Of a stretch of DNA of 64,000 nt, positions 1 to 64,000 are shown one piece after another; position 1 is the stretch's first letter; each line of letters begins with the position of its first letter. The notes beneath the pieces are model-generated. The model ran no database searches, was not told where the DNA came from, and saw only the letters and a list, made by a program, of their open reading frames with translations. The position numbers and the translations under genes are program-made. This DNA comes from Phorcus lineatus (taxonomy: Eukaryota > Mollusca > Gastropoda > Trochida > Trochidae). The stretch spans positions 39,294,520-39,358,519 of the forward strand of contig OV121089.1 in NCBI GenBank assembly GCA_921293015.1. The letters are read 5' to 3'.

Positions 1-3000
1 CTTCACTACTTCACTCGCCCCATGATTCAGGCCAAGAGGTTTCCAATCTTGTGTCCATGTCAGAACACTTTAATGGAGGTACCAACGTGTCTGAGTGTTC
101 CAAGGTGTATCTGGACCTTTCTACAGCTGAGGCGTTTGAGAAAGTAGAGCTGGACGAGAGCCAGGGGCGGATGATTCGTGTGTCTTCTGGAAGGTTCCTA
201 GAGACGATACTGCAAGATGAAGAACTTCAGACAGGAGATCTCAGCCATGTCTACAGTCAGCACTCGTTGTCAAGTGAGAGCAAGTCAAGTCTAGGCTGCA
301 GCACCAGTGAAGACGACATCACAACACGGGTGTCCACCTCTATGGAAAAATCTTCCATGAAAATGGTGAAGACCAGTCAGTCCAGTGAGCAGATTAACAA
401 ACTGAAAGCCAACATGAAATCAAGCTTTCAGCTGTATTCTCATTCTTTGAGGCAGAACATTCGACAGCTTCAGATGGGGTCTGTTCCAGAGCAGATAAAT
501 GCTTTACAGGAACTGAATGTACTTATAGCTCAGGCTTGGTCTATGCAGGTCTATGGACGAGATCTCGCATATGGCCTCTGCGACATCCTAAAAACAGAAA
601 GAGCCCTCGATATCATTGTAAACAACTGTGCTTCAAGCAACCGGGAATTGCTCAAAGCCTCTGCTTTTCTGTTGGAACAGATTCTTACCACCGGCAATAG
701 GAAACGTGTTGCCGAGACAGGTCTTGAGACGGTAGTCAAAATGACAGTGTCAGCAAAGGGTGATTGCGAACTAGCACGGACTTCAACAGGAATTCTCGAA
801 AGTCTTCTCAAGACTTCAGAGGAAACATGTTCGAAGGTGATCCGACTCGGAGGCCTTGATGTGATACTTCACTGGTGCCGATGTAATGACAACCTGACCC
901 TCCGTCACTGTGCTATAGCTCTTGCTAACCTCGCCCTTTATGGAGGACCAGAGAACCAGCACGAGATGGCCAAAAACAAAGTTCCCGAGTGGCTCTTCCC
1001 TTTAGCGTTTATCAATGATGATAGTGTGAGGTATTATGCCTGTCTAGCCATTGCAGTCCTCGTTGCTAACAAAGAGATTGAGGCAGCGGTAGAGGCATCA
1101 GGCACTCTCGGACTTGTGACACCCTTCCTGACGAGTCACAACCCTGCAGAGTTTGCACAGATGGATACTTCCCACCGTCAAGGGAGATCACTTGGCTGGT
1201 TGCGCCGTCTTGTTCCGGTGTTGTCCAGCAAACGAGAGGAGGCCCAGGCTCTTGCTGCCTTCCATTTTGCGATGGAGGCTGGGATAAAAGCAGAACAGAA
1301 CAAAAAAGAGGTATGTAAGATGGTATTATTTACCCATATGGTTTATCACAAGTTTAGATATCTATTTCATATGTGCACATATCACTTATGCCTAGCAACG
1401 ACTGTTTAAGACTGTTAAAATTTGTACATATCGGGTAATGAAAATTTCTTAGACTCTTTAAGACTGTTCAAATTTGTGCATATTGGGTAATGAAAAATTT
1501 CAGACTGATTTTGTAAAAGTCGTATAACCTATGACAGTAATCCTTCTATCTTACTTACATAATGATTTTATGCATGCTGTGAGAATGATGAGCCATAGCC
1601 ACAGTAATGCAGAATTGTCAACAATGTATCATTATGAAACTGAGCCAGAAGAGATAAACTTCAATTTCAGAACATGTTACAGCTTGAATGGTACAGTATT
1701 CATAGAAATTTGGTTTATGTCCAAAAATGACCTTTTGCTGCCATCTGTAAATTTTTCACACTTATGTTGTAAAAGTCATATGACAACTGTGCTGTAGTAA
1801 TAAGCTCTATTTATTATGTTCCTGTGCACAGGAGCTGTACGAGATAGGATGTGTGGAGCCCTTGAAGAGACTAGCAGGTACACCAAACTCAACTGCATCT
1901 CAGCTGGCTGCAGAGGCCCTGAAGATTATCGGGGAGGAGATCCCTCGCAAGTTGTCTCAGCAGGTGCCCCTATGGACAGTGGAGGACGTGGTCTACTGGA
2001 TCACTCAGGTACCTCAACACTAGTCACTGTAGTCTCTTCACAATTTCCCTTACCAGCCATTATTTGCGTCAGTCTCAATCCCTGTCTAATTTTAGCCTTG
2101 CTGAGAAGAAAACATAAAAAACATGACTTAACAGCAGGTAAGATATTTTTGTCCTAATGTTCCTTGCTCCCTGTGTGGGTGGCTTCGTCAGACAAAGATC
2201 TTTTAAATCTTACGGTTGTAACATCTTGATGTTTCAAGACCTCACTAATCTAGTCACACCAGGATACAGATTCATGTTCATAAGTAAATTACAGGGCTCC
2301 AGATAAGATGCGTATCTGTATAAAATACACACAGGTAATTCAGATATATGCATTAAAAATGAAATCAATGAGTTACATATATATACGCAGAACTTTCCCA
2401 GAATACTAGTCACATATTTGTTTACAGGAGTAATCATGACATGTCAAAATAAAATTTCATTTCTACATGCTTTATCTTTATATCTCGAATAGTAGTCAAC
2501 TTGATGCTAACCCGGATGAAAACAAAGATTACCCATATTATATTTCATCAAAGAGAAATCACTTGTTTATTTACAGATTAAATGTATGGAAAATATAATC
2601 AACGAATAACATCGACAAAGATGCTAACATGGAACACATTTTTTTCTATGTGGTAATTTTACTCCTCAATTTTTATTTTGGGGAGTGAAATAAGTCCAAA
2701 TAATTATCTGGAGCCCTGATGTTAAGCTTCAGAAACTCAGTATACAAGGTGCTGTGTTTCAGGTTGGGTTTGAGGACTATGGGGAGATGTTTGAGAAGTG
2801 TCATGTGGATGGGGACCTGCTGCTGCAGGTGACGGAGGATGAGCTGGAGGAGAGCCTCGCTATGGAGTGTCGCATCACGCGCAAGAGGTACGTAAATGTA
2901 CAGTGACAGTAGCTTTAACACTGAATTAATCAATTGAAGTAGCCTTTCACTAGGTATGAAAATTTAAATTACAACGGAGAAAATCCCTTATTGACCATTT

Positions 3001-6000
3001 CCTATCATGCACTTGCAGGATGTCTGTTACCTCATATCATCTTCACTGAGATTACCCAAGTCGTTTTCCCCATGATACCTCTGTTACTAGTAGATCATTG
3101 TCTGGGCTAGAAATACTAAATGCAGCTTCGATGTAAGCAAAATAAGTAAGACTTTACATTTAGTTGAACTTGCCAATAAAGAGATTTGGTATCTCTGAAA
3201 CAATATCTGATATGATATGAACCTTATAGACAAATTGTTTTAATCCCGATCAACCATAGATAGATAGTCAGAGGTTTCAATGGTAGCCCAGATCCATGGC
3301 CTGGTGAAGTAAAAAATCAGGAAGAGAACATTATGGGATAAGTTTATTATATTTTTCTTCAGATTTTTACGTGAATTGCGTGACCTGAAGATGTCAGCAG
3401 ATTACACTTCATGTGACCCAAGCAAGCTTGATGATTGGCTGACAGAGGTGTCCCCATCCTTTGCCCAGTACACCTACCAGATGCTGCACTGCGGTGTGGA
3501 CCGTCGCATGCTGGCTTCTCTCACAGAGGAACACTTGGAAAGGGACTGCAAGATCAGCAACGGGGTCCACAGGATGATGATCTTGCAGAGGGTTAGAGGT
3601 CAGCTGCTTTTCTTTGAAAAGTTTTTCTGTTTTCAACTTAATCACACAGGGAGGAATTATATGAACATTCTTAGGACAATTAAAAGTGTGATTTTTTAAA
3701 AATCAGACACCACGCATTGGTGGAAATCACAACTTTAAGGGGTTTTTTTGCCACTAATGTGACTATACTAAACGATTAGCTAAAATTGATACTTTTCATC
3801 ACAAGTAAGTTTTGATCAAATGACACTATTGAAATATTTGCGTAAAACATTTGACACTCAAAAACAGGCATTTAAATAGAAATTTGTAATTTTGCACAAT
3901 CCTTTGGCAAAATAATAGTCTTATTGAGTTGAAATGAATGTAGAAATATATCATGATATTTTCAGTATACGAGAATGCAGGTTTGCCTACCATGTTGACG
4001 AGTCCCCAGGTTCCCTGTGTTGACATCACAGATGGTCTGGCCAAGTCTGATAAGACAATAGATGCTTTCATCAGTTACCGTCGATCTAACGGTTCGCAGC
4101 TTGCTAGGTAAAAATAATGTTGTTGTTACTAGTATTGTAATGGCATGTTTTATTATTAAAAAACTCTATGTCAACACATTACAGGCCAATAAAAGTTTAT
4201 CCAAACCACCATTGCCATTAGAGTCTAAAATTTAATTCATACACTGAATCACAATGTGTACCTGTTTGTCTGACAGTCTTCTGAAGGTGCACCTGCAACT
4301 AAGAGGGTTCTCAGTGTTTATTGACATTGAGCGTCTCCGAGCTGGCAAGTTTGACGAGAACCTGCTGTACAGCATCAAGATGGCGAAGAACTTCATCCTG
4401 GTGCTGACCCCTAACTCTCTGGACCGATGCTTTGGGGACACAGATAAGAAGGATTGGGTGCACAAGGTAAATTGAAGTGTGATGGCTGAAGAAGCCAGCA
4501 TAAATAGGCATTTATGGACACTCCAATAACAGAGTCTTTCAAATCTGGACACCGGTCATGAAATATTGTTTAGGTTGATTTTGGTCATTTCTTTTTGTAA
4601 TCTTTTTTGCATCCATCTCGGTCATTTAATTCCTCTATGAACCTTAGTTCTAATAGAAGCTATTCTCAGACTTCTGGCAGGTTCTTCTACTGCAACCTGA
4701 ACTACCTTGCAATATTTCAGCCAATGAAAACACTGCATGCATAGAAAACCTATGTGTTGTCACGCAGGTCTTTGCATTGATGCACTCACATAAGAAGGCG
4801 ACTGTGTTCTGTAAATAAAACATTCAAATAAAGTTTAGCTCTCCCCAACCATATAGAAACTTTTGAGGATTCTCAAATGAAAACATCATCTCTGATTACA
4901 CAACTAACTTTGATTGCATCCAATTGTGCTTCTACATTTCCAGACCAAGAAACGCTTGTGTCAGAACAGAGGTTCGTAGAGGAATTTATGATGGGGCTAC
5001 TTATGTGGGGAGACTCATTCTTGTGTTTGAGGGGATTGGAATGCAGTGGAATCTATTATAGTATTAAACAGTGGGTTTAATGAAGAAGTGAGCGCATCTA
5101 TAATACTAAGGGTGCGCGGTATTATCGGTATATCGGTATATTGCGATATAGATACAACACGATACGTACCGGTACACTCTTCTGAAAATATCCAATATAT
5201 CGAATCATATAAAATTAACAATTTCCGTGTAAAATTACAGAAAAATATAACCAAAAAACATGATTTTACTGATAGTTGAAGTGTGATCTCGCAAAACGAA
5301 AATAGCACGGACATGTTAAAAGTCCGATCCAAGTCACTGAATAATCTTTCTTTACAAAACGAGCCAGATGAGAATTGATCACTGTTCTTATTGCTGTTAT
5401 TTAGTCAAGAGAGCATGGAAAAATTAAAATATGAAAAGTACCAATATATTGCAATACGTATTGCAATACGCCTCTCTGTATCGCAGTATATTGCAATACG
5501 GAAATGAGTAGCGATACCCATCCTTATATAATACACAATAACATCTGTCTTACCAATAACCTAGTTTACCAAATTCTAAGAATTTTAATCCACCATAACA
5601 TTAGTAAATTTACAGAGTGCGTGTCATCAATTCATTAGGCTTGTACCAGGCTGTGGTGTCTGTCCTGCGTGGGTCGGATGCTGTCTGTGAACTTTCAGCT
5701 TTTTCATTTACTCTTGATGCACTGTATCAAAAAGCTGAAATTTTCCATTAGATTTCAGATGACTGGTATACCCAACTCAAAGACTGTCAATCCCCATGGT
5801 GTCTAATTGTCATGTGTTGATCTGTGTTTCAGGAGATTGTAGCGGCCATGGAAAACAAGTGCAACATCATTCCTGTCATGGACAACTTCGATTGGCCCTC
5901 ACCAGAACTCCTCCCAGACGATATGAAGAACCTTAGTTTCTTTAATGGTATTAGGTAAGTAGTGAAACGGTTGGGTTGAGTCATGTAGAAAATACAGACA

Positions 6001-6638
6001 CAAATGTTGTCGAAATAACAGTGAACGTTATTGTCATGTTATATAACTAATTAACTGACACAGTTAATTTCAGTGAACATAATTTTCTTTAACATGTGAA
6101 ATAGCAAATAATTGTTATTTCCATTGACTACAGGTGGATTTGTGCCAACCAGTATCAATAATAAAAGAACTTGATAATACCCTCTATGTTCCCATGGACT
6201 ACAGGTGGATCCATGACTACCAGTAGCAATAATAAAAGAACTTGATAAGATCATCTGTGTGTCCATGGACTACAGGTGGATCCATGACTACCAGTAGCAA
6301 TAATAAAAGAACTTGATAAGATCATCTGTGTGTCCATGGACTATAGGTATCAAAAGTACAAAAAATTGGTGAGATTCCTATGTTGCTATGACTACAGGTG
6401 GATCCATGACTACCAGGAGGCGTGTGTGGAGAAGCTGGAACAGTTTCTCAGAGGCCAGGTGAGCGCCACCACCATCTCCAAGCGGGGTCAGCTCATCAGC
6501 ATGGGCAGTCAGGGCTCCTTCGAGCGCGCCAACCCTCCCAGCTTCCACTGGAGCTCCAGCAACGAGAGTACAAAGGGGGACGGGGAGAACTCCAAGTTTG
6601 ACTCGGGAGGACGGGTGATGAGCCCAGATAGTTCTTAA
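1..6638 (+). CDS. SARM1: SARM1 copy A (ARM-SAM-SAM-TIR NAD+ hydrolase), 5' end outside window
   Basis: Eight exons, each with GT/AG borders and matching phases: up to 1310, 1832-2008, 2763-2887, 3363-3598, 3966-4107, 4277-4466, 5833-5954, 6398-6638 (stop). From the ATG at 57 this gives 828 residues, but the frame is open to the left edge and copy B has about 65 more N-terminal residues, so the real start probably lies outside. Domains: acidic/Ser N-terminus, ARM repeats (about 115-470), two SAM domains (about 463-597), TIR (about 628-770), Ser/Gly-rich tail. SARM1 cleaves NAD+ and drives axon degeneration or innate signalling. Positions equivalent to the human ARM NAD+/NMN site (W103, R110, E149, Q150, R157, K193) are present here as W161, R168, E207, Q208, R215, K252. 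The catalytic TIR Glu (human E642, motif WVHKE) is residue 709, the first codon of exon 7. Family identity is very secure; exon 1 extent is not. Confidence 0.95.
1404..1503. repeat. Two-copy 52-bp tandem duplication in SARM1-A intron 1
   Basis: The text tttaagactgtt(a/c)aaattt...gggtaatgaaaa occurs twice with a period of about 52 bp and a few mismatches, just inside intron 1. No function is evident. Confidence 0.6.
5099..5534. mobile_element. hAT-like non-autonomous element (420 bp) with 8-bp target duplication
   Basis: A 420-bp insertion (5107-5526) lies in SARM1-A intron 6. It is flanked on both sides by the identical 8-mer tataatac (5099-5106 and 5527-5534). The ends are imperfect inverted repeats: taagggtg at the left, and taaggatg when the right end is reverse-complemented. 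The interior is rich in cggtatatcg and ttgcaatacg text. An 8-bp duplication with short inverted ends fits the hAT superfamily. There is no transposase, so it is a MITE-type element. Confidence 0.75.
6119..6397 (+). repeat. 71-bp tandem array of decoy 3' splice sites before the last SARM1-A exon
   Basis: The acceptor and first codons of the final exon (gactacag|gtggatccatgactaccag) recur upstream. Exon-like starts lie at 6134, 6205 and 6276, exactly 71 bp apart, with a degenerate fourth copy at 6347 (tatag) and the real exon at 6398. Copies 2 and 3 read W-I-H-D-Y-Q and then TAG (6224-6226, 6295-6297). Copy 1 is diverged and ends in TAA. Use of any copy would truncate the TIR before its last helix and remove the C-terminal tail. 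Confidence 0.85.
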
Positions 6639-7609
6639 CATAGAATCATGCGTTAAACAGCAAGCATCAGAGGGCAAAAGAGATCATGATGAATGATAAA
6701 TGGCAAAAAAGACATAAGTGTGAGGGTTTTCAGTCAAGATAGCCCTTTACCCAGGGTTAATTGTTGGAACAGCACATATATGTCATCTTTGATTTGTATT
6801 CAGGAAGTTGGAGTGATGAAGAGTGGAGACTAGTTTTTCAACAAACCTACGTTACTTAGCAGAACATACCAAAATAGTGAGAACGAGTTCCATAATTAAG
6901 ATATATTCATGCTATGCATCTACAATTTGGACTTCTCATTTATTGGAGATGTACATTGTGGTCTATAGTACAAAAATGTTAATTTGAGTTCAAATTGACA
7001 TAGAGGTAAAGCTAGAGTGCAAATAAAGTTTCGTATCGATTATGAAATTCAAACATTTAATTATGGAAGAAAGTCTTTTAAAAGTCTCTATTCTTCAGCT
7101 CTTCAGAGAGGGAAAAAATCATTGAAAATGAGAGGGGCTTGAGTTAAGATAGCTCTGTATCTAGGATTAATACAATACTTTGATATAGGGCAGAAAGGGA
7201 GATAATACATAATAAGAGATCTGCACGACAAGGTACTTCAGAATGCATTCAGAGGCAAGTACTTGGAAAAGAGGAATCCACCTTATGAAATCACCCAAAC
7301 CTAAACTGACTGTCTGGAATCAAGCCATTAGAACATTATTACTACAGTGTTGACTCGGTTGCAGTGTCTAGTTAAAAATGTTAAAAATCTGTTGTTACAA
7401 TTTTTAGAAGACGACTTATTTTGAGTGCTGATATAGAAAAAAAAGTTGTTTGTAGCAATTGTTCTACATAGTTCTACTTGATAGCTTTTGAAGATCACAC
7501 AACATGCTGTTACGTAATGATATTGTTAATCTTGTCAAATCTTGTGAACAATAGCATAGTTTGATTGATTATTTGTAGATGTTCTGAAGTTAGAACAAAT
7601 GTATTCAAA
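6639..7609 (+). other. Probable 3' UTR and flank of SARM1-A
   Basis: AT-rich sequence directly after the SARM1-A stop, with no open frame of note. It contains an AATAAA at 7022-7027 and is plausibly 3' UTR. Confidence 0.5.
7022..7027 (+). terminator. Candidate poly(A) signal AATAAA of SARM1-A
   Basis: A canonical hexamer about 384 nt after the stop codon, in the transcribed orientation. Such hexamers are common in AT-rich DNA, so this is a candidate only. Confidence 0.3.
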
Positions 7610-8083
7610 CTTGCCAAGCCCCGTTAGCACAGAGCACTAGACTTAGTGATTGTTACTTAATATTATAACTAAGGGTACCCTAGCTTTGTTGGAGGAGAGG
7701 GGGGTGGGGGGGGGAGGGCTTTTTGAAGTAAGGGCCAGGCCCAACTTGCACAGAGCTCTGTTAGGATAAGACTAGATCAAATTTTAATTTTAAACTATGG
7801 GTGATGGGCTGCCTTAAACTAAGGAGGCTTTTTGAAGTTAGGTTAGGGACAGGGTGCTCTTTCACAAATCAACGTTTACTAAGGTTAACCTTATCTCCCA
7901 TTCTTTACCATTGCAGGTAACCTTAGTGACTTATGATCACCTTAGAGTTTTGTGAAAGGAGGCCGAGGGGTCCGTTGCACAGAGCAACTTAACACCAAGG
8001 TTAACATTAGTGCCATCCTTTAACATTGTACTAAGGCTACCTTAGGTAAGGTAACCTTAGAGTTTTGTGCAATGGCCCTCAGG
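7610..8083. repeat. Cluster of palindromic MITE relics with internal 'aaggttaac' text
   Basis: Two adjacent imperfect palindromes are visible. The first (about 7850-7965) runs from ctctttcacaaa to ttttgtgaaaggagg. The second (about 7966-8083) runs from gttgcacagagc to gttttgtgcaatgg. Both carry internal ctaaggttaac and taaccttag segments. Weaker relics (cacagagcac, cacagagctc) lie at 7615-7660 and 7735-7770, with a G-rich tract at about 7692-7718 between them. The first is the same family as 25863-25991. Confidence 0.65.
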
Positions 8084-11000
8084 TCTGTAATTGTACTGTA
8101 TATTCTGTTGGTTTGAAGGCAATTCTTTCAGCCTAACAGGACAAACACCTCAGAGAGCTATATTGAACCTTGCGTGCTGATAGTTTATGATGGTTCTATG
8201 AATATCTGTCTAGCAGTTGACTGCTCATTAGAACTTTGTTTTGTTGATGATTTTACAATGAATTGTTATTGTTAGATACATGTTAGAAACACTTTTACAC
8301 ATAGATTTGCAATAGACTAGAGAATTTGAATTGTTTGTTGATTTTGTTTGATTGACAAATTGATCAATTTTGTTTCATTTTGTGTTGCAATGAAGTTTAT
8401 TTTCCGACTTAGGGCGAGATGCATTTGCTTGTTTTGTGTGGGTGTTTCAGCAAATTTAATTGCATTCATATCTAGAAAGTAGTGCACATTTTGCTGTTGT
8501 TTTAATCAGGGTTTTTTGCATTAGTCAAGGAATCATATCCAGTTTTAATGTTTAAGTCTTTTTATGTTTCAACAACCAATCCATGTCCAGCACATGTTTA
8601 ATCAGGGTGTTTGCATTGTCTTTACTCCAACAACGCATATCATTTGGTCGTTTTTCAATAATCTGACTCGCACAAGCTGACCACCCTTACTCCTGCCCGA
8701 AATACTTTGCCCTATAACCTTGTAAATGTGTGGTAGAGGGCCATGGAGGTTAGATGATAAAACAGTCTACCTTTGAATTAGAAGAGCCAGGGTTTGAAAC
8801 ACCAAGGGGCACAAGACTTTATCAGCTGTAGAGAGGTGCTCCCCTTGCAGCCAAGGTTGTGTTCAGTGATACTTATGAAGTACTGCAATGAACTCTCTGA
8901 TTTGCCAGTTCCCTTTGACACTCAAAGATGCAGGTATATTAAAAATCGTAAGGCAGGCATTCTTCCAGCAATAATACAGATTGTTCAGGTATGTTTGAAA
9001 GAGTCAAAACCTTAAATTCATCTCTCTAGTCTTATACCCCATTTCACCCAGAATACTAAATCTTTGAAATATGTAGTTCCTGTATACAATATTAAAAAAG
9101 CATATGAATTCTTCATTTATCAACTCTTCTCTAAAATTTGCAAACAATGATTCTTTCGAAAACCGTATTTCCAGCTAGTTTCAGAGAGTGTCAGTTACAA
9201 AAATGTTCATCACATCGGTCTTGTTTGTTTGATTTTTGATAAACTAAATCTCCGGTCTTTGAGAAAGACAGCCCCTTTGCCGTCGAAGACTTAAAACTAT
9301 ATCTTACACTGCCGGAGAGATTGTTTATTCGTTTGATGAGTTGAAGTTTTTATTGCCTAAACTGCCAGAGATACTCTGTTTCTTCATTTCTATTCTCCAC
9401 ACATAGATTGGTCTGCTATGAAGACGGGCATTAATGCTCAAGTATAAATAATGCGCCAGGGAAAAGCTGAGAAGCTGTGAAATTGGCGCTATATAAGTGT
9501 TATCATCATGTTATACATTCACTTTTTGTCTGACTGACCTTTGTTCTTTTCTTTACCATTGTCACTGTATCATCATGTCATCTTACAAAGTACCATGACT
9601 GACATAAAAAGTGCCCCTGATTCTCATCTAAGAGGTTATTTGAGAGGGGCTTGGTAGAATATCCCTATGGACCTGTAGTATATAAAAACTTTACTCCCAG
9701 CTTTTTATACCAGGAAACAAGTTTACTTTGATATACAGAATTTCCCCAGTCAGGACTTGGTCAAGGGAAAAAAACACACACCGCTAATAGGGATTTGGTT
9801 TATGATTTACATTAATTATCTATTTTGAGAAGTAGGGGACACCTTTCATGCTTTAATTTGTAACAGAAGATGCTATTTAGGGACAGGACACTGATAATGT
9901 CAAGTATGGTAGGTATTTGTCTTATTGTATGAAGCGTGTGAGTCGTGTTGAGATTCATCACCTGTTTCCTTACTGCCTAGAACTACCCTTGTCCCAAGGG
10001 GCAGAGTCAGGAGTTCTTGCTCCCTCAAGATATCGTTTGAGATATCAGCTCTCTTCCACTACTCCTTGACTGAACATTCCTTACTGCTAGTCGTATGAAG
10101 AGGTGTGACAATATATGAATACTGAAGTCTTTGTTTCACTTATTAAGGCTTGTGAATATTTTGATGAAAACAATGGGCAAACTTGTTTCTGATTGTTTTC
10201 AGGTTTATAACACGGTTTGCAAAGAAAATTTTACAAAAATTTATCAAGAGATTACATCATATGAGGGGAAGTCAATAAGTTCATAGAAGTAAATAATGAT
10301 ATACCCCAATGACTTTTGTAGATAACTAGTAGGTTTTGCATTAACTTTGCACCAGAGTCTGTTTGCGTAAGAACAACAAATATCTTGAAGGTGAAGAGAC
10401 ATCAAGCCATAGTTTGATGATAGGGCATTGTAATAAAAGAATGTTATGATAATCTCACATCGTAAGATATGGTCATATCATTATATGTTTATATTGTCAC
10501 ACCTCTGGAGACAAATGCAATCACACCAATGTTATTTTGCTATTCTCATAATACGTTAGAAACCATTCCTCTCAATTTGGAGAGGCATTGAGATCGTGCA
10601 AGGGTTAGCTTGTACTTTCCCCATCTAATGATTCTATTCACTGTGATAAAATCAAATACTTTTTGAAGCAGGTTTAGACTGTTCCCCGTTCATCTCTTGT
10701 CACATACAAACCTACTTTTTACTATTACAAATCCGAAAAATCTTATATCTTATTTCTCGGGTAATGCCCCTCAGCTACCCCTCATAACTTTTTTTATAGC
10801 ATGGCTTTGCTCTTGATAATGGGTTCTTTCGTCTTTAAGACATAGCGCTCATATCAAAAGATTCAATATGCAAAGTGGCAAGTCAGCGAGGCTTTTTTTG
10901 GGTGTATTGTACAGAACAGTAAGATAACATTACTATGAGGCCACGTGACTATTTATTCTTATTTCATCACTGTCTGATCCTAAAATTTCGCCAGATCCTA

Positions 11001-13944
11001 AGATATTTTTTTATACACTTTATGTGTAATTTGCGTCTCAAAATGTTAAGATCTTGATTTTGAAAAAAGGTTTAGATTTTAAGAAATGATTTTTTACTTG
11101 TCATTTTGAAAAACAAGGATTTGTTTAATGTTGCCTTTACATTTGATTTCAATTGATTGTTATCTAGTCCTATATCTCAGTATTAAACCTGCACATATTA
11201 GTGCTGCACCCTATCTAACTTTAATATCCACTTTTACCTTTAGTATTTATTCCGTGTTTTACTTTGTTTTTACCTTTTCTTTTATTTTCCTTTTATAGCA
11301 CAAACCCTTTTTATCTTGTCACCGACTTTACATCGGTGGTTGTTGCCCCAGTATTACACCATGCCAGAAGGCAATCATGTAGTGTATAGAATGATTGGTT
11401 ATGTAAAAGTTTTTTAACTAAAGATTTTGTCCTTGTTCTTTGATTGTTATATGACTGCTTTAAAAGTCTTGGCATTTTATTGAAATTGTAAAATTGATTT
11501 GATTCAGGTTATGAGCAACTCTCTACATCAGATATTTGTATCTTGTTTTAATTTGTTAAATAAGGTTTTAGAATGATATTACATATGAAATACCAAGCAA
11601 AATATGTTGATTATTGTTTTAATGTCTGAGATCAGTTTGAATTTAAATGAATTCAAATTGATGCAGATTTGCTGATTGAGAAAATATGTCTTACACAAAC
11701 CATTGGATGTAGTAATGTCATTTATCCAGATACTGATACTGAATAATGAGGAAATATTTAGGAGAACATGTGAAAATATTTTTTGAATAGTTTGAAGTAT
11801 AAATCCAAACAAAGCCATAGATTATCGTGTTGTATCAAAGCTATAAGTCCTGGACATTCCATTTTCAACATGTACATGAATTAAACCACAGGGCCATTAA
11901 TTCTTCTCTTTAAATCTCCAGATTTTGTTATTGTTTCTTCATCATTGCCATGAAACAAAATGTTTTCAGATGAGGTTCACATAAATATTTCTCTGCTTTT
12001 TAAAGATTGTAGTGACCTGGCAATATGTAAAGCAAATATGAAGAGAAATGAAAGCAATTATATGTTTATACCTTGATTTGTCGTAGTTTGATTTGTTGAA
12101 AGGTTTTTCACTTTGAGAGCTTATAGAAACTTTGTGGAATTTATTAACAATACTGAGTGTATGAGAGTGAAATACTAACCACACCTCATTAGCTCAAAAT
12201 GTAAATGGAGTTTTGATTTGCTTGACGTGCAATAAGTTTTTAGTTTGTTTAAAATTCACAATGTATTATTTAATTTGTCTGTCATGTTGTGTAGTTTCAT
12301 ATATGTTAGAACAATTGTTTATTTTGAGAAATGAAGATGTTTTATGTTTCCATCATAATGTGTAATCCATTAAGCAAGGTTTCACTTGTAATTATAACAC
12401 CCAAGATTGCCATTGAGACTTTGTTTTAAAACCAAATTGTGTTAATGTACGCAATCCCGCCCTGCCATTGCAATTCAGCCCTGCAATTGGTAACAAAATA
12501 TTCAGAGACTTGCGTGTATGAACAGTGTGTGTTCAAAGCTCTGGTTCATGTTACCGAGAACAGGGCTAGGTTACCTTTGTAAGTCTTCTGGGTTGCATAA
12601 GAAAAATTCTAATGTTTCTGAGGCATAAGTTGATAAGAGAAGGGTTTTTTTAAATTGTGGAAAGAAATTGAAAGGAATAAAAAGTAAAAAAAACTATTTT
12701 TTTCATCCAAAATTTACAAGCCTTGTTCTCGCTGCAAGTAGCATTTTGGAAGAACTTACACAGTTCTTTCAAATTATCTTCTTAAAAAGAAGCTTTTGAA
12801 ATGAAGCTGTTTATGCCTGAAAAACATTTAGTTTTGATTATTTAGCCTTACTGTCGTGCCTTGTGTACCGTCAACGTCTTCACAGGGCTTGCCTGTAAGT
12901 ATTGCCTGTATATTAACAACATGGACAATGAACAAAAAGATGGAAGTTTGTAGAGTCCTGCATACATGTTTTGTGGAAGTATGATATGGAGAAATGCAAG
13001 ATTATTGGATGAAGGAGGTATGGTAGTGTGTCGACCACACTCTCATAGGCTAACACGCAGCAAATTGAAGAAGGTTTTCAATCTGTTTGCTCTTGGTTTG
13101 TATTCAATAAGTTTGACTAAAAATGAATTCTTTAGACAATAACAGGTACAACTTAGACGGGGGAGGTTTAGGGAGATCCAGGTTCCCTTCCTTATTTTTA
13201 ACCCATTAGCATGTTGAGGACAAAAACTTGATCCAAACCACAAAAGTGCTGATAATGGCTGAAGTATTGTCCGATCAGTGCTAAAACCAACTCGCTTGCT
13301 CGCTCACAAAACCACGGAGAGTGAATGTGATCTAAATAATTCCCGGAGGTTAGAGAATTTTAGCCAGAATGGCCTCAAGTCATACAATTGTTTTATGAGT
13401 GTTTCTTTAAATGTAACGTATTGATGCAGGTTGAAAAATAACTATAATATACTACTACAACTGTTTTCAACCTTGATACAATGAAGATTGTCTAGTGAAG
13501 TAGAGCTTTAATTGAGCTTTATGTGATAGCAACGCATTGTACAAATGTAAATACTGTGTGATCATTTTAGACCCTTTTTGGTCAAGTAGAATATTTTAGT
13601 CATGGATTGTAAGTGAATTCTTTAAATGTTGTAAAATCCTCTCGAAGTGAAGCATGTGTTTGATGTTTAAAATTTATTGTTTTGAAAATCAGACTTGTTA
13701 TTTTGGCACCAACTTCTATGAAAATATGTTTCTCAAAATATTCAACCAGAACTTGTTTTGTATAATTAATAATGTGAAAATAACTATGATCATTATGTTC
13801 TATTATTCACGAAAGGAACCTCTAAGACCTGCTTCTAACATTAGTCTAACAACCAGGCTAAACAGAACTTGCCGAGAAAAGGCCCTGGATGTATGCCATT
13901 ATTAAACTCGGATGACGGGAAGGCTTCATTACATTGAATGTATC
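8084..13944. other. Gene-free AT-rich interval 3' of SARM1-A
   Basis: No open frame here resembles a protein, and codon-like periodicity is absent. The recognisable pieces are a tRNA-like SINE relic (8735-8800) and a possible retroposon tail near 9480-9500 (ggcgctatataag text). It may include a long 3' UTR of SARM1-A. Confidence 0.4.
8735..8800 (+). mobile_element. tRNA-derived SINE head relic
   Basis: The order ggttagatgataaaacagtc...tttgaattagaagagccagggtttgaaac resembles the left half, anticodon arm and B box of a tRNA-derived SINE; gggtttgaaac is close to the GGTTCGANNC B box. The A box is degenerate, so this is a relic and not a working tRNA. Confidence 0.45.
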
Positions 13945-14136
13945 CAGGGGCGGATCCAGGATTTTTGAAAGGGGGGGGGGGGGGGGGGTGGCATTGGGCT
14001 ATTTGTTACGTTATAAATGATTTACTATTCATTTTTTATTGGCTTGAATCTATCATTGATTTTCAAAAGGATGGGGGGGGGGCTGACCCCGTGAACCCCC
14101 CCCCCCCCCCCCCCCCTCTCCTTGGATCCGCCACTG
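13945..14136. mobile_element. 192-bp TIR element, caggggcggatcc family (copy 1)
   Basis: The left end is caggggcggatccagg. The right end reads ggatccgccactg, whose reverse complement is cagtggcggatcc, so the ends are inverted repeats. Inside are a long G run (about 13970-13988), the core ttgggctatttgttacgtta, and a long C run (about 14094-14116). The flanks gtatc and gtacc could be a decayed 5-bp target duplication. A second, degraded copy with the same core is at 41358-41480. Confidence 0.7.
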
Positions 14137-15657
14137 GTACCAATGGAGGACAACTGCTTGGATTCTGTGTTCACCATTTAGGTAGTGTGGAGTGCTTTCT
14201 GATTAAGAGAAATAGCATATGTCCATTGTTAGTATAAGCAAAGTGACATCATGGCCTGATTTCTCATATAGTTCTTGTAGTGTTATGTTTCTATATTTAG
14301 CAACCAGCAAACAGTAAATAACATGTTATCATTAAACTGTATTTTGATTAAAATTGTGTAACCTTGTTGATGACAATTTAAGAACATTTACTGGTCCAGG
14401 GAACTTTGAAATTTGAAGCAGCATCGGCCCTGATTCACTAGATCCAGCCAATGAACAGTCTTCATTATACTCTAGTCTACTCCGCGCAGTGTACTTAAAA
14501 ACCAACAATTTAGAATTAAACTTTTTATGAAGATCATTGGTACCTGATTTATATCTTAATACCTCATCAGCAAGAGTTTATGCCAAGATCGATTTTTTTA
14601 ATTAGTTGCCCTAATCTCAAGAACAGTCTGACTAAAATAAACTGTGTTCAGAAGAATAAAAATCTTGTGGGGTTTTCCGCTCCAATGCAGCACACTAGTA
14701 CTCTGACATAATCTCAACTAGACAATCGCAAAGCCTCCAGGAAAAGCTCTCTGAGTCACTATCTAGGGGCAAGTAACTCCCTTTAAATGTGAACCATTTG
14801 TTAAACTCGATAGCTGCCAATACCTACTTTAAAACAAAATGATGTGATTGGTCCGTAAACGTCTAGGTTTTGTCTGTGCTGAATTCAAAACATGATCGAT
14901 TTTAATCAGACTGTCTCAAGCAATAATCTCAGATTTCAACTGTTGAACCTGTACCATTGTTTAGTGTGTCTAAAGAAATTGCTTACCATATTGCCACAAA
15001 CATTACAATGTTTTTTGGTAGAAATTGTAAATGAATGTCAAATCATTGTAATCATTATGAATGGAACCCACATCATCTACTCATTGTTTGTAAGCATTGC
15101 TTGCTACCAATATGTGGAGTTAGCAGACACATGTTCATAAATAAAGTCTTCAAAGTCACGTTAAGCTGTTATTCTAACTTCAATTATGTTGAAAAACTGA
15201 TTGCTGGAAAGGAGCAATATTCAAAACCACCGGAACCTATTTGTGTACTGGTTAGATGTTCCATTTAATCCGGTCTTATTCTCGAAATCAGGAGGTTTTA
15301 GAAACGGTTTTAAAAAACCTTGGAATGGAGGAATGAATCTTGCACCATCAGTTTTACTTTTCATTCTCAGCAACACACTTGATTTTCAAATGTCTACTAC
15401 GCCATCCTGCTCCATCAGCGTATCTTAATCTGCGGAGCTCCGTCCAATCCCTTGTATCATTGAGAGCTGGTTCTTCATGGCTATGTTTTTTCAGCCAGTG
15501 AAATGATGTAATGCAATGAGCCTGGAGCTAATATTTTTAATTCAACATATTTGTTATCTGGGTTATGCTGCCATTGCTGGATTCGATTGGCTGGATTTGG
15601 TCTGAAGATCAGGCAATTGGAAAGAACTCTGCAGAGTCTGATAAAGCTGGTGGAGCA
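14137..15657. other. Unannotated interval
   Basis: AT-rich sequence with only short chance open frames. I see no gene, RNA gene or clear mobile element. Confidence 0.4.
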
Positions 15658-15908
15658 GAATGACAAATGGTCCCCTCTCACCAACCCCCAACAGAAACAA
15701 CAGAATGATAAATGGCCCCCTCTCACCAACCCCCAACAGAAACAACAGAATGACAAATGGCCCCCTCTCACCAACCCCCAACAGAATGATAAATGGCCCC
15801 CTCTCACCAACCCCCAACAGAATGACAAATGGCCCCCTCTCACCAACCCCCAACAGAATGATAAATGGCCCCCTCTCACCAACCCCCAACAGAAACAACA
15901 GAATGACA
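15658..15908. repeat. 36/45-bp minisatellite, six units
   Basis: Six units of aatga(c/t)aaatggccccctctcaccaacccccaacag, 36 bp each. Units 1, 2 and 6 carry an extra aaacaacag, giving 45 bp. Successive units alternate strictly between gac and gat at one site, which suggests amplification of a two-unit block. Every length is a multiple of three, so several frames stay open on both strands. No splice sites, start context or family similarity support a protein. Confidence 0.85.
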
Positions 15909-17611
15909 AGAGACAGCAACAAGTGTACTTTATTGTGTCGGCTCTCGCCATCACAGATCTATATCATATCCAGCGCTGTACTGCAGTCAGTAAAAACATT
16001 AGAATCAGAATTTTCATGTTATTAAGAGGTAAAAGCTGGTATACTGTGGCTCAAATTTGAATACATTAAACTGGATTTTTTTAACACTTTACATATCTTT
16101 GGAAAACAGCTATGAGCAAAAACTTGTAAGATTGGAAATGAAAGTAAATGCAAATTATGATCAACATCCTTTTCTTATAATCACTTATAGGGAGTTGACA
16201 GTCTTCACAATATACTTCCTAGCACCTTCACAATACATGTTGGTGTGGCTATGAACACAGTAATATGTATGATTAAAACTGAAAAGATTAATACCTTTGT
16301 GTCTTAGTGCAGTCCTCAAAGACACTCCTGCTAGCCACTGTCGAACTCCCTTAAGTCTGAATAAAATCGACATGTTCTTAGGAATAAAATTTTTTTTAAA
16401 ACTGATTCTTGTGGGAATTGTACTCATTCTATCACAGATTTTTCCTCTCCACACCGGTCTGAAAACAGCTTCATTGCTTGCACGTTCTGACACCAGTTTG
16501 ACAAAACCAACATCAGACTAATCAAATTACCTTGATTTACAGAAGGAAGGGAGCAATCAAGTTTCATGAATGGTTTACAGGAGTTACTTGTCCCCAGATA
16601 CTGACACCAAAGGCTTTTGTTATAATATTTGTGATTGGCCAGTTGAGATTACATAAAAACGTGCAAGCAAAAAACTTGATAGAATGAATTAGAATGATTC
16701 AAGTCATTGCAACTTAATACTCGTACACACAGAATATTAATCAGGCTAAATTTCCTCAATCTCTGCTGCCAACAAGTTATGGGAACAGTCACGGAAAGCA
16801 TTATTATGTCAAAAACTTTTCATAGTACATATAAGATTTAATTATCAGCCCAACTTTCAAAAAATAAATCTTTCTCACATGACTTCTAATATGTGCATCT
16901 CTTGAAAAATATAATTATAAAATATTTTACTAATGAAAACTTGTCTGGTTTTCTGAAAAACTTACTTCTTACTGTGATAAAATGAAGATAAACAAATGGG
17001 TGCCGTATCACGAATAAACAAGTTTCCATTCACATACTTATCTTCATTATCATCAAGCCAACTTCTGACAAGCCTCTCTTTGTGATTTGGGTGCAAATAA
17101 CTAATTCTACAAGTTTCAATTATAAACATAAGACACAGCCTGTTGATTTTGTTACTATAGCACACTATGTACACACAGAAAGAAAATTAAAAAGAATGTC
17201 AATCTAAGACTCACACAGAGGACAATTGAATAAATAAGTTCAAAATTTGTCAGTTCAAAATCAGTTATACTTGTATAAAACATGTACTTGTAAGTAATTA
17301 CTCCTAAAAACAATATATATACACACATTCAAAATGTACTCTGGACTTATACAATCCATTCGATGCACTCTAAAATAAATCTACTTTCATCAGCACTTTG
17401 AAAGTATATGAACATGCAAAAACACATGAATATTCGAAGGACATATAGTATAATCATTGTCCTACTTGAAACAAAATTGTTTTTTGTTTTTGTGTTTTAA
17501 AACCAAAAAGTGGTGTTCATTAAATTTTTGCAAAACAAAAGAAATGTTATAAAATAATCAGAGAGAAAAGAATACTTGGCACTAAATTTCAGAAATAATT
17601 AGTTAAATTAA

Positions 17612-17682
17612 ACATTAATTAAATATTCAAATTGTACATTAATTAAATATTCAAATTGAACATTAATTAAACATTCAAATGT
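17612..17682. repeat. 24-bp tandem repeat, about three units
   Basis: acattaattaaatattcaaa followed by ttg(t/a) repeats about three times with few differences. It is a simple AT-rich array with no visible role. Confidence 0.7.
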
Positions 17683-20600
17683 TGACTTCATTCAACAGGT
17701 TTTACTGATTACTAATAACATTGAAATAAAAAGAGAAATTAACACTGAAAGGTTTCCATTGAACAATTATCTGTATGTACCAGTATATCTTATATATATA
17801 TCCTATATCAAAATATAATGAACACTTTAGTCAGTATTGCATGTTTGAGCTTTTCCATAGAACTCATTTTAAAATCTCATTAAAATCATCTGCAAAATGA
17901 CCAGTAAATTAATATATAATTAATATACATATATATTTTAGATAAAACAACTTATTGCACTTGCAAAATAAAACTATGCTAATTTGGTAAATATGAAATT
18001 TACTAAATAAATAAAACCTTGAGCCTAATTGACTTTGACTTCAAATTTCTTCATTATGAAAACAGCATGATCTTAATTTGTGTAAAACCACAAATGAATG
18101 ATTGATAAAACTCAAATCCTTATGTTTGTCTTATTATATACAATACCTGTTTCATCTGACAAGTTTTATATCATCATGATATCTTTAAGAAGTCGTAATA
18201 AAGACCTCAAATACAAAAAAAAGCTTCATGGATCAAGACTTAAATTAAAACTGAACAAGTGTATGTAAATATTTTCTGAGAAGTAACCTTAGCATGTATT
18301 AAAAGTATTCATCAAAAAGAGATAGAAACAGGAACAGTGAAAGAACCCATGAGCATCTGCATAATGAATCATTTGCTATGATAGAAAAGAGAATTGACAA
18401 AACAATGCAGAATGAAGAAATAGGTAAAAGTAAGAGGTAAGAACTAAGTGGTTGAACTGAGGTATAGCACTACATTCACAGAGCTCTCTTAGACTTAAGG
18501 GAATTGTCAATAATCTAGAAGTATATACAATACAGATAAAACATTGCCACCGGCTCTGAAGTTCATCAGTCTTTGTATAATTTACCAAAATGAAAAGATT
18601 TATCCTAAAATATGCAGTAGTGATCTTCAAAATGTTCAAATTTGAATCTGTATTTTTATCAAAAATCTTACACTGAAAATGTGCCCACTGGTCTTTTAGA
18701 AGGGGTTGCTTAGTGGTTATAGGCATATAGCCTGTGTGTCAATATTGAAGAGGTTGGGGATAGGGTTGATTAAGAATGGGGGGGGGGGGGGGAGAGTTTG
18801 GAGTACCAATTGTACAACTTTAAGTTTCCATCAAGCAAAGATGTAAAGTTGTTATTTTGAAAATGCTAGCTACCTTAAAGAGGATGGGGATGTATGGTGG
18901 CTGGGTCAAGAATTTCAATTTTGGGGATGCAGCGTTTCTTGAGGAGAAACTGAAAATGAGAATAGTTGATAGACAGTGTAATACGGACCATCTCGCTTCG
19001 AAGGCCTGATTAACTAAAAGTTTCTGTCCCCCTATATCAACAGCTTCAAGGAGTGCGGTAGCCATTTTGTTACTTCTATATTCACAATCAGGACAGCATG
19101 TTTTGTGCAAGGGGACATGGACATATTTGTTCAAAGAAGACTGACTCACAATCAATCCCTTAGTCTAATGAAGCTCTGTGACAGTGGGTTGACAAGTATA
19201 TCTTTTTGAACACTATAGAGAGCAAGGACGGAAACAGAAAAGAGCATAACTCATTGTAAAGAAAAGAATACAACTTTGAAAAGAAAAAAGGAAATGTCAT
19301 GCGTTCTTACAAAGAAAACTGAGTTAGAAACACGGAGAAACAAGATGTGTTTGTATAACACCGATGCCCTTATCTAAAGCATAGTGAAAATTAACTAAAA
19401 TGCTCATAAGGTAAACAAATTCATGATACCCTTATGTGAATGTTCCATTTAGGAATCAAATGCAAATCACTGATAGGTTAAAATTTTTGGAAAATGTTTT
19501 CTACACAAAGGTCATGGTCACTATTATGACTTCATCTGAAAGGTCACACCACAATGGTGGGTGAGTGAGATGCTGTTTGGTGCCTTGGTCTACTCTTCTA
19601 ACATGAGCGGCTTTCCATCACAAGGAATGCAAACATCAAGTATCAAGGGCTTGTCACAGACCATTCAAAAGTTATGGCCACAGTTAAAGTTTCTAAGTTT
19701 CTTAAAAACCCGGGATCTCTTCGCTAATCTCGCTCTTTTTAAAAAAAAATGTGTATCTCCAACCAATGAGAGGATCACATTATGTCATGAACAAACACTA
19801 AGGATACACAACACCGGTGATAAATTGATAACATTTGGGAAATTGGTGAGAAGAGATGATATCTGAAAATATATTTTGTAAGGATTTGAATCGAGATAAG
19901 ATTGAGGTCAAATGAAATATGAGGGATGGTTACATATGAAGATGAGGATGAAGTATCAAGTGGTGATTAATGAGAGAGAGAGAATGTGCAAAATGAATAA
20001 AGGAACAAAGGATTTGGGGAGATATATATGCTAAAAGAATGATGAAATGTTTGGGGTTTTAAAACTGACACACCGGATTCAATGTAAGTTATGGGAAGAA
20101 GTTAATTTATGAGTTAAAAACTTGCTTGATTTCACATATGACAGAATGTGCTAATTGAGTCTAAAACAGTTATCGACTTGGACAAGTAAATTGGTCTTGT
20201 ATGAAAATGATTAGGGCAGTGCATGAAAAAGGAAATATTGAGCTTTAAGAAAATAGAATGAAATCTATGATATGTAAGATTAGAAAAGGGCATTTGAATA
20301 ATGTAATTAGCATGTGCTGTTTTAAGATTTAGTATAATAAATGAAGAAAAAAGGGGACTTGTAAAATAAGGTCAGATGAAATTTGTAAAAGAACTGATGG
20401 TTTTGCAACAGCAAATAGATAATGATACTTGAAGAAAAAATTATGAACAAAGGGAGACATGACGACATGACATGTAAGTATGACAGAAGGGGTAAAATAT
20501 GTGTGTCATGTGACCAAAGTGGTACCTAAGTGATGGTACAACATGACATGATAAGAAAAACTTGTGAAAATAGTGTTACAAATGGCATGTGATATAAGGT

Positions 20601-21080
20601 CATGTAAGTTTCCCCAAAGAAATTATTGATGTCAAGGAATTTTTGATGACCTCAGAAGAACACTGACCTATGCATGCTGTATATAGATGCCTGTAACTCG
20701 ACCTAGCTTATGAGTCAACCTCTTTTCTCAGGCCCAAAAATCCTAGTAAAAAACATATCTCACGAACAAGTCTACCCCCTCCCAATTTCGTGGAAGCAAC
20801 ACATCGACACGTCACAAGTCCAACCGAAAAGTAGTAAGTGGTACTTAGATCTATGTTGTTGCATATATGATGAGACATAAATATCATATGAAATTAGCTC
20901 CATTTTTCTCAGGAATATGTTAGAATCATACCTTAATAAAAATAAAGATGGTGACTTACGTTTTCTATAATCATTTTGTTAACAATGACTCATTTTCTTG
21001 CCATGAGAGCAAACAAACTCATGAGCTCATGAAAGACAACAAAGGGTGTGGAGTAAGGATGGGGTGTGTGGAATTTTGTT

Positions 21081-21129
21081 GGGTGGGTTTGGGTGGAGTT
21101 GTGTGGGGTGGGTTTAGGTGGAGTTGTGT
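21081..21129. repeat. G-rich 24/25-bp duplication beside the SARM1-B stop
   Basis: Two near-identical units of gggtgggttt(g/a)ggtggagttgtgt. The plus strand has closely spaced G runs that could form a G-quadruplex; in the SARM1-B transcript the sequence would be C-rich 3' UTR. Confidence 0.6.
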
Positions 21130-21154
21130 TGCTGAGATGGGACTGAGAGAAGGT

Positions 21155-24100
21155 CTAGGACGGGCTACTGTGGCCTGCCACATCCTGTAGCGAGTGACAA
21201 CTGTTGTGAGACGGTGGGCGATGATGACAGTCTTCCTGAGATGGGGAGGACACATTGCTGTGAGACGATGATGTTCCGAGGGTTTGAACTTTGGACTTGC
21301 TCACTAATCCGCTTTTAGGGGTCAGGAAGGTTTCAAGTTTGTCAACACATGCGTCCTGGTAGTCATGAACCCATCTAAAATACACAAAGACAACCATGAT
21401 TTGACATATCTCCCGGGTTGACAGGATGGAATGTATACTAGGCAGAGAAAGGCAAGGGATATTGGAATTTTTGCAATTGATATTTTATCAGCATACCAAT
21501 GAATTAATTTACCAAGAGCAATCATTTATCGTATTACAATTAACATATATCCATGATTACTTTTGTCCAGATATCACATAAGAACCATACTCCCACCTTG
21601 GAATTTAAACCATTAAATTATTTATAATCTGAAACTACCACATCTACACAGGCAACATTACTGTAATTGTCAAATAAATTCAGACCCTCAACTTGACCCA
21701 CGACTTGGGCCTTATCTTGCTGAGAACACTATCCATTGTATGATAAGAGAAGCAATAGATGATTTTGAATTTTGATCCATTTCAAATTAAAACATTTATG
21801 AATTTTCAGAGAGATGCAGAGGAGTGTAAATCACAAAACCATAAGCCTGTAACCAATCCAAATTCTATCCCCCTTATCAGTTTTGGACATAAAACAGAAG
21901 ACTTCCAACGACCATCAACTAAAGGTCAATGCAACCTCAAATCAACAACAATTTAACAAGAAATTTAACAACACAAGTCACAGCATACCTCACACAGTTG
22001 AACCTGACCACGCCCCTCATATCCTCCGGCAGCTGGTCAAGTGATGGCCATTCAAAGTCATCCATGACAGGGACGATGTTGGAGTTGCTCTCAAGAGCAG
22101 CTACGATCTCTTTGTGAACCCAGTCCTCCTGTGCGTTGTCACCGATACATCGATCCAAGGAGTTTGGCGTCAGGATGAGGATGAAGTTTCGAGACAGGTG
22201 GATACTCAGGAGAAGGTTCTCGTCAAACTTGCCAGCTCGGAGACGGTCGATGTCAAGGAAGACAGAGAAACCTCGGAGTTGGAGGTGGACCTTCAGCAGA
22301 CTGGATGATGGTAAAAATTTTATCATTTACGTTTTGTATCCTACGTCTACCTTTTCTCCAAATCTCTCATGGATTCATTTTACTATTTAAAATCTTGTCT
22401 TTCTCCTTTAATGGTAAGTTAGCTCTATGCCAAATATGGCACACCAGAGAAATATCTGCCAGGAGCCAACAGCAGATTGTTGAGAAGATGGTAAGAATAT
22501 CTAAACCTTTCATGGATTCATTTTATAATGGTGAACATTGCCTTTTATTTCATTTTGACTTTAAAAGCTTTATGAGCTTAAAAGGAGAGTAAAGATAACC
22601 TTTGCAATTAACAGTTATCTACGCGTAAGGATACGGTTGAAGAAAATCAATGAGATTTGGTATCATTTCAAAATTCTTACAGGCACAGTAAAAGAAACCC
22701 CACCTTGCAAGCTGTGAGCCATTGGACCTGCGATAGGACAAGAAGACATCATTAGCCTTCAGAGTGCTGCCTATGCTTGAGGCGAGGTCTCCGGAGGGGA
22801 GGGCCAGGTTCTGATGACTCACGTGGGGGCTCGACAGATCTGAATACCAAATTATTCTCACTGAGGTCATCAACAAATTTTGTTGTAAAAGCTATTTTAA
22901 GTATTCAAGAGGAAGGGCAAGATTAAAGCATTTCTACTGGTTTCGGCCAGGTTATCTCTTTGGCTCAATGGGTTGAGTGTCTGACTACCACCTGGAGGTC
23001 CTAGGTTTGATCTCAAAATTACTTCTGTTACATTCATTTACGTATACAAAATCACTGTCATAAAGTTGATCAAGTAAATACTTCACACATAAAGAGAGTG
23101 ATAGTATGTGACAATAGTTTCACCTTCAACGTTCTTTTCAATTAGGGTTGACTCGGAAACTGCTCACATCATGATGATTTTGTACATTTTAGAAAAAAAC
23201 AACATTGTGTTTTATCTCAATGAAATCTGCTTGCCTTTGTCAGAAGAAACAAAGATTTGGATGCACTGCCTTTCAAAGCTGTTACAATGTTAACATTCTA
23301 CTCAGAACTATTTGGTGATTATAACAGTTAACAAATATGTTTATACAACAGAAGGGAGACATCTAAATCCTATTCAGGATGATGCCAAACCAGGGCCTCA
23401 GTAACCAATTGAAAAAAGGTATTCCACACCGTTGAAATCAAATATTAAGCCCTAGATCAGATGTTCATAACAAAGAGTGAAAGAGATGTTGTGAGCAATA
23501 TTCTAGACGATGATGCTGATGATAACATATACTTTTGTGGTAAGAGAACCAGAAGAGAAGTTGACAGTTAAGAAAACCTAGTTGGAAAACTGACCATCTA
23601 AGTTATGCACAATCTTGCGGCGGTGGATGCTGTTGTTGATACCACACTCGCACTTCAACTCATCTTCCGTCAGACATCGAAGCATGAACTTGTCAACGCC
23701 CTGTCGCAACATGTAATATGTATACTGGGAGAGGTCAGGGGTTAAACTCATCAGCCAGGGGTCAAGGCCACTTGGATCACAGGAGGAGTAGTCAGCAGAG
23801 ATCTTCAAGGACTTCAACTCTCGCAGAAATCTGAAAAGGATACTCCATTTGATGGGAAGTTGTATACCAGTATATGTATATGCATTTATAGTGATTGCCA
23901 TTGTTGTGTTAGGTGTATATCTAAGCATTTAAAAAGCCTTTGAATTAACTTGATGCATTAATTTAATAAATCAAAATTGAAATGAATCTTAAATGAAATT
24001 TTGGAATGAATATCTGCACAGGTAGGCTCAAATCTTTTATTTTCAATTTCCTCGGGTAGTAAATTGGAAACCCTCTAAAGATCAAAGTGAGGTGACCTTC

Positions 24101-27100
24101 AAGAACATAATATTTTTGTTCCGCAAAAACATTAAACAAATTGATTACAATCATTGCTTTCGGAATTGTCAACAACACAGGATGTCATGACATTGACTGC
24201 ATATTTTGAAACATAGGAATTCAACAACTTGAGAAATACAAGAGGTGGAGAAATAACAAAGAACCTTTTGCGGACGACACTTGATGTCATATGCAGCCCT
24301 TCCCGCAAATCTTCATCTGTCAGTATCAGCAGTAGGTCTCCATCTACCTCCGCCTCCACAAAATAACCTGAGTATTTACTGAACCCAACCTGAAATAAAC
24401 CAAGACTTTATATTTATCACTTTTATCATATTTCTGTAAAAGACACTGGTGAACATTCTGAATCTCATTTTAAAGTTTTCCTGTCTAGATTTGTCTTCTG
24501 GCAAATGCATTCATGTATTTGTTTTGTTTTTTTGTAAAAACCCTTTCCAGATATTGATAGAGACACTCAATGTATGAAATTCTTTTTAAACTCTGTTGGC
24601 TCTTGGGCTTTTGTTTAAGAATTAAAATACCTTTCTAATCTCAAAGTCAAGCAGACTCCCATAGAGCGTAGACACTGTCTAAATTCCATAAACCAGATGA
24701 GCTTATACAAGCTTCTTTTGAACATTTACCTTCTTTGAAATAAACCTGCCATGGGCTGGTAGGAAAGCTGTCATTCAAACATTATATACTTCAACAGCAT
24801 TGGTAACAGAGATTAAATTTCAGGGGATAAACGGTTCACTACTACAGTTGTTGAACCTCTGTATTTTACATTGGGTTCGATGCACCGTACATTAATATGG
24901 ATTTTTTGTTCGTACCACATATTTAATTTGTGTCCAAAATATCATTTTGATAACTTAAAAAACCAATAACATTTATTAAAAAAGGTCAATGATCAAAAAA
25001 AATAATATTTATCATCATTAAAAGTCTTCAAGTTTCGAAGTGCTAAGTATACCTGTCGCCATTTTCCCGGAAGTAAACATTTGGAACGATTTAGTTTGAT
25101 CTTTAACTCTCAATAATAGTGTTTGAATGATGCGACTTTTCGAAATCTTTTTCAAATAAATATGGCGACTATTTGTTTCATACCGAAACCGAAAATGTAT
25201 CAATCTGAGGGTCCTGTAACGCAATACGCACTGACCACAAGCTCAAGCGTACGGGTTCACCCCTAATAAATTTCATGAAAAGTCAAGATCTTTATTTTAT
25301 ATGATAAAGAAGTTGACTACCCATAAATGTGTTTTATACATACCAGCTTCTTAAATGCCTCTCAAAAAAGGTAAAGCATTGGTATCATTTAAGTTTTAAA
25401 CAGCCCCTACACACCTGAGAGAGCCAGTACGCCACATCGTTAACTGTCCACAAGGGCACCTGCTGGGAAAGCCTATGGGGGATCTTCTCCCCAATCACTC
25501 GCAGAGCCTCCGCTGCCAACTTTGAGGCCACTGTGTTGGGACTACTTGCGATCTTCTTCAGGGGCTGTACCGCATCAATTTCATAAAATATCTGCAAAAA
25601 TGATCAATGGACATTCAATGACCTATTAGAACCAATTCTGTTATCACCTATGGGAGCATAACCTCTTTGTTAAATGATGCAAATATAAGCTTTTCAATAT
25701 ATGAATATTTAAGGAGTTGCATTCTTTTAGATTCTGGTGCTTTCTTAATTGTCATAAATAATTACAAGGAAACCTTTTAAGGTTTGGGGTTTATATTTCC
25801 ACTAAGTGAAATGAAATGTAACATGTAATAATGCCATGAATATCAGACACTCTCTTGTGTCTCAGGGCCTCCTTTCACAAAGCAACCTTAACTAAGGTTA
25901 ACTAAGGACCTTAACTCCCATTCTTTAACATTGCACTAAGGTTATCTTAAGGACTTACGATCACCTTAGGGCTTTGTGAAAGGAGGCCCTGATCCTTTGC
26001 AAAAGAAGTGAAAGCTGTATGTCAAGTATCTCGGACAAATACCACTAAGGGATAGAAAGACCATACCTCTTGTCTGCCCTGTTCTGCTTTGATTGTTGCC
26101 TCCATGGCAAAGTGAAAAGCAGCAAGAGCCTGCGCCTCCTGCCTTCGACTGAACAGCAGGGGGATCAGACGCTTCAACCAGATCTTGTCTCGACCCTGCT
26201 TGTGCGTGACATCGCTCTGGGCAAATACTGAAGGTTTGTTGCTGTTGATGAATGGTAACACGAGATCAAGTGTTCCTGACTTGAGAACTGATGCTTCTAG
26301 TTCTTTGTTGGCCACTAATGCTGATATTGCCAAGCAAGCATAATACCTCACACTGTTATCCAGATTAAAGGCAAGAGGAAAGAGCCATTCAGGCACTCTA
26401 CGCTTTGACATCTCCTCCTGATTCTCAGCCCCTCCAAACAAGGAGAGGTTAGCAAGGGCTTTGGCACATCTACGTAAGATCTGATTGTCACTACACCGGC
26501 ACCAATGTAGAATCACATCAAGACCACCTAAGGCTATCACCTTCCCACAAGTTTCCTCACTTAGTTTGAACAAATTCTCCAATATACCAGTCATGGCCTT
26601 GGCAAGGGAGTTGTCTCCTAGAAAGGTTTTTGTCATCTTTACAACAACCACTAGTCCAATTTTGGCAACTCTTTCCCTGTTTTTAGTCGACATTACCTGT
26701 TCCAGCAGGTTCACTGAGGCCACTAAAAGTTCTTTTGAAGGAGAAGCACAGTTGTACACAAGCCTGTCCAGCAAACCTTCCATACGAACAATATCACACA
26801 GCCCATAGGCGAGATCTCTCCCATATACAGGTGTGTCCCAAGCCTCACCAACCACATCAAGAATCTGAACTAGAATTTTACACTGGGTCGCCAGATCACA
26901 GCTTTTCAACTCTGTTATATAATTCTCGAGCTTCTGTGAAAGGGTCTGGTAGCTAAGCTTCAAGTTATGTCTGTACTTGTGTAGTGATGAACCGTGGGGG
27001 AACCGTAGAGGGTATTTGGCATAGAAGGATCCCCCATTTCCATAGTCGTCACTGTCAGGTGAAGCAGGCACAAAGTCCTGGGTGGAACTACATAGCATCT

Positions 27101-27470
27101 GCCTGTCCTGAAAAGCATCAGACTGAACCAGTTCATCATCAAATTCCTGGGGGATAGGTTCTAAAGCTGGACTTACTTTCAAACGAATTTTCAGATTTTT
27201 ACTCTCATCAAAACCTGTAAAACTCTCAGGACCAACATCAGACAGGTCAAAGTAAACCCTGGTGCTCTCAGAGATTAGAGTATCCTCATTCCGCTCCTCA
27301 ATATTATCTGCAGACAGAGACTGTTCCAGGCCTCGTTTCTTCAGGACTTTATGAACCCCAAGGAATGCGTCTGACATTGACCTCTCTAAGGTCAGTGTGG
27401 GGTCAAAGGTCTTGGCAGTCTTCTCTCCCGTTTTCCTCTTTGGGGGACCAGACTTATCCCCTGATTCCAT
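21155..27470 (-). CDS. SARM1: SARM1 copy B (ARM-SAM-SAM-TIR NAD+ hydrolase), complete
   Basis: Seven exons on the minus strand with GT/AG borders: 27470-26067, 25591-25415, 24389-24265, 23830-23595, 22839-22704, 22300-21989, 21374-21155. The sum is 2610 nt, 869 residues plus TAG. The ATG at 27470 follows an in-frame stop 13 bp upstream. Domains: basic/Ser-rich N-terminus (1-160), ARM (about 165-510), two SAM domains (about 512-650), TIR (about 675-820), Ser/His-rich tail. The ARM ligand-site positions are kept (W211, R218, E257, Q258, R265, K302), and the catalytic Glu of WVHKE is residue 757. Exons 2-4 have the same lengths as in copy A (177, 125, 236), and exon 6 (312 nt) equals A exons 6 plus 7 (190+122), so B lacks that intron. 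The two copies share very similar ARM segments, so they are paralogues in tail-to-tail orientation. An active NADase is predicted from the motifs. Confidence 0.96.
22945..23025 (+). mobile_element. tRNA-like SINE head or tRNA pseudogene in SARM1-B intron 4
   Basis: tggctcaatgggttgag fits an A box and its flank, and ctaggtttgatctc fits a B box. They are spaced as in a tRNA, with an anticodon-arm-like tctgactaccacctggaggtc between them. The acceptor stem does not pair well, so it is read as a tRNA-derived SINE fragment and not a functional tRNA. Confidence 0.6.
25863..25991. mobile_element. 129-bp palindromic MITE in SARM1-B intron 1
   Basis: Near-perfect inverted ends: cagggcctcctttcac at the left, gtgaaaggaggccctg at the right. 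The interior repeats aaccttaactaaggttaac and ends taaggtgatc on the reverse strand. It is the same family as about 7850-7965. There is no coding capacity and no clear target duplication. Confidence 0.8.
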
Positions 27471-30400
27471 ATTTGATGCAGATCAGCTAGCTTCTACTGC
27501 AGGGACTCTAGACCCTTCCTGTCATGATGGGAATATATCAGCACAACTTGTATCATTTTGGTCTCACAGCACCTGAAAGAGAAAATATTTGTGCCTTTGG
27601 TGTAACAATGCATCTAACAAATGTAAGGTTGCCATTGTCAGCTCTGAAAAGTTCTTTATCAACAAAGAAAATGAAAGCACAGTCCATCACAAACAAAGCA
27701 ACAGAATCATCTGGTTAACTATTGATAGTTTCAATAGTGTAGAGTTTTCTGCATTAGGATTAATTCAGAATGTCTCACGATGTAATTATACGAGTTTCCT
27801 TGAAATTAGGACTTGAGATTGCAAATTTACAAGCAAGGTCAAGTAACATGCTGCAGTGACTTTTAAAGAGGTCAAAGTCAAATCTATAAGCTTAATGTAG
27901 TCAGTTAACCTGGATCAAATTCAACAAGTGCCTTTCCATGTCCTGCAGATTTAGAGAAGTTAACATTAGCTCATTATGCAATGAGGCATTTTCAGGGCTC
28001 CTTTAATTCTAATGAATGAATATGTCATCACATATTTCAGTATCAAACCTAAGTCTTATGATAGTTAAGATGTTCTATTGACTTGTATACTTCTATAAGA
28101 GCAACAACATCTGGCCATGTCAAGATGAAAAAGCCTGTAATGAAAGATTTCAGCCCAACTTTACACCATGCCATTTCCTTATTAACCTCTTGAAAAACAA
28201 GTCTAGATTTTGTCTTGAATACCATTTCTCTGAGGTTTACCTTTCCAATACAAATAAAATATATGATTATAATGGTCTTACCTCTTAAAAAGAAATAACA
28301 TAAACTGATAAACTGGTTTTCTGATTGACTTAGTATCAGTCAAATTCTATTAGATTGTTATAATGAAGGTTGACACTTTTTCATAATTTGTGACCTGTAA
28401 TTTATTCTGGACTTGAAATTGATGAAAACCCTATGTCTTTTATCTCATATTCAGTGACTTCACTACTGAAAATATAGTGAAAAACACAAACATAAGGTGT
28501 TTGACCTTCTGAAGAAACACCATTTTGCACAAACATACATTTATTGGGGTAACTTTAAAGAAACAAAATTTCCCAAAAAATGTGCTACTGCACCCTTAAA
28601 TATCACAGTAAATTTTGAACATTGTTCAACAATGAAGTATTTAAATGGAATTATTTCAGTTATGTTCAACTTTGTCAAACAATATAGTCGTAAAGTATCA
28701 TTATCCACATACAACATTGTAAATCAATGTAGTGTCACAAAAAAGACTCATATTTAGTGCAATTGTTAGAAAAGGCTACAAGTGAAACATTGTAATATAG
28801 ACAGTAAATGAACCAACAATGTTACACAATTCAGGAATATAATGTCTCTCACAAAACTATTGTTTCACATATTATTACTGATGTAAGTTATATCTAAGGT
28901 AAAACAAGTACGTTGTTACATAACACACATAAATAAAATCTTCATCATCTCATTCCCAAAAACTTTTATGGTGTGTGTGTGTAATGTTGGTTTGACTAAA
29001 ATAATCACTGAATCTAGTTATTATTATTGCATTGTATAACTGTAATGTGACCTAAGAGTACAATGAGAAAAAAACATCTAAAACATAAAGTTACTTATCA
29101 ACAATACTAAAAAAATCAGCTTGGCTATACTTACAATATCTACAAAATGATAATCATAACAATAGTAGTTGAACTTCTGAAAGAAATAAGTCTAAGGGAG
29201 ACACGCCTACAGGTATTACTCATTGATTGTATTGACATTTGTTACAGTGATGTAACTATAGAACCCAGTCAATGAGGGAATGTTTTTTGTGTGTATTTAT
29301 TTGGCATTTAAAGTCCAAGAGATCATTCCTTTTATCAACTTTAATATCACCTCGTTACTAAGCTTTACGGTGTTCTTGATGAGTGAATAGAGCGCACGTT
29401 TTGCATTCGTTGTTAGGTAATTAAACAACGCCTGTCTAAAGACGTATGTAGGTCTCTGGCCTAGTAGCCCAGAAAGATATCTACTCCACCAACCTTGTTC
29501 GCTAGTTCCCGTAAATCGTGAAGATTACTCCCGTCGGTTCGATAATGCAAGTTTTACTACATGCAAACGAAGGTATAAAAATAAACCTCTGCATCAACTT
29601 CATGTCGTGACCCAGTGACACATGTCTTCTCTATTATTATTAATTGCGAAATCAGTCGTGATGGACTGATCTAAATTCGTTCCTTGGAGGCCATGACACT
29701 CAGTTATTTTGACATCACGGGTTGTCTCCCTTAGCTCAGTCGGTCAGCCAAGTGCACTTTCACAAGTAAAATAATTCTTCTAAAATTCTAGATAGTTTGT
29801 TGAATTGTAAGACAATACTACTATTCAGGAACGCAAACACATAAAAAACATCTTACGTGAAATTTTATGCGTCAACGTTTAACTGATTTACTAATTTTTC
29901 CTTTGATATTTGTCATTGCGTCATGAAATACGAAAACGCCCTTCTATACAAAACCCACTGTTACAAACTTTTCCTTATGACTTACATTTTCATATCGCTA
30001 AGCCAATATAATTCAAATGATTTTTTAATGTATTTCGAATGGTGATGTTAACACCGGTCTCTTATTCTACAACTATTTTAGATCTCGACCCAATGATTAT
30101 TTTAGCAATATTCGATCAACACATGCAGTTTTTCTATAATCATTAACCGTGAAATTTGCTAATTAAATATAGATTTTTCAGATACATGAAAATTAATTGA
30201 AATGATAATATCCAGAAAGTTGAGAAAATTAAAAACAACTATGGCAAGGAATTTTTTATAAACTGAAATATATTTTCTTTTAATTACCTCTCAGGATAAA
30301 CTCTCAAGTATAAACAGCTATAAGCAAAATGAACGTTTTATCCGTGTTTGTTTTTAAGTCGAGGTGTCTTTTTTCATAAAAGTACACAGTTTATTGACAG

Positions 30401-31986
30401 TGGCTCTACATGACGTTGCATAACATTAAGCAGTGACATGTATACGGTATTTGAGAAGGTATCTCGGTTTAAAATCACAAACAACTTTAAACTTTTTTTA
30501 GGAAACCATACGCTAGGACTGTACCATCAGCCTAACTTTTTACATACTACCTTCAGAATTTCCATTCTTTTCTAAATTTATTTTAGAATAATATGGAAAA
30601 CATTGCAAGGAATGAATATTTTTTTCTTATCATGATACACATTTAGAAAATATAAACTTTGAACGATGTAGCGGACTTATCTAGGACATTAATGTACATT
30701 GTATACACACAGAATTTGATTGAGCACCCCATATGATTTAAACTGAAATACAGTGCTCTGTGAATATTATGATCAATAAAATGAATTGGTCACTACAGAT
30801 ATAACGATTGAATATAATTTTATTGAATGATTTATTGAAATATGAATTGACCATGTGCAAAAGGATTGAAAAATATGAAGCAAATTGGAGTTTTTACTCA
30901 TAAATAACCATTGTCCTTGAGGAGAAACTAGACAATATACTAAGTAATTGATTTATTCTAAACAACAATTATGACACAAAGTTGACTTTCATACGCCTAA
31001 ACATCTTTTATCATGCATGATAAGAGGCTAGCCAGATATTGAACTTTCATCCTCTATTTTCAGTAAACTTTGAGAAAAGTCCTACAATCTTAAAACGTTT
31101 GAACGAATTTGAGATTATTATCTTCATTTTGTTACTCCAACACTTCATCTTGCTTAAGATAAGCCATTCCCATTGATATTGGACGGATTTGTCCGTTTGG
31201 CAATTTGATTTAATTTGACAATTTCATTATTCTGTGAATTTGAAATTTCACACCGCTTTAACGGGTGAATTTTGTAAAATTGTCAGGTACTAAAGTACCA
31301 CCACCTCCATTGCAAGAATATCATAAATCACACAACAACAACAGACGCATGTGTTTCGTTTGGATTCGACATTAGAATATAAAGTCATTGTAAAAGCACT
31401 TATCCAAAGACAGCGAAACGTTAGCAGAAAAATGTTTTCGTTTCTACACTGTTAGATGATTGTTCTATCTAATGTCACTATTTGCTTGCCTTTAGAGTTT
31501 TCGTCTTTCTCACGAGAACCATTTTGTTGTTAAAAACTGAGAGATGCTTAATTATGTTCTTTTAGGGCTCCTCCACATTGTGTGATGACCGGATTGTTTA
31601 TACGGTAATCGTTTATAAACATACTGAACCGCAAAAGAAAGTAACCTACTAAAACTTATTCCTGACATATTTCATATGAATGAGAAGCTCATTTTGCGTC
31701 GATATTGCATTGGTGCAGTGTGTTTGAATGCATATTTGATAAAACAAGGATTAAACGGATGATTTCGTGATTTTTAAGAAAAAAAGTGAATAAACAAACG
31801 TTATCATGTTAAACAGTTTCCAGAGACACTCATGAAACCTTTGTTCTTGGCAAATCTATCGATAATACCAAGCCAAAAACATGCATCTTATCCATCTAAA
31901 AAATCTCTAAGAGGCGAAAGCCTGGATGCTTGTAAGGAAACGTGGGATGTTATCAACCATGCTAGTGTAAGATAATCATGAAGATC
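27471..31986. other. Upstream flank of SARM1-B, no gene seen
   Basis: About 4.5 kb of AT-rich sequence holding only short chance frames. The SARM1-B promoter and any 5' UTR exon should lie here but cannot be placed from sequence alone. An isolated tRNA A-box-like string (ttagctcagtcgg, about 29731) has no B box after it. Confidence 0.4.
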
Positions 31987-33738
31987 GCAAAATCATAAGC
32001 GGCACCATTACAGACAAATACCGGGTCAAAACGCTAGGGAAAAGGGCTATTTTGTGACGTCTTTTCCCTTTCCAAATGCTATAAAATTGGCACCAGAGCA
32101 TGGCCGTTGGTAAAGATGCTGAACTATCGGCCTCTGATCCGCCATTTTGTTTTGAGGGAACTAATCAAATAGGAGATTTACTTTTACCAATTACTAACAT
32201 TATAAAAATTAACTATTTGTATGGATAGAATATCCACACATTTACAAATGATTTATGATAGCACTAATAAACAGCGTTGTAATGCCGTAGCCCATGCGAA
32301 GGGTTTTTACATTCGTAGCCATGATAAATGGCTTCACTTCCCATTCTTGTTTCATTTTACCGAACTTGCGTTCTCATTTATCTTGTTGTCGAATCTAAAT
32401 AAATCAAAATGTTAGCCTAAATGAGATGTTTCAACTGGATTATGGTCTATCCATCTACCAATAACAACCATGTATGACCTTGAATGCCCCCTTAAATATC
32501 GTTTCCACAAAAATATCCCGATAGGACTGTCCTTTTAAACACCAGAGATTGATCAGTATCAAGAATTTCACATAAAAGCATGTTCCGATGTTGTAACGTT
32601 TTTCTTTAGCCTAAGCTAATGAAGTCTTCCTAGAGCTTCATAATGACAGGTAAAGCTTCTTGGGGACAAATAGGCGAACGTCGTTCCAACGTTTGTGAGA
32701 AACATACGGCCGTTGGGATGGTCTAAGCATTACAATGTAAAGTAGAATGATTTACGAATATTCTCAAAGGACGCAAAGGAAAGTGTCATGCATATCTGTA
32801 ACAACACATTTTAATCGAATTCGTAACGTCACAGAAATCTCCATTTATTGAAGAGAGATTAGGCAAAATCATAAGCGGCACCATTACAGACAAATACCGG
32901 GTCAAAACGCTAGGGAAAAGGGCTATTTTGTGACGTCTTTTCCCTTTCCAAATGCTATAAAATTGGCACCAGAGCATGGCCGTTGGTAAAGATGCTGAAC
33001 TATCGGCCTCTGATCCGCCATTTTGTTTTGAGGGAACTAATCAAATAGGAGATTTACTTTTACCAATTACTAACATTATAAAAATTAACTATTTGTATGG
33101 ATAGAATATCCACACATTTACAAATGATTTATGATAGCACTAATAAACAGCGTTGTAATGCCGTAGCCCATGCGAAGGGTTTTTACATTCGTAGCCATGA
33201 TAAATGGCTTCACTTCCCATTCTTGTTTCATTTTACCGAACTTGCGTTCTCATTTATCTTGTTGTCGAATCTAAATAAATCAAAATGTTAGCCTAAATGA
33301 GATGTTTCAACTGGATTATGGTCTATCCATCTACCAATAACAACCATGTATGACCTTGAATGCCCCCTTAAATATCGTTTCCACAAAAATATCCCGATAG
33401 GACTGTCCTTTTAAACACCAGAGATTGATCAGTATCAAGAATTTCACATAAAAGCATGTTCCGATGTTGTAACGTTTTTCTTTAGCCTAAGCTAATGAAG
33501 TCTTCCTAGAGCTTCATAATGACAGGTAAAGCTTCTTGGGGACAAATAGGCGAACGTCGTTCCAACGTTTGTGAGAAACATACGGCCGTTGGGATGGTCT
33601 AAGCATTACAATGTAAAGTAGAATGATTTACGAATATTCTCAAAGGACGCAAAGGAAAGTGTCATGCATATCTGTAACAACACATTTTAATCGAATTCGT
33701 AACGTCACAGAAATCTCCATTTATTGAAGAGAGATTAG
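31987..33738. repeat. 876-bp head-to-tail tandem duplication, apparently identical copies
   Basis: Unit 1 is 31987-32862 and unit 2 is 32863-33738. I read no difference between them, including identical 64-codon chance frames at 32221 and 33097. Both junctions share only a gc dinucleotide (gc at 31987, 32863 and 33739). No gene or transposon structure is seen inside. It is either a very recent duplication or an assembly artefact. Confidence 0.9.
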
Positions 33739-34369
33739 GCATGTGCACACATTACCAAATGTCCTCTTTGGTGCCAATATCAAGACAACTCAAGTTTGGC
33801 ATGGTCATCACTCATTATTGATATAAATAGTGTCACTTCTTGTGGATTGTGCACAAAGTAAGACTTCATGAATCACAACCAAGGCCGACAACTCCGATTT
33901 GGCTATACATTTCTCAGAGTGTTTGGCACTTACCATTTGCTTTCATTAATCCGCTAAAGAAATGTATCTACGGATAATCCTAATGTAAGTTTGGCAAATG
34001 AGACACGGCACAGGATTTAAGATATCTGAAACAATGTTTACTCAAGTGTATGGTGAAGGAAACTATTGACATTACCGATTTAACGTTATTGACCATGATT
34101 CCAAACTAAAACACGACCATCCACCTGGTCTAGTTTTTGTGATGTATTGGAATGAAGATCACTGAACGGAATCATTTGAGTGACGTTTATTTAGTTGCTC
34201 ATTATAAAGCAAACTTTAACCAAGACAGCTGCTGCTTAATCATGGAATAAATATTTCCAACTTCATGGAAGATCTTGGTCCATGGTTTACCCTTATGTTT
34301 CATCCCGGTTCAGAAAATTGACGCAATACGCTTCGAATCGCTTGATCATCAAAACAAATCTATGAAACC
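33739..34369. other. Unannotated interval
   Basis: Sequence between the 876-bp duplication and the long-inverted-repeat element. I see no gene or repeat in it. Confidence 0.4.
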
Positions 34370-35857
34370 ATGGTCACACCGTAGGAGCGGTGAACGGCAG
34401 GCAATATTTAATAACTGAAAGTGAACTATTTGATGCGCGAGAGGTCGGAACGTTTTGTGTTTTAAGTGTAGGAACATTTTCAATATCTATATATTCATAA
34501 GCCAAACTTCCACCAAAATCCATGCTGTAAAATAAAAGGCCTTTATGCGTATTATCGCCAAATTTCTTTCTATTCCGTCCACAGACTAGCCTATAGGCCT
34601 GAAAAACAATGTCTTGCCGCGACAACTTGTCCGTCAAAATATTTGAATTTTACGAACTTTTAGGTATCTTTGATAAATAAAGAAAAATCTAAACACACCA
34701 ACATTAAGAATATTTATCAAACTAACTTCATACCAAATTTGAAGGCTCTTCGTTGCCGTTTTCGAGCTGTCATATTTGAAACAACACCACCATCAAACTC
34801 TTAGTGAACGATTTCATAACACAGGCACTATTAACTTGGTGAACGATTTCATTTTCTGGTAGTGAACGATTTGTTGTCAACGTTAACTCGTCATCTTATT
34901 TTATTTTGTAGTATTCTAGCTTATTTTCAGGTTTTTACACTTCAGATGCGCTGTATAAACGATAAAAATGCCACCATATCAGTGTTGCCATTGTTAGGAA
35001 CATTTTGAAAACTTTTGTGGAGTGATATATATCAGTGCATTGATAGTGATAGAGAAAAGAAGTTTATCATTAAAAATCGTTAATGTGACAGGCACACTTA
35101 CATATGTAGAAAAGATCTTAAATATGTCCCAATAGATACTGATAAAGATATTGTTGTCTCCGGGGAACCAGAGTAACTGGGGTTTTTTTTGTAAAAAAGG
35201 ATTCAGCATCGTCATGACCATCAAACAGAGGAAATAAAAATAATGAATTGATGGATGACAACAAAAAAGGCAACAAAAATTAACTTATAATGCTAAGTGA
35301 CATGCTTCCATCAATTCTGTCAGTTACAGAAACATGCCATGTCTGACATTTCCGCTTGAGAATATAGCTTTTCTTCTTTTCATTGGTGGTGTGGCGTTTT
35401 ACAGCTCAGTATGTACATGTCAAATTCAGTGCAGTGACACTGTGAAAATGTTTTGGTTAGCGGCATTTCCCATGCCAAATTCCTTCGATTGAGTCATTAG
35501 CGCGCCAATGTCCGGTTTTCGATCATAAACGACCACTTGAACCTGTTTATTGTCTCCCTACTGAACTAATCAGCAATAAGATGGTGATTTTCAGAGACAG
35601 ACATTAATTTACGATAAAATGTATATATAAGACAATTAAGTGTGACATATTTGGCGCAAACAACATACTCGGTGTTCCCTGACAACTCTCGACAGTACAA
35701 GCGAAAACATCCTTGCAAATGAGATAATACCAGGAATTATTGTAGACTCTCTAGATATCATACAGAAAGAGTATGGTGAGGAAACCAAACCTGGGTTTTA
35801 GGTGCCGCGTCTTAACAAAACTTGGTCTTACATTCTCAACCTTTAGATGACTTCAAT

Positions 35858-35985
35858 TTAGAATGAGTGTTCATGTCGCCAATGTAATGTGCGATAAGTT
35901 GCATGTTTCTCATGTACAAACCGGGTGTGGCTCCTTAAACCATTCTGAGACGCATATTGCTGGCCGAAAGTACTACAAAGGAAGG
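35858..35985 (-). pseudogene. Degenerate C2H2 zinc-finger fragment inside the long-TIR element
   Basis: The minus-strand frame reads C-S-T-F-G...ASQNGLRSHTRFVH. It has the F/Y-x5-L-x2-H-x4-H half of a C2H2 finger, but Phe replaces the second Cys and no complete finger follows before the stop. It looks like a decayed fragment of a zinc-finger gene carried in the core of the element. Confidence 0.45.
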
Positions 35986-36080
35986 TTTTTTTCAGGGAGC
36001 AGCTTTTAACAGGAGTAGATTCTTGACAGGGGAATAGCACTTGTCTCATGTAATGACCCGTCCAAAATAATTCCACTCAC

Positions 36081-36082
<2 letters not shown>

Positions 36083-36114
<32 letters not shown>
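36083..36114. repeat. (AT)n microsatellite
   Basis: Uninterrupted alternating ta/at of about 32 bp inside the core of the long-TIR element. Confidence 0.9.
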
Positions 36115-36118
<4 letters not shown>

Positions 36119-36898
36119 TCTCCATCTGCAAATAGTTTACGATTAATATCACTATGATAAAACAATAGTTAAGAATTCGAAGGAATGGCACTTTTTTATT
36201 CAAGTTAAAACTTTTGGATATGGAAGGCCCATAGGTAAGAAATATAATCACTATGCGGTAAACAAAAATGAGTAAATAGAATCAAGGTGATCAGGATTTA
36301 CATGATTGTCATAGGCCTATACATGATGTAAATACACTAATCATGGACGATACAGCGCCCCTTCTGACTAGAAAACGTATTGAACGGTGACATTAAAGCG
36401 TACACTACACAATTAACACTTTGACATTAAATAGTTCACCATGATGTTATGAAATCGTTCACTAAGAATTTGATGGTGTTGTGGTTTCAAACATGACAGC
36501 TCAAAAACGGCACAACGAAAAGCCGTCAAATTTGGTATGAAGATAGTTTGATAAATATTCTTAATGTTGGTGGGTTTAGATTTTTATTTATTTATCAAAG
36601 ATACCTAAAAGTTCGTAAAATTCAAATATTTTGACGGACAGTTTGTCGCGGCACGACATTGTTTTTCAGGCCTATAGGCTAGTCTGTAGACAGAATAGAA
36701 AGAAATTTGGAGATAATACGCATAAAGGCCTTTTATTTTACAGCATGGATTTTGGTGGAAGTGTGGCTTATAAATATATAGATATTGACAATTTTCCTAC
36801 ACTTAAAACACAAAACGTTCCGACCTCTCGCGCATCAAATAGTTCACTTTCAGTTATTAAATATTGCCTGCCGTTCACCGCTCCTACGGTGTGATGGT

Positions 36899-39409
36899 AC
36901 TTTGCTCTTGAAATCTTTTATCGACAAACCCTAGGTTGTTGGTTTACACTGGATGCATTTAAAGAAAGTTACCGTGTGATTATCTATGTAACATCTTTAA
37001 CTTTAGGAGCTTTTGTACGTGCCTTTTAGATACAACGTTTGATAGAAATATATATTGTTATGATATCATGTTCTTATTGTTCTTCTGGTTCAACAGAATA
37101 CGACTTTCACATTTTGAAAGCTGATAAACATATACTGGATTTCGCTCTTTGGTCATAAGTAATAACAACAGTGTGTAATCCGAAGGAGACACATCGCACA
37201 CAAAATAATGCCATTACATTGTTGAATATGAAACTTTTCCAATATGATAATTTTGGCGTGAAGAATATTGAGTGTCTATTACATGCGTACTTTCACCAGA
37301 GACAGAGATTAGAGCAAAGATATCTAAAGCACCAAGAAACAAAACGAACTATTATCAGTCCTTAAAGTTAAATTATTTACGGATATTGGAAGTCAACTTT
37401 TCTAAATGAAAGGTTCTTGAAAGCTGCAAGTCAAGGGATGGGATTCCAGTATCGACCTTTTCAAAGCAAATGTCGCATTCGTAACATCAAACTGATCCCA
37501 TGTGTTTGTTGGTTTCTTGACAGTAAATGATAAGAAAATTGTTTATTGCCAAGTAAGGGTAAAATTGCCCAGCTACATCAGCGTATTTGTATCCCGCGGA
37601 GATAAAACACATACCCTGATATCCTCCAGTAAAATATATTACACATAGAGCTTTAAGAATACTCATTCCCACCTCTTTATTCATCACAGATAGTCTTGAT
37701 ACATTAATGAGTTCTAGAGGGCGCACCTCTCATAACGTCAGGAGGGGTATAGTCAAAATAGGCAAATCATGGCTTTTACAACGGGTACAAGGACATGATC
37801 GTAAATCACAAAGTGTTTAATATAAACCTGGAAAAAGGAATTGCAACACCTTCTTTTAGGACGACACCAAATAAAGATGTTCGTTTTTTAGGATCGAATT
37901 CATATGAAAGTGTTTGCTTCAGGTTGACTGATGTCTCAAGATATAAAAAAACCCATGAAAATCTTATCAAATGTATCATTGTAGGAAGAGGCATAAAGAA
38001 AACCCAGTCAAATTTCATAGTCGAAATGGTCTTGCTGCAACTACAAAGTTTGATTAATAGAGGTGGATGTTGACAATTGCTGAATTCGACCGAAGACACT
38101 GAGCAATATAGAAACCCAGTACTTGGTGCAACCCTAATGGCACGAAATGTCCCCTCTTTTATTGAACAAGATGTTGAGCTTTTTGTGAGGCTGCTGGTTC
38201 GATTTCGTGATGGTAGAGTACTTTGCAGAAGAGCTCTGAATATAACTTTGAACCCCTAATGAGTTTAGGTTGCTTGCTGAACATACGAATCATCAAAGAA
38301 AATCTGGCATTGCATATACTTTTCTCCAGTCATATACAGCACCAACATGAAAAGAACAACCAAACTTAATTGCAACATTGTATTGTCAGATAACAAACAA
38401 GTCAATACAGAGTTCATAGAAGAGTAAGAGAACAAACAGTACATATACATGCCCAAAAGGGATATCTCTTAACATAACAGAGCATGACATGAGTTATCTT
38501 TTATTATTAGACCATGCATTGGGTCACCAAGGGCCTCAGATGTCTATAAAAGCATCAAACATCCCTGGGTAAAGGAAGATACACAACATTTCATATGTAA
38601 CATATTCATTCTGGTTCAGGTAAAAAAGCAATCAAAAGAATACCCTTTACATCAGATCATGTCATTGGACAATTCATATAATTATGATATCAAATATGGA
38701 CATATATAAAATCAATACACCCATTCATACGTAATTAACAACTTCATTATCAGGTAAATCACATTGTTACAGAGTATATGATCACATTGTTACAGAGTAA
38801 ATGATCACTCCATTTAGTTTATTGAGGTTGATCTTCGATTTCATTTTTAAAGAGGTTGTTATCCAGAAAATATTCCTATCCTTGCCAAAGATAGCTTTTA
38901 TGAGTTGGTCACATTGACAGCATATAATAAAATTGAATCATCTCTCAAAGTGTGGATACTTGAAAAATATGGTTTCTGCACATTGTCACCATCTTGTTAA
39001 CTAGCTGTGTGTAACTATCCAGTCAGGAAAGTGCAGACTCAACTCTCTCAAGCAAAACAACTCATGCAGTCTAATCACAGTCTTATTAAAGCCTTCCTGC
39101 ACTCAGTTACATCTCCTGTGCAAGCTCTTCAGTAGGGTATGCATGAACTTGATTGACCACTCTGAAAACTCACAACCAATGAGGGTGCTACAATGATGAA
39201 CAATCAGACTAAGATCTTTGACCAGGGCTACAATAAAACTATGAGCGTTGACCAGTACTACAATCAAACTTAGAATGTTGACCAGTGAATCAAGGCCAGT
39301 GATGAAGACTGACCTAAGTTATGAATTGCTTGGGAGGATTGTGCTGCAAGCTTAGAGATGTGTAAAAGTGCCATTATTTTGCAAGATCTCTCTTTACTGG
39401 TAAGTTCCT
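36899..39409. other. Interval between the long-TIR element and the first zinc-finger gene
   Basis: No gene is supported. Around 37820-38260 several frames stay open on both strands, but I cannot tie them to a family. A 23-bp duplication lies at 38761-38806. About three diverged units of ctacaat(c/a)aaact...ttgaccag occur at roughly 39190-39290, probably in the 3' UTR of the zinc-finger gene. Confidence 0.4.
38761..38806. repeat. 23-bp tandem duplication
   Basis: acattgttacagagta(t/a)atg followed by atc occurs twice in a row with one mismatch. Confidence 0.7.
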
Positions 39410-40372
39410 TTATGTATCAACAGGCAAGTGCAATGACTGCGTGGTCCCATCCATGTGAATTTTCATATGTTTCTGCAGCTCACATGCTCGAATAAATGTC
39501 TTATCACACTCACTACATTCAAAAGGTCTCTCACCAGTGTGCCCCATCATGTGTGTCTGCAGTGAACCTAACTGCGTGAATGATTTATTACATACAGTGC
39601 ACTTGTAAGGTCTTTCTCCAGTGTGAACTCTCATATGAGTTGTCAGGGTCCTTGCCACTGTGAAAGCTCTGCCGCATTCAGTGCATTTGTACGGTTTTTC
39701 ACCAGTGTGGATTCTCATGTGAGCCTGAAGGTTGCATGACCCTGTGAAGGTTTGTTCACAAACACTACATTTGTGTGGTCGTTCCCCAGTGTGGATTCTG
39801 ACATGTCTCTGCAGGTCTCCAGAGCGTGCAAAAGATTTACCACATTCATTGCAGTTGAAGGGTTTTTCCCCAGTGTGAATTCTTTTGTGTCTTTGCAGGT
39901 CACTAGACAATGTGAATGTTTTGCCACATTCAGTACACTTGAATGGTCTCTCTCCTGTATGAATTCTTATGTGCCTCTGCAAATCTATGGATCCTGCAAA
40001 TGCTTTACAACATATACTACACACATATGGTCTCTCCCCTGTGTGTATTGCTATATGTGTTTGCAGATTATCTAATCGGGAAAATGCTTTACAACAAACA
40101 TTACATTCGAAAGGTTTCTCTCCAGTATGAATTCTCATGTGTGATTGGAGGTTATTTGAGCGTGTAAATGATTTTCCACACAGATCACACACATATGGTC
40201 TCTCTCCGGTATGAATTCTCATGTGTGACCTCAAGTTATTTGATAATGTAAATGCTTTCCCACATTCGCTACACTTGAAGGGTCTCTCTCCAGTAGCAGT
40301 TTTCAACTGAACCTGTGTAGGTCTTGATTCTCTAAATGTCTTTTCATCGTCACTGTTATCTTTTGGTGTCAT
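39410..40372 (-). CDS. C2H2 zinc-finger protein with 10 fingers
   Basis: A single-exon open frame of 320 residues from the ATG at 40372 (the first ATG after an in-frame TGA) to TAA at 39410. After an acidic leader of about 30 residues come ten consecutive C-x2-C-x12-H-x3-H fingers joined by canonical TGE(R/K)P linkers; most carry FxxSxxLQxHMxxH-type helices. Short C-terminal tail. C2H2 arrays of this type bind DNA in the nucleus as transcription regulators, but no KRAB, SCAN, BTB or ZAD domain is visible, so the target and direction of regulation are unknown. The gene lies on the same strand as the 16-finger gene 5.4 kb upstream and shares finger wording with it (for example [14 protein letters not shown]), suggesting a tandem family. 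A non-coding 5' exon may exist further upstream. Confidence 0.9.
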
Positions 40373-41357
40373 AGTTTTTCTACTATGAGCTTTTCTCAAG
40401 TCATGGACTCAGGATACCTTTCTTACCTTTGAAACAATCTACCTTTGTTAATAGAATCCATTCTCCTTCAGTAGGGGTAAAATTGGAGGTAGATGCTTTT
40501 CCCTGTAAAAGCTAACTCCTGTACACATACTTATGCTGCCGTGCATTCTGTAAAAAAAAATAAAAATTAAGGAATCTAGTAATAACAAATACAACATGAA
40601 GTCAGCAATTAATCGTATTGTTGTGAAATTTTAAAAAATATTCAGAAATGAATAAAATTCATCAGAAGAATATAAACAGAATACTTTGTTCTTAATATAT
40701 TAATACTACACTGCCAAATGACATTGATAAAATACCTCGAACATTTAAAAAGAGGAATATAGAAAATACAAGAAAAATGCTTTATATTAATAATATCTTT
40801 ATCTCTTAGAGTTGACAAAACTTTCTCAAATCCAAGCAAATCTGGGCTGGTGTTAATCTTTATAATGCAATCATGTATTGACTTGATCGGCGCACTCACG
40901 ACGACCGCAGCACTAAGACATTTAATTAATGATGCAAAACCGGTTCGATGGGTCAATTGGAAAGGGAGAAATTGCAATCATGACATACTTGTGAGTGGCT
41001 CAGGATCGGCAGTTTTTTAGTTATAACATGCATACGCTCTCATATCGTTGAAATTAATTCAAGACGTTCGTGTTCATTATAAGCTAAAACTTACGTTCAG
41101 AAGAATCCCAAGTGGCTTCAACTGCAAAGTAGACAAAGGGACGTAACTCTTGAAATTCATCCTTAGATTGCGTAAGCACAAAACGGCAAAAGGAAAAAAC
41201 TGAAAACGCCAAAGTAATTAATTCTATCATTTTAGGCGATTGAGAAGTTTATAGTTTAAAAAAACCCCAACCATATGTATATCTAAAAATATATTTTTTT
41301 TAAAAACCGATAAAAATAATACAACCATATTATTTCTTTCAATGTTATTGTGGTACG

Positions 41358-41480
41358 CAGGGGCGGATCCACGATTTTTGAAAGGGGGGGAATTGGGCTA
41401 TTTGTTACGTTACAAATGATTTACTATTCATTTTCATTGACTTGAAGCTATCATTGATTTTCAAAAGGGGGGTCCGGGTC
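41358..41480. mobile_element. Degraded copy 2 of the caggggcggatcc TIR element
   Basis: It starts caggggcggatccacgattttt and shares the core ttgggctatttgttacgtta...aaatgatttactattcatttt with the element at 13945-14136, but lacks the right inverted end and the long C run. Confidence 0.7.
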
Positions 41481-43564
41481 CTGACAATTGAACGTCCTTT
41501 AGCTAGAGTACCATAATCTGCCTTTGGGGTCGGTGCCTGCAAATCAATTCCACCCCAAAGAGTTCGAGATGAGGTATCACGCTAGCCAGGAATCTCTACA
41601 TCTGGGTTAATCACTTCCGTCATCGTGTTGTCAAAGCTATGGAGACTTCACAACTCATTCCAGCTTTGAGAAAACAGTCGACCTAACTTACCGGAATCGT
41701 AAAGAGAATATTCGACCAAGACGGTCATTTATCGCCCCTGTTTTGAACAGTTTTCAACCACGTAATCGCTTTCGGTAGTGCTGTAAAGTCAAGAACTTGA
41801 AGCTTATAAACTTTAGATAAGTTGTAATGAGTAATGAATCACAATTTTGTCTGCAATGGCTAGATGAGAAATAACGTGTCTTTGGACTATTTACTGTCGG
41901 GAAAAGGGACGTTTTGCAAACAATTTCATTGACACGTCGAAAGATGCTGTCGAGACAGCGTGAGGTTGCGATATCAAACACATAACATCTGATGAAGTGG
42001 AGGTTCAGGGGAATTTTGCAGAAAAATAGTTCATTAACAGATTATTAGGACTGAACATTATTGGCCAAGAGATGGATTTGTCCAGGATATTACGTTAGTT
42101 CACAAGCAGCACGCGTCATGATCCACCACATTGACTATTGGAACCTCAAAGTCTTGCAATGAACTTTCCAAATTCCAGATCTTTATCTTTTGAGCAAAAG
42201 CTCATAGGACATCTTTAATGTTCAGATGGAATATATCATACATGACTAATATTGATGTCTCCCAGTTTGTATTCTTTAGAAGCTGTCGAAATCAACGTCA
42301 GCAGCGTCAACTCTGAGGCTGGTTCAAAATGTCAGCGTAATAACCAAATGTACAACGTATGTAAACTTTGTCACAATGATCTGTTTGAGAACAGATGTAC
42401 ATGAGCCAGCTTGGTGGGTTTTTTAGGTCCTAAGGGTTATGAGCAAACGTTAACGACCCTTAGGTATGATGAGGAAAATGTCTGAAATCTTATTCAAACA
42501 TTCGAACTCGTTTGTATCTTTTAATAATCAAACAGCTATGTGAATATCTGAGAAGGTAGATACGATAACAAGTAATTCATCGGAAGTACGTGGTCTGTTG
42601 GAATTAACTATTATATATTTTCATATTCCTTCTTTTGTACAATATTCAGGGCCGAGTCAGGGGCAAGATTCTATTTCATTTCAAAGAAAAAGTGCTTTAT
42701 TGTTTTCTTCGATTACAACTTTTGTACTGTCTATTGGAATCTTGGTTAAGGGAAAAGGTTGTTTTAAGCATTGGGAAAAATGATGGAGATGAAACGTGTA
42801 CCTTCTGCTGCTAATTATTGATTTTTGTGACTTTGAAGGTTGTTTTTTAAGCGTCATTTTCTAAACAAATTTTATCGTGAAGTTATGGCAAACGGAGAGA
42901 ATGGTGTGCATGTCACAGGTGAAATAGAAATGTTTATTGCTTATCTGTTTTATACAAGCGATAATTTGAGACAAAAAACTCTAAAAGAATATAATTTCTA
43001 TTTATACTGTCAGTAGAGCTTACTTCAGATGTTTGATATTCTAATCTGAAATTGATTGCATGCACGATGCATGTTCATTTGGATGATATAGTCAAAATAA
43101 TAGGAGCATCTACAAAAGAAAGTTCCCATACCTACGCCATCGTTCAGCGTTTTTTTTAGCTTTTCTCTTATAACTTTGATTGAAAACAAATATTATTCCG
43201 ACGGGTAAAAAACATTTGAAAAGGTTTTATTTTCAAAAGTACAAGGTCTCGATGGAAATCGTATACTATGGAAATTAATCAAGCCACATCCCTATTTGCA
43301 GTAACGTCACACTCTCGATAACATTGTAATTACCATATAAGTCCGTACTTTTATTTAAGTGAAAGAAAAGGTTAGAGAGGACACCTAGACAAACGTACTA
43401 TAGATATTCCACTATATTTCTAGGTAGCACAGGTTTGGTCACCATTTCATTTTTAAAAAAGCGTTGTCAAATTTTCATGCATAGGCGTCAATGTCGGTAT
43501 AATTCAAACCTATTGTTCATCGGAACCAAGAAAATGTCATGTAAGTACAAATATTGACTTGCCA

Positions 43565-43862
43565 AAAATATTTTGTTTGACCTAACTGTTCACGAACGAC
43601 TGATTCCAGACGACTCTTCATTCCTAGGATCAATCTCAATTTGATTCTGAGAAATCCTGTTACAGTTCACAAACAAAACGACACTCAAGCCGTTAAGAGT
43701 AAGGACAGATGGGCCTCTCTGTACGACACGGCGGTCAAAAATGTCCCCAAAATGTTCAATGGGTCTAATCTCCGGAATCGCTTGCTTGCATGGGAACGTC
43801 ATCCATCGAGCACGGGATCTGCGTGGCCCGGCACTGTAAACCACCAGATAGCATTGTGGCAA
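43565..43862 (-). pseudogene. Tc1/mariner transposase C-terminal relic
   Basis: The minus-strand frame contains RPIEHFGDIFDRRVVQRGP and later LFVNCNRISQNQI. These match the typical Tc1-like order (D/N)PIEH-x-WD-x-L-x-RRV-x-QR...W-N-x-IPQ-x-x-I around the third catalytic acidic residue. The last part (GMKSRLESVVREQLGQTKY) continues in a shifted frame, and upstream similarity is scrambled. Only the C-terminal third remains and it is frame-shifted, so it is inactive. Confidence 0.72.
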
Positions 43863-45757
43863 GACGATGGTTGTCGAAATGCAGGATTTATAAACCTGTC
43901 AGGGATCTCTTGAAGGTAGCCAAGCTTTCCTAGAATCGTAATTCCTACAAAACTCTCTTCCTCATCTCCAGTTGATTGTACTAGTAGAATCTTTATCTTA
44001 AATTTCATCACAATGTTCATCTTTCCCTGCATGACTTTAAATTGCAACTAATCAACTATATCACTTGCTAATTTACACTTTGCTGCCAAATTGTCAAAAT
44101 TTGTGTTTTGAGTGCAGCGCCCTCTTAGGCAGAAAGTTGCAATTCTCTTATGATCTCTCATTGGGCTATAACGAACCATCGCAGCAGCCACAAGCACAGA
44201 AAAGTATGGAAAAATGCCACAAAGCCAATCTTAGCAAGTTACAAGAGCGGAAAATGCTGCAAGGCCCATCTTAGCGAATCATTGGAATTGGCATAAGAAA
44301 AGACAATGCATGAAAAGATGCACAATGTTCAGCTAAGGTTGGTTTTCTCCTAATACAAATCCTCTTAACTTGTTTGAAAAAAATATGTTGTCTTAGCTTG
44401 TTTGGAAAAAAATGTGGTAGAAGCATTCCAATAGACTGAAAACTACAAATAGAGAAGATTGAAATGCTTTATTATCCGTATAAATATCAGATTTACAGTT
44501 TCCTCACAGCATGGAAACAATTATTTCAAACACAAAACTGAGCCCAAAAAAATATTTACCAAAAAAATGGATCAGCTTTGTGATATCATCACAGCGATCT
44601 AAACACCTTTCTCACAATGAGAAAATTCAGTCTTTTATCAATTATAACAATACAACAAAATAAAAGACACCCCTGTGTCTCCTGATAGTAATTATAATAG
44701 TCAACTTGTTGATTCAAGAAATAATAACTTTCGTAAGCCCCAATATTTGTTGCTTTGGTCCAAATACATTGATAAAACCTGACAGTTTGAGTACTTAAGT
44801 GAGTTGGTCTTTAGGGCCTCTTCATCAAAATTTCAACTAATGGCAATATTTCAGACATTAGCTGCGTGAAGATAGATTGATGGGATTCACAATGTATACA
44901 TTTATGCTGTTTTCCACACAAAAATATATCATGAATAGAAATTATTTGGATTTTTTTTACTTTGGCACAAAAAAGAATTTTATCTAAAGTTTGCTGGCAA
45001 TGGTTTCTAACATCATCATTTTGGACTCTCAACTCACAGGGTTTTGTAAATTAAGAACAATAATTCATTATGAATTTTGGGGTCTAAAATATTAAAAAAC
45101 CCTCTAAACTTCCACACTAATTATGCAACAAATTCAAATCAACAATTCGAAATATTACATGTAAAATACACCATTCCCTTTCTTAGCCAGTAGAAATCAT
45201 TTCCATTTACATACACAACTTAAGACTCACACAACAAAACCATTATGATTCATAATCATAGTCTCTTGGAGACAACCAGGCAATAAATTAGTGAATGTTT
45301 ACAAAGGACCTTTTACAATTTACAGGGCACCCTTTACTTAGGTTAACCCTTATTCACATTCTTTTTCATTCTTATTCTCACAGCAAGGCATCTTTTGTGC
45401 CGGTCTCAATCACTGGCTAAGTTATGCCGTGGAGTATTGCACCAAAACTTGTATTGAAATGCCCTAATCAACGATTAGTAGTAGCCTCGAGAGGGATGAG
45501 TAACTTTATTATCTATTCATATAATATCCTCTGTATCAGAATCAGATGCAGAAAGCTGTTGAATGGCGAATAAAAAGTGATAATTTGCAGCAAGACTCAA
45601 ATTAGCCTGTGATTAAAACTGGCACTGATTATACCTTGCTGGGAAAGTTGTCATTATACCAAGGAAGGTGACCATAATCACTTATTATTACTTAAAGCTT
45701 TGTAAAAACATGACATTTCTTATTACTTTCTCCCTTTGACTCTTTGTTCATGTTTCA

Positions 45758-47929
45758 TCAGACTTGCCATGACTGTGACAGTTCCCTAGCATGACTTTTC
45801 AAGTGTCGTTGCAAAGAAGACAACTGAGTGAACCTTCTGCCACACTCCTCACACTTGTATGGTTTTTCACCAGTGTGAGTTCTCATGTGTGCTGCCAGGT
45901 GACTTGCCTCGATGAATGTTTTACCACAATCACAACATGAAAATGGTCTCTCTCCAGTGTGGGTTCTCATGTGAATCTGGAGGTTATTTGACGCTGTATA
46001 TGCCTTACCACACTCGCTACACTTAAAGGGCTTCTCTCCCGAGTGAGTCTTCATGTGTTTGTGGAGAACATGTTGAAATGCAAATGATTTACCACACTCA
46101 CTACACTCGTGCGGCCTCTGGTCAGAGTGAACTCCCTTGTGAGCTTGCAAGCCATCCAATCGTGCAAAAGATTTACCACATTCACCACACTCGTATGGTT
46201 TCTCTCCTGTGTGAACTCTCATGTGAAACTTGAGACCCTGGGGGCGTGTAAATGTCTGCCCACATAAACTGCACAGGTAGGGTCTCTCTCCAGAATGAAT
46301 CCTCATGTGAGCATACAGGTTACTCTGCGCTGTGAAGCTCTTGTCACATTGGTTACACTTGTATGCCTTTTCACCAGTGTGAATTCTCATATGCATCTGC
46401 ATACCACTCAAATGTGCAAAAGGTTTCCCACACTCACTACACTGATATGGCATTTCTCCAGTATGAATTCTCATATGAGACTTGAGGTTACTTGACCCAG
46501 CAAATGACCTGCCACATTCAGTACACTTGTATGGCTTCTCTCCAGTGTGTAGTCTCATGTGATACTGCAGATGACAAAAGACAGAGAATGACTTCTTGCA
46601 CTCGCTACATTCATATGGTTTCTCTCCAGTGTGAACCCGCATGTGGAGCTCCAGATTGTAGGCTCCTGTGAATGATTTACCACATTCACTGCACTGGTAT
46701 GGTTTGATACGTGCATCACTTCCCAAGGGGGAAATATGACACTTCATATGTGTCTGTAAAATATTTGACCTCGTAAATGTCTTGCCACATTCATTGCATG
46801 CAAATGGTCTCTCGCCGGTATGTGTTCTCAAGTGCGACTTCAAGTTATTGGATTCTCGAAATGCTTTGTCACATTCTGTACATTTGTATGGTCTTTCTCC
46901 AGTGTGTATTCTCATGTGTATCTGCAAGTTACTTGATGCAGTGTATCCCTTTCCACACTCATTACACACATAGGGTCTCTCCCCAGTGTGATTTCTCATA
47001 TGTATCTTTAAATTGAATGAGCGTGTAAATGATTGACCACAAACACTACACACAAATGGTCTCTCCCCAGTATGGCTTCTCATGTGTATCTGCAGGTTAC
47101 TTGAAAGTTTAAAGGTTTTACCACACTCTTTACACCGATGTGGCTTCTCATCAGAATGAGGTCCAACGTGAGGTTGAAGGAGGCCATATCCTGCAAATGT
47201 TGTGTTACACAGTCTATCTGTGTTCGGTCCCACAGTTTCAATATCCTGTAAAAGATTTGCTTTTTGTAATGTATTATAATATTGACTAAAGTCTGGTAAA
47301 CTATCATCATATTCATTTGAGTCTGCTGTTTTCTCATATTCACTTGATTCTTGAATTGTTTTATGATTATCAATTTCAGATTCTGGGAATGTAATATCAC
47401 ATTCAGTTGATTCTATAAATGTTTGATTATTTCGACTTGGTTCTAGCAAAGTTTGATTATTTTCACTTTGTTCTATAAATGTTTCATCCTTTCTTCTTGA
47501 CTCTGGAAATGTTTGATTATTTTCACATGGTTCTAGAAAAGCTAAACCATTTTCATTTGATTCTGGAAATGTTTTATCAATTTCACTTGATTCTGGTAGT
47601 GTTTTACTACTTTCAATAGACTCGTATGATCTTTCCTCAATATTATCAGAATATTTTTGGGACTTCAAAAATTTTGATCCTGAAAATTCTTCATCACATT
47701 TTCTTGTTTCTTGTAATGTTTTTTCATATTCACTGCTTGTCTGTATCTTCTCTTCAGTTTCATTATGTAACTGCAAAACATCTGCTTCTCCAAAGTCTTC
47801 ATCACTTTCACTTGAATCTAGTAAAGGTTCACATCGCATGTGGAGTTTCTCTCCAGCATGAATCTGTGCCTTGAAATCACTTGAATCTGTAAACGTTTCA
47901 GGATACTCACTGCAGTGGAATGGGGTCAT
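45758..47929 (-). CDS. C2H2 zinc-finger protein with 16 fingers and an acidic decapeptide-repeat leader
   Basis: A single-exon open frame of 723 residues from the ATG at 47929 to TGA at 45758; in-frame stops lie upstream. The C-terminal two thirds (about 265-715) hold 16 intact C2H2 fingers with TGEKP-type linkers. One enlarged linker (about 11 extra residues, near 398-411) separates fingers 1-5 from 6-16. Before them are two degenerate fingers, one at the extreme N-terminus (C-S-E-Y in place of C-x2-C) and one near 240-262. Residues about 110-195 are a roughly ten-residue acidic repeat of the form (E/R)NNQTF(P/I)ES. No KRAB, BTB or ZAD domain is visible. It is presumably a nuclear DNA-binding regulator with unknown target. 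It is in tandem with the 10-finger gene on the same strand. Confidence 0.9.
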
Positions 47930-48207
47930 TGTCTGAATAGTCAAATCTTTACAGAGTCTCCTTCACACACACAATCATGACCTGATTGATGAATAACATG
48001 TATCCACTATGAACTATTCTTCTACAGAGCACAGGGCTTTCCTTTAGTCCCCCTCGTCTGTGATGACATGGTGTTGATGTTGAAAAAGCTAGACCTTCTG
48101 TTGAGTGTTACAGGTGCTTTAATACCTTCTATACACAAAAATGAGAGGGTGTTGTTGTTTATCAGATGAGAGCTTCTGTAAGAAATTACAGGTGATTTAC
48201 TACCTTC
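47930..48207 (-). other. Probable 5' UTR exon of the 16-finger gene with an internal duplication
   Basis: A strong minus-strand acceptor (ttcttttcag, ending at 48208) opens an exon that runs without a further splice signal into the ATG at 47929. Its first 185 nt form an open frame to a stop at 48022 containing two diverged copies of EG(S/I)K(S/A)PV...RSS...NTxS (24-26 codons each). It is best read as 5' UTR with a small upstream frame; a separate small protein exon is the alternative. Confidence 0.4.
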
Positions 48208-50239
48208 CTGAAAAGAAATGACAAGGGTAGTTAAAATCATGAAACAGAAGTCATAAAACAAAAATTTAGGTATATACCCCAAACTCAGACGTATACTTTA
48301 AAAACATGGAAATAAAGATAAAAGATATATATAATAAATGGATGATATCTACCCCTAAAAGCTGTATACCTACCTACTATAAAGCCCTGTCATGTCTATA
48401 TTTTGGGGAGTGGGATGACAACAGACACACAACTTACAAATCTCGGAAGTCCATTCTACAAAAATGATGAATGCAACACTGTTTTTTGAGTCAGGAGAGA
48501 ATTTTAGCCAGGAAGCAAATATAAATTGTGTAATAGTCTTGGTGCAAGGCAACTACACACAAAATTTGAGTTTTTGGAATGACACAGGGGAGGGGCTCAA
48601 ATAAAATCCATGCCAAAATTGTTATGGCATTTTATTTTCATCATAATCAGCACATTAGCTTTCATTCTTAGCCATAAGAGAAGAAAATGAAAACATTTTT
48701 GGTTTATAATGTCAATCTTGTTTTGAAATCATCCATTTATGGTATTTCAGTGGCAGAGGATTCTTTCAGTTTTATATGAAAATATATTTACAGGCTTATT
48801 TCAATTTTGTTTAAATACAGTCTTTGCATTTGAATTTAATCTTATTAATTCCCATAAGACATGACATATTAAGTAATGGGACAGTCCTGTTTATACAAGT
48901 ATGTTATATCATAACCTCAGGGTTATATTTTGCTTGATTCATATTAGACAACTAGATAAATGAGAGGGCACACTAAGCATAATAGAATGAGAATGAAAAG
49001 CAAAGCCATTTATCGGCGCTAGGAGCATGAAAAGCCTTGCTAGGAATTTAAATGACATTGTTGATTAGACTTATATTAAATTGTTTGTAAATGTTTGAAT
49101 ATTCCATCATTACTAGTCTGACAATTAGACTCCGAAATGAAAAATGCATCAGTTAATCGAAAATTTTAAAAAAAAATTAAATGACATGAAAAGGAGGCTT
49201 AAATTGAAATCAAGCTCAAAAATCTTTTTATAGACTTGCTTAGGCTTCTACCTTACTTCAGGGTCTGGCCTATATTTATATCGTTACATATAATCTACTT
49301 TTATGATGTTGTAAAATTGGTAGTAGTACAGTGCTTTTTATCATGTTATTTCCCTCAAAACAACATATCTGACCGTTGCCGATAGATTGAAATGTTGGTA
49401 AAACATAAGCTGTGAGTGTCATTTTGTCTGAACCTGATGTGTACACATTCACTCTTTCTTAATTAGCAACGATTGTTCAGAAAAATTCTTTCCGAATAAA
49501 TAAGCAGACTGTATTAGTGTGGCTCACACACTGACACTGGATAGAATTATGGATAAGGAATTTCAACAGTCAAAAAATTAATTTAAGTGTGCTCTGACAT
49601 TGCAACCTTGGTTTTGCCTGGTAATAATCTCATTTCATGATTTATTAATGCTTAAATGCAATAGCAGAGCGGATTTGTCTTCTGACACCTAAGTTTGTGT
49701 GCTCTTTTTTTGTGTTGGCTATAGTGACCAAGTAAAAAAACCACAAGATAATGCAGTCGCTAAATTCGTCAATGAATGACACATTCGTTCCATTTCAGTG
49801 ACCCTAAGATTTCATCGCTCTTCTGCATGGCAGTTTGTTAAGACAATGGATGTAACGTTTATGTTATATTTTAACAAAGAGAGTTAGAAATATGTGTACA
49901 CTATACCTGTTTACAAAATAGTAATATTAAGCGTTAACCGTAAACTAACTTTCATAATACTCTCGAGTTGAAGAACGAATGCTCAAGGGACGTAACTCCA
50001 AACTTTCCACCCTTAGATATGCAGTGAACAAACCGATAAAAGAAAAAAACGGCAAGTTTTTTGGGTTTTTTTTTACATTTTGAGAGGTTTTCTATAATAA
50101 TATATATATGTAATAATAAACTTACCGACATGTGCTGTTACTTTTGTGCCTATATTGAATGTTTTTTGAAAGTAGTACAGATCGGATAAAAAGTTTTTAG
50201 ATTCCAGCTAAGGGCAACGATTACGCTAGATAAACGTTA

Positions 50240-50270
50240 TGACGTCTAAACGATTGGCTATTATGACGTC
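50240..50270. promoter_or_regulatory. Paired CRE-like sites
   Basis: tgacgtct at 50240-50247 and tgacgtc at 50264-50270. They resemble CREB/ATF half and full sites; no start site is identified nearby. Confidence 0.3.
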
Positions 50271-51048
50271 TTACCATAGAAACGGCTTTTGAAAGAATCT
50301 GAGAACATGCAAAATTGCGGAAAACTTAAACTGGCACGGGATATGTTTCAAGATATTTGTATGTTGCTTAATCGAGACAAAATATCATATGAATCTAGCT
50401 ATGTTCAAATCGCCTATCAAAAGTTGCATCTTTATCTCTTAAAGGCCTGGATAGTTACTTTTTCTTGTTTTTGAGTGTAGTCAAATCGGCAATATGAATG
50501 TTAAGTCGAAATATAATGTCCCATATACATGTTTATTAGTTAATTCAACTTAAATGACCTACTAAGCAATGTATGTCCCCTCAGCTCTGTAGATATATAC
50601 AAGCAGCAACAACATAGAACATAGTTAATAAACACAAATCACTTCCGTGCCATAACGTTTTTTTCAATAAAAAACCCATTTGGTATATATTGTACTTATC
50701 ATTATATATCTTTTTTTATTTTGTAATTGGGCCTAAGACCTATACGTACAGTAATAAGAAAAAACCCTGATTCGTGCCTCCTCGACAGGGCTGTTGCATC
50801 CGAGGGTTTTGAAGCTACGACATGGTGAAGCATTCGATGTACACATCCCTCATTCTTTAAAATCTTTCAACTTAGGGGTCATATGTAACTTGAAACTTTA
50901 AATATGTCTAATTTGACTTTGAAAACATTATCCGTTTATTATATTTCGAACGGTGAAATATGCCGTTTATCGGTGAAAATAAAACCCTCCTTTTCACTGA
51001 ATGAAATACAGATGGTATTCTACTCAGTGAAATGATGCAACAATCTTA

Positions 51049-51078
51049 TGACGTCATGAAACAATTTAATAACGTCAT
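51049..51078. promoter_or_regulatory. CRE-like sites downstream of the N3 exon
   Basis: A palindromic tgacgtca at 51049-51056 followed by aacgtcat at 51071-51078. Confidence 0.3.
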
Positions 51079-51189
51079 GCAACGGCCACGCTAGCGAAGC
51101 GTTTTAGTTTCTCCATTCATATAGTTAGGGTATAGTTTTGGGGTTTTGGGAAACATAATAAATAGAACATTAGACAATTTTTCGTGGAA

Positions 51190-51585
51190 TCAAATGAATA
51201 TCTCATCTCGTGAAAAAGAAAATAATATATTTACACTCGTGGCAACGCGTGGAGGACCTCGAACCATCTGGCTATCTACGTCTTTCTTCATCAGTCCAAC
51301 AGGGGGAGCATGGAATGTCTGTCCGTCAACGTCTCTCTTCATCAGTCCAACAGGGGAACCATGAAATGTCTGTCCGTCAATGTCTCTCTTCATCAGTCCA
51401 ACAGGGGGGCCATGGGATGTCTGTCCGTCAATGTCTCTCTTCATTAGACCAACAGGGGAACCATGAAATGTCTGTCCGTCAATGTCTCTCTTCATCAGTC
51501 CAACAGGGGGAGCATGGAATGTCTGTCCGTCAATGTCTCTCTTTATCAGTCCAACAGGAGGACCATGAAATATCTGTCCGTCACT
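51190..51585 (-). CDS. Repeat exon N3: six 17-residue units ending GLMKR, secreted-peptide precursor type (partial)
   Basis: A minus-strand open frame starting right after a possible acceptor (catggtag|agtgac) and ending in TGA at 51190. It encodes six 51-bp units of the form D-I-D-G-Q-T-F-H-G-S-P-V-G-L-M-K-R; the last unit ends in KK. A non-repeated tail of about 30 residues follows. The GGA(C/T)TGATGAAGAGAG stretch before each cleavage-like site is shared with the last exon of N2, so homology is likely. Cleavage at the dibasic sites would release near-identical acidic peptides. No signal-peptide exon is visible between 51586 and 52971. The exon could be an alternative 3' exon of N1 (the phase agrees), a third gene with an unseen exon 1, or a pseudogene. 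The plus strand is also open because of the repeat. Confidence 0.55.
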   Translation of the reverse strand, partial: SDGQIFHGPPVGLIKRDIDGQTFHAPPVGLMKRDIDGQTFHGSPVGLMKRDIDGQTSHGPPVGLMKRDIDGQTFHGSPVGLMKRDVDGQTFHAPPVGLMKKDVDSQMVRGPPRVATSVNILFSFSRDEIFI

Positions 51586-52754
51586 CTACCATGAAAGTGC
51601 TGGATACTCGATTATGATTGGCTGTTTTGTCCGACTCAGAGGGTATCAATTCACGATTGAAGTTGCTCTGTTTACCCGAAATCAGTTTACAATGTATTAA
51701 TACATACATTGACTTCCGACTATCCGACTGGTAACTTCAGAGTCGATATTCCGCTTGCAAGTGGGATTAATCTCTTTCCAAAAGGAATTAACCGTAATTG
51801 TGTTCGTGTGTTTACACGGAGAGAGAAAATTGTTTTAATTTTATGTCGTATTTTGTACAATATAAGAAGTTTGAGTGAAAAATCATCGTAAACTAAGCTT
51901 TCCGCTACTGGGCATGCAGAAGCGAATACCTTCGAATACGGCAACAAAACAATGACGTCATTTCGCGAGCGCTTCTGACGTCATAAACCCTATTACGACG
52001 TCATAGAGTGGTCTACTGTTAGAGTCATCCATTTGCGTCATGAGGGGGGGTGGGGGGTGTCGCGGTCTTTGTTTGCTATCAAAACAAGATAAAAGGCTTT
52101 TTAAACGATTCGATACTTACATTTGTATCACATACTAGTACGAAACCATTTCGTGAACACGCAGTATTAGGTTTAACTTTGATAACGGTTTAATTTTAGT
52201 TCAATACTATGACGCAAAATCCCCGATGCTGACGAGTTCATGTTTGTCTCCAGAAGTCGGAACATTTTACACTGTGCATTTCGCTATGAAAAAGAGTTCA
52301 GCACTAAAATCGTCATGGTAGAATGGGGATAAACCTAGTGTGTTTGAAAATCAGAGACATGTTATACTGGATTGATAGCGAGTAAATTTTAAATTGTAAC
52401 CTCACGCTATGTTTATCTCCTAACTGGACCTCTTTTTGTATATCGCCCGTAGATACAGTGGCAAGTGTAAACATTTCGGTAAAGCAGTTGTATCTTATGT
52501 TTTGACCAATCATAATTATAACTTGTTTGTAACAGGCACAAGACTGTACCTGCAAAGACCTTTATTTGGCAATTTTGCAAATACCAGAAACACGAAGATA
52601 CAGATTAACAGGGTTACCAAGAAACAAAAATGGCTTATTTAAATTCTTACCATGCAAGAAAATATGATTGTTAGAATACTCAAACAGCATTCACGTCATG
52701 TTTTATGACAATTTTACCTGTTTATCATTGAAAATCCAGCTATCTAGTTTGTTA
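51586..52754. other. Interval between N3 and N1
   Basis: It holds the CRE-like cluster (51953-52003), a G-rich stretch (about 52045-52060) and a TTTATT (52561-52566) that could serve as a minus-strand poly(A) signal for N1. No exon resembling the N1/N2 exons 1 or 2 was found. Confidence 0.4.
51953..52003. promoter_or_regulatory. Cluster of three CRE-like sites upstream of the N3 exon
   Basis: tgacgtca at 51953-51960 and 51976-51983, and cgacgtca at 51996-52003, with a further tgcgtca at 52034-52040. Two are perfect CREB/ATF palindromes and all lie within 90 bp. The cluster is upstream of N3 on the minus strand and could mark a cAMP-responsive promoter; no TATA box or start site was assigned. 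Confidence 0.45.
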
Positions 52755-52839
52755 ATGAATGCTACGTGAGTGAGTGAGTGAGTTATTGTTTAACGCCGCT
52801 TGGGCAATATTTCAGCCATTGGCGGCGATGAATGCTACG
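52755..52839 (-). mobile_element. 61-bp truncated retroposon tail with 12-bp target duplication
   Basis: The 12-mer atgaatgctacg occurs at 52755-52766 and again at 52828-52839. Between them are 61 bp that, on the minus strand, read ...aagcggcgttaaac...taactcactcactcactca. This is the 3' tail of a retroposon ending in a (tcac)n microsatellite. The same tail, on the plus strand, is at 62295-62357. Confidence 0.85.
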
Positions 52840-52971
52840 AGCCCCTGGTTTGATTTCAAGAAAAAAACGTTAGTAAAGTGAATCACTTATTGGTATAAAA
52901 GAAAAATAACAAACAAGTAATGTGTTTTGTATGTAATGGGATTTTCTTTCCAAAGACTATCTGCCATTACA

Positions 52972-54568
52972 CTACAAAAAGTCAGACAGGGCAGTTGCAA
53001 CCTCCTCGACTTCTTTCTTCTCCAAACCATAACCATATGGTTGCTCGGTATCAACTTCTTTCTTCACTAGGCCAGAGTTGAAATTTATCTTGCTTTCCCC
53101 GCTTCTCTTCTCTAATCCATTTCCTGGCATATAATGTATCTCGTTTGCACCGTCTATCTTTTCAAATCCATTTGGATTATTTATCATGTTGTCATCTCCT
53201 CTCTTCGTCAATCCTGGAGTTACAACCTGTTGCTCGGAAGAAATCTTCATTAATAATTATAACTTCTAGGTGTTACAAAATACGCTTTCAAACGACATAA
53301 CATAGATAATTATTTTAAGATTATTGTATAATGTCCATTTAGATAATTTCGATGAATTATTAAAACAATAAATAACCCCTCAATACATATTTGAACAAAA
53401 ATGTTCTGAGTTAATAACATACGTTCTTGACTGATTATCTTTATCCCTTTAGTGTGCATTATAACTATGTTCTTGAAAATCAGTGCAGTGAGAAAACATA
53501 AATGGTTTAGCAAAAGCATATATATTTTTTTATTGTACCGTGATTTTTCGTGAATTTATTATCCACATACACAAGTTTAATTGATTTTCAATGTGTCTAT
53601 TACGAGAACTGTATTTCAAATTAAATTCGTCGACTTACCAGACTCATGTCCATATAACTGTTCTCCAACGCATCCATGGAAACTGAAATAAAACAAAGAA
53701 AATTCAAGTTGATTTGCTTCAGGTAGAATCGATGATTTAAAGAATAAAACTATTTTTTAAATATAATCATATCATGGAAAAAATCAATGTAAAAATTATA
53801 TTGCTGTGCATATAGAAACGCATCCTCTCCTCACGCTGGATATTCAAGTAATGTTTTTCCACGTAACCTCTGTAAAAGTTAATCAGTTGGAAGACAGACA
53901 AACGAGTGTAGAGAGCCGCGGTTACCAACTGTGCATTCGCTCAGTTCTCGTCTTGTAGAGAAGACTGGAGTTCCTTCACCCGTGCGACATAATCATATAT
54001 TTACCAACACAAAATGTCAGCCATCGTTGTGAAATATTTATTTGTTTAGACATAAAGATCACATTCGCGTTCCAAATTTTCAGTGCAAAAGGTTTTGAAA
54101 GAATCGCGGAACCTGGCCAACTATTAACACTTAGAAATAGATAACGAAGGGACGAAGGAACAAGAGGTGGGAACAAAACGAGAAAAAGACTGCATACCTC
54201 CCCTCCCCCGCTGCAATTGCAAGTGAGAGATGTCACCACCATCCCCCTACCCCACTCTCAACGACGGAGAGTGCAAGATCAGGGGGCGTATTTTGGTGTC
54301 AGACCACAACGCCAAAGTTCATTAACACATAGGCGAAGGTTATCTGCTAACAACACGATAAAAATCACCAATAATAAGTCATTTGTTAATGCAGGGTGAT
54401 TTACCTATGTTCCCCCATTGTATGTATGTATTTGTGAATGACCATCTCATGTAAATTATTATTAGATCTGTTGTACAGTAGATAAAAACATCTAAGAAAC
54501 TTACCAGCACAAGCCTGCATCAACAAAACAAATATTCCATAAGACATGTTGACAAAATGTTCACACAT
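52972..54568 (-). CDS. N1: small secreted precursor with dibasic-flanked acidic peptides
   Basis: Three exons with consensus splice sites: 54568-54505, 53682-53639 (44 nt), 53226-52972 (TAG). The product is 120 residues, or 113 if the second ATG (54547) is used; the start is uncertain because a TATA box lies only about 32 bp upstream of the first ATG. Exon 1 encodes a hydrophobic signal peptide (core YGIFVLLMQACA, AxA-type cleavage), exon 2 an acidic spacer (VSMDALENSYMDMSL). Exon 3 encodes segments separated by TKR, EKR, VKK and EKK, most ending in G-L-(T/V/E) before the basic pair. The mature part has no cysteine. This is the layout of a neuropeptide or peptide-hormone precursor: secretion, then proprotein-convertase cleavage. 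No Gly amidation donor is present. N2, in the same orientation about 6 kb upstream, is a paralogue. I do not recognise the family. Confidence 0.8.
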
Positions 54569-54599
54569 ACTGCAATGGGTTTGTGAAAATAACACGCCC

Positions 54600-54607
54600 T
54601 TTATAAA
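54600..54607 (-). promoter_or_regulatory. TATA box of N1
   Basis: TTTATAAA followed on the minus strand by gggcgtgttat, a stretch shared with N2. It lies about 32 bp before the first ATG, giving a very short 5' UTR. Confidence 0.6.
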
Positions 54608-55150
54608 GAGATTTCATTTCTTAAAAAATGACATATAATCAACGCATATGGTTTCAACATTTGAAAATACATGTGCATGCTAATTAGTTTGCGAATTTTA
54701 GCACATGTTAATGATATGTTTGCATTCGTTATTAAATGAAATTCGTGGTAAATCAATGGATCAACAGTTCGAAAAAATTATAATTTCTGAAAACGATTTA
54801 TTACATGTTTCAGTCTATTTCACGCTACTGGTTCCATCATCAGCATATTCTTAACGAAGTTTAAACCAAAGTTTAGATAAAGTTCTGATCAGTATTTGTG
54901 TGTGATTTGTATTTACATTATTTTTAAGATTGAAACCAGGCACGCCATGATGACAACACGATTCGCAACTACTGTATGGGAAGTAGATGTTACATTGACC
55001 AAATACCAGTCGCTAATTTCAGTTAGTGACACTTTCCACATGATTAGTTCGTCTCAAGAGTCATTATAAGTGTATATCTTAAATATTCCTGTTCACTTCA
55101 AACAGTTAAACCATAAGCTCTGTATTCGAGCAACGAGAGCCGAATCGCTT

Positions 55151-55175
55151 TGCGCATGCGTAGTGAACAGGAAGT
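55151..55175 (+). promoter_or_regulatory. NRF-1-like plus ETS-like sites, possible housekeeping promoter
   Basis: tgcgcatgcg (55151-55160, NRF-1 palindrome) is followed by aacaggaagt (55166-55175, ETS core GGAA) and then an ATG at 55187 in an open frame of 48 codons. A donor-like aaag|gtaggt lies near 55345. No downstream exon could be recognised, so the gene, if any, is unidentified. Confidence 0.35.
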
Positions 55176-58100
55176 TTCCGTAAAGCATGGAGGGGTCGTC
55201 TTCGCATGGCCTTCCCTTCTCTCAGAGGAACGATAAGTTGGATTTGACAGCGGATTTATATTCAGGAAAGATTTTACTTACCGATAGATGCTGTCACGGA
55301 TACATGGCAAATTTTACAAAGCTGAAAAGTTAGTCGAAATAAAGGTAGGTCAAGCGCAGGGAATCTTTGCGCACTTGCGCTTGACTCTGAAATAGGACCG
55401 GTATGCCCGTTGTAGGTAGATGATGTAAACAAACCTACGACGGTCATATATTTGGCCTAGGGTCACAGGGGCCACACGTTTAAAGCCTATTTAAGGCAAA
55501 AGACCTAGAAAGCTGAGACCTTGTGTATATACTCCTTTGCTGATGAGGATTCAAACTTATTGATTTTATGACCCTGTGGTCCCTTAAAATGGCCAGAGGA
55601 ACCATGCCCTAAAATCCGGTAAGAGCAAAGGCAATTGGTCTTGAAAGTCTGTACCTGTGTACAGACTCGATACCTGAAGGGGATTCTAATTCGTCGTTGA
55701 TTACCATAAGACCTCTAATAAGGGATACAGGCACCATGCGCTTAACACCTACTTTCAACTTCATTTCCAGATGAGGCCTAGAAAATAAAACTGTGTCGAC
55801 AGGCTCCTTAGCTAATGGAAATTCTTATTTAATGGTGACCATAGGACACCTTCATCTGTTTTCTTCTCTTCTTTTATAAATAAAATGCCTAGAAAGCATA
55901 TATCACGTGTACAGCGTCCTCAGCTGACGTTGATTATAATAAATGGATTTGGCGATCTTGTAGCAGATCATTTTGTGACACTGTGACCATTTACAAAACA
56001 AATTAGCCGAAATTAGATTGCCTGATGAGCGACAGAACCCAAGGCTCTATTTTGTATTCATAAAAGTTCATCATTATTTATTTTACCGTGGGGAAGCCAT
56101 CATTTTAGTTTCGAAATGATTGTTACGAAACATCTGTTTTCTTAAAGATAAATATATATTCTTTCCACCAAATGGTAAGTATCCACTTGCATCTGAGAAT
56201 GAGAAATGTAAGAGACCACCCAACAAAATTCGAAACTCTTACGTTCAGGTGATACTTTAAGGCACAAGAACTGTCTTCTCCAATACCTTTACATGTATAT
56301 ATGTCTACTCTATGGAATGTTATTAATTTAGTATTGTCATATATACCAACTACAGGTCCGACGTCCGTTGTAGTCTATGCATTCTCAAAGAGAGCTCATG
56401 TTCATCAAAACCGAGATTGGTGAATCAATGTAACTTTAGAAAGTTTTGAAGGAACAGCTTGGCTCTTTCTCTATTCTTGCGTCTACGCCTTCTCAGAACT
56501 GAATCGCCGCTAATAAATGATATAATGCCCAAGCGGAACTAACGATAAATCACTCAATCATTCAGAATTGTATTGGCCAAGTTTTCTTGTTATTGCTCCT
56601 GTGTTTTTCGTATCGGTCTAGTTTTCCAAATCATATGGTCTAAGCCGTAGATATTGCATAAGTGCTACACAACTGATCGTTGATAAATAACAATAAATAA
56701 GGTACAATGGAAACTTATCTAACTCCTCTAGATATTCGTTATCTTGGAGCTGTAACTTACAATCTTAGAGAAACAATCTAATATTTTGTCATGCATATCA
56801 TGATATTTCTGTACATAAACTATTTCACGATTTTCATATTATTTTCGAATATTGACTATAATTTTCTTCCCTTTGAGTTTGTAAGATACAATATCATTTC
56901 TTCCCGGACATTTTTTCGAAGATTGCCTTTAATATCATTGTTACTTAACTTAGCCTCCAAGTGTAATTTGCTTCAAAACTTTCAAACATTTGTTTTAAAC
57001 AAGTATGCAATATATTAAACATATATACTTATGTTTTCATATACTTATATGTTTTCGGTATTTTCTATGATGAATTGCCAAGGAGGGATCCAGTTTAGTA
57101 AATTTGATAAAATATAATATCACTGTTTCACGTTAAACTGTCGTTTTGCTTGCATGTAAATATACTGCATATTGACGTTCATTCACTATTACAAGTGAAA
57201 ATAAAAAACTGTGGTGTTTGACATTTTGGCCCTCGATGACCAACAGGAGGTGCAAAAGCATTGCAATGCAAATGGTAGTTATAAATTAGTCGTCACGTCT
57301 GATTTGAATAATCAATGATATTGAACCCTGTTTTCCCTTTGTGATTATGCATCGAAACTGTCACAAATTACATGATTTATACAAGAATGCAACTGAATGC
57401 CACATTAAAATGCATGGCATTTCAATAACACACCCCTTCAACAGCCAACACTCTAATGAGGGAAAGGGATCGGCATCAGTCATTTTGATTGCATATAAGT
57501 ATACCACAAATGACGTTCATTCACGGTTACAAGATCAAAGCTTGTACTCGTCGTCCATATGAAAACATTGTTTAGAAGCAATAAGTCAACACCTTATAGG
57601 TCCTTTGCAAGAACGTGCATTGTCTATGTGTTGTTGACATAACATAAGTGGAAGTTAGAATGTAAATTAGAGTGAACCATTCTCCTTGGTGTATTATAAT
57701 TTCTGTCATAAGAATTCTTTCCATTACCACGATTAAGTGACTTTGAGTATGTTAAAGTTGTTGAAGTTGCAAACGTTGATCGTGGCATAGTGAAGAAATG
57801 TTAGCGGCTGGGTATTATCATATATAGCTCAAAGTTTACGCATATTGACATTATGGTTATGTGGAATCATGGTGTTGATAAAAAAAAACCTCTAAACCCG
57901 CCATGCAAAATATTAGTGATATTGCTTACAAAAGCAGATATAAAGATTAAAGAAATTTTATATCTGAGATTAAAGCTATTAAGATGATATTTTAAAATGC
58001 ATTTTGGGAAGCAACCTGAGCTGCATCTTTATAAGAATCTTTAAAAATATAAGATTGTGGCACGTATAAGGCCAAACAGAAGTCATAATAGATACCTGAG

Positions 58101-58794
58101 GTCACCTTGAACAAGGATTATTGAAGTGAATAACTTTGTACTGTATTTAACATGTTTTATTTTCTGTCAGATTTTTTGGTTTGAAATAGTGTTGGTTAAT
58201 TAAGTTTGAAAGTCTTCAGGTCATTTAATTTTCAGTTTTAAAGGGAAGTAACTGCTGTATGACATAGCTACAGTAGGGTTCAGTGGACACAGGGTATTGG
58301 ACTAAGGGACATATATAACTGGTGTTTTTTTGATGGCTAGTTAGGCCAAAAGCACAAGGTATGTGAGTGGAGGTCATGTACTGCCTGTTTGATGATGAAG
58401 TTGGTGGTTTCTCCACATATTAAAGCTGGTTCCTACACAGAATTTGTAAGTAGTATGCACATACATCATGTACAATATAAAATTAGTATAAATTATTGTT
58501 TATTCTGCCATTTATAAGCTCATGTTGGTCTCAGATAAAAATGTAAACAAATGCTCAATTCTTGCTTAAGTTTTCTCCAACAAGTATTTAAACCTATGTG
58601 AAAGTGTATTTTACAGTAACCTTAATGCAACCTTTGTAAAGCCTGGTTTTTTCTGTTGTGGCTTTCAGCTTGAACCCGTTGAGAAGTAAGGAAATAAATT
58701 ACGGTGTACAAGAAAAGGAATCGTTTGTTGACTTTAACCTAACAAACTTAATAAATATAAAACATAAATAACCAACAGTTCCAGAAGTGGTCTG

Positions 58795-58800
58795 TTTATT
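58795..58800 (-). terminator. Poly(A) signal of N2
   Basis: TTTATT on the plus strand is AATAAA on the minus strand, 50 nt after the N2 stop codon, a typical spacing for a short 3' UTR. Confidence 0.6.
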
Positions 58801-58849
58801 CAGTATTATCCTCCATGATGTTTATCTCCAAAGACATTCTTCCTTTATA

Positions 58850-60630
58850 CTAAGGCTCGAACATATCAGGCAGGGCAGTTGCCTCCTCCCTGACTTCTCT
58901 CTCCTCCAATTCATAACTATAGGGTTGCTCGTCGTCAACTCCTTTTTTCACTAGACCACCGTCATAATTCATCTTGCTCTCATCGCCTCTCTTCATCAAT
59001 CCAGAGACATAATTTTGCTGATTTTCTTCCGTTCGCTTTGTCAATCCAGGATTATCTACTTTATCACCGCCTCTCTTCGTCAATCCAGCGGTTACAACCT
59101 GTTTTTGAAAAAAAACAACTTCATAAATAATAATAACATGTTAATGGAACAAATTTTAACTTTCATATGACATATCTGAGGTTATTACATTCATTTTTAA
59201 TGTGACCCCTTAATTTATATTTGAACAAATCTTTGGTTGGTATAGTTACACCTGCAAATGCAATAATAAAAAGCCTCATATAAATGGCGTTAAATCAATT
59301 TTACAAGAAACTTACACCATTAGTAAGCAGCGTCTCTACACTGATTGTAGATACGAGAAATTCATTTCTTTCTGGTCTTCATGCCACAGCCTTTTTACAT
59401 GATATTTTTTCTTGCCACTAACATGCAATATTGAAATGAACATGAAAAACTGAACTGTATTATCGATTTGACACCTATATCTATGTACTCTGTATATCAT
59501 GTGTGTATATTATATGTACTTAATTATATGTAAAGATTGACTATCTTTATCACTTGTATGTGTATTATAATTATGTTCTTTGAAATCTACTCTTACTGCT
59601 AGTATCTTAGCGCATGCAGTTAACGCATAATTTTTCATGAATATATTATCCCATTTAAAAGTTTAATCAATTGTCAAAATGTTGCGTTTTACATGATCTG
59701 TGTTGCAAATCAAAATCGTTGACTTACCAGACTCATGTCCATATAATTGTTCTCAAAAGCATCCATGGAAACTTAAAAGAAATAAAAACAATTCAAGTTG
59801 ATTTGTTTCAGGTAGAATCCAGGATTTCAAGATAATAACTATTTTGGTATTTAATCATATCACGGGGGAAAATACAAATACTATAATGCTGTGCCCATAG
59901 GAACACATTCTTTCCTTACAGTGAATACCGAACTCATGTTTTCCTACGTAACCTCTGTAAAAGTTAAGCAGTTTAAGACAGACAAATGCAGAAAGCCGCT
60001 GTTACAAATTTTTGGATTCGGTCAGTTCTCGTCTTGTAGAGGAGACTGGGGTTCCTTCACCGATATAATCATATATCTACCAACACAGAATGTCAGCCTT
60101 CTTTGAAAAAAATATCTAATTGTATAGACATAAAGATCACATTCGGGTTCCAAATTTTTATTGCCAAATGTTTTGAAAGAATCACGTGGCCAACTTTTAG
60201 TAGAGGAAATATATAACGAAGAGACGAAGGAAAGTGCAAGATAAGGGGACGTATATTGGTGCCAGCTCACACCGCCAAAGTTCATCAATACATAGGCGCG
60301 GGAACTGGGATACCAAAACAGAGATTATAACGCATAGCTTCAATACCTGCTTGACGATTGATAAATTTTGCCACCCCCATCTCCCGCTTACAAGTGAGAG
60401 ATCTGCCCTCAACACAATAAGCGTAAACAAAAAAAGTCATTTTGTTGATGCGGCTGATTTACCTATGTTCCCCCGTTGTATATATGTGATTGTGAATGAC
60501 TTATCACACGTAAATTAATACAAGATCTGTAGCACAGTAGATAAAAACAACATCTGAGAAACTTACCAGCACAAGCCAGCATCAACAAAACAATTCTTCC
60601 ATAAGACATGTTGACAAAATGTTCACACAT
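58850..60630 (-). CDS. N2: small secreted precursor with dibasic-flanked acidic peptides, paralogue of N1
   Basis: Exons 60630-60567, 59771-59728 (44 nt) and 59098-58850 (TAG), with the same phases as N1. The product is 118 residues (111 from the second ATG, 60609). The signal peptide core is YGRIVLLMLACA, and exon 2 gives VSMDAFENNYMDMSL, 13 of 15 identical to N1. Exon 3 carries segments ending GLT-KR (twice), GLM-KR and GLV-KK. A final segment SYELEERE has lost the dibasic site that N1 keeps (GLEKKE). Expected products are secreted acidic peptides of roughly 11-22 residues. The exon 3 difference from N1 includes loss and gain of whole peptide units, as often seen in peptide precursors. Poly(A) signal at 58795. 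The function is unknown, and the repeated, cysteine-free design argues against a disulfide-rich toxin. Confidence 0.8.
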
Positions 60631-60661
60631 ACTACAATGGGTTTGTGATAATAACACGCCC

Positions 60662-60672
60662 TTTAATAAATA
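60662..60672 (-). promoter_or_regulatory. TATA-like element of N2
   Basis: On the minus strand it reads tatttattaaag followed by ggcgtgttat, at nearly the same distance from the first ATG as the N1 TATA box. It is weaker than TATAAA. Confidence 0.4.
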
Positions 60673-62282
60673 CAAAGAGCTTTCATTTCTTAAAAATTAC
60701 CTTGAATCAACGCATTTTTTCAACTTTTGAAAATACGTTTATCTATTCAAAGTTGGTAATCTTTCTCCTCATGCTTATGAGTTGGTGAAGTGCAGCACAC
60801 ATTAAATATATGTTTTCAAGCGTTTCAAAATGAAATTCGTGGTTAATCAATAGATCAGCAGTTAGAAATTATTAAAATTTCTGAAAACGTTTCTTTACAT
60901 TTTTCTGTCTATGTTTCATTGTTCCACTCTGCTGGTTCCATCATCAGTTTGTTCTTAATAAAGTGTAAATTGTAGTTTAAAGAAAGTCCTAATCAGTATT
61001 TGTGTATGAATTGTAATTATATTTGTTTCAAAATTCAAACCATGCATACCATGATAACAACATGATTCGCAACAACTTTATAAGAAGTAGATTTCACATT
61101 TACTAATTATCAATCCTTATTTCATTTACTGTGATAATGACACTTTCAACATGATTAGCTGTGTCACAAGTGAAGTCATAAATAAAAGTGTCCCATGATT
61201 GTCACAAGAGTCATTTTAAATGTTGATATCTTAAGTATTCCTGTTCGAGAAAACTGTTCCCCCAAGCCGGGCGAGAAATTGTGATTTCACCAGATATGGT
61301 ATAGTTGTCAAGAATAGCCAAATAAAACTGTGGCTTAAGCAAGATGACGTAGACACACTAGCATTAAAAAATTACCAAAATTTAAGAAGCATAACACCTT
61401 TACATACCTTGTACATACGTTATGTTTCGGTTTATGGCTAGATTGATGAAGCCATTTTGCTGAAAAATATCTTTGTTGCTTAATTCCTTGTGAGAATTAA
61501 TTATTTAAAGAGGTATTGAAAATATCATTCACCAACTTATGATACTTTTTATTTTTTGTCTGTTCAACAACACAAGAGACGATGAGAACATTTTCCATCA
61601 ACGTTTTGGAAGCAATGTTTTAAATTAAATTTCAAAGTTGATAAACAATGAACAAAATGTTAAAGAGCCACTCCGTGATTTTCATAACATATTATTTACC
61701 TTTGATACGAAGCTAATTGTCATATATGTGGTGATATAAAATCTAAACGTCTGAACGTTTCATGTCGAAAAGACATATATCTATGACAAATACTGGGTTT
61801 CCATGAAAATCTAGAAACAACCTCTTCAATGCACAGAGGTGTAGATATCACGTCCAATATACATGGATACTGGTTACGTAACCTTACAAACACTATCAAC
61901 TCCTAACTGCCCTCCTGGCTGCTTTAGATAAGTCTCCAAAATTACGTGTGACTATTTGACGCGCGCCACTGTCCAGTTTTCGATCATAATTGCAACGTTC
62001 TACCTTCATGTTGTCACTGTACAAAACAAATTAGCTTTAAAATGTTCCTTTTAGGTAACAGTCGATACTTTGCGATCAAATGACACCATTGATGCGCATG
62101 CGTGAAGGTGACAAGTCACTGATTTGAGCTCTCTTACAATTTTGCAATTTTTTAAAAACATTTGGTCTACCGAGTCCCTCTTGAACGTAAATCTGGATTG
62201 TGATCACCATGGGCATTACGATAGATGCTTGGCGAGCAAGGATCGGCTGTTTCACCCCACCCCGTGGACACAGAAATATTGA
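60673..62282. other. N2 upstream flank and sequence before the LINE
   Basis: 60673-61248 is homologous to the N1 upstream flank. 61249-62282 has no supported gene. An NRF-1-like tgcgcatgcg occurs at 62093-62102 and could belong to the LINE 5' UTR or be chance. Confidence 0.4.
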
Positions 62283-62369
62283 CATGGTTGAACGGCCGCG
62301 ATATAAGTGAAATAATCTTGAAAGTGGCGTTAAACACCAACTCACCTCACCTCACCTCATGGTTGAACG
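62283..62369 (+). mobile_element. 63-bp truncated retroposon tail with 12-bp target duplication inside the LINE 5' region
   Basis: catggttgaacg at 62283-62294 is repeated at 62358-62369. The 63 bp between (62295-62357) read gccgcgatataagtgaaata...ggcgttaaac...aactcacctcacctcacct. It is the same tail family as 52767-52827, in the opposite orientation, with a slightly different terminal microsatellite (ctcac)n. Confidence 0.85.
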
Positions 62370-62664
62370 CTACACAGGTTACACAAAATGGACGACAGGT
62401 ATGAACTTTGCCTATCGACTTCTTAGTGTGTCTATTGTCTGCAGCCTAGTTGTGTGTTTAGGGGCGATGTATTTGAACTATCGTAAGTTTTTCAACAATC
62501 AAACAGTCGATTTGAAATTTGATCCAGCCCTTGTTTTTGATGATATACACAATCTATCACCCCACACGTTTGGTGACGTCACGTCGACTACATGCTGCAT
62601 GACTTTGACCCATAAACGAAATGTGTGCAATACAGGTGACATTTATCCTTCTACGTGCAAATGA
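62359..62664 (+). CDS. Small upstream LINE frame with a membrane-spanning segment (ORF0-like)
   Basis: A 101-residue frame starting at an ATG inside the 12-bp target duplication of the retroposon tail. Residues about 17-40 form one hydrophobic segment (RLLSVSIVCSLVVCLGAMYL). It overlaps the start of ORF1 by 44 nt in another frame. It could be a chance frame, a separate product, or an upstream piece joined to ORF1 by frameshift or splicing. No family was recognised. Confidence 0.3.
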   Translation: MVERYTGYTKWTTGMNFAYRLLSVSIVCSLVVCLGAMYLNYRKFFNNQTVDLKFDPALVFDDIHNLSPHTFGDVTSTTCCMTLTHKRNVCNTGDIYPSTCK

Positions 62665-63448
62665 CGTCGAGACAAACCCAGGGCCTGTGACTTTACAAGA
62701 CTTAAATAACATTAAAGATGCTATCCTTATGGAATTAAGGAACGTCAAATCGGATCTCAGCGCTGACATAACTGACTTAAGGACAGAGGTTAAAAGCATC
62801 GGTTCTAAATGTGAACTTCTTGAAAAATCAGTTTCTGAATTGAAATCAGAAATAAATAACGTTAGAGAAGAAAACCGTATTCTTCAAGCTGACGTTGACA
62901 CCGTTGCGGATAACGTTGATTCTATTAATGAGAAACTTACACAAGTTGACGATGAACTCGATAAACTTGAGTCATACAGCCGACGAGACAATGTTATCAT
63001 ATATGGCGTGGAAGAATGTGACGGTGAAAAGTCGATGGCTTGTAAGGAGAGAGCAATTAGTGTTTTTAACGATAATGCTACGTTTAAAACATGGCAACCA
63101 TCTGACGTTGTGCGCGCCCATCGTCTAGGTTCGAAACGTCCCGGTAGTGAGAGACCACGGCCAATAATTGCTAAACTGTCCGTTTCCGACGATAAAGTTC
63201 GTCTGTTGAAAGCGAGAGCATCATTTAAAGCCAACGGACTCGGCATCGCTAGCGATCTCACCACACGGCAGCGTCAACAACTACAAGCCCTGAAAGGTAC
63301 AGATACTTTTGGATTCTTCCAGAACGGCAAACTCGTCAAAGTGCCTCGTACTAGCCAACGGGGTCAGAATCAGCATACTGAAAGTTCTGGGCATCGAACC
63401 TCGGACAGACTTCTCCGAAACAGAAGTGATTCACGTCCTAGGAAATAG
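62621..63448 (+). CDS. LINE ORF1 protein with N-terminal 2A ribosome-skipping motif
   Basis: 275 residues from the ATG at 62621 to TAG at 63446-63448. Residues 1-22 form a short hydrophobic leader (IQVTFILL) ending in DVETNPGP, a full match to the 2A consensus D-(V/I)-E-x-N-P-G-P, so the ribosome should break the chain between G and the final P. Then comes a heptad-rich coiled coil (about 25-120), the LESYSRRDNVIIYGVEE transition typical of LINE ORF1 RNA-binding domains (about 118-135), an RRM-like and C-terminal nucleic-acid-binding region (to about 235), and a basic, Arg/Ser-rich tail. ORF1 proteins package the element's RNA in a ribonucleoprotein. 2A motifs at this position are known in some APE-type LINEs of molluscs and other invertebrates. 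Confidence 0.88.
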   Translation: MCAIQVTFILLRANDVETNPGPVTLQDLNNIKDAILMELRNVKSDLSADITDLRTEVKSIGSKCELLEKSVSELKSEINNVREENRILQADVDTVADNVDSINEKLTQVDDELDKLESYSRRDNVIIYGVEECDGEKSMACKERAISVFNDNATFKTWQPSDVVRAHRLGSKRPGSERPRPIIAKLSVSDDKVRLLKARASFKANGLGIASDLTTRQRQQLQALKGTDTFGFFQNGKLVKVPRTSQRGQNQHTESSGHRTSDRLLRNRSDSRPRK

Positions 63449-64000
63449 GATGAAGGCCATGGCCCGGATATTCTCGCACAGGGAACTTCAGATGATTTCA
63501 CCGGTGATACGCGCTTTCCCAGTGAAGAAACGACCGATATATTTTCTTTCTTGTATTGGAATGTTGGCGGATTATTTACAAAAATTAATGATGATGACTT
63601 CTTGGTATACATAAGTAAATTTAACTTTGTGTGTCTTATCGAGACATTTACTACCACCATTCCTGGAAATAATTGGCTAAACGGGTACAAAACCTTCTAC
63701 AGTCCGGCTATTAAGATACCAAATTTTGGTCGTTTATCTGGTGGTATTTGTCTATGTGTACGTCAATCAATAAGTACTTTCTGTAACGTTCTTAAGTCCG
63801 ATATGGATAACCTTATTGGTTTCTCAATATCTAAAGATTTGTTTAAAATTGGACAAAGATGTGAATTTTTTATGTACCTATATACCACCCTCTGGATCAT
63901 CATATTATCAACATACGACCACAAAATGTAATATTGTAAAGTTGGAAGAATACTTGTTAGATAATCAAGAAAGTACTTTCAGACTCTTTTAATCTAATTT
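63449..64000 (+). pseudogene. LINE ORF2, apurinic-type endonuclease N-terminus, frameshifted and truncated
   Basis: The frame continues directly from ORF1 after its TAG and reaches YWNVGGLFTK and VCLIETF, the Asn and catalytic Glu blocks of APE-type endonucleases. There is no in-frame ATG between the TAG and the first block. At the T run 63866-63871 the homology leaves this frame: the expected YIPPSGSSYYQ block lies in the frame beginning at 63879. A one-base indel therefore breaks the gene, or the assembly has an error in the T run. The window ends before the reverse transcriptase. Confidence 0.8.

Follow-up and report, generated by a model that had tools for sequence, protein, structure and literature searches.

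Which kind of gene encodes the repeated acidic segments found in the window (the whole 64,000-nucleotide stretch of Phorcus lineatus DNA analysed here), and does it belong to a known molluscan peptide family? The preliminary description had proposed a tandem family of secreted peptide precursors, represented by the genes N1 and N2.

Exon structure and extent of the cluster

In N1, a 43-nt exon 1 (54505..54547, minus strand) encodes the predicted signal peptide MSYGIFVLLMQACA and ends at a GT donor. Exon 2 (53639..53682, minus strand), a conserved linker of 44 nt, is flanked by an AG acceptor and a GT donor and ends in phase 0, and exon 3 (52972..53226, minus strand) carries G-L-x cassettes before KR or KK, followed by a stop. 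The same order is found in N2, again on the minus strand: a 43-nt exon 1 (60567..60609, predicted signal peptide MSYGRIVLLMLACA), the 44-nt conserved linker (59728..59771), and an exon 3 (58850..59098) with G-L-x cassettes before KR or KK and a stop. Each of the four introns has GT-AG borders, the end phase is 1 for exon 1 and 0 for exon 2, and both frames are free of internal stops, so the proposed three-exon structure with a 44-nt exon and identical phases held. An AATAAA poly(A) signal (58795..58800, minus strand) lies about 50 nt 3' of the N2 stop; over about 400 nt after N1 no poly(A) signal was present.

Two further intact copies, N4 and N5, were found to the right of the window, no more than 14 kb away, and thus the tandem family is larger than first described. 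The four genes (4/4 intact) have equal exon lengths (43 and 44 nt) and phases, and the poly(A) signal follows the stop by 35 nt in N4 and 47 nt in N5. A whole-genome DNA search with the N2 promoter and signal exon as query matched N1, N2, N4, and N5 only. Together with N3, a diverged terminal exon treated below, these genes form a single cluster in the Phorcus lineatus genome.

The signal peptides were called on hydrophobicity alone, without SignalP, with core scores of 2.36 in N1 (the weakest of the four), 3.23 in N2, and 3.0–3.5 across N2, N4, and N5, against a background in which 8.7% of 1368 frames score at least 2.2. Translation probably starts at MSYG, because an upstream in-frame ATG of N1 and N2 (MCEHFVN-MSYG), considered as the start and rejected, is not kept in N4 and N5. 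The genes thus combine a candidate signal peptide, weak in N1, with multiple dibasic sites in a short precursor, as in prohormone-type precursors.

Cassettes and predicted peptides

All eight dibasic sites of N1 and N2 (four of four in each) follow G-L-x, with x being T, E, V, or M, the segment ends first noticed, G-L-(T/M/V/E) before KR or KK; shuffling the terminal exons (5000 times each for N1 and N2) yielded at most one such site per gene. Over the four genes, G-[LFI]-x precedes 26 of the 28 dibasic sites, far above shuffles. The number of sites is four in N1, four in N2, six in N5, and 14 in N4, while 11/32 fifteen-residue units have no dibasic pair and keep a single basic residue. The cassettes are acidic and mostly of 15 residues, the precursor is Cys-poor, and x is E, T, M, D, and also V.

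The preliminary description had also stated that the peptides lack an amidation Gly. This is correct for N1 and N2, and for 25/28 sites overall, but not for N4, which holds the remaining three (GLGKR). A change of one base is enough to turn GLE codons into GLG codons or the reverse.

On the basis of this layout, the signal peptide would be cut near (A/V)CA|V, leaving the short conserved linker of exon 2 and, from exon 3, a series of cassettes that are mostly 15 residues long and for the most part end in G-L-x-K-R or K-K. Cleavage by prohormone convertases on the C-terminal side of each dibasic pair, followed by removal of the pair by a carboxypeptidase, would take place in the secretory pathway. 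The expected products are mostly unamidated peptides with G-L-x ends, many of 11 to 15 residues. Those predicted as free G-L-x peptides include SGESKINYDGGLE, TEENQQNYVSGLM, GDESKMNYDGGLV, and DIDGQTFHAPPVGLM; given the three GLGKR sites, three N4 cassettes should instead release amidated ...YGL peptides, such as the predicted SGESEPNHKYGL.

Conservation and selection

Over the six gene pairs, nucleotide identity was 79–93% in exon 1, 82–96% in exon 2, and 58–72% in the introns; in exon 3 it was 69.5–75.9%, hardly above the introns. In exon 3, all 20 indels are divisible by three, vs 37/133 in the introns, and no frame is broken. The number of cassettes shifts through in-frame gain and loss of 45-bp units. 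Among 31 distinct 15-residue units, pN/pS was 0.21 at G11, L12, and R15, a triple picked after the data were seen, and 0.96, near neutral, at the remaining positions; these statistics leave aside the cassettes of other lengths (the N1 17-mer, N2 13-mer, and N4 9-mer), the four 9-residue first blocks, and the tails. The N1–N2 dN/dS was 0.63, with a bootstrap range of 0.35–1.20. Signal-type exons, repeated dibasic sites, and this coding constraint together bear out the secreted-precursor layout in tandem.

The near-neutral bodies and the wide dN/dS bootstrap would also be expected of decaying or non-expressed copies making no peptide, as would the lost poly(A) signal of N1 and the missing signal exon of N3. 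We consider this very improbable, as the four frames are intact, splice sites are conserved, indels are in-frame only, and change at G-L..R is biased towards synonymous substitutions.

Near-neutral bodies would be unusual were the entire peptide important, and a constraint limited to G-L..R is explained equally well by a protease site and by a receptor-binding end. The main rival to a messenger role is a gland-secreted one, in which the same dibasic-cut secreted precursor would supply bulk, pheromone, or defence peptides to the secretion of a gland (mucus, salivary, hypobranchial, gonad, or egg coat), its source being neither neurons nor endocrine cells. It accounts for bodies that change fast between a conserved signal exon and a cutting motif, and for tandem genes with a varying number of cassettes. 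Against it, the N genes agree in their C-terminal G-L-x and unamidated multi-copy layout with neuropeptide precursors encoded in this genome (see below), and we regard it as a serious though less than probable alternative.

Comparison with known molluscan peptides

The searches found no convincing match in Pfam (weak single-member hits, down to E 0.003, were taken as chance), among PDB sequences (best E 0.34), or in a protein collection, where one search scored the 8000 candidates sharing most words. Cassette strings searched in the main text of papers retrieved either nothing or, among the matches listed, papers unrelated by title. In the preliminary description the motif was not recognised among molluscan neuropeptides; it is less foreign than assumed there, since unamidated G-L-x and G-F-x ends are known. 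Two sources report, with confirmation by mass spectrometry, FCAP-2 peptides of the scallop Patinopecten yessoensis that are unamidated and end in GSGLI, GSGLV, or GMGLI (PMC5996578) and unamidated abalone pedal peptides with G-F-x ends (PMC6523705). Furthermore, buccalin, LASGLI-amide, pedal-peptide, and FCAP-2-like genes occur in this genome outside the N1–N5 cluster, which supports a molluscan setting.

Could the N genes then be a divergent branch of FCAP-2 or of pedal peptide/orcokinin, instead of a separate family? The FCAP-2-like frame (C32:39886775-39887506, named by our own sequence matching and not by annotation) lies on a different chromosome. FCAP-2 precursors (PMC5996578) share with N multi-copy, dibasic-separated, unamidated peptides with G-(L/F)-x ends, but FCAP-2 cassettes are shorter, often end in -IKKR, and have an x-(I/L)-D-x-(L/I/V)-G core that N lacks, save for a partial x-V-D-T/S opening of the last cassette. 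Measured against the G-L/F-(I/V) end of unamidated FCAP-2 peptides, most N sites have G-L-x and no amidation, but x may be E, T, M, or D besides V. Permutation tests used 18 distinct units (500 permutations) or 14 plus four units (5000 permutations), and four N3 units. The last cassette (EVDTKQRYGYGLE type, in four genes) resembled the FCAP-2-like units beyond most column permutations (11/5000; 28/5000 with the last three columns kept), in a test chosen after the data were seen and giving the best signal among many comparisons. Corresponding counts were 333 and 2703 of 5000 for the mid units and 127 and 1062 of 5000 for N3, and neither did better than permutations with the last three columns kept.

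Pedal peptide/orcokinin precursors (PMC5656890) are likewise multi-copy and unamidated, with G-(F)-x before KR or KK. In the pedal-peptide gene of this genome (C29:43070255-43071109), x is variable (A, M, E, D, V) and the repeat exon opens in phase 0; no candidate signal exon was found for it in 13 kb. Unlike N, each pedal-peptide cassette opens with x-F-D-S-I; this start combined with a G-F-x end was not found in N, which shares only the G-hydrophobic-x end. Homology to pedal peptides was rejected (222–447 of 5000 permutations, and 987–2987 with G-L-x kept). The common unamidated G-(L/F)-x-KR/KK end and the last-cassette result favour a branch of a known family; with mid units and N3 fitting neither group, and no place in the N1–N5 cluster among the matches listed for the buccalin/LASGLI and pedal-peptide genome queries, we hold it to be unlikely.

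Buccalin (allatostatin A type) precursors are also multi-copy with G-L before the cleavage site, as at the three N4 GLGKR sites, but their peptides are L-amides (GLGKR or -LGKR; PMC8514136), whereas the N genes show this end at those three sites only. The buccalin of this genome has repeats and signal within one open frame. N5 is weakly similar to it (score 68 vs a maximum of 58 in 300 shuffles, 300/300 exceeded; 15/500 in one permutation test). LASGLI/V-amide precursors (PMC8514136, PMC6425005) share multi-copy cassettes with ...S-G-L-x ends and differ in being amidated (GLIGKR) with a P-F-D-x-L-A core; the P-F-D-x-L-A-S-G-L-I/V-amide pattern was not found in N, whose units matched LASGLI no better than permutations (117/500, 454/500). 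Membership in either family was rejected, as both have their own genes elsewhere (LASGLI-amide at C32:39858893-39859642) and N mostly lacks the amidation Gly.

On balance, we find it somewhat probable that N1, N2, N4, and N5 are tandem copies of one secreted multi-peptide messenger precursor gene, whose peptides would act extracellularly in the fashion of pedal peptide or FCAP-2. This reading is favoured by the intact structures, exon-biased identity, in-frame indels, motif, and G-L..R constraint, by the shared layout of the genome's own pedal-peptide and FCAP-2-like genes, and by the occurrence of such peptides in other molluscs. We counted against it the weak N1 core and lost N1 poly(A) signal, the single-basic units, the intron-like exon 3 identity, the N1–N2 bootstrap, and the near-neutral bodies. 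The genes would form a small family of prohormone-type precursors that may be restricted to a lineage; they are similar to feeding- and foot-muscle neuropeptide precursors, of which they may represent a new family.

The diverged terminal exon N3

N3 (51190..51585, minus strand) consists of six 51-bp units (DIDGQTFHAPPVGLMKR type), with six occurrences of the cassette motif. Its reading phase is compatible with N1 exon 2, and phase-0 acceptors lie at its start. A scan of 164 kb gave no exon 1 or 2 for N3, and the genome-wide DNA search revealed no signal exon beyond those of the four genes; N3 as a complete independent gene was thus rejected. Its tail resembles the other terminal exons (0, 1, 0, and 1 of 2000 shuffles against N1, N2, N4, and N5), in an alignment chosen post hoc; by tblastn inside the window, it is linked to N1 exon 3 only at E 0.002. 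Genome-wide, N3 is unique at high score: the 28 other matches have E 6.8e-8 or weaker and 21–40% identity, 20 with stops and eight without. The two loci inspected were an unrelated stop-free repeat (L036) and one without a frame of 100 residues (L031), and the remaining seven stop-free matches are all at E 9e-4 or weaker. RNA folding analysis at the N3 edge found nothing (z 1.84).

We read N3 as a diverged terminal exon that is either an orphan or serves N1 as a distal alternative last exon. The latter idea was suggested by the missing signal exon, the phase-0 acceptors, the shared tail type, and the lost N1 poly(A) signal. In its full form, which we consider doubtful, N1 exons 1 and 2 would be one signal module joined either to the last exon of N1 or, alternatively, to N3, in a messenger family newly arisen in one mollusc lineage, with selection on the G-L-x-K-R cassette only and drift of bodies and cassette number. 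If so, a single gene could alternate between two sets of peptides.

Implications

If expressed, the N genes would add to the molluscan peptide inventory a precursor family that our searches did not find in print. The within-genome series of four, four, six, and 14 dibasic sites in four tandem copies would allow the gain and loss of cassettes, cleavage sites, and amidation sites in a multi-copy precursor to be followed. Should the family be lineage-restricted, its choice of receptor (FCAP, pedal-peptide, or a new one) would test how new peptide signals arise.

Gene structure and copy number

The genome comprises 958 Mb in 74 contigs, with the window at C15:39294520-39358519. N1 (window positions 54547-52972) and N2 (60609-58850) are three-exon genes on the minus strand, each with a signal-peptide exon (exon 1), a short linker exon (exon 2) and a terminal exon (exon 3) encoding cassettes of mostly 15 residues, most of which end in G-L-x followed by KR or KK. 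In both genes, the sequence bears out what the preliminary description reported: three exons, the middle one of 44 nt, and the phases. We then extended the scan by 100 kb beyond the right end of the window (164 kb scanned in all) and found in this flank two further copies on the same strand, so that the earlier observation is both confirmed and extended. In window numbering continued past the window end, the minus-strand exons of N4 are at 71878-71836 (exon 1, 43 nt), 71096-71053 (exon 2, 44 nt) and 70673-69750 (terminal exon), and those of N5 at 77728-77686 (43 nt), 76545-76502 (44 nt) and 76163-75729 (terminal exon). The exon lengths of 43 and 44 nt, the phases and an intact reading frame are found in 4/4 genes. 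Over the whole genome, the N2 exon-3 protein gave at least 11 matches (9 candidates, all scored), all inside N1, N2, N4 and N5, and a DNA search with the N2 promoter and signal exon gave at least four places, which are these same genes.

Long frames between N2 and N4 (62609-66617, plus strand, running on into the flank) presumably belong to something resembling a retroelement. Elsewhere in the window, a SAM domain is encoded on the plus strand at 3313-3699, and the minus strand carries a TIR domain (21937-22326), a second SAM domain (23578-23928) and an ARM-like frame (26022-27482). Inverted repeats of 72-76% identity join regions 3313-4555 and 21937-27482, apparently two SARM1-like genes in opposite orientation. 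There are also two single-frame C2H2 zinc-finger genes (39410-40408 and 45758-47962, minus strand) and an inverted repeat pair (34374-34821 and 36445-36894; 93-96% identical, ~450 bp, 1.6 kb between arms), each arm containing a similar open frame. In the flank, open frames at 82121-83806 and 88828-90513, ~6.7 kb apart and identical over their first 120 residues, could either have arisen by recent duplication or be duplicated in the assembly only.

Coding constraint

Over the six gene pairs, identity was 79-93% in exon 1, 82-96% in exon 2, 72-90% in the 120 nt upstream, 58-71% in intron 1 and 60-72% in intron 2. Exon 3, at 69.5-75.9%, is therefore hardly better conserved than the introns. Indels in multiples of three made up 20/20 in exon 3, many of them whole cassettes, 37/133 in introns and 12/37 in the 120-nt flanks, the pairs being non-independent. 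For N1-N2, dN/dS was 0.63 overall, with a bootstrap range of 0.35-1.20, and 0.62 for exon 3 taken alone; values for all six pairs ranged from 0.20 to 1.15 in exons 1-2 and from 0.38 to 0.80 in the C-terminal block. Thus, coding constraint is moderate, and any single pair is compatible with neutrality.

Signal peptide, cassettes and cleavage sites

An in-frame ATG lies 21 nt upstream in N1 and N2; because none is present there in N4 or N5, the start was taken as MSYG. The predicted signal core hydrophobicity was 2.36 in N1, 3.23 in N2, 3.48 in N4 and 3.01 in N5. Across the 164 kb, the share of 1368 background ATG frames that attain a given value is 8.7% for 2.2, 4.7% for 2.5 and 0.7% for 3.2. 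N1, with a Gln within its core, is the weakest of the four. All four predicted signal peptides have the small-x-small site (A/V)CA|V.

G-[LFI]-x precedes 26/28 dibasic sites of the four genes (4, 4, 12 and 6 per gene; shuffle expectation 0.02-0.13 per gene). Among 32 tabulated 15-residue units, GL occurs in 27, a dibasic pair in 21 and a single basic residue in 11. For the triple G11, L12 and R15, chosen post hoc with the alignment already inspected, pN/pS over 31 distinct units was 0.21 versus 0.96 at the other 12 positions, the lowest of 455 column triples; in a set of 12 units sharing no more than 80% identity, the values were 0.26 and 0.82, and the triple was among the lowest 4/455. A peptide end and cutting site constrained in this way would fit a receptor-binding C-terminus just as well as a protease favouring Leu at P4, a known protease preference. 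N1, N2, N5 and the diverged terminal exon N3 carry no GLGKR cassette, in line with the absence of an amidation Gly reported for N1 and N2, and the three in N4 would yield amidated peptides.

N3 and its relation to N1

The N3 frame (51585-51190, minus strand) has six 51-bp units, each with G-L-(M/I) then KR or KK, and in the 164 kb only N1-N5 have frames with at least two G-L-x-K-[RK] motifs. Its tail, GLMKKDVDS...VAT, is like the GLVKKEVDS...VAT of the four genes (0 to 1/2000 shuffles, in a comparison picked post hoc), and pN/pS over 5 units was 0.40. No exon 1 or 2 belonging to N3 was found in the 164 kb, where the exon-2 model scored 75-80 bits at the four genes and at most 10 bits elsewhere, and the whole-genome DNA search with the N2 promoter and signal exon found no signal exon for it. 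An in-frame stop lies directly upstream, so that the earliest usable acceptor for N3 is TAG|AGT, with CAG|ATA as an example of a later one; both candidate acceptors are phase 0 and compatible with N1 exon 2. AATAAA lies 35-50 nt past the stop in N2, N4 and N5, and none occurs within ~400 nt after that of N1. N3 might serve N1 as a distal alternative last exon; that it is an orphan relic is just as likely. Between N1 and N3 lies a 409-bp repeat (52000-52408) with ~40 other genome copies, 91-95% identical.

Comparison with known neuropeptide families

No convincing match to the cassette genes came from Pfam, from PDB sequences or from the protein collection, and no report of the cassette strings was found in the main texts of papers. 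The genome also carries buccalin, LASGLI-amide (listed as mollusc-restricted in PMC6425005), pedal-peptide and FCAP-2-like genes (FCAP-2, feeding circuit activating peptide 2), a set that makes a molluscan origin very probable. Pedal peptide and FCAP-2 are unamidated precursor types that share a working layout with the N genes. Pedal peptides of this genome include SFDSISAGSGLNGFMKR and PFDRIDGSSGFSGFEKR, in which the residue preceding KR or KK varies, and peptides of such type were detected in ganglia of an abalone (PMC6523705). An FCAP-2-like frame on C32 has units such as SIDSLGSGLIKR, DLDYLGMGLIKR and PIDTLGSGFIKKR, matching scallop FCAP-2 peptides (MLDRVGMGLI, AIDRIGSGLV and others) that were confirmed by mass spectrometry in PMC5996578. 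So, among molluscan neuropeptides, ending in G-L-x without amidation is an established form, and the motif is less foreign to them than the preliminary description suggested. The abalone study also reports ganglionic peptides without an assigned family, MAP-1 to MAP-8, and the MAP peptides in its Table 3 lack a G-L-x end (PMC6523705). The C32 frame (378 residues, cassettes ...LGSGFIKKR, in C32:39885500-39889500, minus strand) lies ~28 kb from the LASGLI-amide gene, and x-hydrophobic-D is a cassette start common to FCAP-2, LASGLI and pedal peptide.

In column permutations, we counted those reaching the observed score, first freely and then with G-L-x kept. N units gave 33/500 and 172/500 against abalone pedal peptide A, 37/500 and 15/500 against buccalin, and 117/500 and 454/500 against LASGLI. 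Against the pedal peptides of the same genome, the figures were 399/5000 and 1472/5000 for N3, 222/5000 and 987/5000 for the last cassette, and 447/5000 and 2987/5000 for the mid cassettes; against its FCAP-2-like units, they were 127/5000 and 1062/5000, 11/5000 and 28/5000, and 333/5000 and 2703/5000, respectively. N5 scored 68 against buccalin, with 300/300 shuffles lower (maximum 58), and the N3 score against buccalin was not above all shuffles. In genome searches, the N1-N5 cluster was absent among the places listed for buccalin/LASGLI and pedal-peptide queries. These homology tests are mostly negative; the likeness of the last cassette to FCAP-2 and a weak one to buccalin are leads, the best among many comparisons. 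The N genes may descend from FCAP-2 or pedal peptides, with which they share the layout.

At the gene level, N1, N2, N4 and N5 are well supported as peptide precursors. A gland-secreted role for their peptides is the main rival to a messenger role, which, judged from sequence, would be the likeliest.
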